A DNA stretch of 39,625 nt from a virus, in IMG/VR virus record IMGVR_UViG_3300031629_000017, positions 1-39,625 of that record; one strand, 5' to 3'. How positions within the stretch are numbered: position 1 is the stretch's first letter; every line of letters begins with the position of its first letter. The position numbers and the translations under genes were made by a program. The notes beneath the pieces were generated by a model that saw only the letters and a list, made by a program, of their open reading frames with translations, ran no database searches and was not told the origin of the DNA. This document shows positions 1-39,625 of this stretch, in pieces.

Positions 1-375
1 ACTACAGCCCCTATAGCTGCTTATATAGAGTCTGCTCAGTTTGATCTTGATGATGGGCACCAGTTTATGTTTATTTGGCGGTTAATGCCTGATATTACCT
101 TTGACGGGTCTACGGTAAGTTCTCCTGCTGCTACTATATCTTTGTTACCGTTAGCTAACTCTGGTTCAGGATATAACGACCCGTTGTCTGAAGGGGGATC
201 AAACAGTGCTGCTATTACTAGAACAGCTACAACACCTGTAGAGAAGTATACAGGAGAGGTATATACCCGCGTACGGGGTAGACAAATGGCTATGAAAATA
301 GAATCTAGTGCTGAAGGTGTTACTTGGCAGTTAGGTTCTCCACGAATTGATATGCGACCTGATGGTAGACGATAA
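1..375 (+). CDS. Virion structural protein, C-terminal part (5' truncated by window edge)
   Basis: The frame is open from base 1, so the first visible ATG at 67 is internal and the true start lies outside the window. About 124 residues are visible. The end reads YTRVRGRQMAMKIES, then W-x-L-G-x-P-R-I-D and a final RPDGRR. I know this tail from large head-tail or DNA-stabilisation type proteins of marine podovirus-like phages, where the RGRQ...RPDGRR end is well conserved. That family link is from memory and not tested. The stop TAA overlaps the next ATG by one base (TAATG), so the gene is probably co-translated with the next two small virion genes. The exact role (stabilisation, tail or connector) cannot be fixed from the C-terminus alone. 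Confidence 0.75.
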   Translation, partial: TTAPIAAYIESAQFDLDDGHQFMFIWRLMPDITFDGSTVSSPAATISLLPLANSGSGYNDPLSEGGSNSAAITRTATTPVEKYTGEVYTRVRGRQMAMKIESSAEGVTWQLGSPRIDMRPDGRR

Positions 376-569
376 TGGCTGTAGACAGAACTAAATATGA
401 TGTGCCTTTCCGTGCGCCCGCGTTGCCATACCCTCCAAAAGAGTATATTGCGCAGGACTTTGAAGAGTTTAACAAAATACTACGTATCTATTTTAACCAG
501 ATAGACAATGCTCTACGCAACGGCTCGCTTAATAGGCAAGCTGAAGCTATTACTTGGTTTATGAGCTAA
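375..569 (+). CDS. Small virion-cluster protein, unknown function (64 aa)
   Basis: This 64-residue protein begins in a TAATG overlap with the previous stop and ends in a second TAATG overlap with the next start. Its reading frame is therefore fixed on both sides. The N-terminus is rich in proline and tyrosine (FRAPALPYPPKEYI). The middle is an amphipathic helix with the pattern DFEEFNKILRIYFNQIDNAL. No signal peptide or membrane segment is seen. Short proteins of this kind often sit between the tail/stabilisation gene and later virion genes in marine phages. A minor virion or assembly role is inferred from position only. Confidence 0.8.
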   Translation: MAVDRTKYDVPFRAPALPYPPKEYIAQDFEEFNKILRIYFNQIDNALRNGSLNRQAEAITWFMS

Positions 570-889
570 TGGCTAATACTTACATAAATGCAAAAGTAGA
601 TTTAACTACTACTGATGTAACTACGTTGTACACTGCGGCTACTTACACCACAGGTATAGTTAAGTCTATATTAGTATCGGAAGACACGGGCAATGCAGAT
701 ACACTTACTGCTACTATAACTAACGGTAGTACGGTATACAGTCTATTTAAAACAAAAGCTATTGGCGCTAACGGCACCGTAGAACTACTGACTGCCCCCC
801 TAGTAATACAACCTACTGAGATATTAAAAGTCACTGCGGCTACTGCTAACAGATTGCATGTTGTAGCTAGTATTTTAGAGGTTACCTAA
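569..889 (+). CDS. Small virion protein, threonine-rich beta type (106 aa)
   Basis: The start is the ATG at 569, which shares its A with the preceding TAA. The frame also opens at an upstream TTG (554), but that lies inside the previous gene and has no ribosome site. The product is 106 residues, rich in Thr, Val and Ala, with alternating hydrophobic residues typical of a beta sandwich (for example SILVSEDTGNADTLTATITNGSTVYSLF). It has no cysteines, membrane segment or signal peptide. This type of protein is common beside the tail/stabilisation gene of marine podovirus-like phages, and a decoration or tail-fitting role is possible. The role is inferred from composition and position. Confidence 0.82.
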   Translation: MANTYINAKVDLTTTDVTTLYTAATYTTGIVKSILVSEDTGNADTLTATITNGSTVYSLFKTKAIGANGTVELLTAPLVIQPTEILKVTAATANRLHVVASILEVT

Positions 890-890
890 G

Positions 891-3800
891 ATGGGACGAC
901 GTGACGAAGGTAGAAGAGGTGAACCCGTTGGTACAAAAGACCCTGTTTTAGATCCCTCTACAGGAACTACTTACGTAGCTGGCACTTATGTTGACCCTGA
1001 TGGAGATGGGCAGTATCAGTTAGTTGGTGCCGACGGAGAAACATTAGGGACAGATAAGTTCTGGGATCAGGGTAAAACTCCTGTTCTTAAAGGGCAAACA
1101 AAAGCACCTTGGGATGATACAAAGGACGACGATGATGACGATAAGGGTGGGGCAGAAGTTGCTGATCCTAATCTTGATCCTACAGGTACTACAGGTACAC
1201 CTACACCTACTACAACCGATGCTTCGTTTTACGACGATTTTAACCTAGCTAGTTGGTACGCAAGGATATTAAAAGCGGACGACTACCAATCTAAAATTGA
1301 TGCCTTAAAACAACAAGCTTTTAACAACTTTGATCCTAATCGTGGAGAACTAGCGGGGACAAATTTTGAAGGTTGGGCTATTGATCAACTACTAGGTATG
1401 CCTTTTGTAAATCATGTTAGAGAGTCTGGAATTGGATTTAGTTCCGCACTTGCAAGTCCTTTTGAAGTAGATTACCCCTACGGGTACGACAATCAAAACC
1501 TATACATGAAGCTACCGGAAACGGGTGGCAATAATAGCATGATTCAAGGGTTTTCTGATGCAGAGCGAGAGCAATATCAAGACTTAATGGATCGTGGTAG
1601 GTTTATAGATACTAGCGACGGCAATGGAGGGCCGGGCGAATATACAATGATGTGGATAGAAGATCCCCCAGAGCTTAGTAATTGGGAAAACTTTTTATCT
1701 AACCCATTAGTAAACATAGCTGCGGCTATAATTCCCGGCGGCGCACAAGTTATAGCAACGTTAAAAGCCGTGTCAGGGTTTACTATGCACGCTAGTGACT
1801 GGTTTGCCTTCGCGGGCGGGTATGAGGTCGTAGGTCAAAAATTTGGTGAGTTTTCTGCTAGTATAGGTGAAGCGGCTAGCGCCGCCGTAGGAGGCAGTGA
1901 GTTTATAGCTAAAGCTGTTACTGCGGGCACTCAAAGTGCAATTGCTGCAATAATAACAGACCAAGATCCTCTAGAAGCGTTCTTAACAGGAGGAATGCAA
2001 GTAGCAGTTGGTACGATACTAGGTAAGATTAACGAGCTAACTGGTGGGGCACTAGACAACTTAGAAGAAATAGGCGTATTTACTGACGACACTAGAGAAT
2101 ACGATGCTAGTGGTAAATTATTATCGGGGTCAGCACCTCAATCTATAGGTAAAATAGCAAGAAGTTTAGTACAAGAAGCAATAGCGTCTCAACTAGCTAC
2201 GGGAGATATTAACGAAGCTCGTATGGCCCAGATAGTCTCGTCTGCGGTAATAACCACTGAAACTCTTGAAGGGTTTGTAGGGGAAAGGCTACCTGCTGGT
2301 GGCATACAAATGATTGCTACCTCTCTCCAAAGCTCGTTAAATGCGGCTATGCTAGGAGGAGATGTTTCTGATGCATTCTTAAAGACTTTAGCAAGTCAAC
2401 TTGAACGTACTATTAGGCAGTCGTTACAGAACGGTACTTTTGAAGAAGATTTTAAAGATTTCTGGGATAGAGCAAGTGGAAAATACACTACGCTAACTGA
2501 ACAAGCTATATTAGCAGATGAAGCAGCAGTAGCTCGCGCAGAAGCAGCTAAAGAAGTAAACGAAGTAAACCAATTAATATCCGATGGAGCTGACGAACTA
2601 ACCGCCCTAGCTAAAACAACTAATGATGCGTGGGATGCAATGGACGGTGGTTATGGAGCGGGTGCAACCATAGAAGAAATGGATGCATATGAAACCGCAT
2701 TAGCCGCGTACGACGCCGCAGAAGCTACCTTTACAGATAAACTAAACAACGATTACATTCCTAGGATTGATGCAGGAACTGACGTATACAACGATGCTAC
2801 TGCGGCGTATGAAGCCGCCGCTACCCTATACCAAGAAACATATGATGATATATCAGGTGGAGATGATGACTTTGAATCTGGATTTGCCGAAGCATTAGCA
2901 AGTATTAACGAAGCTACAGTAAACAATCTAAGTCCTGATTTTGATGCTGCATGGTACGCACAGAAAAATGGATTAGAAACTCCAGAAGAAGCGTACCAAC
3001 ATTATCTAAGTCAAGGGTTGGTAAACAACGCAATAACAAATCAACAGCAATACTATAACGACGTGCAGTGGCAATTATTAGGTAAGGCTTACTCGGCTGC
3101 TAATATAGACTATACAAAACTTACTCCCGCCCAAGCAAAAGCAGTAAATGCCGCGTTTGTTAGACAGTTTGGGGACATGTCTATTACAGAAATAGACCCT
3201 AATGACGTAACTAGCGCGGTAAACGCGGCACTTATAGCTAATACAATAGGTGAATTAACAGTAACGGAAGAAACTAATGCTAACTTAGAAGCCGCAGGAT
3301 TACCTACACAAGAAGTAGGATCTACACTTGATGTTACAACTGCATCATCTCTTGCAGCATACGAAATAAATCAACAAGACTCTACTTCCCCAACTAATGC
3401 TTACATAAATGGCGCAAGAGCAATACCTAACCCTAATACGGGGTTGTTAGAATGGGATAACTATAGTCTTAAATCACAATGGTCATGGTCTGACGGCAAG
3501 TTAGTGCAAAGCATACCGTCCAGTGACGGAACTGGATATGAGCAGTATGATTCTGCGGGAAACTTTTTAACTTACGTCATTAACGTTACTAGTGGTAACG
3601 ACATAAATTGGTTAAAAGACAACCACCCTGAAAAATATTTAGAAGCTATTGCTCAGATGGACGCTGAAACCGCCGCAGACCAAAACGTAGATAGTTGGTG
3701 GTACGAGCAAGCTAAAGCCGCTTTCGCAGCTAGAGAAGAAACGGGCGGCGATGGTATGGTTTTCTTGTCTAATCTTTGGGCAGGGACTGCTTCAGTACTA

Positions 3801-6800
3801 CAAGACATACAGTCGGTAGTAGCCGCGTTAGGTATTGATCCTACATCAACTCCTTTCTATAAAGGTTTAGATGACATAATTAATCTAGCTGAAAGCAAAC
3901 TTCCTGAAGAGACTCGTGAAAACACCGAAGCAATATGGAGAAAAATAAGCGCAGGTGAAGGAGTTGCTGGAACCGCAGAAGCTATATATGGCGCGTTTAA
4001 AGACCACCCTAGTGAATTCCTAACTCAAATTATTGGGTTAGAAGGCGTACAAGAGTTAGTTCCATTACTAGCAAGTATGGCAACTACCGGAGGAATAGGG
4101 GCTGTAGGACGTTTTGCAGGGTATGGGCTAAAAGCTACTACGTTAATGGCGCAAAGAGCTGGTATAGGCGTTGGTATAGCTACTGACATAGCCGAAAGTT
4201 TTGGAGGTACGTTTAATGGTGCTTATGAGGAAGCATTTGCTGTAGCCAAACAATCAGGTATGACCGATGCAGAAGCAGATAAATATGCAATAGACACGGC
4301 AAATACAGCCGCTGTTGCCGCTGCAACTTTTACTTTAATATCTATGGGAGTTGGTGGCAATGCCCTAGAAAACATGTTTATAAAAGGAGGAGGCGTAGGT
4401 AAGTTACAAGTTTTATTTGGAGAGATAGCTCAACGTATGGCTAATGGAGCTACAGTATTTGTAAAAGAAGGTTTTTCCGAAGCTATGGAAGAAGGCGCTA
4501 GTGCTGTAGTCCTAGAGTCTATATTGTACCAAATAGATCCTACTAGAGACGTGTCAGGTAATATAGCGTTAAACGCGTTTATGGGAGGTATTATAGGTGG
4601 CCCAATAGCCGGAGTGACGGGAGTATTTGCAAGTACTGGTAATCCCGTAGTTGATTTTCTGGTAGCTTACAATCCACAAGTACAACAAATAATGGAAGGG
4701 GCCGCTGACCTTAGCCAAGAAGAATTAGAATCTTCTTTAAATGAAGTTTTAGGAGATTCATTTCTTGTAGCAGACTTACTAGATCAATACTACGACGACC
4801 AGTACACAAGTTCTGTAGAAGCTACAACAGCTATTGATGCTTACGGTTTGCCACTTAATACCACAGATGTAGAGGCTCTCATGGGAGATACATCTGATGC
4901 TGATCTAGACGCACAAATAGCCACTTACTGGGCGTTAACTTATGGTAATGAGAACGATACTGATGGGGACGGCATACCTAACAACCAAGACAACGATGCT
5001 AATAACCCTAATATTAGTGGGATAAACTACGACGCCGAAACTGGAGATGTAACGTACACTAACGAAGACGGAAACATAGTAGTTGTTAGTCCAGATGGTA
5101 CTACTTCTGTATTTAATCCTGACGGTACTCCTGTTGTTGATCCTGTTGATCCTGTTGATCCTGTTGATCCTGTTGATCCTGTTGAAACTACTTACACACC
5201 TTTCACTTTAATTCCTCACCCAGATGTAGACGGTAAGTACACATTAGTTGCAGGTGATGGAGAAACTTTAGGTGGTACTTACAACGCAGATGGAACAGCG
5301 TTTAAAAACCAAAGAGCACCTTGGGATGATAGCGGCACTGTTGCTCCTTATAACCCTTTAGACAATTCTGATCCTGATCCTGATACTGATACTACCTATA
5401 CTCCGGGAACTTACGTTGATACTAACGGAGATGGAATATTTGAATTAGTTGGTGAAGATGGAGAAACTACATCTGGAGAGTACAACGAAGATGGTACTCC
5501 CTATACTCCTGATACTAGTACTACCTATACTCCGGGAACTTACGTTGATACTAACGGAGATGGAATATTTGAATTAGTTGGTGAAGATGGAGAAACTACA
5601 TCTGGAGAGTACAACGAAGATGGTACTCCCTATACTCCTGATACTGATACTGATACTGATACTACCTATACTCCGGGAACTTACGTTGATACTAACGGAG
5701 ATGGAATATTTGAATTAGTTGGTGAAGATGGAGAAACTACATCTGGAGAGTACAACGAAGATGGTACTCCTGTTGACACGGACGGGGATGGCATACCTGA
5801 TATATATGATCCTGACCCTAATATAGATAATACTACTGATACAGACAGTGATGGTGTACCTGACTACCTAGATGATTACCCTAACGATCCAGATAACATA
5901 CCACCAGACTTACCTGACCGTGATGGTGATGGTATACCTGATGACTACGATGATAATCCTGATGTAGATAATACTACTGATGGTGATGATGATGGTATAC
6001 CTGATTATTTAGACGATTACCCTGAAGATCCAGATAACGTAGACCCCGCTACTCTTGTAGATACGGATGAGGATGGTATACCTGATATAGACGACCTATA
6101 TCCTAACGATCCAGATAATATAAACCCTAATGAGGTTGATAGGGATGGTGATGGTATACCTGACGTTTATGACGATTATCCTGACGATCCAGAAAATATA
6201 GACCGCACTGCTGATGCTGATGACGATGGTATTCCTGATTTTGAGGATGATTACCCGCTTGACCCAGAAAACATAGACAGAGTTACCGATACAGATGGGG
6301 ATGGCGTACCTGATTTTGCAGATGAATACCCTGATGACCCAGATAATATAGACAAAGCAGGGTTACTAGCGGCCATAGCTGCAAATGAAAAGGCAGGTTT
6401 AAGTCGTGATGAAGCCATTAAAAAAGCAGTTGACGACCTAGCAACTAAACTTGGAAAAACTAAAGCCGAGATATTTTCAATTATAGGCTCACCTGCTTTA
6501 GAAGATGATCCAAGTACTGAAGAAGATGAGTCCGCCGGAGCCACAGGTATTTTCGCTGCTATAGGAGATGTAGGGGCGGATGTAAAATTAAATGCTACTG
6601 CTATATCTAAAGCACAGAAAGGTATTGATGACCTTATAGCATCTGGGGTAACTCGTGATGACGCTATACAAGCTATTGCAGATCAACTTGGAGTTGATGT
6701 AGGTACCTTAACTACGGCTATAGAAAAGGTAGGTGCGGGTGTAGCTTTAAACGCAGCGGCCATAGCGGGTGCGCAGACAGATATTGATGCTCTTATTGAC

Positions 6801-7925
6801 GCAGGGTTAACTCAAGATGAAGCTATTGCAGAAATTGCTAGTGATCTAGGCATTGGCATAGATGAATTAACTACTGCTATTGCAGGTGTAAGCGATCAAG
6901 TTAGCCAGATGGAAACCGACATCTTAGCTAAGATGAAAGAATATGAAGATGCTGGTATAGATAGAAATACAGCACTTGCGCAAGCTATAGAAGATGTCGC
7001 TACTGATCTTAATACTACTAAAGCAGACATACTAACTCAGTTAGGTACCACCGAAGCAAACTTGGGTGCTAAGTTTGACGCAGGTATCGCTGATTTAAGT
7101 GGGCAGTTAGAAGATACTAGAACAGCTATACTAGAGGAAGTTGCTAAAAACGAAGCGGCTGGTATGGAGAGAGACGACGCTCTTTCAGCGGCTATTGATA
7201 CTGTAGCGGGTAACCTTGATACAACTAGGCAAGAGTTATTAGACCAACTAGGCGCTACGGAAGCAACTCTTGCGAACGATATTGCAAATGTAAGTTCAGA
7301 CTTAGAAGTTGTAGCTAACTACGTGGGTAAACCCGCAAATGAAGTTACTGATGCAGATATAGATTTTGTAGCAGATATTATTGCGCAACAAGAAGTACTT
7401 TCTGAGCCTTTTGTTCCCACTGATGCACAATTACAGTATGATGTTAATAATGACGGCGTAATTGACATAAACGACCAGAACATGTTAGAACAATCGTTAG
7501 CGGGACAGGATGTTAGCTTAGGTGGACAGTTTGCAGCTACTGGATTGTACGCATATAATGATCAAATAGCCGCAGATCAAGCTATAGAAGATCAACGTAG
7601 GTTTGAAGAAGAGCAAGAGTTAGCACAAGAACAAGCCATGCAAATACAGCAACAAATGGATTTAAACCAACAATTAGATAAGTTTGATCAAGGCGCTCGT
7701 GATGTGTTTGCAGCGCAAGCAGCGGAACCTACAATAGTTAACACAAAACAAATGGGTCTAGCAGATATAGGTAAAGCGTACGACTTTAATAGTATATTTA
7801 GGGATAAAGAACAAGATCAATTTTACGGTACCCCGTTTGGAGGGTTTGGCCCAGTTGCTAGAGCAAAGGGCGGTATAATTGAAGACGACACAGATAGATT
7901 AATAAGATTAATTGGAGAAGGTTAA
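891..7925 (+). CDS. Giant repeat-rich virion protein (2344 aa) with Ca-binding-type loops
   Basis: This 2344-residue protein reads in domains. Residues about 25-80 are an acidic module (TTYVAGTYVDPDGDGQYQLVG...) repeated again near 1440-1625. Residues about 260-390 and 1060-1260 are Gly/Ala-rich hydrophobic helices, with EGFSEAMEEG near 1192. A single FDAAWYAQ...YQHYLSQG module sits near 683. A VDP linker repeat lies near 1415-1430 and three near-identical 43-residue repeats near 1500-1627. About seven DxDxDGIPD loops of thrombospondin-type-3 character fill 1628-1822. Five degenerate helical repeats (AGLxRDEAI...L) fill about 1825-2165, a dockerin/EF-hand-like loop (DVNNDGVIDIND) lies at 2184, and the end is RAKGGII. 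The length, the internal hydrophobic stretches and the late-gene position suggest an inner virion or ejection protein. The repeats could instead mean a fibre-like adhesin. Calcium binding is expected for such loops but untested. The stop overlaps the next start (TAATG). Confidence 0.85.
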   Translation: MGRRDEGRRGEPVGTKDPVLDPSTGTTYVAGTYVDPDGDGQYQLVGADGETLGTDKFWDQGKTPVLKGQTKAPWDDTKDDDDDDKGGAEVADPNLDPTGTTGTPTPTTTDASFYDDFNLASWYARILKADDYQSKIDALKQQAFNNFDPNRGELAGTNFEGWAIDQLLGMPFVNHVRESGIGFSSALASPFEVDYPYGYDNQNLYMKLPETGGNNSMIQGFSDAEREQYQDLMDRGRFIDTSDGNGGPGEYTMMWIEDPPELSNWENFLSNPLVNIAAAIIPGGAQVIATLKAVSGFTMHASDWFAFAGGYEVVGQKFGEFSASIGEAASAAVGGSEFIAKAVTAGTQSAIAAIITDQDPLEAFLTGGMQVAVGTILGKINELTGGALDNLEEIGVFTDDTREYDASGKLLSGSAPQSIGKIARSLVQEAIASQLATGDINEARMAQIVSSAVITTETLEGFVGERLPAGGIQMIATSLQSSLNAAMLGGDVSDAFLKTLASQLERTIRQSLQNGTFEEDFKDFWDRASGKYTTLTEQAILADEAAVARAEAAKEVNEVNQLISDGADELTALAKTTNDAWDAMDGGYGAGATIEEMDAYETALAAYDAAEATFTDKLNNDYIPRIDAGTDVYNDATAAYEAAATLYQETYDDISGGDDDFESGFAEALASINEATVNNLSPDFDAAWYAQKNGLETPEEAYQHYLSQGLVNNAITNQQQYYNDVQWQLLGKAYSAANIDYTKLTPAQAKAVNAAFVRQFGDMSITEIDPNDVTSAVNAALIANTIGELTVTEETNANLEAAGLPTQEVGSTLDVTTASSLAAYEINQQDSTSPTNAYINGARAIPNPNTGLLEWDNYSLKSQWSWSDGKLVQSIPSSDGTGYEQYDSAGNFLTYVINVTSGNDINWLKDNHPEKYLEAIAQMDAETAADQNVDSWWYEQAKAAFAAREETGGDGMVFLSNLWAGTASVLQDIQSVVAALGIDPTSTPFYKGLDDIINLAESKLPEETRENTEAIWRKISAGEGVAGTAEAIYGAFKDHPSEFLTQIIGLEGVQELVPLLASMATTGGIGAVGRFAGYGLKATTLMAQRAGIGVGIATDIAESFGGTFNGAYEEAFAVAKQSGMTDAEADKYAIDTANTAAVAAATFTLISMGVGGNALENMFIKGGGVGKLQVLFGEIAQRMANGATVFVKEGFSEAMEEGASAVVLESILYQIDPTRDVSGNIALNAFMGGIIGGPIAGVTGVFASTGNPVVDFLVAYNPQVQQIMEGAADLSQEELESSLNEVLGDSFLVADLLDQYYDDQYTSSVEATTAIDAYGLPLNTTDVEALMGDTSDADLDAQIATYWALTYGNENDTDGDGIPNNQDNDANNPNISGINYDAETGDVTYTNEDGNIVVVSPDGTTSVFNPDGTPVVDPVDPVDPVDPVDPVETTYTPFTLIPHPDVDGKYTLVAGDGETLGGTYNADGTAFKNQRAPWDDSGTVAPYNPLDNSDPDPDTDTTYTPGTYVDTNGDGIFELVGEDGETTSGEYNEDGTPYTPDTSTTYTPGTYVDTNGDGIFELVGEDGETTSGEYNEDGTPYTPDTDTDTDTTYTPGTYVDTNGDGIFELVGEDGETTSGEYNEDGTPVDTDGDGIPDIYDPDPNIDNTTDTDSDGVPDYLDDYPNDPDNIPPDLPDRDGDGIPDDYDDNPDVDNTTDGDDDGIPDYLDDYPEDPDNVDPATLVDTDEDGIPDIDDLYPNDPDNINPNEVDRDGDGIPDVYDDYPDDPENIDRTADADDDGIPDFEDDYPLDPENIDRVTDTDGDGVPDFADEYPDDPDNIDKAGLLAAIAANEKAGLSRDEAIKKAVDDLATKLGKTKAEIFSIIGSPALEDDPSTEEDESAGATGIFAAIGDVGADVKLNATAISKAQKGIDDLIASGVTRDDAIQAIADQLGVDVGTLTTAIEKVGAGVALNAAAIAGAQTDIDALIDAGLTQDEAIAEIASDLGIGIDELTTAIAGVSDQVSQMETDILAKMKEYEDAGIDRNTALAQAIEDVATDLNTTKADILTQLGTTEANLGAKFDAGIADLSGQLEDTRTAILEEVAKNEAAGMERDDALSAAIDTVAGNLDTTRQELLDQLGATEATLANDIANVSSDLEVVANYVGKPANEVTDADIDFVADIIAQQEVLSEPFVPTDAQLQYDVNNDGVIDINDQNMLEQSLAGQDVSLGGQFAATGLYAYNDQIAADQAIEDQRRFEEEQELAQEQAMQIQQQMDLNQQLDKFDQGARDVFAAQAAEPTIVNTKQMGLADIGKAYDFNSIFRDKEQDQFYGTPFGGFGPVARAKGGIIEDDTDRLIRLIGEG
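5136..5180 (+). repeat. Five tandem copies of 9-bp GTTGATCCT (Val-Asp-Pro linker)
   Basis: GTTGATCCT occurs five times without interruption from 5136 and is followed by a truncated GTTGA. It encodes a (VDP)n linker between the hydrophobic half and the acidic repeat half of the giant virion protein. Identical codons in all copies suggest recent slippage, so the copy number may vary among relatives. Confidence 0.95.
5391..5771 (+). repeat. Three near-identical tandem repeats (129-141 bp) inside the giant virion gene
   Basis: Copies start at 5391, 5520 and 5661, each opening with ACTACCTATACTCCGGGAAC. Periods are 129 and 141 bp. The 12-bp difference is extra GATACT (Asp-Thr) units. By eye I found no mismatch over about 110 bp of the three copies, so synonymous sites are also the same. 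Each encodes a TYTPGTYVDTNGDGIFELVG...SGEYNEDGTP unit. A diverged copy lies at about 5190-5330 and another at the protein N-terminus (about 960-1110). Confidence 0.95.
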
Positions 7926-9466
7926 TGGGTTGGTATACAGATCTAGTAGAGGGTGCGTCAAATCTAACGGGTATTTCCTCTGATGTAATATCGGGAGCAG
8001 CTCAACTTGGGTTAGGAGCCGTGGCTAATAACTATTTTCGGCCAGACGTACCTAAAGTAGGGTACCAAGGCAAAATCCCCGATTTACAAGCAGTGCGAGA
8101 ACGAGTACCTAATGTATCTCCCGAAGGTCGTAGGCCCGGAGAAGCAGGTCAACGCTACTTCTCAGACGTGCAGTATGCAAAACGTCCCGACACTAAAGCA
8201 GCCACTGTAGCTGAAGCGCAAGCAGTGGCTGAAACACAAGCAGCACAACTAGCGGAAAGAAATAATCCTACCCCTCCTACAGGTATGGCCGCAGGTGGTA
8301 TTGCTTCTGCCCACAACGGATATTATTTAGGGGGCAAAACAGATGGTATGGCGGACGACGTTCCTGCACGTATTGATGGTAGTCAAGAAGCCCGTCTTAG
8401 TGATGGTGAGTTTGTTATTCCTGCTGACGTGGTTAGCCACTTAGGTAATGGTAATTCTGATGCTGGTGCAAACCAACTGCACGGCATGATGGATAACGTA
8501 CGTATGGAACGTACTGGTAATCCTAAACAAGGTAAACAAATAGACCCTAACAAGTTTATGCCTAATATGGCTCAGGGCGGGATTGCACGTGCGTATAACT
8601 ACGGGGGTTCTGTATACAAAAATCAAACTCCAAAGACTAATTTTGCCGCTGGAGATCCTGTAGTAAACCCCGATGCTCTAGGAGAAGTGGCAGGTACAGA
8701 GTCTTCTTTGTCTAACTGGGCGGGTGACTACGTAACTGACATGCTAGGTCAAGGTAAGGCGTTGGGTAACCAAGCTTATCAAGGCTATGAAGGCCCACTT
8801 AGCGCAGGTACAAATACAATGCAAGATCAAGCCTACGCAGGTCTTGGCGCGTTGAATGCTCCTACTGGCATGGGTGCCTATACCCCACAGACTTTCGGCG
8901 CAGAACAAGCTGAACAGTATATGAATCCTTATTTAATGCAGTCTTTAAACCCTCAACTAGAAGAAGCTAGAAGGCAGTCTGAAATAGATCGTGTAGCTAA
9001 TGCAGGTCGTATGACTCAAGCAGGCGCTTTTGGTGGGTCACGTCAGGCTCTTATGGACATGGAGAATACACGTAACTTACAGTCTAACCTAGCCGACATA
9101 ACAGGGCAGGGATACGCTAGCGCGTATGATAGAGCGCAACAACAGTTTAACACTGAGCAAGGTCTTGGTATGCAAGCTCAGAACGCGGCTAACCAATACG
9201 GGTTTGACGTTCTTGGAAAACAAGGAGCTGCGGGCGCAGAACAAAGAGGTATTGCATCTGAAGGTATGGCAGCAGACTACGCGCAATTTAAAGAAGAGCG
9301 TGATTACCCTTACAAGCAAGTGCAGTACATGCAGTCGTTACTACAAGGATTACCTATTGAAGCGCAAGCAACTTCGTATGTAGCGCCAAGCAAAGCAGAC
9401 CAGTACACTCAAACTATGGGTCAGATGCAAGATTTATACACTCAGTTGTTTGGCGGCGGCGAGTAA
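7925..9466 (+). CDS. Virion protein with conserved 'SDGEFVIPADVV' region and AxGGI motifs (513 aa)
   Basis: The ATG at 7925 shares its A with the previous TAA. The 513-residue protein has a short N-terminal region with a hydrophobic stretch (SGAAQLGLGAVANNYF). It then has two glycine motifs, MAAGGIASAHNGYYLGG (about residues 120-136) and MAQGGIARAYNYGG (about 214-227). They flank a conserved segment with ARIDGSQEARLSDGEFVIPADVV (about 145-170). The C-terminal half is Gln/Ala/Tyr-rich and helical (GAFGGSRQALMDMENTRNL). I recall the SDGEFVIPADVV segment from many marine phage virion genes, so a structural or inner-core role is likely. No enzyme motif is visible. It sits between the two giant virion genes in one late operon. 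Confidence 0.83.
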   Translation: MGWYTDLVEGASNLTGISSDVISGAAQLGLGAVANNYFRPDVPKVGYQGKIPDLQAVRERVPNVSPEGRRPGEAGQRYFSDVQYAKRPDTKAATVAEAQAVAETQAAQLAERNNPTPPTGMAAGGIASAHNGYYLGGKTDGMADDVPARIDGSQEARLSDGEFVIPADVVSHLGNGNSDAGANQLHGMMDNVRMERTGNPKQGKQIDPNKFMPNMAQGGIARAYNYGGSVYKNQTPKTNFAAGDPVVNPDALGEVAGTESSLSNWAGDYVTDMLGQGKALGNQAYQGYEGPLSAGTNTMQDQAYAGLGALNAPTGMGAYTPQTFGAEQAEQYMNPYLMQSLNPQLEEARRQSEIDRVANAGRMTQAGAFGGSRQALMDMENTRNLQSNLADITGQGYASAYDRAQQQFNTEQGLGMQAQNAANQYGFDVLGKQGAAGAEQRGIASEGMAADYAQFKEERDYPYKQVQYMQSLLQGLPIEAQATSYVAPSKADQYTQTMGQMQDLYTQLFGGGE

Positions 9467-9486
9467 AATAATTTTAGGAGACACAC

Positions 9487-11439
9487 ATGTTACAAGAAGG
9501 CGGGTTAGGCGCACAAATAAATCAAAAAGCCGATGCTTATAGGGGTAACCCAGATGCATTGCAGAAAAAAGCAAAGCTATCTGGAGACTTGATGGATGCA
9601 CTCGCCCTCCAAAAAGTAATGTCCGACAAGGCAATGGCTAAACAACAACTAGCACTTAGTCAACAACAAGATGCCGGAAGCGTAGTAGAGCAGATGGAAC
9701 AAAAACTAGTTGGTATGAACAAAGAAGAACTAACAGCGCAAACTGCGGGCATCATGGGTGAACGCAATAAGCAAAAACAAAAACAAATATCGGCAGCGGC
9801 ACCTCCACAAAAGCCTCCTATGCAGATGGCTCAAGGTGCTCCTCAAGGACTACCTGCCGCACCTCGCTCTCCCATGCAGATGGCTCAAGGTGGGATTATT
9901 GGGTATGACGCTGGGGGACTTACAGAAATATCTGACGCCCAAGTTGTTGCGTTCTTAAAGAAAAAATATGGCGCTAACCTAACAGGTGCGCAGTTAAAAT
10001 TAATGTTAAACGACCCTAAAAGAATAGCCTCTGAAAAACAATCTATGATGAAAGACGCGGCTAGGGATAGAGCGGGCGAAGAAATAACTAGAACAGACCG
10101 GACTGGTATAAGAGATAGGCAAGCTAGACAGAAAGAACTTTTAGGTTTACCTACTGTTGCCCGTGAAAAGATGTCTGAAGATACTGAAGCTCAACTTGGT
10201 ACGCTGAGTGGTATAATGTCAGAAGCTAAACCTAAACCTAAACCTACTCCTTTCTCAGCGGTACCCCCGCAAGATGGCATTGCTAATATTGCTGGGCAAT
10301 CTCCTGCTGTTGGTGTTCCTGTTGATCCTAACGCTCCCCCTGTTGGTGTTCCTGTTGATCCTAACGCTCCCGCTGTTGGTGTTCCTGCCGATCCTAATGC
10401 CGTTGTCCCTCCAAAACTAGACAACGCGCCTGATTTATCAGGAGTACGCGAAGCAGCGTTAAGCGATAGACTAAAACCAGAATTAGAAATTAGCAAAGGT
10501 ATAGCTAGTGTAAATATGGGCGAAGAAAAACAAAAAGAACTTTCTAGACTTAGTGGGCCTGCTAGAGAAGAAATTATGGGGCCAGATGGTAAACCTACTG
10601 GAAAATTTAAAGAGTTAGGTGGGTTTAATCGTAAATCTTATGACGACCAATCATTAGCACTCCGCAAAGAAAAAGACGCTTTAGAAAAAGAGTTATTAGA
10701 TCCTAGCAAAGTAAAAAAGGCCAAGTACAATAAATGGATGGAAGCTGTGCAAGGTGGAGGACTTAAAGCAGGTCGTGGAGCTTTAAATAAATTTGATACA
10801 GATCGTGAAGCTCGTAGAAGAAAAAGTTTAGAGGAACGCCAAGCATTGTTTGATAAAGATTCAGAAAGAAATATTACTACAGCTAACAACATAAATGTTG
10901 AAGCAGGTAAAGCAGTAAAGGATCTTATGTTAGCTCGTTCAGAAGCTATTAAAGTAGTAGCTACTGTAAAACAAGGAGACATAGAAAACATGCGTGCCGA
11001 AGTTAAACAACTGTATGATTCAAATCAAAACGGCATTAAAAACAGGCTTACTAACGACGCAAATATTATCCAAAAAGAACTACAAACTCTTATACAAAAT
11101 CAAGCATCAGCCGCGCAGGTTATACAGTTGTTGACTAAATTTGCAGAGATGAAACGTAAGTCTATGGATACTTTTTTAGAACCGTATAAAGTAGAGTTAG
11201 GAAATTTATCTGCCGAATTATCTAAGGCAGAAAATCAAACAGAAAGAGACCGTATACAAGAAAATATAAAACAGTATACACTTATGTTTATAGAAGCTTG
11301 GGAGCTAAGTGGCAGTAATGATTTAGAAGATAAAGTTTTATCTGCGGCTGGCGTTACGGAAGGCTCTACTGTTGAAGAAGATAACATAGTTGTAGGTGCA
11401 GATACAGAAGACAGGTTAACTGAGTTGTTGGGTAAATAA
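9487..11439 (+). CDS. Virion-associated helical protein with AQGGI motif (650 aa)
   Basis: The ribosome site AGGAG lies 7-8 bases before the ATG at 9487. The protein is 650 residues. The N-terminal 100 residues are Gln/Lys/Met-rich helix. MQMAQGAPQG and MQMAQGGIIGYDAGG form a pair of related motifs near 113 and 131. A Pro-rich linker follows, with three 11-residue repeats (AVGVPVDPNAP) at about 273-305. The remaining 340 residues are highly charged and probably coiled coil. The AQGGI motif is shared with the two preceding virion proteins. No catalytic motif was recognised. Expected role: inner virion or scaffold-like protein of the ejection apparatus. That is inference from neighbours and composition. 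Confidence 0.8.
   Translation: MLQEGGLGAQINQKADAYRGNPDALQKKAKLSGDLMDALALQKVMSDKAMAKQQLALSQQQDAGSVVEQMEQKLVGMNKEELTAQTAGIMGERNKQKQKQISAAAPPQKPPMQMAQGAPQGLPAAPRSPMQMAQGGIIGYDAGGLTEISDAQVVAFLKKKYGANLTGAQLKLMLNDPKRIASEKQSMMKDAARDRAGEEITRTDRTGIRDRQARQKELLGLPTVAREKMSEDTEAQLGTLSGIMSEAKPKPKPTPFSAVPPQDGIANIAGQSPAVGVPVDPNAPPVGVPVDPNAPAVGVPADPNAVVPPKLDNAPDLSGVREAALSDRLKPELEISKGIASVNMGEEKQKELSRLSGPAREEIMGPDGKPTGKFKELGGFNRKSYDDQSLALRKEKDALEKELLDPSKVKKAKYNKWMEAVQGGGLKAGRGALNKFDTDREARRRKSLEERQALFDKDSERNITTANNINVEAGKAVKDLMLARSEAIKVVATVKQGDIENMRAEVKQLYDSNQNGIKNRLTNDANIIQKELQTLIQNQASAAQVIQLLTKFAEMKRKSMDTFLEPYKVELGNLSAELSKAENQTERDRIQENIKQYTLMFIEAWELSGSNDLEDKVLSAAGVTEGSTVEEDNIVVGADTEDRLTELLGK
10303..10401 (+). 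repeat. Three tandem 33-bp repeats encoding a Pro-Val linker
   Basis: Copies run 10303-10335, 10336-10368 and 10369-10401 and encode PAVGVPVDPNA-type units. The first two differ by a few bases and the third carries more changes. This looks like a flexible spacer between the motif-bearing N-terminus and the coiled-coil body of the 650-residue virion protein. Confidence 0.93.
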
Positions 11440-11471
11440 CGACTTTAACTTTAAATAAATAGAGACGTTAT

Positions 11472-14400
11472 ATGGCTACTCTAGCTAGAATAGAAGCTGC
11501 ATTTAACCGCGCCTACGACACAGGTGACATGGAAACTGCCAAAGAACTAGGGCAGCTTATACGTGATATAAAAGCAGGGTCATATAAACCACCAGAAGAG
11601 ACGCCTAAAGAACCGTTAGAGTTTCAACCTAAAAATACTAACAATGAAAACGCAGGATTCTTTGAGAACATACGCACAGGTTTTGGCTCTGGAGCTGTTG
11701 GTATGGGCGAAACATTTGCTCTTGGTGCCGCCGCTTTCTACGAAGAAGAAGAAGAGCTAAAAGCACGAGATAAAATCCGACGTACCGCCGATGCATTTCG
11801 CCCTGAAGGGGGTGACCAAGACTCATTAACCTACGGTATATCTAGTGCGCTTGGATCTGTTGCAGGTATTGCCGTCCCCGCCGCCATTGCCGCTTATTCT
11901 GCCCCTGCTGCCGCCGCTACCGCTGTAGGTACAGGTGTTGCTGGGTTACTAGGTGTAGGTGCATCTAGAGGTGAAGCTAGTGAACGTGCGCGTTTCGCGG
12001 GGGCTACTGAAGAAGAAAGAAACACGGCCATAAACTCTATACTTGTAAACGCCGCAGGTGTAGCAGAAGCCTTGCCTATGGGCAGGGTATTTAAGTCTAT
12101 TGATGTACCAGTCCTAAACAAGTTTATAGATAAACTTAGCCCTGAAGCCGCTGAAGGTATTAGCGGACGACTCAAAAATGCTGCTATTACTGGCGGGTTA
12201 GAAGGTGTACAAGAAGTATCCGCTGAGATCGCACAAAACTTAACCGAACAAGAATACAATGCCCTCGCCGAAACCTTTGGGGGTGCGCGTGAAGCCTTTG
12301 GGTACGGCGCAGCGGCAGGTGCTATCCTTGATTTGTTCTTAGGTAAGAGAAAACGAGGAAGTAAACCTACTGGTGCAGATCCTCAAGAAACTGTTGTAGC
12401 GGAAGAAGAAGCTAGAGTACTTAGAGGTACAGAGCTTGGAGAAGAACAAATAGACATGTTCTCTACCGAACTCGATGCCGCAGAGAGTGCGAATAGGGGG
12501 CGTGTTGGCCCTACTGAAGAAGAAATAGTACGAGAAACCGAACGGCGCGTAGGAGAAAGAAACGAGGTTGGCGCTCCTGAACAGTTGGATATGGTAAGTC
12601 AGGTAGAGACTGAAGAGTATAACGAGTTGGAAGCCGCTGAAACTGCTAAGGCAGACCGAAGTGCATTTTTAGATGCGCAGAGAGGGGCTTTAGAAGGTGA
12701 ACTAAGGCAAGAGTCAGAGTTAGAAAGTGTTACTGGCCGTGTAGAGGGCCGTGCTGTATCTGAGAGCAACGCTCGTAGAGAGTCCATACTCCAAGAAGTA
12801 ATTGAAGCTAACCCTACAACTAATTACAACACGGTTAGAAACAAGTTTAGCGCCGCGTTATCTACCGAGGGTATTACAGATAACAAGGCTAATGAGCGAG
12901 AAATCCTTACCATACAAAAAGCAATTAACTTCCAAAAAGCAGAGGAAGGATCGCGCTTAACTAAAGGGGTTGACCAGAACACCGATACCTCTGCTATGGA
13001 AGCTCAAATTCCTGAGAGGCGAAGTGCAGTCGAAACTGGCGACGTTGATCCTGTTGCAAGAGAGCAAGCTACCGCAAAGGCTTTAGCAGAATTAAAAGGT
13101 ATTCCTGTAGGAGAAGCTACTCAAGTAATCAAACCTAAAGCACCAGAAGGAGAAGCAGCCGCCTTACTAGCCGCTAATAATATTCCTGTTAATTTGGAAA
13201 ACACACAAGGCGCTGAAGTAGGCGGTGTTTCTACAGATGCTAAAGCACTTGTAAAAAAACTAACAGGTAAAAAATTACCTACTGTTAAAGGCGCACCTAA
13301 ACAAGGCCAAAGGCGTAGTGCTGTTCCAACTGGCGAAGTTTTAACGCCTACTGATACCAGTTCCGTGAAAACAGCAAGCACGTCTAAAGATGTAGATATT
13401 GTAGAGTTTGGGGTTAAATACCCTAATGCAATTCCTGAAGGCACCGAATTTACTAATCCTGCTGACGCGGATGCAATAGACGCTTTACTTACAAAAAGAA
13501 TACCACGAGATGCTAAGGGCATAGAACAAACCGCACGGGATTATTTTAAAAGATTTGACCGCCCTGCTGAGGCGTATGCGTCTATAGCCTATGAGATAGC
13601 AAACGAAACCCCTGCGTACGTTACTCCAAAAAACACCCCCATATCTGAGATTGCAAAGTTTAAAGGTACTGGGGGCGTTAACACTAAAGCTACACTAGAG
13701 TGGGTAGAACAAAACCTAAGTGCTGATGCTAAGACAGAGATAGACAAGCGCATTAAAGAGAACCAAAACTTAAATAGAGCCTCAAAGAAAGATAGAGCTT
13801 CTGTAGCTAAGACTGAAAAGTTAAACGAACAAGTAGAAAAGGGAGCACCACGTAAGGTAGCTACTAAAGAGGAAGCAGAGGCGCAAAGCGAAGAGAATCA
13901 GGCGCGTATAGATGCTAGTCAAGAAGAAGACGCTATTAAACGTGGTGAGGAAAAAACAACTACAGATTCAGAAAAAGTAACCACGAAAGTTAATAAAGCT
14001 CAAAAAACTAAAGAGGACGCGGACAAGAACTTTTTAAATTTAACCAATAACCCTAAGACAGATTTTACCTCTACAGATAAAAACGGTATGTTAAGTATCA
14101 CCGCTAAACGTAATAGGGTAAGAGCAAAAGAATATGCCGCAGCGGGTATTGATCCTGCTACAAGTAATGAAATACTTAACAAGGTATTTTCTAGTAGGAA
14201 AGCGGACGCCGAAGCTGTAAAGAAGGCTACCGCTAATGTAGCTAGCCGTCAAGAATCTAAAACTAAACCTAAACCTGTTACTACAAGAAAGAAAACGTTA
14301 GAAAAAATTATACCTAAGTTCTTAGGTAAAGAAGGTCTTACGCGAGAAGAGATAATTGGGGCTTACAACATTGCCGTATTAGATGCCTCTAAACCTAAAA

Positions 14401-17400
14401 TGGTAGCCGCCGCTGAAAAATGGTTTGCCACCGCTACCCCTAAACAAGTTAGAGAAGCCGCTACACTCTACTCAGTACAAAGAATGAGTGCAAAGTCTAG
14501 CAACTTAGAGTTAGACCCTAAAGTAGTCGCAGAGTTAAATAGTGATGTGCCTACAAGCGTTACTGCGTTTATTAAGAAAAACGATATTAAAGGGGCATTG
14601 GAGGAATTACATAAGTCTTCTAGGAATAAACGAGTTAAGCAAATTATTAGGGCCTTAGCAAATAATATCGGTAGTACAAAGGTGGAACTAGTTACTAGTA
14701 AAGAACTAAGCACTAGAGGATTCTTTGCAAAAACAGATACGGGGGTACTAGTCAGTACATACGATGCCGATTCAGATACTATATTAATAAATATAGATGT
14801 TCCTTTTACTACGCACGCGTTAATACACGAAAGTGCTCATGCTGCCACTGATAAAATACTGAGTAACAAGTCACACCCTGTTACTAAACAACTTACTAAA
14901 CTATATAACGATGTTAAAGGTGAGTTAGATACCGCGTACGGGTCTATGAGCTTAGAAGAATTTGTATCCGAAGCGTTTAGTAACCCTGAGTTTCAGTACA
15001 AATTAGCGTCCATTAACACTAAGGGCGAACAGATTAATTCCCTAGAAAAGTTCTTCCGTGCAGTTAGTAATTTTGTACGTAACTTAATTGGCATGGACAC
15101 TATCCCTTTAGGTTCGGCTTTAGAAAGTGTAGATGCGGCTATTATATCTGTACTGTACCCTTCTCCTGACACGAGAGACGGTAGCGCACTAATTGCTATG
15201 TCTAGCCCTGACGATGTTAAACAGATACTAAAAGACATGAAAGACGTTCAAAGGTATGTGTCCTCTGGTTCTAAGAAAGAGTTTATTAAAGACGCAATTG
15301 CTTTCCTTAGTAACAATGAGATGTCTATTATAGCTAAAGATATGTTTACTAGACTCGCCAACTCTCAAATGTTAGGTGACCTTGCTAGAGATTCTGGGTT
15401 TGCTCAGTTGGGACTAGATCTACACGCGGCTTTTGAGAGCCAACGATACGCCCTACAAGAATCTCAAAAAAGAGTAAAAAATATTCTGAAAGGGTACGAC
15501 GCGTGGGTAAAGGATGCAGGTATAGATGCTAAAGAAGCTTTAGACCGCATCGTATATAGCGACGAGTATGGCGCTACTATATACCAAGTAGATCCTACGT
15601 TAACTGAATCTGAAGCTAGAAAGCGATATAAAGATAAGTTTGATACTAGTGGTAACAAAGATTTATTTGATATATGGAAAAAACAACGCAAAGATTGGGA
15701 CTCACTAGAGAAAAACGGTGGGCAGGATCAGTTTAATACCCAACGTAAAGCCTATAGAGATATGTACGAAGCACTCGTAAAAGTTATTAACCGGGAAATT
15801 GACGGTGCTGGAGGTAATTTATCCGCAGGGAAAAAAGCGGGTCTAAAGGCACAAATAAATGAGCGGTTAATAAAACAACGTGAGTTAGACGTTTACTTTC
15901 CCTTAGTACGTCGAGGTAGGTTTAAACTGTCGTATAAGACTACTATTACCAACAATGATGGCTCGACAAGAGTAGAGCCAGTGTTCTTAATGTTTGAAAA
16001 TAGAACTGCCCGTGATAACGCAGAAAAAGAAATAGCGTCCGACCTAAGAACTGTAGGTAAACCACAGCCTTACGAGGGAGACACTGATAGGGGTAAGTTC
16101 CAACAAGTTGCTTCTGGTTCTTTTGTTTCTGAAGTATTAGACGTTTTGTCTGCTAGTGGTAAAGACGCGGACTCGCAAATGCAAGAACAAGTTATGCGCT
16201 TGTTTATTGAGTCACTCCCTGAAACGTCTTTTGCTAAATCGTTGCAAAAACGAAGTACCACAATAGGTTACGACAAAGATGTACGGGGGGCAATGCAGAA
16301 CAAAGGGTTTGACTTGAGTGCTCAAACAGCGAAGATGGAATCGAGTTCTAAAATACGTGACATAGAAAAAGAAATAGACTTAGTTTATAAGGCAGGGGCA
16401 CCTAAAGGAGTAGATAGTTTAGTCTTTAGCCGCATATATAAAGAATTAGGTAAACGTGCTAAGTTTGCAAAGACAGGTGCAGAAAACAAAAACGTAGAGC
16501 CATACCTACAACGGTTTAACCAAATAGCCTTTATATACACTATTGGGTTTAACGCGTCATCCGCGCTTGTTAACTTGTCTCAAATACCCATGATAGTAGG
16601 CCCGTTCTTGACAGGTAAGTTTGGGTTTGACGAAACTATGTCAGCAATGACGCAAGCGGCTAAGTTTGTGGGTGGGGCTAAATTATCTATTGACGAATAC
16701 TACGATGTTAAAGAAGTCAGCACTACAAAGAATGGGGTCACTACTAGCGACAATGTATACTCGTTAAAAGAATCTGTAGAAAAAAATATACGGGAGTCTA
16801 TACCGAAAAAAGCTGATGCCGATGCCAAGATAGCACAATTTAAAAGAATGGCACCTATGATTAAAGCGGCTAATGAACGAGGGCATATATACCACTCCGA
16901 AATGAAAGACATGGTAGGTGTGGACGACTTAGGGCGTGGAGGTAACAAAAATATATTTATTAAAGGGTTAGACACTACCTCTACGTGGTCGGCCATAATG
17001 TTTAGTACCGCAGAAAGGTTTAACCGTCAGACCACAATGACTATGAGTTACAACTTAGTGCTAGACAAGATGGATAACAACAAAAGGTATTATAGTGCGT
17101 TAAAAGGTAAGTTTATAGATGTACCTAGTGATTCGGAATCACGCATGTATATGGCCGCAGATGAGGCTATATACCTAACACAAGAACTTAACGGGGGTAC
17201 AGTTCTTGAGACTTCATCTGGTTTTTCTCAGCAAGGTCTTGGACGTGTAGCCCTTATGTACAAGAGTCATGGTATGCAGATGTACTACACTATGGCTAAG
17301 TCAGCTAAGTTGCTTCTAGATAACAAGTTTGCAAAAGATGCCGAAGGTAAACAGTTAAGAAGCATAGCTATCCAACAATTAGCGGGCGTACATCTATCAG

Positions 17401-18209
17401 CGTTGTTGTTCGCGGGAGTACAAGGCGTACCGTTGTTCGGTGCAGTATCTATGTTATTTGATATATTCTTTAATGACGATGAAGAAGATGATGCACGTAC
17501 TTGGACACGTAAGTACGTTGGTGAAGGTTGGTACAAAGGCCCACTTACTGAATCTCTTGGTACAGACGTGGCATCACGTATAGGACTTTCAAACCTACTA
17601 TTACAGAGTAACAGGTTTAGTAAAGACCCTACAATCGAAGAGACTATTGGGTTTTACTTTGGTGGCCCTGCATTAAGCACCGCTAGAAGATTTGAACGTG
17701 CGGTTAAAGACCTCGGTGAAGGAGAGATTGAACGTGGGATTGAAAATTTAGCCCCTGCGGGATTAACTAACGCATGGCGCTCTACTGTAGGTAGGTACCA
17801 AAGAGAAGGAGGCATACGGACACGTAGGTATGACCCTATTTATGATGATATGACAGGTGGAGATTTTGCGGCACAGGCTTTAGGATTTTCTCCTGCGGAA
17901 TACACACGTAGGCAAGAACAGTCTATGAGAAACAAAAAGGTTGAAGATGCCGTCATTGGTCGTAGGTCTAGGCTAACTAAAAAGTATTATGTAGCGGCTC
18001 GTATGAGTGACTACGAGGCAATGGCAGAACTTAGATTAAAAATGGTAGAGTTTAACAGGGAACATCCTTCTGCCGGAATATCCCCAGATAGTATAATGAA
18101 ATCTTTAGACTCTCATATGGAAACATCCGCTAAGATGCATAACGGGGTGACTATCAATCCGTTAATGAAGTACGCTATTGATAAAAGTAACAAAGAGTAC
18201 AAACGATAA
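11472..18209 (+). CDS. Giant virion/ejection protein with zincin-type HExxH domain (2245 aa)
   Basis: This 2245-residue protein starts at the ATG at 11472, 32 bases after the previous stop, behind an AGAGACG leader. Residues about 130-170 are Ala/Gly-rich and hydrophobic. EGVQEVSAEIAQNL near 241 is followed by a second hydrophobic patch (GYGAAAGAILDLFLG). Residues about 300-950 are charged and probably disordered or coiled. LIHESAHAA at about 1117-1125 gives an HExxH (H1119, E1120, H1123). The acidic EEFVSEAFSNPEF segment (E1167) is a plausible third zinc ligand. NASSALVNLSQIP lies near 1690, and LAGVHLSALLFAG... at 1970-2001 looks membrane-active. HExxH domains with this following motif occur in phage 'polyvalent' proteins and large ejection proteins. 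A metallopeptidase acting during DNA entry is inferred. It is the last late gene before the terminator. Confidence 0.85.
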   Translation: MATLARIEAAFNRAYDTGDMETAKELGQLIRDIKAGSYKPPEETPKEPLEFQPKNTNNENAGFFENIRTGFGSGAVGMGETFALGAAAFYEEEEELKARDKIRRTADAFRPEGGDQDSLTYGISSALGSVAGIAVPAAIAAYSAPAAAATAVGTGVAGLLGVGASRGEASERARFAGATEEERNTAINSILVNAAGVAEALPMGRVFKSIDVPVLNKFIDKLSPEAAEGISGRLKNAAITGGLEGVQEVSAEIAQNLTEQEYNALAETFGGAREAFGYGAAAGAILDLFLGKRKRGSKPTGADPQETVVAEEEARVLRGTELGEEQIDMFSTELDAAESANRGRVGPTEEEIVRETERRVGERNEVGAPEQLDMVSQVETEEYNELEAAETAKADRSAFLDAQRGALEGELRQESELESVTGRVEGRAVSESNARRESILQEVIEANPTTNYNTVRNKFSAALSTEGITDNKANEREILTIQKAINFQKAEEGSRLTKGVDQNTDTSAMEAQIPERRSAVETGDVDPVAREQATAKALAELKGIPVGEATQVIKPKAPEGEAAALLAANNIPVNLENTQGAEVGGVSTDAKALVKKLTGKKLPTVKGAPKQGQRRSAVPTGEVLTPTDTSSVKTASTSKDVDIVEFGVKYPNAIPEGTEFTNPADADAIDALLTKRIPRDAKGIEQTARDYFKRFDRPAEAYASIAYEIANETPAYVTPKNTPISEIAKFKGTGGVNTKATLEWVEQNLSADAKTEIDKRIKENQNLNRASKKDRASVAKTEKLNEQVEKGAPRKVATKEEAEAQSEENQARIDASQEEDAIKRGEEKTTTDSEKVTTKVNKAQKTKEDADKNFLNLTNNPKTDFTSTDKNGMLSITAKRNRVRAKEYAAAGIDPATSNEILNKVFSSRKADAEAVKKATANVASRQESKTKPKPVTTRKKTLEKIIPKFLGKEGLTREEIIGAYNIAVLDASKPKMVAAAEKWFATATPKQVREAATLYSVQRMSAKSSNLELDPKVVAELNSDVPTSVTAFIKKNDIKGALEELHKSSRNKRVKQIIRALANNIGSTKVELVTSKELSTRGFFAKTDTGVLVSTYDADSDTILINIDVPFTTHALIHESAHAATDKILSNKSHPVTKQLTKLYNDVKGELDTAYGSMSLEEFVSEAFSNPEFQYKLASINTKGEQINSLEKFFRAVSNFVRNLIGMDTIPLGSALESVDAAIISVLYPSPDTRDGSALIAMSSPDDVKQILKDMKDVQRYVSSGSKKEFIKDAIAFLSNNEMSIIAKDMFTRLANSQMLGDLARDSGFAQLGLDLHAAFESQRYALQESQKRVKNILKGYDAWVKDAGIDAKEALDRIVYSDEYGATIYQVDPTLTESEARKRYKDKFDTSGNKDLFDIWKKQRKDWDSLEKNGGQDQFNTQRKAYRDMYEALVKVINREIDGAGGNLSAGKKAGLKAQINERLIKQRELDVYFPLVRRGRFKLSYKTTITNNDGSTRVEPVFLMFENRTARDNAEKEIASDLRTVGKPQPYEGDTDRGKFQQVASGSFVSEVLDVLSASGKDADSQMQEQVMRLFIESLPETSFAKSLQKRSTTIGYDKDVRGAMQNKGFDLSAQTAKMESSSKIRDIEKEIDLVYKAGAPKGVDSLVFSRIYKELGKRAKFAKTGAENKNVEPYLQRFNQIAFIYTIGFNASSALVNLSQIPMIVGPFLTGKFGFDETMSAMTQAAKFVGGAKLSIDEYYDVKEVSTTKNGVTTSDNVYSLKESVEKNIRESIPKKADADAKIAQFKRMAPMIKAANERGHIYHSEMKDMVGVDDLGRGGNKNIFIKGLDTTSTWSAIMFSTAERFNRQTTMTMSYNLVLDKMDNNKRYYSALKGKFIDVPSDSESRMYMAADEAIYLTQELNGGTVLETSSGFSQQGLGRVALMYKSHGMQMYYTMAKSAKLLLDNKFAKDAEGKQLRSIAIQQLAGVHLSALLFAGVQGVPLFGAVSMLFDIFFNDDEEDDARTWTRKYVGEGWYKGPLTESLGTDVASRIGLSNLLLQSNRFSKDPTIEETIGFYFGGPALSTARRFERAVKDLGEGEIERGIENLAPAGLTNAWRSTVGRYQREGGIRTRRYDPIYDDMTGGDFAAQALGFSPAEYTRRQEQSMRNKKVEDAVIGRRSRLTKKYYVAARMSDYEAMAELRLKMVEFNREHPSAGISPDSIMKSLDSHMETSAKMHNGVTINPLMKYAIDKSNKEYKR

Positions 18210-18245
18210 AAACCCCCTGATCGCCTCGGCAACGAACAGGGGGTT
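18206..18245 (-). terminator. Intrinsic terminator for the leftward operon at the convergent junction
   Basis: AACCCCCTG (18211-18219) pairs with CAGGGGGTT (18237-18245), a 9-bp stem with a 17-base loop. Read on the - strand the stem is followed by TTTTTATC, a proper U-tract. On the + strand the hairpin also forms but is followed by AGGAGGGG, so it should stop leftward transcription best. It separates the converging blocks and prevents antisense reading of the 2245-residue virion gene. Confidence 0.85.
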
Positions 18246-18300
18246 AGGAGGGGCATCCAAAGCAGTGAAAGGGGAAGACACTACTTCGTCCATAATAGTA

Positions 18301-18516
18301 TCATATAGTCCGCCAGATACGTATACCTAATTTGTCATTTTCTATGACTATTTTTATTATAACTTGCCATCTCTTACCTTTAGCTATCTTAGTAACCTGC
18401 TCTTTAGCCTTATGAGTATTTAAGCACGGCACAAAAAAAGATGCGCCTATAACCATGTTAGCCCAGTTAACTGCGATGCGAACTCCGTCGGGATGTAAGT
18501 CATCTAACATAAACAC
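18301..18516 (-). CDS. Small conserved-type phage protein, unknown function (71 aa)
   Basis: This is the last gene of the leftward operon, 5 bases after the primase-helicase stop. The given start is a GTG at 18516. An ATG two codons later (18510) would give 69 residues and is equally possible. The protein reads LHPDGVRIAVNWANMVIGASFFVPCLNTHKA and then a basic, beta-rich end (KRWQVIIKIVIENDKLGIRIWR). The NWANMVIGASFFVPC segment suggests a small DNA-related fold, but no family was recognised. Its closeness to the primase gene suggests translational coupling and a replication-linked role. The role is inference. Confidence 0.68.
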   Translation of the reverse strand: MFMLDDLHPDGVRIAVNWANMVIGASFFVPCLNTHKAKEQVTKIAKGKRWQVIIKIVIENDKLGIRIWRTI

Positions 18517-18521
18517 GTTAC

Positions 18522-21332
18522 TCAGTGTACCCCCACATCTAATTTAGAACAGTCTAGAAATAAGACATGTGTTAGACCTAGTATGGTGGTCGTGCCTTTA
18601 GTGAGGCGTACCTTAGTGGTTTTACCCCCGAAGTCATCTTTCAATTCTTGTATAAACGAAGAATAGTTTATCTGTTGTTTACCACACCATGCCTTCAGAG
18701 GTTTAGGTATCAAGAAAGCATGTTTAGTATCCGTCTCGTACCTACCTACCAACCGTACCTTGGGGTCTAGTTCTGGTATTACTAACCCATCTAACCCGTT
18801 CCCTTGCGCCTTGCGTAAATCGTCAGTGCTCTTGATCTTTAGGATGCTACCCCAATGCTCGTGAATGTAATCGTTTAGCGTGTCTGCCGCTGATACATTC
18901 ATTTCTGTAGTAGAGTTTTTGTTCTCTTTGAGCAGTTTAATTATGTACTTAAACAGCTTGTTCGTATCGTAGTTAACTAGTCCTAGCTTCTTAGCTATAA
19001 GAACTCCTGTTAGGGTAGCCGCCGCACCTGCTGACCAATACCTATTCTCTGCCGTAAGCCCTGCGGTGGTATCTATCTTAGACTGTACACGCGACATCAA
19101 ATCCTTAACAGCATCAATATTAGCTATGATGTACTGCATATAGGGTACACAGGCATGGCCGTAAATACTAATAGCATTGGTGGCGTGTGCATCTGTTAAG
19201 TGCTTAGTCTTACTCTTATCAAACAACCTAGTAGCTTTAGTCTCCATCATCCTCTGTGCTTCTGCTTTCGGCATAGACTTGTACATACTAACGCGTTCAA
19301 TTGCACTAGTGTTACCTGTGGTAACCGATAATAGACTCCAAGGTTTACCCCTCACTCGTTCAGTATTTACCCCCCCACTAGTCATACGGTTCTTCTGCTT
19401 ACCACTAGATATTTGGTATATTAGGGACGATAGTTCTTCACCTTTAAGTTCAGTAAGTTCATCAATGTATACAGGTAAGTTATGGTACAACTCACACCTG
19501 TTCATCCTAGAGTTTTTAGTGTCAGCCTCTCCTAGAACTAGTGATTCAGGCTTACCCCATATAGATGCCCCCACAAACATAGCGGTAGTCTTACCAAGCC
19601 CACTCTCTTTACTATGCACATGGAAAGCCGCACAAGGGATAGGAGACAATGCCATAAGAGGTGACCCAAACCCTGTACCTACTATGTATTGGTGCAACTC
19701 AAACCCATCACGGTCATAGAAGTTAGCCATATCTTTCCACTCCTGTAGAGAACCTTTAGGTTCAAACGCAGGAAACATACCCACTGTGGGGGTAGAAGGT
19801 GGGTTGGACGTAACCCTATCAGCGTATATTTCTTGACCGCCTAGCACGAAAGACTTAAAGTCTTCCCCTGCCCAACCAAACTGCCTACGCGCTTCCGTTG
19901 CAGTAGTAGTGGCTTGTAACTCGTTTACCCATGTAGTCATGTAGTTCATTAGGTCTTCCATCCTCATAACGGCCACACCATGCATAGCCATGTTTTTACG
20001 TAACTCTTCTTTAGAAGTTACTGACGTAAGGGGTATCGTAAACTCTCTTACCCCATCTCTGGGCAGGTGCAGTCTAATGACTACCGCTTCACCCATCTCC
20101 GCATCTTGAATACGTTTAACGACATATAGGTCATTGTGGTATACCAACTTCTCATCGGGATCACCCTCGGAATCTACTGAACGTAAATAAACCCCACCGT
20201 TAGTACCCCTAAAGAATGGCTTTGGGTATGTCGGAATCACATAGGTAGTAGTAGGCGTATTAGGTATATCCAACGCAGGTACTTCCACGATGTTATCTTC
20301 TTCCGTTGCCTCTATGACGCTACTGCCCAGTACGATAGGAGACTTTACCTTACCCCAGTTAGGGCACTTGGGGCATACATCAGGGTTAAACTCATCAAAA
20401 GAAGTACACAGGTATGGGCCTTTAATAAGTTCCATCTTCTCCTTCGTATCTTCTTCGGAATAACCCTCGTGCTTCTTAGATATGTTACGTGCCGCAGAGT
20501 CAGAGTCTACACAGAACTTAGCGATAGACAGCCCTGCTCTCCACATAGGCTCACTGCAACTCTCTTGGTCTTGCCATATAGTTCGTAGCTGTTCGCACCC
20601 AGTACCCTTCTTAGTCTTAACTATGATATCTTTGAAGCTGTTTTGCTTGTTCCCCATCAACGCATCCATCACAGAATTAGAGCCTAGAGGAGCCATTCTC
20701 TTAGGAACTGGTATCATCCCACCACCAAGTAGCATAGAGAACTTATCAAAATCTACTTCGTCTGGTACGTCTGACGCTAAGAACTCTACAGGAGATGGGG
20801 GAGTAGTCTTATAGTTATGGGTAGTAGGTACGCGCAATACCCTAGCGGCATCGGCAGTGACTGCGGGATCAGCCAGTAGTTTGTGTTCACCGCATAACTT
20901 CTTTAGACGCTCTGCTACAGGTAGCCAATCATCTATACCTACCGCCTCAGATAAAAACCAGTAGGCATGTATACCTCTACCAGAGTTAACTAGCTTAGGC
21001 TTAGGTAGTGATAGCGTCTTGCAGAAACCCTGTAATGCTTTGAGGGCTTCATCTTGATTCGGGTAGTCTTTAGTTTCTCCACAATCTAAGTCTAGAAAGA
21101 AAGATTTTAGTTGTTTTACGTTATTAACTTTACGTGAATTTGATTCTTTAAATGTACTAAGTGCAAAATAAGCATCGTATCCTTTACTGTCTAGGTCACG
21201 AGCGGCATCTGCCATCTCACCTATGGAGGTGTAGAACTTCTGTATGCGTTTATCGTCTTTCGTACGGAACGAAAACAAACAATAGTACCCTTCACTCCCC
21301 AGTGTTCTCCTTAAAAAATTTTCTGTATTCAT
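18522..21332 (-). CDS. AEP-type primase fused to DUF927-like helicase (936 aa)
   Basis: This bifunctional replication protein is 936 residues long. The N-terminal archaeo-eukaryotic primase-like domain has FFLDLDCG (D81, D83), SGRGIHAYW (117-125) and RVPTTHNYK (167-175), matching its metal and nucleotide-binding motifs. A Cys cluster (C309, C320, C323) lies between the domains. The C-terminal half is a DUF927-type P-loop ATPase with Walker A SKESGLGKTT (574-583) and Walker B LPVYIDELTEL (619-629). The protein should unwind the fork and make primers for the phage PolA. The ATG is preceded by AGGT at 8 bases. It follows the SSB gene after a 96-base gap holding a small GC hairpin. No frameshift or missing key residue was seen. 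Helicase direction cannot be told from sequence. Confidence 0.9.
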   Translation of the reverse strand: MNTENFLRRTLGSEGYYCLFSFRTKDDKRIQKFYTSIGEMADAARDLDSKGYDAYFALSTFKESNSRKVNNVKQLKSFFLDLDCGETKDYPNQDEALKALQGFCKTLSLPKPKLVNSGRGIHAYWFLSEAVGIDDWLPVAERLKKLCGEHKLLADPAVTADAARVLRVPTTHNYKTTPPSPVEFLASDVPDEVDFDKFSMLLGGGMIPVPKRMAPLGSNSVMDALMGNKQNSFKDIIVKTKKGTGCEQLRTIWQDQESCSEPMWRAGLSIAKFCVDSDSAARNISKKHEGYSEEDTKEKMELIKGPYLCTSFDEFNPDVCPKCPNWGKVKSPIVLGSSVIEATEEDNIVEVPALDIPNTPTTTYVIPTYPKPFFRGTNGGVYLRSVDSEGDPDEKLVYHNDLYVVKRIQDAEMGEAVVIRLHLPRDGVREFTIPLTSVTSKEELRKNMAMHGVAVMRMEDLMNYMTTWVNELQATTTATEARRQFGWAGEDFKSFVLGGQEIYADRVTSNPPSTPTVGMFPAFEPKGSLQEWKDMANFYDRDGFELHQYIVGTGFGSPLMALSPIPCAAFHVHSKESGLGKTTAMFVGASIWGKPESLVLGEADTKNSRMNRCELYHNLPVYIDELTELKGEELSSLIYQISSGKQKNRMTSGGVNTERVRGKPWSLLSVTTGNTSAIERVSMYKSMPKAEAQRMMETKATRLFDKSKTKHLTDAHATNAISIYGHACVPYMQYIIANIDAVKDLMSRVQSKIDTTAGLTAENRYWSAGAAATLTGVLIAKKLGLVNYDTNKLFKYIIKLLKENKNSTTEMNVSAADTLNDYIHEHWGSILKIKSTDDLRKAQGNGLDGLVIPELDPKVRLVGRYETDTKHAFLIPKPLKAWCGKQQINYSSFIQELKDDFGGKTTKVRLTKGTTTILGLTHVLFLDCSKLDVGVH

Positions 21333-21364
21333 AAGCTGTACCTAATTCCGAGAGGTACCATAGC

Positions 21365-21384
21365 AGGGGCGTTTGCACGCCCTT
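21365..21384. other. GC hairpin in the gap before the primase-helicase gene
   Basis: AGGGGCG and CGCCCTT (21365-21371, 21378-21384) can pair (one G-U) around TTTGCA. On the + strand it is followed by TTTTC, but no + strand gene reads through here. On the - strand no U-tract follows. It may be an mRNA stability or attenuation element between SSB and primase, or chance. Confidence 0.35.
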
Positions 21385-21428
21385 TTCAGAATTTTTCCTA
21401 GCTATGGGTATGGTGTTACAAAGGGATA

Positions 21429-22151
21429 TTATTCGTCGTCCCAATCAGCCACTATAGACGCTAGTGCATCATCAGATGCTTTAGGTGCAGGTGCTGTTTT
21501 CTTAACTACTTTTTTAGGTTCTTTAACTTTAGTAGCTTCATCATCCCCAAACAAATCATCAGATATTACTGGTGTTTCCACTGGTGCCGCAGTTACCACC
21601 TCAAATGGATTGCCACTATCTAACTCAAACCCACCCTCTACAGCACTAAACGGAGACGATGCTTCCATAGGTACGTACTTGATTACCTGTACAGCGCGTA
21701 GTCTAAGAGATACACCTGCTTCCCGCATAAAATATGGGGTAAACGTCACCGCCACATTGACAGTACTTCCAGTAGTAAGCATGAAGTCTTCAGGTAGTTT
21801 AACGCCTTTTGAGTCATACTGTACAGGCTTAAAAGTAGCGTCCTTACCGTAAGCACCTTTCAAGGATGCTTTGTGCGAGTACGTGCCATCCTCTTCTTTC
21901 TTAAATGGCATATCGAACTTCTCAGGCCATGATGCTTCTTTCTTAGTTTCATATGCTTTGACCATCTCTACGAACAGAGCCTTAGCTTGGGCTTTTGACA
22001 TACGGAACCTAGTCTCGTACTTAGCCCCCTCATCGAAAGCATCACACGGTATGGTACGGTTTTCCGTGTTGTCGAACTTGTAAGTTTTATTGATACGAGG
22101 CCATAGGGCTTCGACGTTTGATACAATATATTGACTATTTGTAACGGCCAT
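21429..22151 (-). CDS. Single-stranded DNA-binding protein, T7 gp2.5-like (240 aa)
   Basis: The core has the OB-fold-like stretch YSHKASLKGAYGKDATFKP (91-109) and VNVAVTFTPYFMREAGVSLRLRAVQVIKYVP (131-161). SPFSAVEGGFEL follows at 166-177. The tail is Lys/Pro/Ala-rich and ends in SIVADWDDE. An acidic C-terminus with an aromatic residue is the hallmark by which phage SSBs such as T7 gp2.5 contact polymerase and helicase. Expected role: coating ssDNA at the fork and coordinating the nearby PolA and primase-helicase. Ribosome site AGGAA precedes the ATG. The upstream neighbour shares the SPFSAVEGFEL motif, so the two may be paralogues. Confidence 0.82.
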   Translation of the reverse strand: MAVTNSQYIVSNVEALWPRINKTYKFDNTENRTIPCDAFDEGAKYETRFRMSKAQAKALFVEMVKAYETKKEASWPEKFDMPFKKEEDGTYSHKASLKGAYGKDATFKPVQYDSKGVKLPEDFMLTTGSTVNVAVTFTPYFMREAGVSLRLRAVQVIKYVPMEASSPFSAVEGGFELDSGNPFEVVTAAPVETPVISDDLFGDDEATKVKEPKKVVKKTAPAPKASDDALASIVADWDDE

Positions 22152-22168
22152 AATAATTTCCTAATCGT

Positions 22169-22849
22169 TTAGTTTGCGTTTAACTCGAAACCTTCAACTG
22201 CTGAGAATGGAGACACAGGTTCACTTGTTATAGGGACAGTCATAGTAATCGCCCGTAATGTATTCGGGTGGTCGATCATATTGCATACTGTCTCATATGT
22301 GTCTGCATCTAAACGGTCTACTGGTTTAAAGCAAAGTTTTGGTACAACGCTATCCTTATCAAAGTATATCTTGGTAGTGATAGCAACTATTGGGGTATCG
22401 TGTTTGGATAAGAGTCGGGCATAGTTTTGCATACCCATGTTGCCCCCTTTATCGCCCCCGAATATTGATGTGGCAGGTATCTGTAACTGATACACCTCAT
22501 CGGGCTTATCCCCAAATACAACTGCTAGTCGTTGTGAGAACCGACAAGCCCTACCCCCATACTGACCTGAACCCCTAATGTTCTGGGGGCAGTCCATACA
22601 ACGCATAGCTTGCCGTTGATCTTGGGGTACTTCATTATCTGGTAACTGTGTGTCAGGTGACCAACACGTAGGTACCGCAACCCTATTGGGGTCATACGCA
22701 TCGCCATAGTAAGCGCGAGATACTTTAGCGGCATTAACTACCACTACTTCTATAGAATCTGAATCATCAGTGCTAACTTCTGTACCGTCAACTACGTAGT
22801 GAAACTTGCTATTACGTATGCTGATTCGACGTTGAGAGTTATCACTCAT
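22169..22849 (-). CDS. Four-Cys protein sharing the SSB SPFSAVEG motif (226 aa)
   Basis: This 226-residue protein of unrecognised family overlaps the HTH gene by 8 bases (ATGAGTGA). The N-terminal half is beta-rich. Cysteines C62, C84, C87 and C102 (the second pair in MRCMDCP) could hold one zinc ion. After QRLAVVF comes a beta-rich half with YQLQIPATSIFGG. The end is SPFSAVEGFELNAN, almost the same as SPFSAVEGGFEL in the SSB encoded 17 bases downstream. A second ssDNA- or nucleic-acid-binding protein, perhaps an SSB paralogue without the long acidic tail, is the best inference. A transcription-linked zinc protein is an alternative. Confidence 0.75.
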   Translation of the reverse strand: MSDNSQRRISIRNSKFHYVVDGTEVSTDDSDSIEVVVVNAAKVSRAYYGDAYDPNRVAVPTCWSPDTQLPDNEVPQDQRQAMRCMDCPQNIRGSGQYGGRACRFSQRLAVVFGDKPDEVYQLQIPATSIFGGDKGGNMGMQNYARLLSKHDTPIVAITTKIYFDKDSVVPKLCFKPVDRLDADTYETVCNMIDHPNTLRAITMTVPITSEPVSPFSAVEGFELNAN

Positions 22850-23090
22850 CGTTATCCAAATCCAATTCTAATTGCTCAAACTCCCCTAACTCTTCATCAA
22901 ATGAGGCGGCTTCATTGGGTGACCCAACTAGGGCATTCTCAACATCGGCCACTCTAAAACGATAGGTATTACCCACCTTTATATAAGTGTTCGGGGGTAT
23001 CTTGCCTTGCCTTACCCAAGCACGGATAGTAGATAGAGACACAGTAAAGTGTTTAGCTACCTGTTCAATTGGTACATATGGTACGGACAT
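22842..23090 (-). CDS. MerR/excisionase-type helix-turn-helix protein (82 aa)
   Basis: Two ATGs lie in tandem. The second (23090) is preferred because AAGGAG is then 6 bases away and the start forms a TGATG overlap with the previous stop. The first (23093) would add one Met. Residues about 5-55 form a winged HTH: YVPIEQVAKHFTVSLSTIRAWVRQGKIPP, then TYIKVGNTYRFRVADVENAL, the usual excisionase/HTH_17 pattern. The C-terminal 30 residues are acidic (FDEELGEFEQLELDLDNDE) and could contact another protein. With no integrase in the window, a regulatory or replication-accessory role is more likely than excision. It is the clearest DNA-binding regulator here and a candidate binder of the palindromes near 36-38 kb. 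Confidence 0.85.
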   Translation of the reverse strand: MSVPYVPIEQVAKHFTVSLSTIRAWVRQGKIPPNTYIKVGNTYRFRVADVENALVGSPNEAASFDEELGEFEQLELDLDNDE

Positions 23091-23491
23091 CATTTTCTCC
23101 TTACTGATACTACGTATTCTGAATCTACATTAAGACCTTTAGGTACAAGGTCGGGGTTCTCTTCTAAAAACTGTTTCATGTTCGTTTGGTTGAGTCGCTT
23201 ATCAAGTAACTCAGGTGCTCCATGCTCTAATATAAACTCATGCATGTTGCTCCAATCGCTAGTCCAATACCTAGTCTTGGCAGACCTATAAAACAATCCT
23301 TCTGAAGTCTTTACACTATCAACACCCTGCTCTTTACAGTAATCAAGTAACGCTCTCTTGACCTTATCTATCTGCTCAGACAGTTTGCTATCTTCTTCTT
23401 TAAATGCCGCTGAAAGTTCTGAACGTCTATCCTTAATCTTCAAGTAGATCTTGGTTAACTGTTCAGCAGTGGACTTACCTTCCTCACTCAT
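23090..23491 (-). CDS. Coiled-coil phage protein, unknown function (133 aa)
   Basis: This 133-residue protein has AGGAG 8 bases before the ATG. Residues about 5-55 are a charged coiled coil (TKIYLKIKDRRSELSAAFKEEDSKLSEQIDKVKRALLDYCKEQ). A compact region follows with KTSEGLFYRSAKTRYWTSDW and an end EYVVSVRRK. A coiled coil plus a small beta region before a conserved aromatic patch is reminiscent of the phage Gp157 / Mu Gam-like host-nuclease inhibitor layout. The similarity is only general and I would not name it so. It overlaps the HTH gene and follows the SNF2 helicase by 49 bases, so it belongs to the recombination/replication part of the operon. Confidence 0.75.
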   Translation of the reverse strand: MSEEGKSTAEQLTKIYLKIKDRRSELSAAFKEEDSKLSEQIDKVKRALLDYCKEQGVDSVKTSEGLFYRSAKTRYWTSDWSNMHEFILEHGAPELLDKRLNQTNMKQFLEENPDLVPKGLNVDSEYVVSVRRK

Positions 23492-23540
23492 CGCACGCTC
23501 CTTTAGTAACGGGAAGTTAACTTTAGTGGGTTATTGTACC

Positions 23541-25076
23541 CTAGTCAAGTATTTCTTTATAAAGATCAATCATTTTTGTGTGTACGTTAATTCTATTGTC
23601 TAACAATGCGTAAACACGTTTCTCTGCGTGGGAACCTTGGAGCTGCACGACGGTACATTTGTGATCTTGTCCTGACCTGTGTACACGAGCGTTAGCTTGG
23701 GCATATGTTTCTAGTGAACTTGTCGGTGCCCACCACACCACTGTGTTAGCCGCAGTCAATGTAACTCCGTGTGCCGCTGACTGTGGCTGTATCACTAGTA
23801 CCTTGGGATCGTCTTGTTCTTGGAAGCGTTTAAATATATCGGTGCGTCTAGGGGCAGATACATCGCCACGGATAACTTCTACGGTTATGCCATCCTCGCG
23901 TAGCTTGTTAGTTAGCATATCAATGGTGTGCTTAAAGGGTACGAACACTAATACTTTCTTACTAGACTCGTCTATAACTTCTCTTAACACCTTATAGCGT
24001 GGGGAGATATCAAATTCTAACGAGTCTCCTTTGTCGGTGTACACTGCACCTGCCGATATCTGTAGTAGTTTGTTCATGTTCACTGCGGCATTCGCGGCTG
24101 TTATCTGCTCACCTGCCGCTTGCATTACCATTCTATTCTTTAATTCTTTATAGTATTTTAGTTGCTGTCGAGTAAGGGCTACCTCTCGCTTGACGTATAC
24201 CATAGGCGGTAAGTCCAAACATTCTTCCTTAGTAAATCGTATGGCAGGTTGCAGTACCCTATGCACTGTGGTCGTAGCATCTTCTTTAGGTACCCACTTA
24301 AAGTTAGTGACCTTACACATAACCTGATCACGGAAAGAACCAAAGAACCTAGGTACTCCATTAGGGTTAACAAGTTTAGCTATACCATATGCATCGGTAG
24401 GGCTTTGTGCCGCAGGGGTACCTGTCATCATCCATAGCCATGTACTTGGCCCGACTAACTTAGCTAGGGTCTTCCATCGTTTAGTCTGTGGATTCTTATA
24501 GTGAGTAGCTTCATCTACTATTATTAAGTCGAACCCTCCGTTGGCTACTGCGTCCGCTACGATCTCCACTCCGTCATAATTTATTATCACGTACTCTGCA
24601 TCGCCCTCGATTATCTTCGTACGTTTCTTAGCTGAACCGTAGGCCACGTCAACCTTGCGGTGCATAGCAAAACTAAACAGATCATTTCTCCATGCCGAAT
24701 CCATAATAGATAGAGGGCATACAACTAACACTCGATTGATAGCACCTTGTTTGAGTAGGTAATCAGATGCCCATATAGCACTGGCTGTCTTACCTGTACC
24801 CTGCTCGTTAAAGCAAAACGATTTACGGTTAAGTGTTAGGAAACTAGAGGTTACTTTTTGGTGATCGAATGGTGTGTACTTACCTGTCCACTTGTAATTA
24901 GATTCTATGGGGGAGGGAGCATTGATCTTCATGTTCCGCAACACCTGTGTTTCTTCTAATCCCCAGTTAACAAGTACTTGGTTGTTTGGTAATTCTCTAC
25001 TCTTAGGTATCACTGAGGTAACTCTTGATGGGTTACGTAGTGTGAGTAGTAGCGCCTTGTTATCTACTATCTTCAT
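23541..25076 (-). CDS. SNF2-family DEAD/H-type helicase (511 aa)
   Basis: This superfamily 2 DNA translocase carries Q-TGKYTPFDHQ, Walker A FNEQGTGKT (GTGKT at 93-97), Walker B/motif II IVDEATHYKN (188-192), motif III MMTGTP (218-221) and a C-terminal RecA domain. That domain has QSAAHGVTLTAANTVVWW and motif VI QANARVHRSGQ (460-470), typical of SNF2 proteins. The start is the ATG at 25076, with GGAG six bases upstream. A GTG at 25121 would add 15 residues but lacks a ribosome site. At 511 residues it is a minimal phage form, without accessory domains. Likely roles are remodelling of replication or recombination intermediates, or displacing bound proteins. Confidence 0.92.
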   Translation of the reverse strand: MKIVDNKALLLTLRNPSRVTSVIPKSRELPNNQVLVNWGLEETQVLRNMKINAPSPIESNYKWTGKYTPFDHQKVTSSFLTLNRKSFCFNEQGTGKTASAIWASDYLLKQGAINRVLVVCPLSIMDSAWRNDLFSFAMHRKVDVAYGSAKKRTKIIEGDAEYVIINYDGVEIVADAVANGGFDLIIVDEATHYKNPQTKRWKTLAKLVGPSTWLWMMTGTPAAQSPTDAYGIAKLVNPNGVPRFFGSFRDQVMCKVTNFKWVPKEDATTTVHRVLQPAIRFTKEECLDLPPMVYVKREVALTRQQLKYYKELKNRMVMQAAGEQITAANAAVNMNKLLQISAGAVYTDKGDSLEFDISPRYKVLREVIDESSKKVLVFVPFKHTIDMLTNKLREDGITVEVIRGDVSAPRRTDIFKRFQEQDDPKVLVIQPQSAAHGVTLTAANTVVWWAPTSSLETYAQANARVHRSGQDHKCTVVQLQGSHAEKRVYALLDNRINVHTKMIDLYKEILD

Positions 25077-25121
25077 TTGTTTCTCCGATGCGAAATAGCG
25101 TGAAGTGGGTGTCCACGTCAC

Positions 25122-25163
25122 ACGAAAAAGTTAATAGCCTTGCTTCGTTCACAGATAAGGCTA
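25122..25163 (-). terminator. Weak terminator or attenuator between the small basic gene and the helicase
   Basis: On the - strand TAGCCTT and AAGGCTA (25157-25163 and 25135-25141) form a 7-bp stem with a 15-base loop, followed by TTAACTTTTT. This is in the largest gap inside the operon (25077-25262). The stem is not GC-rich and the U-tract is broken, so partial termination is more likely than a full stop. No convincing promoter was seen after it. Confidence 0.4.
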
Positions 25164-25262
25164 GGTCTGATTATGGGTAAACATATAAACCTGAACTGCT
25201 TTAATTTTATGCCTTAGTTAGCGGCATCATTTAAAGACGCATCAAAGTAAGCGTCTACACCA

Positions 25263-25526
25263 TCATTTCTTATAGTTTCTACTACGGTTGGCTGACCTAC
25301 TCTCTACTGTCACGCCATCCTTGTTACTACCACCTTTACTCAATGCTTTCTTATGGCTAACGTCTTTACCCTCACGCTTGTCGGCTTTGCCGTTCTTGTT
25401 AGCGTCTTTACCTTTCTTGTCCATAGCACGTCGAGCACGTTGTCTTTCCATACGCCGTTCATGTTCCTTACTACCAACAGGGGCGTTCTTTTGTTTTTTG
25501 CGATCTGCTTTATTCTTGTATGGCAT
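25263..25526 (-). CDS. Small highly basic protein (87 aa)
   Basis: The start is the ATG at 25526, where GGGAG stands six bases before and the previous TAA overlaps by one base. The frame extends to 25550 but without a ribosome site. The 87 residues are nearly all Lys/Arg/Asn/Gly with almost no hydrophobic core: MPYKNKADRKKQ..., a KGKDANKNGKADKREGKD middle and HKKALSKGGSNKDG...SRSANRSRNYKK at the end. The H-x5-S-x-GG...SRSANRS end resembles the last part of an HNH fold, but the other HNH residues are missing. The N-terminus MPYKNK resembles MPYRDR of the 436-residue repeat protein. Nucleic-acid binding is likely from charge only. Confidence 0.78.
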   Translation of the reverse strand: MPYKNKADRKKQKNAPVGSKEHERRMERQRARRAMDKKGKDANKNGKADKREGKDVSHKKALSKGGSNKDGVTVESRSANRSRNYKK

Positions 25527-26197
25527 TAGTTTCTCCCATTGTGCACACACTCTGTCACTATGCAGTGACGCTTACATAGCCCACTTTGGTGTGCGTTCCA
25601 CACGTTATTCTTAAAGGCTTGCTCCATACGACTGTAATCTGCTAGCCACTTAGCCCATAGCTTAGACTCATCTTCTCTGCTATAGCTGTCTTTTACTAAC
25701 TCGTTACATACTACAAACACTAGGCCACCCCTGACGTAATCTACTTCGGGTATATGTTTGAACACTGCTAAGGCCATCAACTCTAGCTGACCTTTATCAG
25801 CGTACCTAGTATTTTTACTTGTCTTATAGTCTACTACATAAGCTGTTTTGGTGCGTTTGTTTAGTATTATCAAGTCTGCTATACCTCTCCACCACACAGC
25901 ATCGTCAAAGAATCCGCAAGGCTCAAGGTTCTCAGTAAGCCCCATCTTCATCTCGCATATCTTCTCTCCTTCCTTGGCGTTAAGCACGTCGAGTACATCT
26001 TTGCAGTACCCATACTTCTCAGGCAGTGGAGTCCCATCCCTGATATATTCTTCTGCCGCTAGGTGTACAGCAGTACCATACAACATAGCATCTGTCTCAG
26101 GTTCCTTGTAGTCCTTCGATACCTTTAGGTGGTAGAACTTCTTAGGACACTGCTCAAATGACTTAATCTTTGAGAACGACCAAGGCGCAATGCTCAA
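25526..26197 (-). CDS. PD-(D/E)XK nuclease, Cas4/RecB-like (223 aa)
   Basis: Motifs in order are the N-terminal SFSKIKSFEQCPKKFYH (C17), a GTAVH motif (H45), GIADLIIL (D108), VVDYKTSK (D123, K125) and GQLELMALAVF (Q137). Together these make a RecB/Cas4-type nuclease core. Cysteines C208, C212 and C217 plus C17 could hold an Fe-S cluster as in Cas4 and AddB, though the C-terminal spacing (x3, x4) differs from the classic x2, x5. The start is a TTG at 26197, overlapping the upstream stop by four bases. The next Met is residue 38, past the conserved N-terminus, so the rare start seems real. A role in end processing during recombination or replication is expected. No cas1/cas2 is nearby, so CRISPR adaptation is unlikely. 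Confidence 0.9.
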   Translation of the reverse strand: MSIAPWSFSKIKSFEQCPKKFYHLKVSKDYKEPETDAMLYGTAVHLAAEEYIRDGTPLPEKYGYCKDVLDVLNAKEGEKICEMKMGLTENLEPCGFFDDAVWWRGIADLIILNKRTKTAYVVDYKTSKNTRYADKGQLELMALAVFKHIPEVDYVRGGLVFVVCNELVKDSYSREDESKLWAKWLADYSRMEQAFKNNVWNAHQSGLCKRHCIVTECVHNGRN

Positions 26198-26448
26198 TGT
26201 ATTGTACCTGTAGTGATCATATCGGACACAGCAATCAGTTCTTCTATGAGTGTATGTAGCATGTCAGGGTTTAGTACTACCCTATCTGTATGCTCGTAAG
26301 ACCCTTCTACTTCGCATTGCTCTATAAGTACGATGGGCTTACCTTCTTTATCTTCCCCTAAGATAACGCATAAGTAGTCACCTTTAGTCTCAGGAGTAGC
26401 TTCTTTCTTATTACTCTTAAACTTGTTTATGTCTGTTACTTTACCCAT
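26194..26448 (-). CDS. Small protein of unknown function (84 aa)
   Basis: The ATG at 26448 shares its A with the polymerase stop (TAATG), and its own TGA overlaps the TTG start of the nuclease. This 84-residue protein is therefore translationally coupled on both sides. It starts with a basic arm (MGKVTDINKFKSNKKEA), then a beta-rich middle (DYLCVILGEDKEGKPIVLIEQCEVEG) and a C-terminal helix (LNPDMLHTLIEELIAVSDMI). No motif was recognised. Its position between PolA and a Cas4-like nuclease suggests a replication accessory role. Confidence 0.78.
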   Translation of the reverse strand: MGKVTDINKFKSNKKEATPETKGDYLCVILGEDKEGKPIVLIEQCEVEGSYEHTDRVVLNPDMLHTLIEELIAVSDMITTGTIH

Positions 26449-28283
26449 TAATCTGCTGCCTCTCCGTAAGATTCACCACTATCTGACTCACATGTAATAG
26501 GTAAGCCCTCTGCCCACAATGGGGTGGTATTCATGCAACCCTCAATAAAAGCAGTCGCTTCTTTTAACTCATCTTTTGGTACACAGCATACTACAGAATC
26601 GTGTACGGTAAGTGCTACCTTATACTTTTTAGCAATCGCTAACATCTGCTCCCCAATTATACACCTAGCTATCGCTTGGCATACATTCTCCGTAACCTTA
26701 CCACCGTATATCCTAGTGCGTCCACGTCTAGTCTTGTAGCTAAACTCTGGCCCACGCTCACCTTGCTCATACCCTAAGTCGTCATAACGCATGACTAGCC
26801 CTGACGGTAATAGTATTCCCATACCCGACTGCGTTTCGACAGAGCGAACGATTCCATTCGGGCCTAGGCTTATAGTAGTACCACGAGACATCTCAACTAA
26901 CATGTTCTGACAGTCACGCCATAAGGTATTAATATTCCAGTTAGCATCTCGGTATATACTGACTACCCTACGTGCTTCTTCGGCTTCCATAAAGGTACCG
27001 AATGATAGTAGTTGTTCTGCAAACCTAATCGCACCCATGCCATACCCACAACCTAGGATAGTAGTCTTACCTACAAACCGTTGCTGTTTGGTAACCTTGT
27101 CTTCGGGTATGTTGTATATTATAGCGGCCATCTTTATGTAAACATCTTCACCGTTGGCAAATGCTGATACCAGATCCTCCTGCCCTGCTAACCACGCTAA
27201 CACTCGTGCCTCAATCTGTGCGGAGTCACAGTCAATCATCACGTAGCCTTCGGGGGCACGCATACTGTTCTTTAACTTCTTACCATTCACACCACGGCTA
27301 GGTAAGTTCTGAATGTTAATCTTATCATCACCTCCCCACCTACCAGTGTGCGCGGCATAGTATCTGATGGGTACGGGCATAAGCCCACGTTTGGCTATAC
27401 CTATAAACCTCTCAGTACGTGATTCTTCAAGCGTACTCTTAGTACCTAGGCGTGACATCACTAACGCTTGTACACGCACATCTTTATGGTCGGCTAACGC
27501 CTTGAACCCTTCATCGTTCTTAGCGAATGCATAGGTCTGCTTACCTGTAGTAAGGCTTAACTTCATAGGGGGATTTACACCCAAGTCCCTTAGTATGTCT
27601 GCGAACTTGGGGTTACTCATAAGGTCTTTCTTTGTCACGCCTGATGCTGTTACAAGGTCTTCCTTTATCTGCTTGGTATCTTCTAGGTGGTGCTCTAGTA
27701 ATCCTAAGTCCAACTCTATGATAGGCTCTATGAACATACGCAATGTGCAGTCTATTAAACGTAGTTCTCCCTTCGGAAACCCCTTACCCATACGGTTAAA
27801 CAACTTATAGGTTAACTCCACATCGTTAACGCAGTAGTCACCGTACTTATCCAGTGCTTCGTCTGTAAAATCTAATCGCTTCTTACCTACGGCATCAAGT
27901 ACTTCAGTACCTTTCTCTCCAAGGTTATACCGTTGTGTTAACGCGTGTAGGCTTCCTCCAACCTCAACACCGTGTAATGCACGAGCAATACAAAGAGTAT
28001 CGGTATAGATACGAGGATGAACATCGAAATGCCAATTAAGAATAGCGCCATCAAACATAGTGTTGTGAGCAAGTAATATACTATTTGCCCAATCAAAAGT
28101 TTGTAAGTACTCCTTGAGTTCTTCATGTGTACCACTAGCCCACTCCGTACTTCCATTGTTAACCTTTACGCTTACACCGATCACCTCAAAGCGAGGGTCA
28201 CGGATGTAAGCTTCTGTTGTAATCTTACGTAAAGAGAAATCCTTATCGTAGTAGGTTTCAAAGTCTACGGTTATTAAATCCAT
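26448..28283 (-). CDS. polA: Family-A DNA polymerase with 3'-5' exonuclease, Leu762 type (611 aa)
   Basis: This is the replicative polymerase of the phage. The N-terminal proofreading exonuclease has VDFET (D7, E9), AHNTMFDGAIL (72-82) and YCVNDVELTY (150-159). The polymerase domain has motif A IDCDSAQIEARVLAW (D351), O-helix QRFVGKTTILGCGYG (R402, K406, L410, Y414) and motif C LTVHDSVV (H561, D562). All catalytic residues are present. There is no 5'-3' nuclease domain, as usual for phage PolA. The residue equivalent to E. coli Phe762 is leucine, the type widespread in marine virioplankton. The ATG follows the previous TAA directly, with AGGA as ribosome site. It probably works with the SSB and primase-helicase downstream. 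Confidence 0.95.
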   Translation of the reverse strand: MDLITVDFETYYDKDFSLRKITTEAYIRDPRFEVIGVSVKVNNGSTEWASGTHEELKEYLQTFDWANSILLAHNTMFDGAILNWHFDVHPRIYTDTLCIARALHGVEVGGSLHALTQRYNLGEKGTEVLDAVGKKRLDFTDEALDKYGDYCVNDVELTYKLFNRMGKGFPKGELRLIDCTLRMFIEPIIELDLGLLEHHLEDTKQIKEDLVTASGVTKKDLMSNPKFADILRDLGVNPPMKLSLTTGKQTYAFAKNDEGFKALADHKDVRVQALVMSRLGTKSTLEESRTERFIGIAKRGLMPVPIRYYAAHTGRWGGDDKINIQNLPSRGVNGKKLKNSMRAPEGYVMIDCDSAQIEARVLAWLAGQEDLVSAFANGEDVYIKMAAIIYNIPEDKVTKQQRFVGKTTILGCGYGMGAIRFAEQLLSFGTFMEAEEARRVVSIYRDANWNINTLWRDCQNMLVEMSRGTTISLGPNGIVRSVETQSGMGILLPSGLVMRYDDLGYEQGERGPEFSYKTRRGRTRIYGGKVTENVCQAIARCIIGEQMLAIAKKYKVALTVHDSVVCCVPKDELKEATAFIEGCMNTTPLWAEGLPITCESDSGESYGEAAD

Positions 28284-28487
28284 TTACTTATCCTGCGAAT
28301 GCAGGAAAGCTATCTTTATGTCTTCATCCTTACGCAGTGCGTGATACTCAAGCTGTACCTTGGCAGAGTTAATCATCTTACCTGCTAGGTTAGCAAGTTC
28401 TGAAGCGGCCTTCACTTCTATCCCCCCTGTACGTAGGTCATCAAATACTTCCGATAAGTTTGCTCGTAGTTCGTTTACAGTCTTCAT
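28284..28487 (-). CDS. Small helical phage protein (67 aa)
   Basis: This 67-residue protein overlaps the repeat-protein stop by four bases (ATGA) and abuts the PolA ATG. It is predicted all-helical: VNELRANLSEVFDDLRTGGIEVKAASELANLAGKMINSAKVQLEYHALRK. Similar small proteins with a 'KAAEIANLAGKMINSAK'-type stretch are frequent in phage replication regions, from memory, but no function is known to me. The tight coupling to PolA makes a polymerase-linked role reasonable, though unproven. Confidence 0.78.
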   Translation of the reverse strand: MKTVNELRANLSEVFDDLRTGGIEVKAASELANLAGKMINSAKVQLEYHALRKDEDIKIAFLHSQDK

Positions 28488-29794
28488 ATCATTTTCCCTA
28501 TTTGTCGTCGTAGTTTAAGTTGCTCTCGTTTTGCTTCTATAAGTTCTTTGGGTATATCCCTTGCTCTGAGTACACTTGATTTGCGGCGCAGACTCTGAGC
28601 AACATACCCATCTGATAGGTTGTCTCTCTGAGTCTCTTTACGGTGTTTACTTATAGCATCGCAGTTTTCCACATAGTAGGCTCTTCGGAGCATCCTGTGT
28701 TTTTCTGGGTCTTTCTCCCTGTTACGTTTCTGGCGTTGCGCTATTGCCTCCTTATTATTAGCATAGTAAGCCGCAATCCCCATTAACTCTGTTTCCCTGT
28801 GCCTCGCGTAACTTTCTCTACGCTCTTGTTTAACCTTTTCTGGGTCAGCTAACCGCATAGCCGCCCTATCGACGATGCGTTTTTTGTTACGCTTCTCCCG
28901 TTGTTCAGGATGGTCAGCCAAGTACTTCTTAGCGTATTGGCTTTTATGCTCCCGTTGTTCAGGTGTACGGTTTGTATAGACATCCTTACGTTTTTGTGCG
29001 GCTTTCTCAACCTGTTCAGGGGTACGGTTTGCGATCCACTGCCTCGCAGTTCGGTTTTTAGCCTCCTTCTGTTCGGGGGTACGAGGGGGACGGTTTACTT
29101 GATACTCCCTACTCCGTTGCCTTTCAGCCTCAACCTGTTCAGGGGTGCGGTTTGCTTTCCGCTCTCTTTCTCGTTGATTTATAACCTCCCTATGTTCAGG
29201 GGTACTACGGTATGCTTTCCTCTCCCTACGCTTTTGTAAGTCCTTCTCCTTCTGTTCAGGTGTAAGAGGGGGACGGTTTGCACGGTACTCTTTCATCCAT
29301 TGCCTTCGAGCCTCAACCTGTTCAGGGGTACGGTTTGCTCTCCCCTCCCTACGCTTTTGTAAGTCCTTCTCCTTCTGTTCAGGTGTACGGTTTACTTTAT
29401 ACTCCCTACTCCGTTGCCTTTCAGCCTTAACCTGTTCAGGTGTACGGTTTGCTTTCCGCTCTCTCACTTGTCGATTTATAACCTCCTTCTGTTTAGGTGT
29501 CTTGGGTCTACGGGGATGCTTTGCATGGTACTCTTTAGCATACTGCCTTTCAGCCTCAACCTGTTCAGGGGGACGGCTCTCTCTACGCTTTTTGCCATAC
29601 TGTTTTGCAGCCTCTCGTTGTTCAGGTGTAAGAGGGGAACGGTTCTCTCTACGTTGTCGTAGCGCCTTCTCACGCTGTTCAGGTGTAAGGTTTGCTCTCA
29701 GCTCTCTTACTCGTCGCCTATCAGCCTCCTTCTTTTCAGGGGTAAGATTAGCGCGATACTTTTTCAGGTCTTCCCTCCTATCTCTGTATGGCAT
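28484..29794 (-). CDS. Arg/Lys/Glu-rich 19-residue repeat protein (436 aa)
   Basis: Residues 16-293 are 14 tandem units of about 19 residues with consensus NRTPEQ-x-E-x6-REY-x-A. Some units are 20-23 residues because of a PPLTPEQ-type insert. Each unit looks like a helix capped by TPEQ, giving a very long, highly charged and basic rod. Residues about 310-436 are non-repeated and basic, with YYANNKEAIAQRQKR, LSDGYVAQSLRRK and DIPKELIEAKREQLKLRRQI. I recall the latter as a C-terminus of phage DNA-binding or HNH-associated proteins. Nucleic-acid binding or a structural rod is inferred from charge. The start has GAGGGG upstream. Its place between DUF3310 and PolA is odd for such a repeat protein. 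Confidence 0.83.
   Translation of the reverse strand: MPYRDRREDLKKYRANLTPEKKEADRRRVRELRANLTPEQREKALRQRRENRSPLTPEQREAAKQYGKKRRESRPPEQVEAERQYAKEYHAKHPRRPKTPKQKEVINRQVRERKANRTPEQVKAERQRSREYKVNRTPEQKEKDLQKRREGRANRTPEQVEARRQWMKEYRANRPPLTPEQKEKDLQKRRERKAYRSTPEHREVINQRERERKANRTPEQVEAERQRSREYQVNRPPRTPEQKEAKNRTARQWIANRTPEQVEKAAQKRKDVYTNRTPEQREHKSQYAKKYLADHPEQREKRNKKRIVDRAAMRLADPEKVKQERRESYARHRETELMGIAAYYANNKEAIAQRQKRNREKDPEKHRMLRRAYYVENCDAISKHRKETQRDNLSDGYVAQSLRRKSSVLRARDIPKELIEAKREQLKLRRQIGKMI
28877..29749 (-). repeat. About 57-bp degenerate tandem repeats coding the 19-residue units
   Basis: The word CTGTTCAGG (+ strand view) recurs at roughly 57-66 bp steps. Units have diverged by point changes and small in-frame inserts, yet some distant units are nearly the same (for example the KEKDLQKRRE units at residues about 141-150 and 181-190). 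That suggests unit shuffling or gene conversion rather than simple decay. Confidence 0.9.
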
Positions 29795-29797
29795 ACA

Positions 29798-30160
29798 TTA
29801 CCCCTCCACACTTGCTATTAACTTGTTTAAGTACCACTGCGCTTTCTTTAAGTCCTCTAAAGATTTTGACTTACGCTCGTATCTCCAAAGGTATTTCAGT
29901 GCCGCACCTTTGCAGTAACCCTTGAATGCTTCTGCACTCATGGATGCTTCTATACCGTCAATGCATTCGATGCTACCTGACGTGTAGTGGTTTGGTGAGT
30001 TCACCATATCTTCTTGCTCTATAACTATACTCTGTATGTCTTTAGCCATTTTTACGTACTCATGTCTTTCATCGTGTTTAGGTAAGCCTTGCGATACCCT
30101 ATCCCAATCCTCACATGTCAAGTCAGTGATCTGTCTGCCACGTCTCTGCCACTTTTCCAT
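29798..30160 (-). CDS. DUF3310 protein, T7 gp1.7-like domain (120 aa)
   Basis: Residues about 52-118 match the DUF3310 domain: MVNSPNHYTSGSIECIDGIEAS, then KGYCKGAALKYLWRYERK and DLKKAQWYLNKLI. T7 gp1.7, which carries this domain, is a nucleotide kinase, so a role in dNTP supply is likely. The N-terminal 50 residues are an extra charged region. The start is supported by ACTCGGAG six bases before the ATG at 30160, though it overlaps the upstream nuclease gene by 38 bases. A Met at residue 38 would avoid the overlap but lacks such a site. It sits three bases before the repeat-protein gene. Confidence 0.88.
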   Translation of the reverse strand: MEKWQRRGRQITDLTCEDWDRVSQGLPKHDERHEYVKMAKDIQSIVIEQEDMVNSPNHYTSGSIECIDGIEASMSAEAFKGYCKGAALKYLWRYERKSKSLEDLKKAQWYLNKLIASVEG

Positions 30161-30449
30161 TACAGTCTCCGAGTAATTCTTCTATGTCACGCATGTTGAG
30201 TTCGTTAACGACTGCGGCGACACCACCTGCTAGTGTTATGTCTGATAAGTTCTTCTCCTGTAATGCTGTTGGGGTGTTCTTGCCCGCCTTGCATTCGATA
30301 CCAAAGAACTTACCTTTATAACATCCAACTATATCTGGCACGCCACTCTTACCGTATCCCCCTGTAGCAGGGAAAAAGTAGTAACAACCTAACGCCTTTA
30401 ACTGTTCAACTATCTTCTTCTTTACTTTCCCTTCGGGTGTCATCGCCAT
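30123..30449 (-). CDS. VRR-NUC family nuclease (108 aa)
   Basis: This is a compact PD-(D/E)XK nuclease with GYGKSGVPDIVGCYKGKFFGIECKAG, where D39, E52 and K54 form the active site, and TALQ (Q64) follows. About 100 residues is the usual length for stand-alone phage VRR-NUC proteins, which act on branched DNA such as Holliday junctions or flaps. AGGAG precedes the ATG. The gene overlaps the membrane-protein gene upstream by 44 bases and DUF3310 downstream by 38. No key residue is missing. A role in resolving replication intermediates before packaging is inferred. Confidence 0.88.
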   Translation of the reverse strand: MAMTPEGKVKKKIVEQLKALGCYYFFPATGGYGKSGVPDIVGCYKGKFFGIECKAGKNTPTALQEKNLSDITLAGGVAAVVNELNMRDIEELLGDCNGKVAETWQTDH

Positions 30450-30588
30450 CGGTTTCTTCTCCTGAGACCTGTTCCTTCTGTCGTTTCATAAACTCACGTT
30501 GCTTATCGCCAACTATTAACACGGCTCCGCGTAACGCTAGACCCAAACATACAATAAATACTGCGCCAACTACTATTTGTCCCAACAT
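30406..30588 (-). CDS. Small single-pass membrane protein (60 aa)
   Basis: The start is the ATG at 30588, which has AAGGAG eight bases upstream. A longer frame to 30681 has no site and would run far into the previous gene. The 60-residue product has one membrane segment (IVVGAVFIVCLGLALRGAVLIV, residues about 4-26). A charged, probably cytoplasmic tail of about 34 residues is rich in Glu, Asp, Lys and Arg. The layout fits a small phage membrane protein such as a class III-like holin or an inner-membrane effector. With no endolysin visible nearby, the role is open. It is unusual in an otherwise DNA-metabolism region. Confidence 0.72.
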   Translation of the reverse strand: MLGQIVVGAVFIVCLGLALRGAVLIVGDKQREFMKRQKEQVSGEETDGDDTRRESKEEDS

Positions 30589-30599
30589 AACTACTCTCC

Positions 30600-30893
30600 T
30601 TATCTGTATACCCAGAAAGTGTGTTCGTCTATCCGCCTCCCCACACCTTCTACAGGTACAGTGGGTGGCGTAGGATCGCATAACATCAAAACCGCTAGAC
30701 TATCTTCCAACCATTTCGGTAGCGATTCACCAAGATCATATAACCCTTCCGCCTCCGCGTCAACACAATTCATGCCTATACATGTCACCTCAATACTATT
30801 CTCGTATCCTTGTGACGTTACGCGGTAGCAATTTACTATAGAGTCAGTATCATACTCAAACGTATCATTGTGTGACATAAAATATATTCTCAT
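30600..30893 (-). CDS. Conserved-type phage protein, unknown function (97 aa)
   Basis: This 97-residue protein overlaps the preceding gene by 29 bases. A second Met at 30878 would cut the overlap to 14, and neither start has a strong ribosome site. The sequence is acidic in the middle (GMNCVDAEAEGLYDLGESLPKWLEDSLAVLMLCDP) and ends in GVGRRIDEHTFWVYR. That ending is one I have seen in many phage hypothetical proteins. No catalytic motif or membrane segment is visible. It belongs to the same tight gene group as the next three upstream genes. Confidence 0.73.
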   Translation of the reverse strand: MRIYFMSHNDTFEYDTDSIVNCYRVTSQGYENSIEVTCIGMNCVDAEAEGLYDLGESLPKWLEDSLAVLMLCDPTPPTVPVEGVGRRIDEHTFWVYR

Positions 30894-31776
30894 CGTACCG
30901 ATACCCTACTTGCGGTATGTAATCCTCATACGCGCAGATAGCCATAGTAGATAACTTACCCAACATACCTTCGGGTAGCCCATCTTCGGTAAGTGTACCG
31001 ATAAAGCTATCTTTCCTAGCTTCATACCTAGACGAGGAATGAACAGTGAGAGTCACATCAAAAGTTTGCACCCCGAATTTCTGATACACACGTACGCAAT
31101 ACATATCCGCAGTGCAATCTTTACGTGTCTGTAGGTAATGCTTATAGGACGCATGCGCCTCTGCTAACTTGCTACTCCATTCTATATCTAAGAAAGTATG
31201 TCCGCTGTTTGCTAGATGGAATAGTTCCTTGACCACGATAGGGTTATCAACCCCCCCTTCAAAACCTACACGGAATACCTTTCTGTACAAATTATCTAGC
31301 TTGCCTCGCTCTTTCGATTCGTAGGTACTAACTGTATCGTAGCACTGGTTAGATGTAGCTTTAGCCATTTCTTGAGGCGTAAGCCGTTGCAAATACTTCT
31401 TGGCATTCTTTAAGGCAATAGCAGGGCGTATGCTGTGGCATTGTCTATGCGCATTAGACCACCCATTGTGTTTATTGTTTGACACCTTGTGAGAACTAAC
31501 AACGTATTGGTACTCGTTATCCTCTGATGATTTCAACCAAATACTACCCATTGCAAAGGTATCTTCGGGCATGTACACAAACATTTGAGAGCCACTACTA
31601 TCTCTAGTACGTAACTTACACCCACGAAACGCTTTCTGTATATCGGTTGCAAACGCTTTAAACTCTGGCGTTAGTACGCCTAGATCTATTTTATCTTGTA
31701 GGTAGTCACCCTTTAACTCGTCAACACGAGAAAGCTTTGCCTTGTTGTAGTTAACGTCAAGTATATAATGTTCCAT
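30865..31776 (-). CDS. Hypothetical protein linked to the MoxR-VWA cluster (303 aa)
   Basis: This 303-residue protein of no recognised family starts with a site AGGGG before the ATG. The N-terminal part is mixed (HYILDVNYNKAKLSRVDELKGDYLQDKID). The middle has basic/aromatic stretches such as VVSSHKVSNNKHNGWSNAHRQ. The C-terminus is beta-rich, ending with YEDYIPQVGYRYDENIFYVTQ. No membrane segment or P-loop. It follows the next hypothetical gene by four bases and forms part of the run MoxR-VWA-hypothetical-hypothetical. A shared complex with the MoxR/VWA pair is a guess from synteny. Confidence 0.75.
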   Translation of the reverse strand: MEHYILDVNYNKAKLSRVDELKGDYLQDKIDLGVLTPEFKAFATDIQKAFRGCKLRTRDSSGSQMFVYMPEDTFAMGSIWLKSSEDNEYQYVVSSHKVSNNKHNGWSNAHRQCHSIRPAIALKNAKKYLQRLTPQEMAKATSNQCYDTVSTYESKERGKLDNLYRKVFRVGFEGGVDNPIVVKELFHLANSGHTFLDIEWSSKLAEAHASYKHYLQTRKDCTADMYCVRVYQKFGVQTFDVTLTVHSSSRYEARKDSFIGTLTEDGLPEGMLGKLSTMAICAYEDYIPQVGYRYDENIFYVTQ

Positions 31777-31780
31777 TGTA

Positions 31781-32686
31781 TTACCCCTTGTACTCGTTGA
31801 ATGTTTCGTTGAACCCTGCTCTGTCGTTTATCCACGCGTTGAACTTAGTGCGAAACACCTTGGGGTCACTTGTTACACTGACGTTAACCCCCCCATTGAT
31901 AGTATTACCTGTGTTGTCGTGCCAGTATCTGTTATTGTAATAACTCGCCACAGTACATAGAAACGCGTGTAGCATAGTTGTGCGTTGCTCGTGTTGACTG
32001 TCCATCAGCATGGCTCGGAACATTCCCGAAGTAGTATTGCTAGCTACTCTTTGCGCCGCCATGTTTGTATGCCAGTCCATAGTACCCTCTATGAGCGGAG
32101 CCATATTCCACACCCACTCAAGGTAAGAAACTATAGCTTCCTTGTAAGGCTCCTTCTCTTCTTTGTTTACACGCTTACGTACTACAGGTAAAGGGTGCGG
32201 ATTACTTACTAACCGCCACGCACACTGAGGTGTATGTGCATCTTTGAACACTACGGTTTTGTTATTGGCCTTGGGTAGGAAGTGTCGCTCCTCCCTGTAC
32301 CTAACGTACTGCTTACCACTGTCTACCACAAACGACATCCCTCTAGGCATACAGCGGTGTAGGAATGAATACCTACTGGTGTGTGCGAAGTCACCCTCCC
32401 CATTACGAAACTCTACTACGCTATTTTTGTTAGCGCCTAGCGTCCACGTAACTGCGGCCACCGCTTCAACTTGTTCGGGTGTCTGATACCAGTTGTACGT
32501 CTCGTACTTCTTATCCATTAACGTGTCACACAGTTTGTAACAGGTGGGCGATACCTTTACTATCCGCTCCCACTTACGTCTGCGATCACCTAGAGGTACT
32601 ATGGTAGTACCCCTGATAGGTTTGGTGGTGTTGTATAGACGCTCGGCGTCTGCGAAACTACTGATATTAAAGTTATACATTGCCAT
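31781..32686 (-). CDS. Hypothetical protein coupled to the VWA gene (301 aa)
   Basis: The ATG at 32686 shares its A with the VWA gene stop (TAATG), with AGGAAC upstream, so it is probably made in fixed ratio with the VWA protein. The 301 residues contain many Trp, Tyr and Arg. Examples are KWERIVKVSPTCYKLCD, YRFLHRC-type segments and WVWNMAPLIEGTMDWHTN. There is no known motif, P-loop or membrane helix. It may be a client or adaptor of the MoxR-VWA pair. That is inference from coupling. Confidence 0.77.
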   Translation of the reverse strand: MAMYNFNISSFADAERLYNTTKPIRGTTIVPLGDRRRKWERIVKVSPTCYKLCDTLMDKKYETYNWYQTPEQVEAVAAVTWTLGANKNSVVEFRNGEGDFAHTSRYSFLHRCMPRGMSFVVDSGKQYVRYREERHFLPKANNKTVVFKDAHTPQCAWRLVSNPHPLPVVRKRVNKEEKEPYKEAIVSYLEWVWNMAPLIEGTMDWHTNMAAQRVASNTTSGMFRAMLMDSQHEQRTTMLHAFLCTVASYYNNRYWHDNTGNTINGGVNVSVTSDPKVFRTKFNAWINDRAGFNETFNEYKG

Positions 32687-33966
32687 TATATGTTCCTCGA
32701 TTTAATGTGTACTGCCTTACCAACTTCAGGTAAAGCCGTTTCATGGTCTAATATTGCCCATAGAACAGGGCATGTCCAATCGCCCCAACCTCCAAACAAG
32801 TAGCCATCAGTCAGCACGATGGTCGCTTGCGGTTTGATACCTTCCTCTGCCATATACTGCGTGACACACCTAACATCAGTGCCGCCACCATCCTTGGGTT
32901 TAGTAGATGTAGTCAGTTGCTCCAACTCATGCATGTCGTATGACTCGTCACCTACCACACTGCAACCCCAGTACAACAGGCGCACCTTGTCAGGTTTTAC
33001 TGTGTCACATACACCCTTGACCTCGGATAGGAACGCGGTCAACTCTAACTGACCGATAGAACCTGACGTATCAATGGCGATAACTAACTCGCCAACTTGC
33101 TCACTGATACCGCTCGGCATGACGATACCCTGACTCATCAACCTACGATTAGGGCGTGCGTATGTAGAGTAGTCACTCCCTGCGCATGTAGTCTGTACAA
33201 ACTCACGCAATACCTCACGCCAATCGACTTGGGGTTGTAGTAACGCATCTAAGTCGCGGTTACCTGTACCACCCATCTTCCCTGCGGCTAATGCTCCCTG
33301 ACGTATTGCCTCGTCAATATCACGCGCCAACTCACGCTTCTCCTCAGTTGATAGTGATTGCGCCCCCTCCCAATCGTGCTCATCGAAACCAGTTCCCTGA
33401 CCTACTGCGGTGTTTTGTGAACCTGTGGTGTTAGAACGTACCTGTTCACCATCACCCTCTGACTCGTTATCCTGTGAGTCATTATCACCATCCTCCCCGG
33501 TCGGCTGTTCTTCTTGTTCCTTGCGTAGTATGTTGAACACCTGTGCACTGTCCATACCACGGAACCGCGCATCGACTAGCCCACCCTCTGGTAGTTTGGC
33601 GAACCCATCGCCCTTGTTATCATCGACTATCTTGATATTGATAACGTAGTCACACGCGCAGTTAGCTAGGAACGGATCAATATCATACATCCACCGCCAT
33701 GTATCTAGGTGACGGTGTAGCTTGTGCCCCTCATCCTCGTGCAGTACTAACCCACGCAATTCGGCATCGGTTTGTTTCTCAACAAACGCACGCCCATACT
33801 TAACATCACGCCCATTGGTACATGCTGTAGGTATATCATCGTGTATGGTTTTCTCACCGATCATTAACACCCCTGCTAATGCTGTGTATCTGGGGTGCCC
33901 CATTATTGCTACGACTGCTTTGGACAGTCGCTCCTCTGCTGTAAGCTGTTTACCTATAGTTAACAT
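32686..33966 (-). CDS. VWA-domain protein with altered metallopeptidase-like N-terminus (426 aa)
   Basis: The C-terminal VWA domain has a complete MIDAS: IAIDTSGS (D299, S301, S303), GGTDV (T363) and VLTDGYL (D387). The N-terminal part is of the kind annotated as a metallopeptidase-like domain. Its core LVLHEDEGHKLHRH (73-86) has one residue more than a normal HExxH between E77 and H81, so zinc binding in the usual way is doubtful. A long acidic linker (about 150-200) joins the halves. VWA proteins of this kind work with MoxR AAA+ ATPases, whose gene lies 10 bases upstream. The pair resembles ViaA-RavA or CbbO-CbbQ chaperone systems. The phage target is unknown. Confidence 0.88.
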   Translation of the reverse strand: MLTIGKQLTAEERLSKAVVAIMGHPRYTALAGVLMIGEKTIHDDIPTACTNGRDVKYGRAFVEKQTDAELRGLVLHEDEGHKLHRHLDTWRWMYDIDPFLANCACDYVINIKIVDDNKGDGFAKLPEGGLVDARFRGMDSAQVFNILRKEQEEQPTGEDGDNDSQDNESEGDGEQVRSNTTGSQNTAVGQGTGFDEHDWEGAQSLSTEEKRELARDIDEAIRQGALAAGKMGGTGNRDLDALLQPQVDWREVLREFVQTTCAGSDYSTYARPNRRLMSQGIVMPSGISEQVGELVIAIDTSGSIGQLELTAFLSEVKGVCDTVKPDKVRLLYWGCSVVGDESYDMHELEQLTTSTKPKDGGGTDVRCVTQYMAEEGIKPQATIVLTDGYLFGGWGDWTCPVLWAILDHETALPEVGKAVHIKSRNI

Positions 33967-33976
33967 TGTCTATCCC

Positions 33977-35059
33977 CTATGCTTTGTCGGCGGCGAACAT
34001 GTAGTTGTTCTTCATTGCCCACGATGTGAAGTTCTTACTCTGCATAACAACAGAGCGGTGTGCGTACGTGTTGGCGCGTATGCCATTAGCGAATAGACCT
34101 TGCGCTTCCTTGTCTAGTCTCTCCATGTAGGTCACCCAGTTATCTACCCAATCACGGTTCATTGCACCTAGTGCGCGGTACACTGTCATACATACTGCTG
34201 ACGTAGAGTCAGGTACTTTGGCACTAAGCGGATCGTCCTTGATAGATTGTAGTGACGGTAGTTGATCGGCTAACTTAACAAACGCCATCATGTCCATAGC
34301 GCCACGGTCACCGATAGTACCCATGAGTAAAGCTGTTAGGCTGTGATCGTCATACATATCACGTAGCTTGAGTATGTCACTCGCGGCTTCCAATGATCTT
34401 GGGGTAATGAAGTGGGCGCGTTGCTCCTTGGGGTGGAATATGTATGGGTTATCTCTTGGGTCTTTCACGTCCTCAAACCCTTGCAACACCTGTGGAAACT
34501 CACGTACAAAACCTAGCACACTGTGATCGACCTCGTTGTTGATACCCCATTCGATAAACTCCTCACTGGTAGACTTGCGTGCAGTGACTATGGTGATACG
34601 GTTGCGAGTATGTGGGGGTAACAAGTCACCTACACCCTCTGCGCTTAGGTTGGTGGTGGCAAACACAATGCTACCTTCTGGTAACTTCTTTGTACCTACC
34701 TTGTGCTCTAACATAGTAATGTTTAGGGCGTTCTTCACGGCTGTATTGGCCTTACCTAACTCATCAATGTTAATCAGTAGCTTCTTACCGTAGTGAATAC
34801 CGAACTCCTCGTTGGGTAGGTATGTTACGAACCCCTCGTCGGTATTGAGTGACGGTATGCTGATGTCACCTAGGTCTTTAGTCGTACAGTCAAACATGAC
34901 AGGTACGTGGTCGGGAAACTTCTCTGCTAACGTCTTTAACAGTGATGACTTACCATTACCCATGTGACCCTGTACGAGTATGGTGCGCTTGTGCCCAACC
35001 GTTGCGATAGCGTTGGCGATTTGGTCTAGTGATAGTGCGTACATTTGTTGTGTATTCAT
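33977..35059 (-). CDS. MoxR-type AAA+ ATPase (360 aa)
   Basis: This AAA+ ATPase has Walker A VQGHMGNGKSS (31-39), Walker B LLINIDELGKAN (D99, E100), sensor 1 FATTN (133-137) and an arginine-finger region PPHTRNRI. Its length is usual for MoxR proteins. MoxR ATPases remodel protein complexes together with VWA partners, and this one lies 10 bases before such a gene. The start is the ATG at 35059, five bases after the stop of a 52-residue gene. The conserved set DUF3150-like / small basic / MoxR / VWA suggests one module. Possible targets are the replisome, the host or the virion. No evidence in the sequence tells which. Confidence 0.9.
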   Translation of the reverse strand: MNTQQMYALSLDQIANAIATVGHKRTILVQGHMGNGKSSLLKTLAEKFPDHVPVMFDCTTKDLGDISIPSLNTDEGFVTYLPNEEFGIHYGKKLLINIDELGKANTAVKNALNITMLEHKVGTKKLPEGSIVFATTNLSAEGVGDLLPPHTRNRITIVTARKSTSEEFIEWGINNEVDHSVLGFVREFPQVLQGFEDVKDPRDNPYIFHPKEQRAHFITPRSLEAASDILKLRDMYDDHSLTALLMGTIGDRGAMDMMAFVKLADQLPSLQSIKDDPLSAKVPDSTSAVCMTVYRALGAMNRDWVDNWVTYMERLDKEAQGLFANGIRANTYAHRSVVMQSKNFTSWAMKNNYMFAADKA

Positions 35060-35064
35060 AGTTT

Positions 35065-35223
35065 TTACTTAGTCTCTTGGTTAAGTGTTTCAATTACGCA
35101 ACCGTTATTGGTTACGATACGGTAATACGACACACGGTGAGTACGCAACGTGCGTAACCTATTGTAGTGTTTTGTGCGCTTGAAGTTACGCACACGTAGC
35201 ACCGCTTGTCCTCTTATACTCAT
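35065..35223 (-). CDS. Small basic protein (52 aa) between DUF3150-like and MoxR genes
   Basis: This 52-codon frame was found by reading the gap. The ATG at 35223 overlaps the previous stop by one base (TGATG), and the TAA is five bases before the MoxR ATG. The product is very basic and beta-prone: MSIRGQAVLRVRNFKRTKHY, then NRLRTLRTHRVSYYRIVTNN and an end GCVIETLNQETK. The intact frame with exact junctions on both sides is strong support for a real gene. Nucleic-acid binding is likely from charge. No family was recognised. Confidence 0.75.
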   Translation of the reverse strand: MSIRGQAVLRVRNFKRTKHYNRLRTLRTHRVSYYRIVTNNGCVIETLNQETK

Positions 35224-36119
35224 CACATATCCAACGATGGTAGTGACTTGATCGCATCATCTACTATGCGTTTGGTTTCGACGCGGAGTGATTCGCTCTC
35301 ACGTAATCCATCGGGGGTGACACCGCGCAGTGCATCGTCTAGCTTGTTAGCCATACGTGTCATTTTTCCGTCACCTGTAACATTACACACGTTAAGCAGT
35401 TCTACCATGTCGATCACGTTATCGACTAGTGTGTCACGAAAGATCTTCTTCTTATCATTACCGCTGTAGTCCAGACGCTCAGACATATTGGACAAAGCCT
35501 TGTACGTGCGTTGCCACACATCGCCCATTGCTGATACCAGTTGCTTGTTGTAGTACTCACTGTAGTGGTCTGATAGTACTTGTTGTTGCTCATTGCCTAT
35601 ATCGACACGAAAGTCACCTGCATCTGGCAGGGGTATGTAAGATATAGTGAAGTCAAACTTACTGCGTATGGATTCCTCTGTCGGGTAGTCCTCACGTCTA
35701 AACAAGTCACCGAGTCGTGCCTGTGCGCGGCTTATCTCCCACGTATAGTTGGAACAAAACGTATCGCGCATACGATAGAACTCTGTCTGCAACCCAGTTA
35801 GTTGTGGGTGATACTTGAAGTACGCGGTCATAGGTAACAGTCGCAACCCTAGGTCAGACCACGGCATAGTCGATGCGTAGTTGATGTTGCGTGAGTTGGT
35901 GACGAACTTATGTATCGCAGTTAGTTCGTCACAGTTACCCAGTAACTTCTTATTGACTGACGCGGTGCCCTTGTCGGCTGAGTTTTGCGTAGTCACTGTA
36001 GCTGATGCCGACTTGTCTTTCTTACGGCCTGTCCAACAGCTAATCTTTAACTCTACTAGCATTGCGCTTGATCCAATGGATGGCGCGTTTACTTGAGGTG
36101 CTACGTTTACATTTTCCAT
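35223..36119 (-). CDS. DUF3150-like protein of the MoxR-VWA module (298 aa)
   Basis: The start is the ATG at 36119, with ACTCGGAG six bases upstream. The frame runs on to 36155, but that part lies in the palindromic leader. The 298-residue protein has LVELKISCWTGRKKDKSAS near the N-terminus, then a mostly helical body with LGNCDELTAIHKFVTNSRN and MPWSDLGLRLLPMTAYFKYH. This WTGRKKD...PWSDxGxRLLP layout is what I know from DUF3150 proteins found next to phage MoxR/VWA genes. The biochemical role is unknown. The 18-bp palindrome ends eight bases before this ribosome-site box. Confidence 0.82.
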   Translation of the reverse strand: MENVNVAPQVNAPSIGSSAMLVELKISCWTGRKKDKSASATVTTQNSADKGTASVNKKLLGNCDELTAIHKFVTNSRNINYASTMPWSDLGLRLLPMTAYFKYHPQLTGLQTEFYRMRDTFCSNYTWEISRAQARLGDLFRREDYPTEESIRSKFDFTISYIPLPDAGDFRVDIGNEQQQVLSDHYSEYYNKQLVSAMGDVWQRTYKALSNMSERLDYSGNDKKKIFRDTLVDNVIDMVELLNVCNVTGDGKMTRMANKLDDALRGVTPDGLRESESLRVETKRIVDDAIKSLPSLDM

Positions 36120-36135
36120 GTCGTTCTCCGAGTTT

Positions 36136-36153
36136 GTTATACATATGTATAAC
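36136..36153. promoter_or_regulatory. Perfect 18-bp palindrome, copy 1 (GTTATACATATGTATAAC)
   Basis: This exact inverted repeat lies 17 bases before the ATG of the DUF3150-like gene and directly before its ACTCGGAG box. It lies three bases past the stop codon of the 54-residue membrane gene. It could be a DNA operator or, in RNA, a hairpin next to the ribosome site. Confidence 0.85.
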
Positions 36154-36155
36154 AT

Positions 36156-36320
36156 TTAGATAAACATCTGATGTGCTATGAACCCCAGTGCAACAACGCA
36201 CGTGGCAATAGCGGTTAGTGTTACGCCTACGTCACGTAGTGCTAACGCATTAAGGTGTGCACGCCTCTCATACTCGTGCTTGATTCGGCATTGCTTACCG
36301 TAATCTCTCATGCTACTCAT
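36156..36320 (-). CDS. Small C-tail-anchored membrane protein (54 aa)
   Basis: This 54-codon frame was found by reading the gap. The ATG at 36320 overlaps the previous stop by four bases (ATGA). It stops at 36156, three bases before palindrome copy 1. The N-terminal 28 residues are basic and soluble (MSSMRDYGKQCRIKHEYERR). One membrane helix follows (VGVTLTAIATCVVALGFIAHQMF). The overlap and the sharp hydrophobic segment support a real gene. It may anchor a partner at the membrane or act like a small holin. Neither can be shown. Confidence 0.75.
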   Translation of the reverse strand: MSSMRDYGKQCRIKHEYERRAHLNALALRDVGVTLTAIATCVVALGFIAHQMFI

Positions 36321-36568
36321 AACTCACCCCCTTGCGTTGCGTGCCAGTACTTCTTAAGGTCGGCATCTATATCGCTCACCTCATTGTTTATAAAGTGATA
36401 GAACTTCTTGGGGCGCTGTTCAAATGACTTGCGCATTTCGACTTCTATATCTTGTACGAACATGGTGTGTTCATCACGCAAGTCGTCATACCCATAGGGG
36501 ACTGTCTCTTTCTCTGCGGCCATCTCTAGTGCGCAGAATGCAACGTGGTCTTTCCATTCGCTTGTCAT
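36317..36568 (-). CDS. Small acidic protein with a nuclease-like FEQ-PKKFYH motif (83 aa)
   Basis: ACTCGGAG lies eight bases before the ATG at 36568, and palindrome copy 2 just before that. The 83 residues are acidic and helical: MTSEWKDHVAFCALEMAAEK, then DDLRDEHTMFVQDIEVEM and KSFEQRPKKFYHFINNE (47-63), ending KKYWHATQGGEL. The KSFEQ-R-PKKFYH stretch is the same as the N-terminal KSFEQ-C-PKKFYH of the Cas4-like nuclease apart from Cys to Arg. No other similarity between the two proteins is seen. It is the first gene after the consensus leftward promoter at 36684-36711. Function unknown. Confidence 0.78.
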   Translation of the reverse strand: MTSEWKDHVAFCALEMAAEKETVPYGYDDLRDEHTMFVQDIEVEMRKSFEQRPKKFYHFINNEVSDIDADLKKYWHATQGGEL

Positions 36569-36590
36569 GTCTGTATCTCCGAGTTGGTTT

Positions 36591-36608
36591 GTTATACATA
36601 TGTATAAC
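36591..36608. promoter_or_regulatory. Perfect 18-bp palindrome, copy 2 (GTTATACATATGTATAAC)
   Basis: This copy is identical to copy 1. It lies 22 bases before the ATG of the 83-residue gene and immediately before its ACTCGGAG box. It is about 75 bases downstream of the -10 box of the consensus promoter, so it would be in the 5' untranslated RNA. The shared place before two different genes argues for function. Confidence 0.85.
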
Positions 36609-36683
36609 TTTTAGTGGCTAATCACGTGATAACAGTGAGATCGTGTGTTAACCGATAGGCGTGATTTCTCAAGCCATGTAACC

Positions 36684-36711
36684 ATTATACGCCTTTGCCG
36701 TCTTATGTCAA
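36684..36711 (-). promoter_or_regulatory. Consensus sigma-70 promoter reading leftward
   Basis: On the - strand TTGACA (36706-36711) is followed after 16 bases by TATAAT (36684-36689). Both hexamers match the bacterial consensus exactly. The start of transcription would be near 36676. The first genes reached are the 83-residue protein, the 54-residue membrane protein and the DUF3150-MoxR-VWA group. Its strength suggests early transcription by host RNA polymerase. Confidence 0.88.
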
Positions 36712-36881
36712 ATCATGGGTAGACGTGTTGTGCGGTGGCTAGGGGTGTATTGTACTCCTGTGTACTCCTGTGTACCTGTGTGTAGGTGGGTAAGTCATTG
36801 ATATGTATACAATGTTACTTTGTTACCTTTCTGAGAGAATTGGACAGTAATATATTTGGTGAAAGATATTCGCGAGAGAGG

Positions 36882-37117
36882 GGTAACATTAGACGAAATC
36901 CTACAGACCTGTCTCTTTTTCAAAAAAAGGTACAAAGGTAACATTATAAATATATTTAATAAATAGATAAGAAAGAGCACTTCTCGATAGGCACACTCTG
37001 TCATGCATGCTTACGCTCCAACGCCATATGTCACGATACAGCACGATCTGATAATGTTACCTTTTGGTCAAAAAAAAGGTAACATTAGGGTAACATTACA
37101 AGGAAAAAGGTAACATT
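36882..37117. repeat. Iteron-like GGTAACATT repeats
   Basis: Exact GGTAACATT occurs at 36882, 36937, 37078, 37089 and 37109, and inverted (AATGTTACC) at 37053. Near copies AATGTTACT and TGTTACCTT lie at 36811 and 36821. Several copies have a preceding A-run, giving AAAAAGGTAACATT. Close copies are about 11 and 20 bases apart, near one and two helical turns. The AT-rich stretch 36941-36975 follows the copy at 36937. Confidence 0.9.
37052..37087. repeat. Inverted repeat with 14-bp arms between iterons
   Basis: TAATGTTACCTTTT (37052-37065) and AAAAGGTAACATTA (37074-37087) are exact reverse complements around GGTCAAAA. The arms contain the inverted and the direct iteron. It can form a hairpin or cruciform and may nucleate protein binding or origin opening. 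No U-tract follows on either strand, so a terminator is less likely. Confidence 0.88.
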
Positions 37118-37123
37118 GTAAAT

Positions 37124-37141
37124 GTTATACACATGTATAAC
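37124..37141. promoter_or_regulatory. 18-bp palindrome, variant copy 3 (one mismatch)
   Basis: GTTATACACATGTATAAC differs from the perfect form by one central base. It is next to the last iteron, far from any start codon. A copy outside a leader supports a DNA-level role such as binding of a regulator. Confidence 0.75.
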
Positions 37142-37161
37142 TATTCATGCCCAAACGTGCT

Positions 37162-37240
37162 GTGAGGCGCAACGCGGAGGAGTAACTGGTATCAACGCGT
37201 TATGACGTGAGGCGCAACGCGAAGCAGGAACTGGTATCAA
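37162..37240. repeat. 34-bp near-perfect direct repeat
   Basis: Copies lie at 37162-37195 and 37207-37240, 45 bases apart. Both begin GTGAGGCGCAACGCG and end AACTGGTATCAA, and differ at three middle bases. It lies between the iterons and the terminator, in non-coding DNA, and is far richer in GC than its surroundings. Confidence 0.92.
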
Positions 37241-37250
37241 AATCGAGGCC

Positions 37251-37278
37251 AAAAAAAAGCCTCTCAATTAAGAGAGGC
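37251..37278 (-). terminator. Canonical intrinsic terminator after the 67-residue gene
   Basis: On the - strand GCCTCTC and GAGAGGC (37272-37278 and 37259-37265) form a 7-bp stem with a six-base loop, followed by eight T. The hairpin overlaps the last codons and the stop of the 67-residue gene. It should end the short transcript from the 38.1 kb side, so the genes beyond 36568 need the 36.7 kb promoter or readthrough. Confidence 0.93.
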
Positions 37279-37467
37279 CATGATTGATTTGAAGATGTTA
37301 GGTTGATCACCTAACCGCCGTTCTTGTATAGTTCTGTTACGCACCAAGTCACGTCTTAACGTGTCTATGTTAAAATCCAGATCCATACCTATATCACCTG
37401 AGCGTTGGATTGTATCCAGTGCATCTATTGCCTTGTTTATATTAGCTATCATTGTTGATGGTTTCAT
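37264..37467 (-). CDS. Small helical protein, unknown function (67 aa)
   Basis: ACTCGGAG stands six bases before the ATG at 37467. The 67 residues are helical and basic at the end: MIANINKAIDALDTIQRSGDIGMDLDFNIDTLRRDLVRNRTIQERR, then LGDQPNIFKSIMASLN. No family was recognised. The gene ends inside the stem of a canonical terminator and follows the 202-residue gene by 41 bases, so these two make a short separate transcript. Early position next to the control region suggests host take-over or regulation. That is inference. Confidence 0.75.
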   Translation of the reverse strand: MKPSTMIANINKAIDALDTIQRSGDIGMDLDFNIDTLRRDLVRNRTIQERRLGDQPNIFKSIMASLN

Positions 37468-37508
37468 ATGCTACTCCGAGTGAGCGGGCCATCCTTGGCC
37501 CTGATTGG

Positions 37509-38117
37509 TTAGTGTGAAACTTGCTGAGCGAATATCTCAATCATGCCACGTAGTAACTCCCTGCTATCATTGGAGTCCTTTACTGGAGCATTGCCTTCGA
37601 TGTAGCTCTGCAAGTCACGTATCTTCTTGCAGATCTTAGCATTGACCACGTTGGAATCATCGATCACCTTGTCACCAGTCTTCGGTTGCTGTGGTGCCTT
37701 GGTCTTCGCCTTGGACTGACTGGCCGCATATACCTTATCGGTACGTAATCGTATGGCATCACGTTGAGCGCTCATCTTGCGACCGATCCGTTGGATATCC
37801 TTGGTCTTGATAACCTTGTCAGCCTCGCTCAGTGACTTAACAGGTAGAGCGTGCATCTTGACAGCCTTAGCACCAAGTCCCTTGAGTATCGCACCTTTAA
37901 GGGCAGTGTATAACTCAGGGGTAGATGTTGATTCCCCAGTCTTACCATCAGGGCTAACAAAGTCAGTCCACTTCAGATCATCTGCTATCATCTGATCGGT
38001 GCACGCTTGAGCCGCTATACGACCGCGAGTCTCAATAGCTACTGACTTAGTTAATAATGATTCAGCCTCTGAAGTGAATCGCGTGGGTACTGCTTTAGCT
38101 TCGTTAATGTTTTTCAT
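37509..38117 (-). CDS. Unknown early protein (202 aa)
   Basis: This 202-residue protein has ACGGAG before its ATG and is the first gene leftward from the divergent region. It is Lys/Ala-rich and mainly helical: a KNINEAKAVPTRFTSEAESLLT start, a TELYTALKGAIL-type region near 70, a basic middle (DIQRIGRKMSAQRDAIRLRTDK), a Lys/Pro linker (SKAKTKAPQQPKTGDK) and a C-terminal helical part (KICKKIRDLQSYIEG). No motif or family was recognised. It could bind DNA near the control region. Palindrome copy 4 lies 93 bases before its start. Confidence 0.78.
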   Translation of the reverse strand: MKNINEAKAVPTRFTSEAESLLTKSVAIETRGRIAAQACTDQMIADDLKWTDFVSPDGKTGESTSTPELYTALKGAILKGLGAKAVKMHALPVKSLSEADKVIKTKDIQRIGRKMSAQRDAIRLRTDKVYAASQSKAKTKAPQQPKTGDKVIDDSNVVNAKICKKIRDLQSYIEGNAPVKDSNDSRELLRGMIEIFAQQVSH

Positions 38118-38464
38118 GGTGTACTACTCCGTTGATGTCAACGATCGAATGCCGTTGATGGTTCCCATGTTAACACGTTTAGGTATGTTTACAATAGATA
38201 GCCTACAAAGTTATACATATGTATAAGAAAAGGCACGTTTAGCCAGACCTCGAGGGGTACTGGGGGGGCACACACCCTTTCAACAGGACGGAGTCCCGCA
38301 CCCCTGTATATTACTAATTTACACGAATTATTCGTATTTTTTTGAGTTCGGTACCCCCACCCCCCTTCTTGAGGCCGTTCCCCCCGCCTTGTTTTAGAAA
38401 GACTAGTAAAAAAAATTTTATTATGGTACAAATGCACCTCCGGTGAATAACCTGCGACTATAAT
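38118..38464. other. Divergent intergenic region; possible packaging site
   Basis: About 350 bases hold no credible gene; an 82-codon - strand frame here crosses homopolymer runs and has no ribosome site. It holds palindrome copy 4, a G-run (38261-38268 area), C-runs near 38353-38366 and 38380-38386, and the short inverted pair ACGAAT-T-ATTCGT (38322-38334 area) followed by T7. GGGGTAC near 38254 and GTACCCC near 38351 are inverted to each other. The region lies just before terS, where cos or pac sites often are. That role is inference. No clear sigma-70 promoter was seen on either strand. Confidence 0.5.
38210..38227. promoter_or_regulatory. 18-bp palindrome, variant copy 4 (last base differs)
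   Basis: GTTATACATATGTATAAG keeps 17 of the 18 bases. It lies between the divergent leftward 202-residue gene (93 bases away) and terS (237 bases away), so a bound regulator could affect both early and late transcription. Confidence 0.78.
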
Positions 38465-39049
38465 ATGACGATTAAAATCGAACCAGAGATTGGGGTTCCG
38501 CTATTTGATGACGATCCTGCGGTGGACTTGACTGTCCGTGCGCAAGCAGCAAGAACAACAGCCTTAGAGCTAGCAGAACACGGGTTAGAGTTGAAGCCCA
38601 ATAAAGAAGATGAAGACGTGGCCGCTAAGATTACCCTAGCGTACGCTGACGACCCCGAAAAAACATCCCAAAAAGCCACACCCAAGCGAATGTCTACCCT
38701 AACACCTGCATCTTTGGTGCTAACAGGGAACATCCTCACAGAATTTGGTGCCTCAGTAGTCGAGTCTGCTGTGACAGTACGGCACCTAGTGACCAATAAG
38801 CTGATCTTAGAGACAGAGAACCCCGATCCACGCGTTCGTATCCGAGCGTTGGAGCTACTAGGTAAGATTTCAGACGTAGGGTTGTTCTCTGAGAAGTCTG
38901 AAGTGACTGTTACACACCAGTCAACGGATGATCTGAAGGCAAAACTGCGTAGGAAGCTAGAGAAGCTAGTGAACCCTGTCGAGGAGCTAGTTCTGGACGG
39001 GGAGATTATAGACTTAGACGTTGAATTGGGGATATCTGCGAGTGAGTAG
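38465..39049 (+). CDS. terS: Terminase small subunit (194 aa)
   Basis: This 194-residue protein is encoded immediately before the large subunit. The N-terminal half is Ala/Leu-rich and helical (VRAQAARTTALELAEHGLEL). The C-terminal half has the pattern ESAVTVRHLVTNKLILETENPDPRVRIRALELLGKISDVGLF, followed by EKSEVTVTHQSTDDLKAKLRRKLEKL. I know this from small-terminase proteins of marine phages. It recognises the packaging site on phage DNA and loads the TerL motor. The ATG at 38465 has no clear ribosome site, but no other in-frame start is nearby because a TGA stands at 38444. The stop overlaps the TerL GTG by eight bases. Confidence 0.85.
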   Translation: MTIKIEPEIGVPLFDDDPAVDLTVRAQAARTTALELAEHGLELKPNKEDEDVAAKITLAYADDPEKTSQKATPKRMSTLTPASLVLTGNILTEFGASVVESAVTVRHLVTNKLILETENPDPRVRIRALELLGKISDVGLFSEKSEVTVTHQSTDDLKAKLRRKLEKLVNPVEELVLDGEIIDLDVELGISASE

Positions 39050-39625
39050 AGTAGCTACGGACTTTACGCAGGGCGAAATCCAGCATATGTTGGACAATAT
39101 AGACAGTTTTAGCCCCGACGAAGTGGTAGAGATAGAAAGACTGGTAGATGAGCTAGATATTAGGCGCAAAAACAAGCTAGCGTACGATGATCTGATAGAA
39201 TTTTGTAAAGCCATGATGCCTGACTTCATTGTAGGTAAGCATCACCGCATTCTAGCCGACATGTTAATGGGAATTGAGCGGGGGGATAAGGATCGGGTCT
39301 GCGTAAACATCCCACCTAGGCATGGTAAGTCCCAGTTAGTGTCTATTTTCTACCCCGCGTGGTATTTAGGGCGTAACCCAGACAAAAAAGTGATGATGGT
39401 GTCGCACACAACCGATCTTGCGGTAGATTTTGGTCGTAAAGTGCGTAATATTATCGCTAGTGAGGCTTATAGGAGTATATTTCCTACGGTAAAGCTGTCC
39501 AGTGACTCTAAATCAGCAGGTCGATGGAGTACAAACGTGGGCGGAGAGTATTACGCCTGTGGTGTTGGCTCCGCACTAGCAGGTCGTGGTGCAGACTTAC
39601 TCCTTATTGATGATCCACACTCTGA
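39042..39625 (+). CDS. terL: Terminase large subunit, N-terminal part (cut by window end)
   Basis: The frame is open from a GTG at 39042 to the window end (about 194 residues). An ATG at 39087 would be the next choice. The ATPase domain of the packaging motor shows CVNIPPRHGKSQLV with Walker A PPRHGKSQ (91-98), then KKVMMVSHTTDLAVDFGRKVRNII and GSALAGRGADLLLIDDPHS with Walker B LLLIDD (186-191). The nuclease domain is outside the window. Together with TerS it begins the rightward late transcript. The Walker motifs and spacing are normal. Confidence 0.95.
   Translation, partial: MSRVATDFTQGEIQHMLDNIDSFSPDEVVEIERLVDELDIRRKNKLAYDDLIEFCKAMMPDFIVGKHHRILADMLMGIERGDKDRVCVNIPPRHGKSQLVSIFYPAWYLGRNPDKKVMMVSHTTDLAVDFGRKVRNIIASEAYRSIFPTVKLSSDSKSAGRWSTNVGGEYYACGVGSALAGRGADLLLIDDPHS

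Follow-up and report, generated by a model that had tools for sequence, protein, structure and literature searches.

Palindromic operators in a clade of marine phages appear to have been exchanged together with the DNA-reading half of their regulator

Related marine viruses have most likely swapped a palindromic operator at nearly all of its copies together with the DNA-reading half of the protein that would bind it. The window (the whole 39,625-base stretch analysed here) is the entire record of a virus contig, evidently a fragment. Its palindromes are one allele of an operator system that occurs in multiple copies in a clade of uncultured marine phages. They are very probably the operators of a 202-aa protein encoded within the same control region. 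From sequence comparison, we give a probability of roughly 0.7 to the explanation as a whole, in which this protein binds the palindromes, obstructs transcription of the early operon and regulates its own gene.

Palindromes in the window

Exact copies of the 18-bp palindrome occur at 36136-36153 and 36591-36608, and copies with one mismatch occur at 37124-37141 (GTTATACACATGTATAAC) and 38210-38227 (GTTATACATATGTATAAG). A search thus reproduced the positions and mismatch counts of the four copies in the initial annotation, which had seen no other by eye; there is indeed no fifth copy at up to three mismatches in the 39,625 bases, that is, over the whole record. Dinucleotide-preserving shuffles gave a mean of 0.03 copies, with four copies in 0 of 100 shuffles, and a control pattern, the palindrome read backwards, had zero matches over the whole record. 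The placement described earlier was also confirmed. The exact copies stand directly upstream of the ACTCGGAG ribosome box, 16 and 22 bases ahead of the ATG of genes that start at 36119 and 36568, respectively; the copy at 37124 adjoins the GGTAACATT repeats of an iteron-like array, and the copy at 38210 sits between divergent gene blocks. In the window the sites span 2.1 kb; in two relatives (G015 and G024) they extend over up to ~13 kb. The features of the control region are as follows; the promoters (P1 being a weak one) and the terminator are predicted from consensus sequences.

38210-38227, no strand: operator site 1, in the gap between the divergent genes; its one mismatch is at the outermost base, and its dyad is centred at about -58.5 of the predicted P1 start
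38167-38194, minus strand: P1, predicted promoter of the regulator gene, TTGTAA-N16-TAACAT; consensus match 8/12, box kept in closer relatives
37509-38117, minus strand: regulator gene, 202 aa, the proposed operator-binding protein on the basis of co-variation with operator type; residues 1-139 form the putative specificity domain, all-helical in the model (AlphaFold2 pLDDT 87 for 1-139), and residues ~140-202 an exchangeable C-terminal region
37264-37467, minus strand: 67-aa ORF, which comes second in the transcription unit of the regulator
37258-37279, minus strand: predicted intrinsic terminator closing the regulator unit
37124-37141, no strand: operator site 2 (one central mismatch), located between the terminator and P2 and next to the iteron-like repeats
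36811-37117, no strand: iteron-like repeats GGTAACATT/AATGTTAC, a putative origin or control region
36684-36711, minus strand: P2, predicted early-operon promoter, perfect sigma-70 consensus TTGACA-N16-TATAAT
36591-36608, no strand: operator site 3 (perfect), starting at about +70 of the predicted P2 start and 22 bases from the next ATG
36317-36568, minus strand: 83-aa ORF that opens the early operon, with site 3 ahead of it
36136-36153, no strand: operator site 4 (perfect; 20 bp with the flanking base pair), 16 bases from the DUF3150 ATG
35223-36119, minus strand: DUF3150-family gene, 298 aa (PF11348, E 4e-6), putatively controlled by site 4
35060-35085, minus strand: leader of a MoxR-type ATPase gene (33977-35059), which holds a palindrome in relatives that the window has lost by a small deletion

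Operator families and their exchange

Most relatives, the long ones of which are 49-62 kb, have a palindrome of their own at equivalent places, in up to 11 copies. There are about ten sequence families, e.g., TGTATACATATGTATACA, ATTAGGTAATTACCTAAT and TCGGGCANNTGCCCGA, with operator types that include GTTATAC, TGTATAC, TGTCTAC, GTTATAAC and ATTAGGT, and the palindrome is 16-20 bp long in all of them. Orthologous sites may have flanks that are 92-97% identical even though the palindrome differs. For example, in the MoxR leader of G007 (which has TGTATACATATGTATACA) and G005 (which has GTTATAACACGTGTTATAAC), the flanks are 96% identical and the palindromes 60%, and a swapped operator within intact flanks recurs at the other sites. 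The initial annotation had taken loss of the palindrome in close relatives as a point against regulation. The palindrome is in fact gone from close relatives, yet a different perfect palindrome occupies exactly its place, and replacement at the identical position makes the regulatory reading stronger.

The exchange is not complete everywhere. GTTATAACACGTGTTATAAC stands ahead of one distal gene in G007, G009 and L033, where it does not match the regulators of those genomes; site 1 of L091 is likewise out of step with its regulator, and in L133 a TGTCTAC-like N-terminal domain is paired with a TGTATAC site. These mismatched pairs speak against the proposed explanation. In a scan of all viral contigs, the exact 18-mer was present in 11 stretches. 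Three (L008, L009 and L013) share the site context; the remaining eight, with unrelated flanks, appear to be chance matches or another use of the sequence. Among cultured phages, those whose terminase is nearest (HTVC027P, HTVC023P, 023Pt_psg01, DSL-LC04 and Pag-Yong1) lack any repeated perfect palindrome of this kind in the 28-29 kb read.

The candidate regulator

Which protein might read the palindromes? The N-terminal domain of the 202-aa protein follows operator type, and its C-terminus does not. The protein of G007 is 82% identical to that of G009, which has the same operator, versus 50-53% to those of G005 and G010, which have a different one. Among 30 shared genes, it is the clear outlier in this contrast, the next-largest difference being 8.7 points; in a second contrast it ranks second of 27, after a virion gene in which G007 alone differs, and no other gene is at or near the top of both. 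Natural chimeras separate the two halves. Where operators differ, the C-terminus may be shared (90%, with an N-terminus of 30%, for G007 and G005; 88% and 49% for the window and L131), and where operators are the same, it may be the N-terminus that is shared (76%, with a C-terminus of 39%, for the window and L072; 74% and 22% for L131 and G007). In a label permutation, N-terminal similarity was 32.3 points higher for same-operator than for different-operator pairs, against a maximum of 17.7 in 5000 shuffles, although the genomes are related rather than independent and the p-values are overstated. C-terminal similarity was likewise above most shuffles (p 0.0004, for the same related, non-independent genomes). 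Residue 77 is R in all nine proteins with TGT-outer operators and I, V or M in all 14 with GTT- or ATT-outer operators.

The regulator is most likely a previously undescribed protein, with neither a detected relative outside the clade nor a fold match. It had no Pfam hit and no significant Foldseek match in PDB or BFVD, so that no known fold speaks for DNA binding. PHROGs and a PDB sequence search gave no convincing named homologue, apart from the match of one relative's regulator to a PHROG annotated as "HTH DNA binding protein" (E 2e-4). By tblastn there was no match in 50,697 phage records, many of them mycobacteriophages, at E up to 0.1, and nothing convincing among plasmids. A pattern scan of host genomes found no relative of the regulator or of the MoxR ATPase. 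The family as a whole has few conserved stretches, too few for alignment-based searching.

Promoter geometry and alternative readings

The geometry of the sites suggests transcription control. P2 matches the sigma-70 consensus at 12 of 12 positions in the window and in 13 of 15 relatives examined, and where an operator follows it (15 of 16 genomes), the operator begins at +53 to +76 of the predicted start. LacI roadblock experiments used promoter-roadblock spacings of 30-102 bp (PMC10310618); site 3 falls inside this range, which we count in favour of a roadblock. P1 is also conserved in relatives, its best form being TTGTAA-N16-TATTAT with TG ahead, and for most operator types the site 1 centre lies at -58.5 to -61.5; L017, L018 and L037 have it roughly one helical turn further away, at about -69 to -70. 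The GGTAACATT/AATGTTAC repeats come after site 2 in several relatives too.

The initial annotation left a choice between a DNA operator and an RNA hairpin within a phage-specific regulon. The regulon is supported, and DNA is the better reading of the sites. Most of them are in predicted leaders, 4-30 bases ahead of a start codon; the palindromes are foldable as RNA (-2.2 to -11.2 kcal/mol), and their arms co-vary between phages. These features would suit hairpins through which the same protein controls translation or loads an antiterminator, in the manner of boxB, and yet we consider such hairpins unlikely. Site 1 is upstream of predicted P1 and site 2 is between the predicted terminator and P2, so both are probably outside the transcripts on which they would act. 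Within each genome, the arms are nearly fixed with no compensatory drift, and centres vary (GT, GC, AC, GA and TC in L042), which fits the reading of half-sites in a duplex. In most families self-complementarity is perfect and includes the centre, and a loop would not require that, although a self-complementary centre is weaker proof of DNA when taken by itself, given the variable or asymmetric centres of L041, L042 and L134.

Somewhat less probable again is that the sites are activator sites from which the protein switches genes on in a temporal programme. Site 1 does have class I spacing from P1, but sites 3 onward are downstream of a perfect consensus promoter and directly ahead of genes, with no evident promoter to act on. 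Control of maintenance or replication, by partition or copy-number sites in a plasmid-like phage, is improbable: site 2 adjoins iteron-like repeats in the window and in relatives, but most sites precede early-operon genes rather than forming one centromere-like locus. Moreover, searches of 10 records whose controls were positive found no ParA (PF13614), ParB (PF02195) or tyrosine/serine recombinase, and we reject ParB-parS sites. A prophage or integrating phage is also disfavoured, as no recombinase was found in these 10 records, which may be fragments, and the pattern scan of host genomes found no relative of the regulator or of the MoxR ATPase. PF00940 (phage single-subunit RNA polymerase, T7/N4 type) had no match, but it had none in the control genomes either. 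The MerR-type protein at 22842-23093, proposed earlier as a binder and carrying an HTH_17 domain, can be dismissed almost entirely, since it is 97% identical in G007 and G005 despite their different palindromes, 17 of 30 contigs of various palindrome types encode a homologue, homologues are found in contigs with quite different or no recognisable palindromes, and a protein so shared cannot set specificity.

Proposed mechanism and its implications

How might the operators work? We infer binding, oligomer state, the sign of regulation and a role at the origin as follows. A symmetric oligomer of the regulator, presumably a dimer, would use its N-terminal helical domain to read the two half-sites. 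Bound at site 3, about +70 of the strong P2, and at site 4, it would block elongating RNA polymerase, and in relatives the further sites just ahead of gene starts may act in the same way. Such a roadblock is the favoured, if far from certain, mode of action. It would turn down the early operon, with the regulator itself being early. At site 1, about 60 bases upstream of P1 and in a class I activator position, the protein could be autoregulatory; that this autoregulation is positive has a little less than an even chance. From site 2, the protein may act at the iteron region.

Several implications follow. First, the swap is a natural experiment on joint changes of specificity in a regulator and its scattered sites. 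The evolution of phage immunity types raises the question of how specificity can change in a regulator that has many such sites to keep; here close relatives, whose neighbouring proteins reach 98% identity, differ by a full operator set and one protein domain. Given these close relatives, natural chimeras and a few old-type sites, the switch should be reconstructable and directly testable. Second, this undescribed protein family supplies about ten regulator-operator pairs, apparently distinct, as material for a recognition code. Third, stoperator-like control may extend beyond actinobacteriophages, to marine phages without recognisable lysogeny genes. Tentatively, we propose a new family of DNA-binding regulators whose specificity cassette, a helical N-terminal domain of undescribed fold, is swapped or diversifies while most of the dispersed operators follow suit. 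This would yield mutually blind ("heteroimmune") variants in phages without signs of lysogeny, and the likely force would be rivalry among phages that infect the same cell, or the advantage of evading a competitor that makes use of the sites.

Comparison with known systems

The temperate actinophage phiC31 encodes a repressor that binds highly conserved inverted-repeat operators in intergenic parts of the early region, and the operators described here are similar in symmetry and placement; we know of no comparable set of swapped specificities for phiC31. As with lambda CI/Cro, the sites are palindromic and the regulator would control its own promoter and an early promoter, but lambda operators cluster inside promoters, whereas these are dispersed and mostly downstream of or outside them. 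In a LacI-type roadblock, RNA polymerase that has left a strong promoter can be halted at an operator some tens of bases further downstream (PMC10310618). Site 3 is placed similarly, although the sites here are multiple and dispersed and the protein is unrelated.

By analogy, the best model for the layout is the stoperator, but with palindromic sites. The stoperators of Cluster A mycobacteriophages such as L5, Bxb1, Trixie and TipsytheTRex are asymmetric, 13 bp long and aligned with the direction of transcription, and the repressor binds them as a monomer that has two DNA-binding domains (PMC6550527, PMC9283540). Both systems have one short site in many copies, at promoters and in the short gaps between genes of the early region; in both, site and regulator diverge together into separate specificities, and sites downstream of a promoter would suit an elongation block, as judged here from geometry. 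Unlike in Cluster A, the sites in these phages are 16-20-bp palindromes, and the regulator is without a Pfam family or a tblastn match in phage records that include mycobacteriophages. Lysogeny genes (recombinase, ParA and ParB) were not found in the 10 possibly fragmentary records, and non-integrating persistence is possible. Finally, specificity can differ here even between genomes whose neighbouring proteins are 98% identical.

Placement of the palindromes

The palindrome GTTATACATATGTATAAC occurs in the window as two exact and two single-mismatch copies, all within 36136-38227, as the initial annotation had counted. A search of the whole record adds none at up to three mismatches, and sequence shuffles give a chance expectation of 0.03 matches. 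The placement that had been reported relative to ACTCGGAG and to start codons was also correct.

38210-38227, site 1
38167-38194 (−), P1, predicted promoter of the regulator
37509-38117 (−), regulator, 202 aa, proposed operator binder
37124-37141, site 2
36684-36711 (−), P2, predicted early-operon promoter
36591-36608, site 3
36136-36153, site 4
35223-36119, DUF3150 protein
33977-35059, MoxR-type ATPase

The order along the early strand is site 1, P1, regulator, small ORF, terminator, site 2, iteron-like repeats, P2, site 3 and an operon with further sites, the promoters and terminator being predicted. In the window P2 carries the perfect consensus, TTGACA-N16-TATAAT, and 13 of the 15 relatives match at 12 of 12 positions, one of these with a spacer of 17 bases. 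Wherever P2 is found, site 3 begins between +53 and +76 from its predicted start; a review of roadblocking cites LacI experiments in which the spacing from the promoter was 30-102 bp (PMC10310618). P1, TTGTAA-N16-TAACAT in the window, is weak yet conserved. In most types the centre of site 1 lies at −58.5 to −61.5 from P1; in three related contigs (L017, L018 and L037) it lies some ten bases further away. This spacing and phasing fit a class I activator, which is only suggestive given how few cases are independent. The remaining sites lie 4-30 bases upstream of start codons, mostly 15-25, and in the related genomes G015, G024 and G021 sites also precede replication genes (helicase, primase/helicase-like). 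Two 34-nt direct repeats (GTGAGGCGCAACGCGGAGGAGTAACTGGTATCAA) lie at 37162-37240, between the regulator unit and the iterons, and several relatives have similar 'gataccagt...gcgttgcgcctc' repeats at the equivalent place.

Relatives and their palindromes

The window holds part of the genome of an uncultured phage: relatives reach about 62 kb, and a terminase-like gene on the + strand runs off the end at 39625. The MoxR-type ATPase and DUF3150 protein, used as queries, recovered dozens of IMG/VR contigs, of which several measure 49-62 kb. By terminase, the nearest named phages (41-48% identity) are Pelagibacter phages HTVC027P and HTVC023P, phage 023Pt_psg01, phage DSL-LC04 and Planktothrix phage Pag-Yong1; no match in the genome contigs searched identified a host. 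Together with a large neighbouring protein (426 aa), the two query proteins form a conserved cassette (32686-36119, −) that appears to be operator-controlled in relatives. Elsewhere, a charged, highly repetitive 436-aa protein (28484-29794, −; repeats around RANRTPEQVEAERQR) has no PHROG or Pfam match, and two giant late-strand ORFs (891-7925 and 11472-18209, +; 2344 and 2245 aa), which probably encode virion proteins, are among the most divergent genes in relatives.

GTTATACATATGTATAAC is absent from most relatives, many of which have their own repeated palindrome at equivalent places: TGTATACATATGTATACA, TGTCTACATATGTAGACA, ATTAGGTAATTACCTAAT (and GTTAGGTAATTACCTAAC), GTTATAACACGTGTTATAAC, GTTCTAACATGTTAGAAC, GTTAGGGAATTCCCTAAC, GTGGGACNNGTCCCAC, TCGGGCANNTGCCCGA (11 copies in G015), GTCAGANNNNTCTGAC or GTTATAAC-N2-GTTATAAC. 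The method used found no repeated set in G017, L050 and a few other related contigs. At orthologous sites the palindromes are 56-70% identical and the flanks often 92-97%. Alignment of the MoxR leader reveals four palindrome families in one conserved context, with the window's copy lost through deletion. Leader modules at different sites within one genome can be near-identical (G007 27622-27700 and 27869-27950; G004 10417-10740, e.g. PAL-aatcaatcggagcaatacagttatg), which suggests that one site has been duplicated or converted from another, and operators might change in concert by this route.

The candidate binding protein

Which protein recognizes the palindromes? Near-identical genomes differ in operator type, with TGTATAC in G007 and G009 and GTTATAAC in G005 and G010. 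Compared gene by gene, the regulator, encoded after site 1, is the single outlier among 30 shared genes: its identity is 82% within an operator type and 50-53% across types, with neighbouring genes above 90%. In the reverse contrast, just one of 27 genes ranks above it, a virion gene whose difference is confined to G007. The MerR-like HTH protein at 22842, a candidate binder suggested initially, fails this co-variation test, being 97% identical in G007 and G005 despite their different operators.

The regulator is modular, its N-domain (residues 1-139) tracking operator type and the remainder freely exchanged. Where operators differ, N- and C-terminal identities are 30% and 90% (G007 and G005) or 49% and 88% (the contig L131 and the window); where they are the same, 74% and 22% (L131 and G007) or 76% and 39% (the window and L072). 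Permutation p-values for the association of operator and N-domain are optimistic because the sequences are related. Residues 40, 77 and 118 split TGT-outer from GTT/ATT-outer operators with no exception, and residue 77, in predicted helix 67-81, is R with the former class and I/V/M with the latter; this is correlation within a set of related sequences, with residue 77 picked post hoc.

Matching between operator and regulator is not strict. GTTATAACACGTGTTATAAC precedes one distal gene in three genomes (G007, G009 and L033) whose regulator and remaining sites are of another type; in L091 the off-type site is site 1, and L133 has a TGTCTAC-like N-domain, yet its site 1 is TGTATAC. The off-type GTTATAACACGTGTTATAAC sites and L091 site 1 could have been left behind by an incomplete switch, or could mark the edges of recombination.

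Off-type GTTATAACACGTGTTATAAC sites before the orthologue of the 31781-32686 gene
G007 (L094/L023 context), 32212
L028, 11105
L033, 9862

The regulator has no Pfam match, and one relative's copy matches phrog_16278, "HTH DNA binding protein" (E 2e-4). An AlphaFold2 model of the N-domain from 26 sequences is all-helical (pLDDT 87, pTM 0.71). No significant match was found for this model in the PDB, or for the full-length model in the PDB or BFVD. No homologue turned up in 50,697 phage records, in plasmid records or, by a pattern-based scan, in GTDB genomes.

DNA operators or RNA hairpins

The palindromes are able to fold as RNA and could act as hairpins. However, the predicted promoters and terminator seem to place sites 1 and 2 outside transcripts, and the arm sequence is near-fixed in each genome, with variation falling on central bases. 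Action as RNA is therefore unlikely, and action as DNA is favoured by about 6 to 1. The most likely mechanism is that the regulator binds as a symmetric oligomer, and that the bound protein would roadblock the early operon, autoregulate at P1 and make contact at the iteron region. We infer the binding, the sign of regulation and the roadblock; the sites, their positions and the co-variation are observed directly.

Comparison with known systems

Integrase, ParA and ParB were not found in ten records, with controls working, so a role in lysogeny is not supported, though it may exist. The conserved inverted repeats of phiC31 are one analogue. Among known arrangements, the repressor-stoperator system of Cluster A mycobacteriophages comes closest: its sites are many, some in promoters and most not, and motif and repressor diverge together (PMC6550527). 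The phages described here share both the many sites and the joint divergence of motif and regulator. Cluster A stoperators, however, are 13-bp, asymmetric and monomer-bound (PMC9283540), whereas the sites here are palindromic and the regulator is an unrelated protein. Hence, the system would operate as stoperator systems do, without belonging to them.
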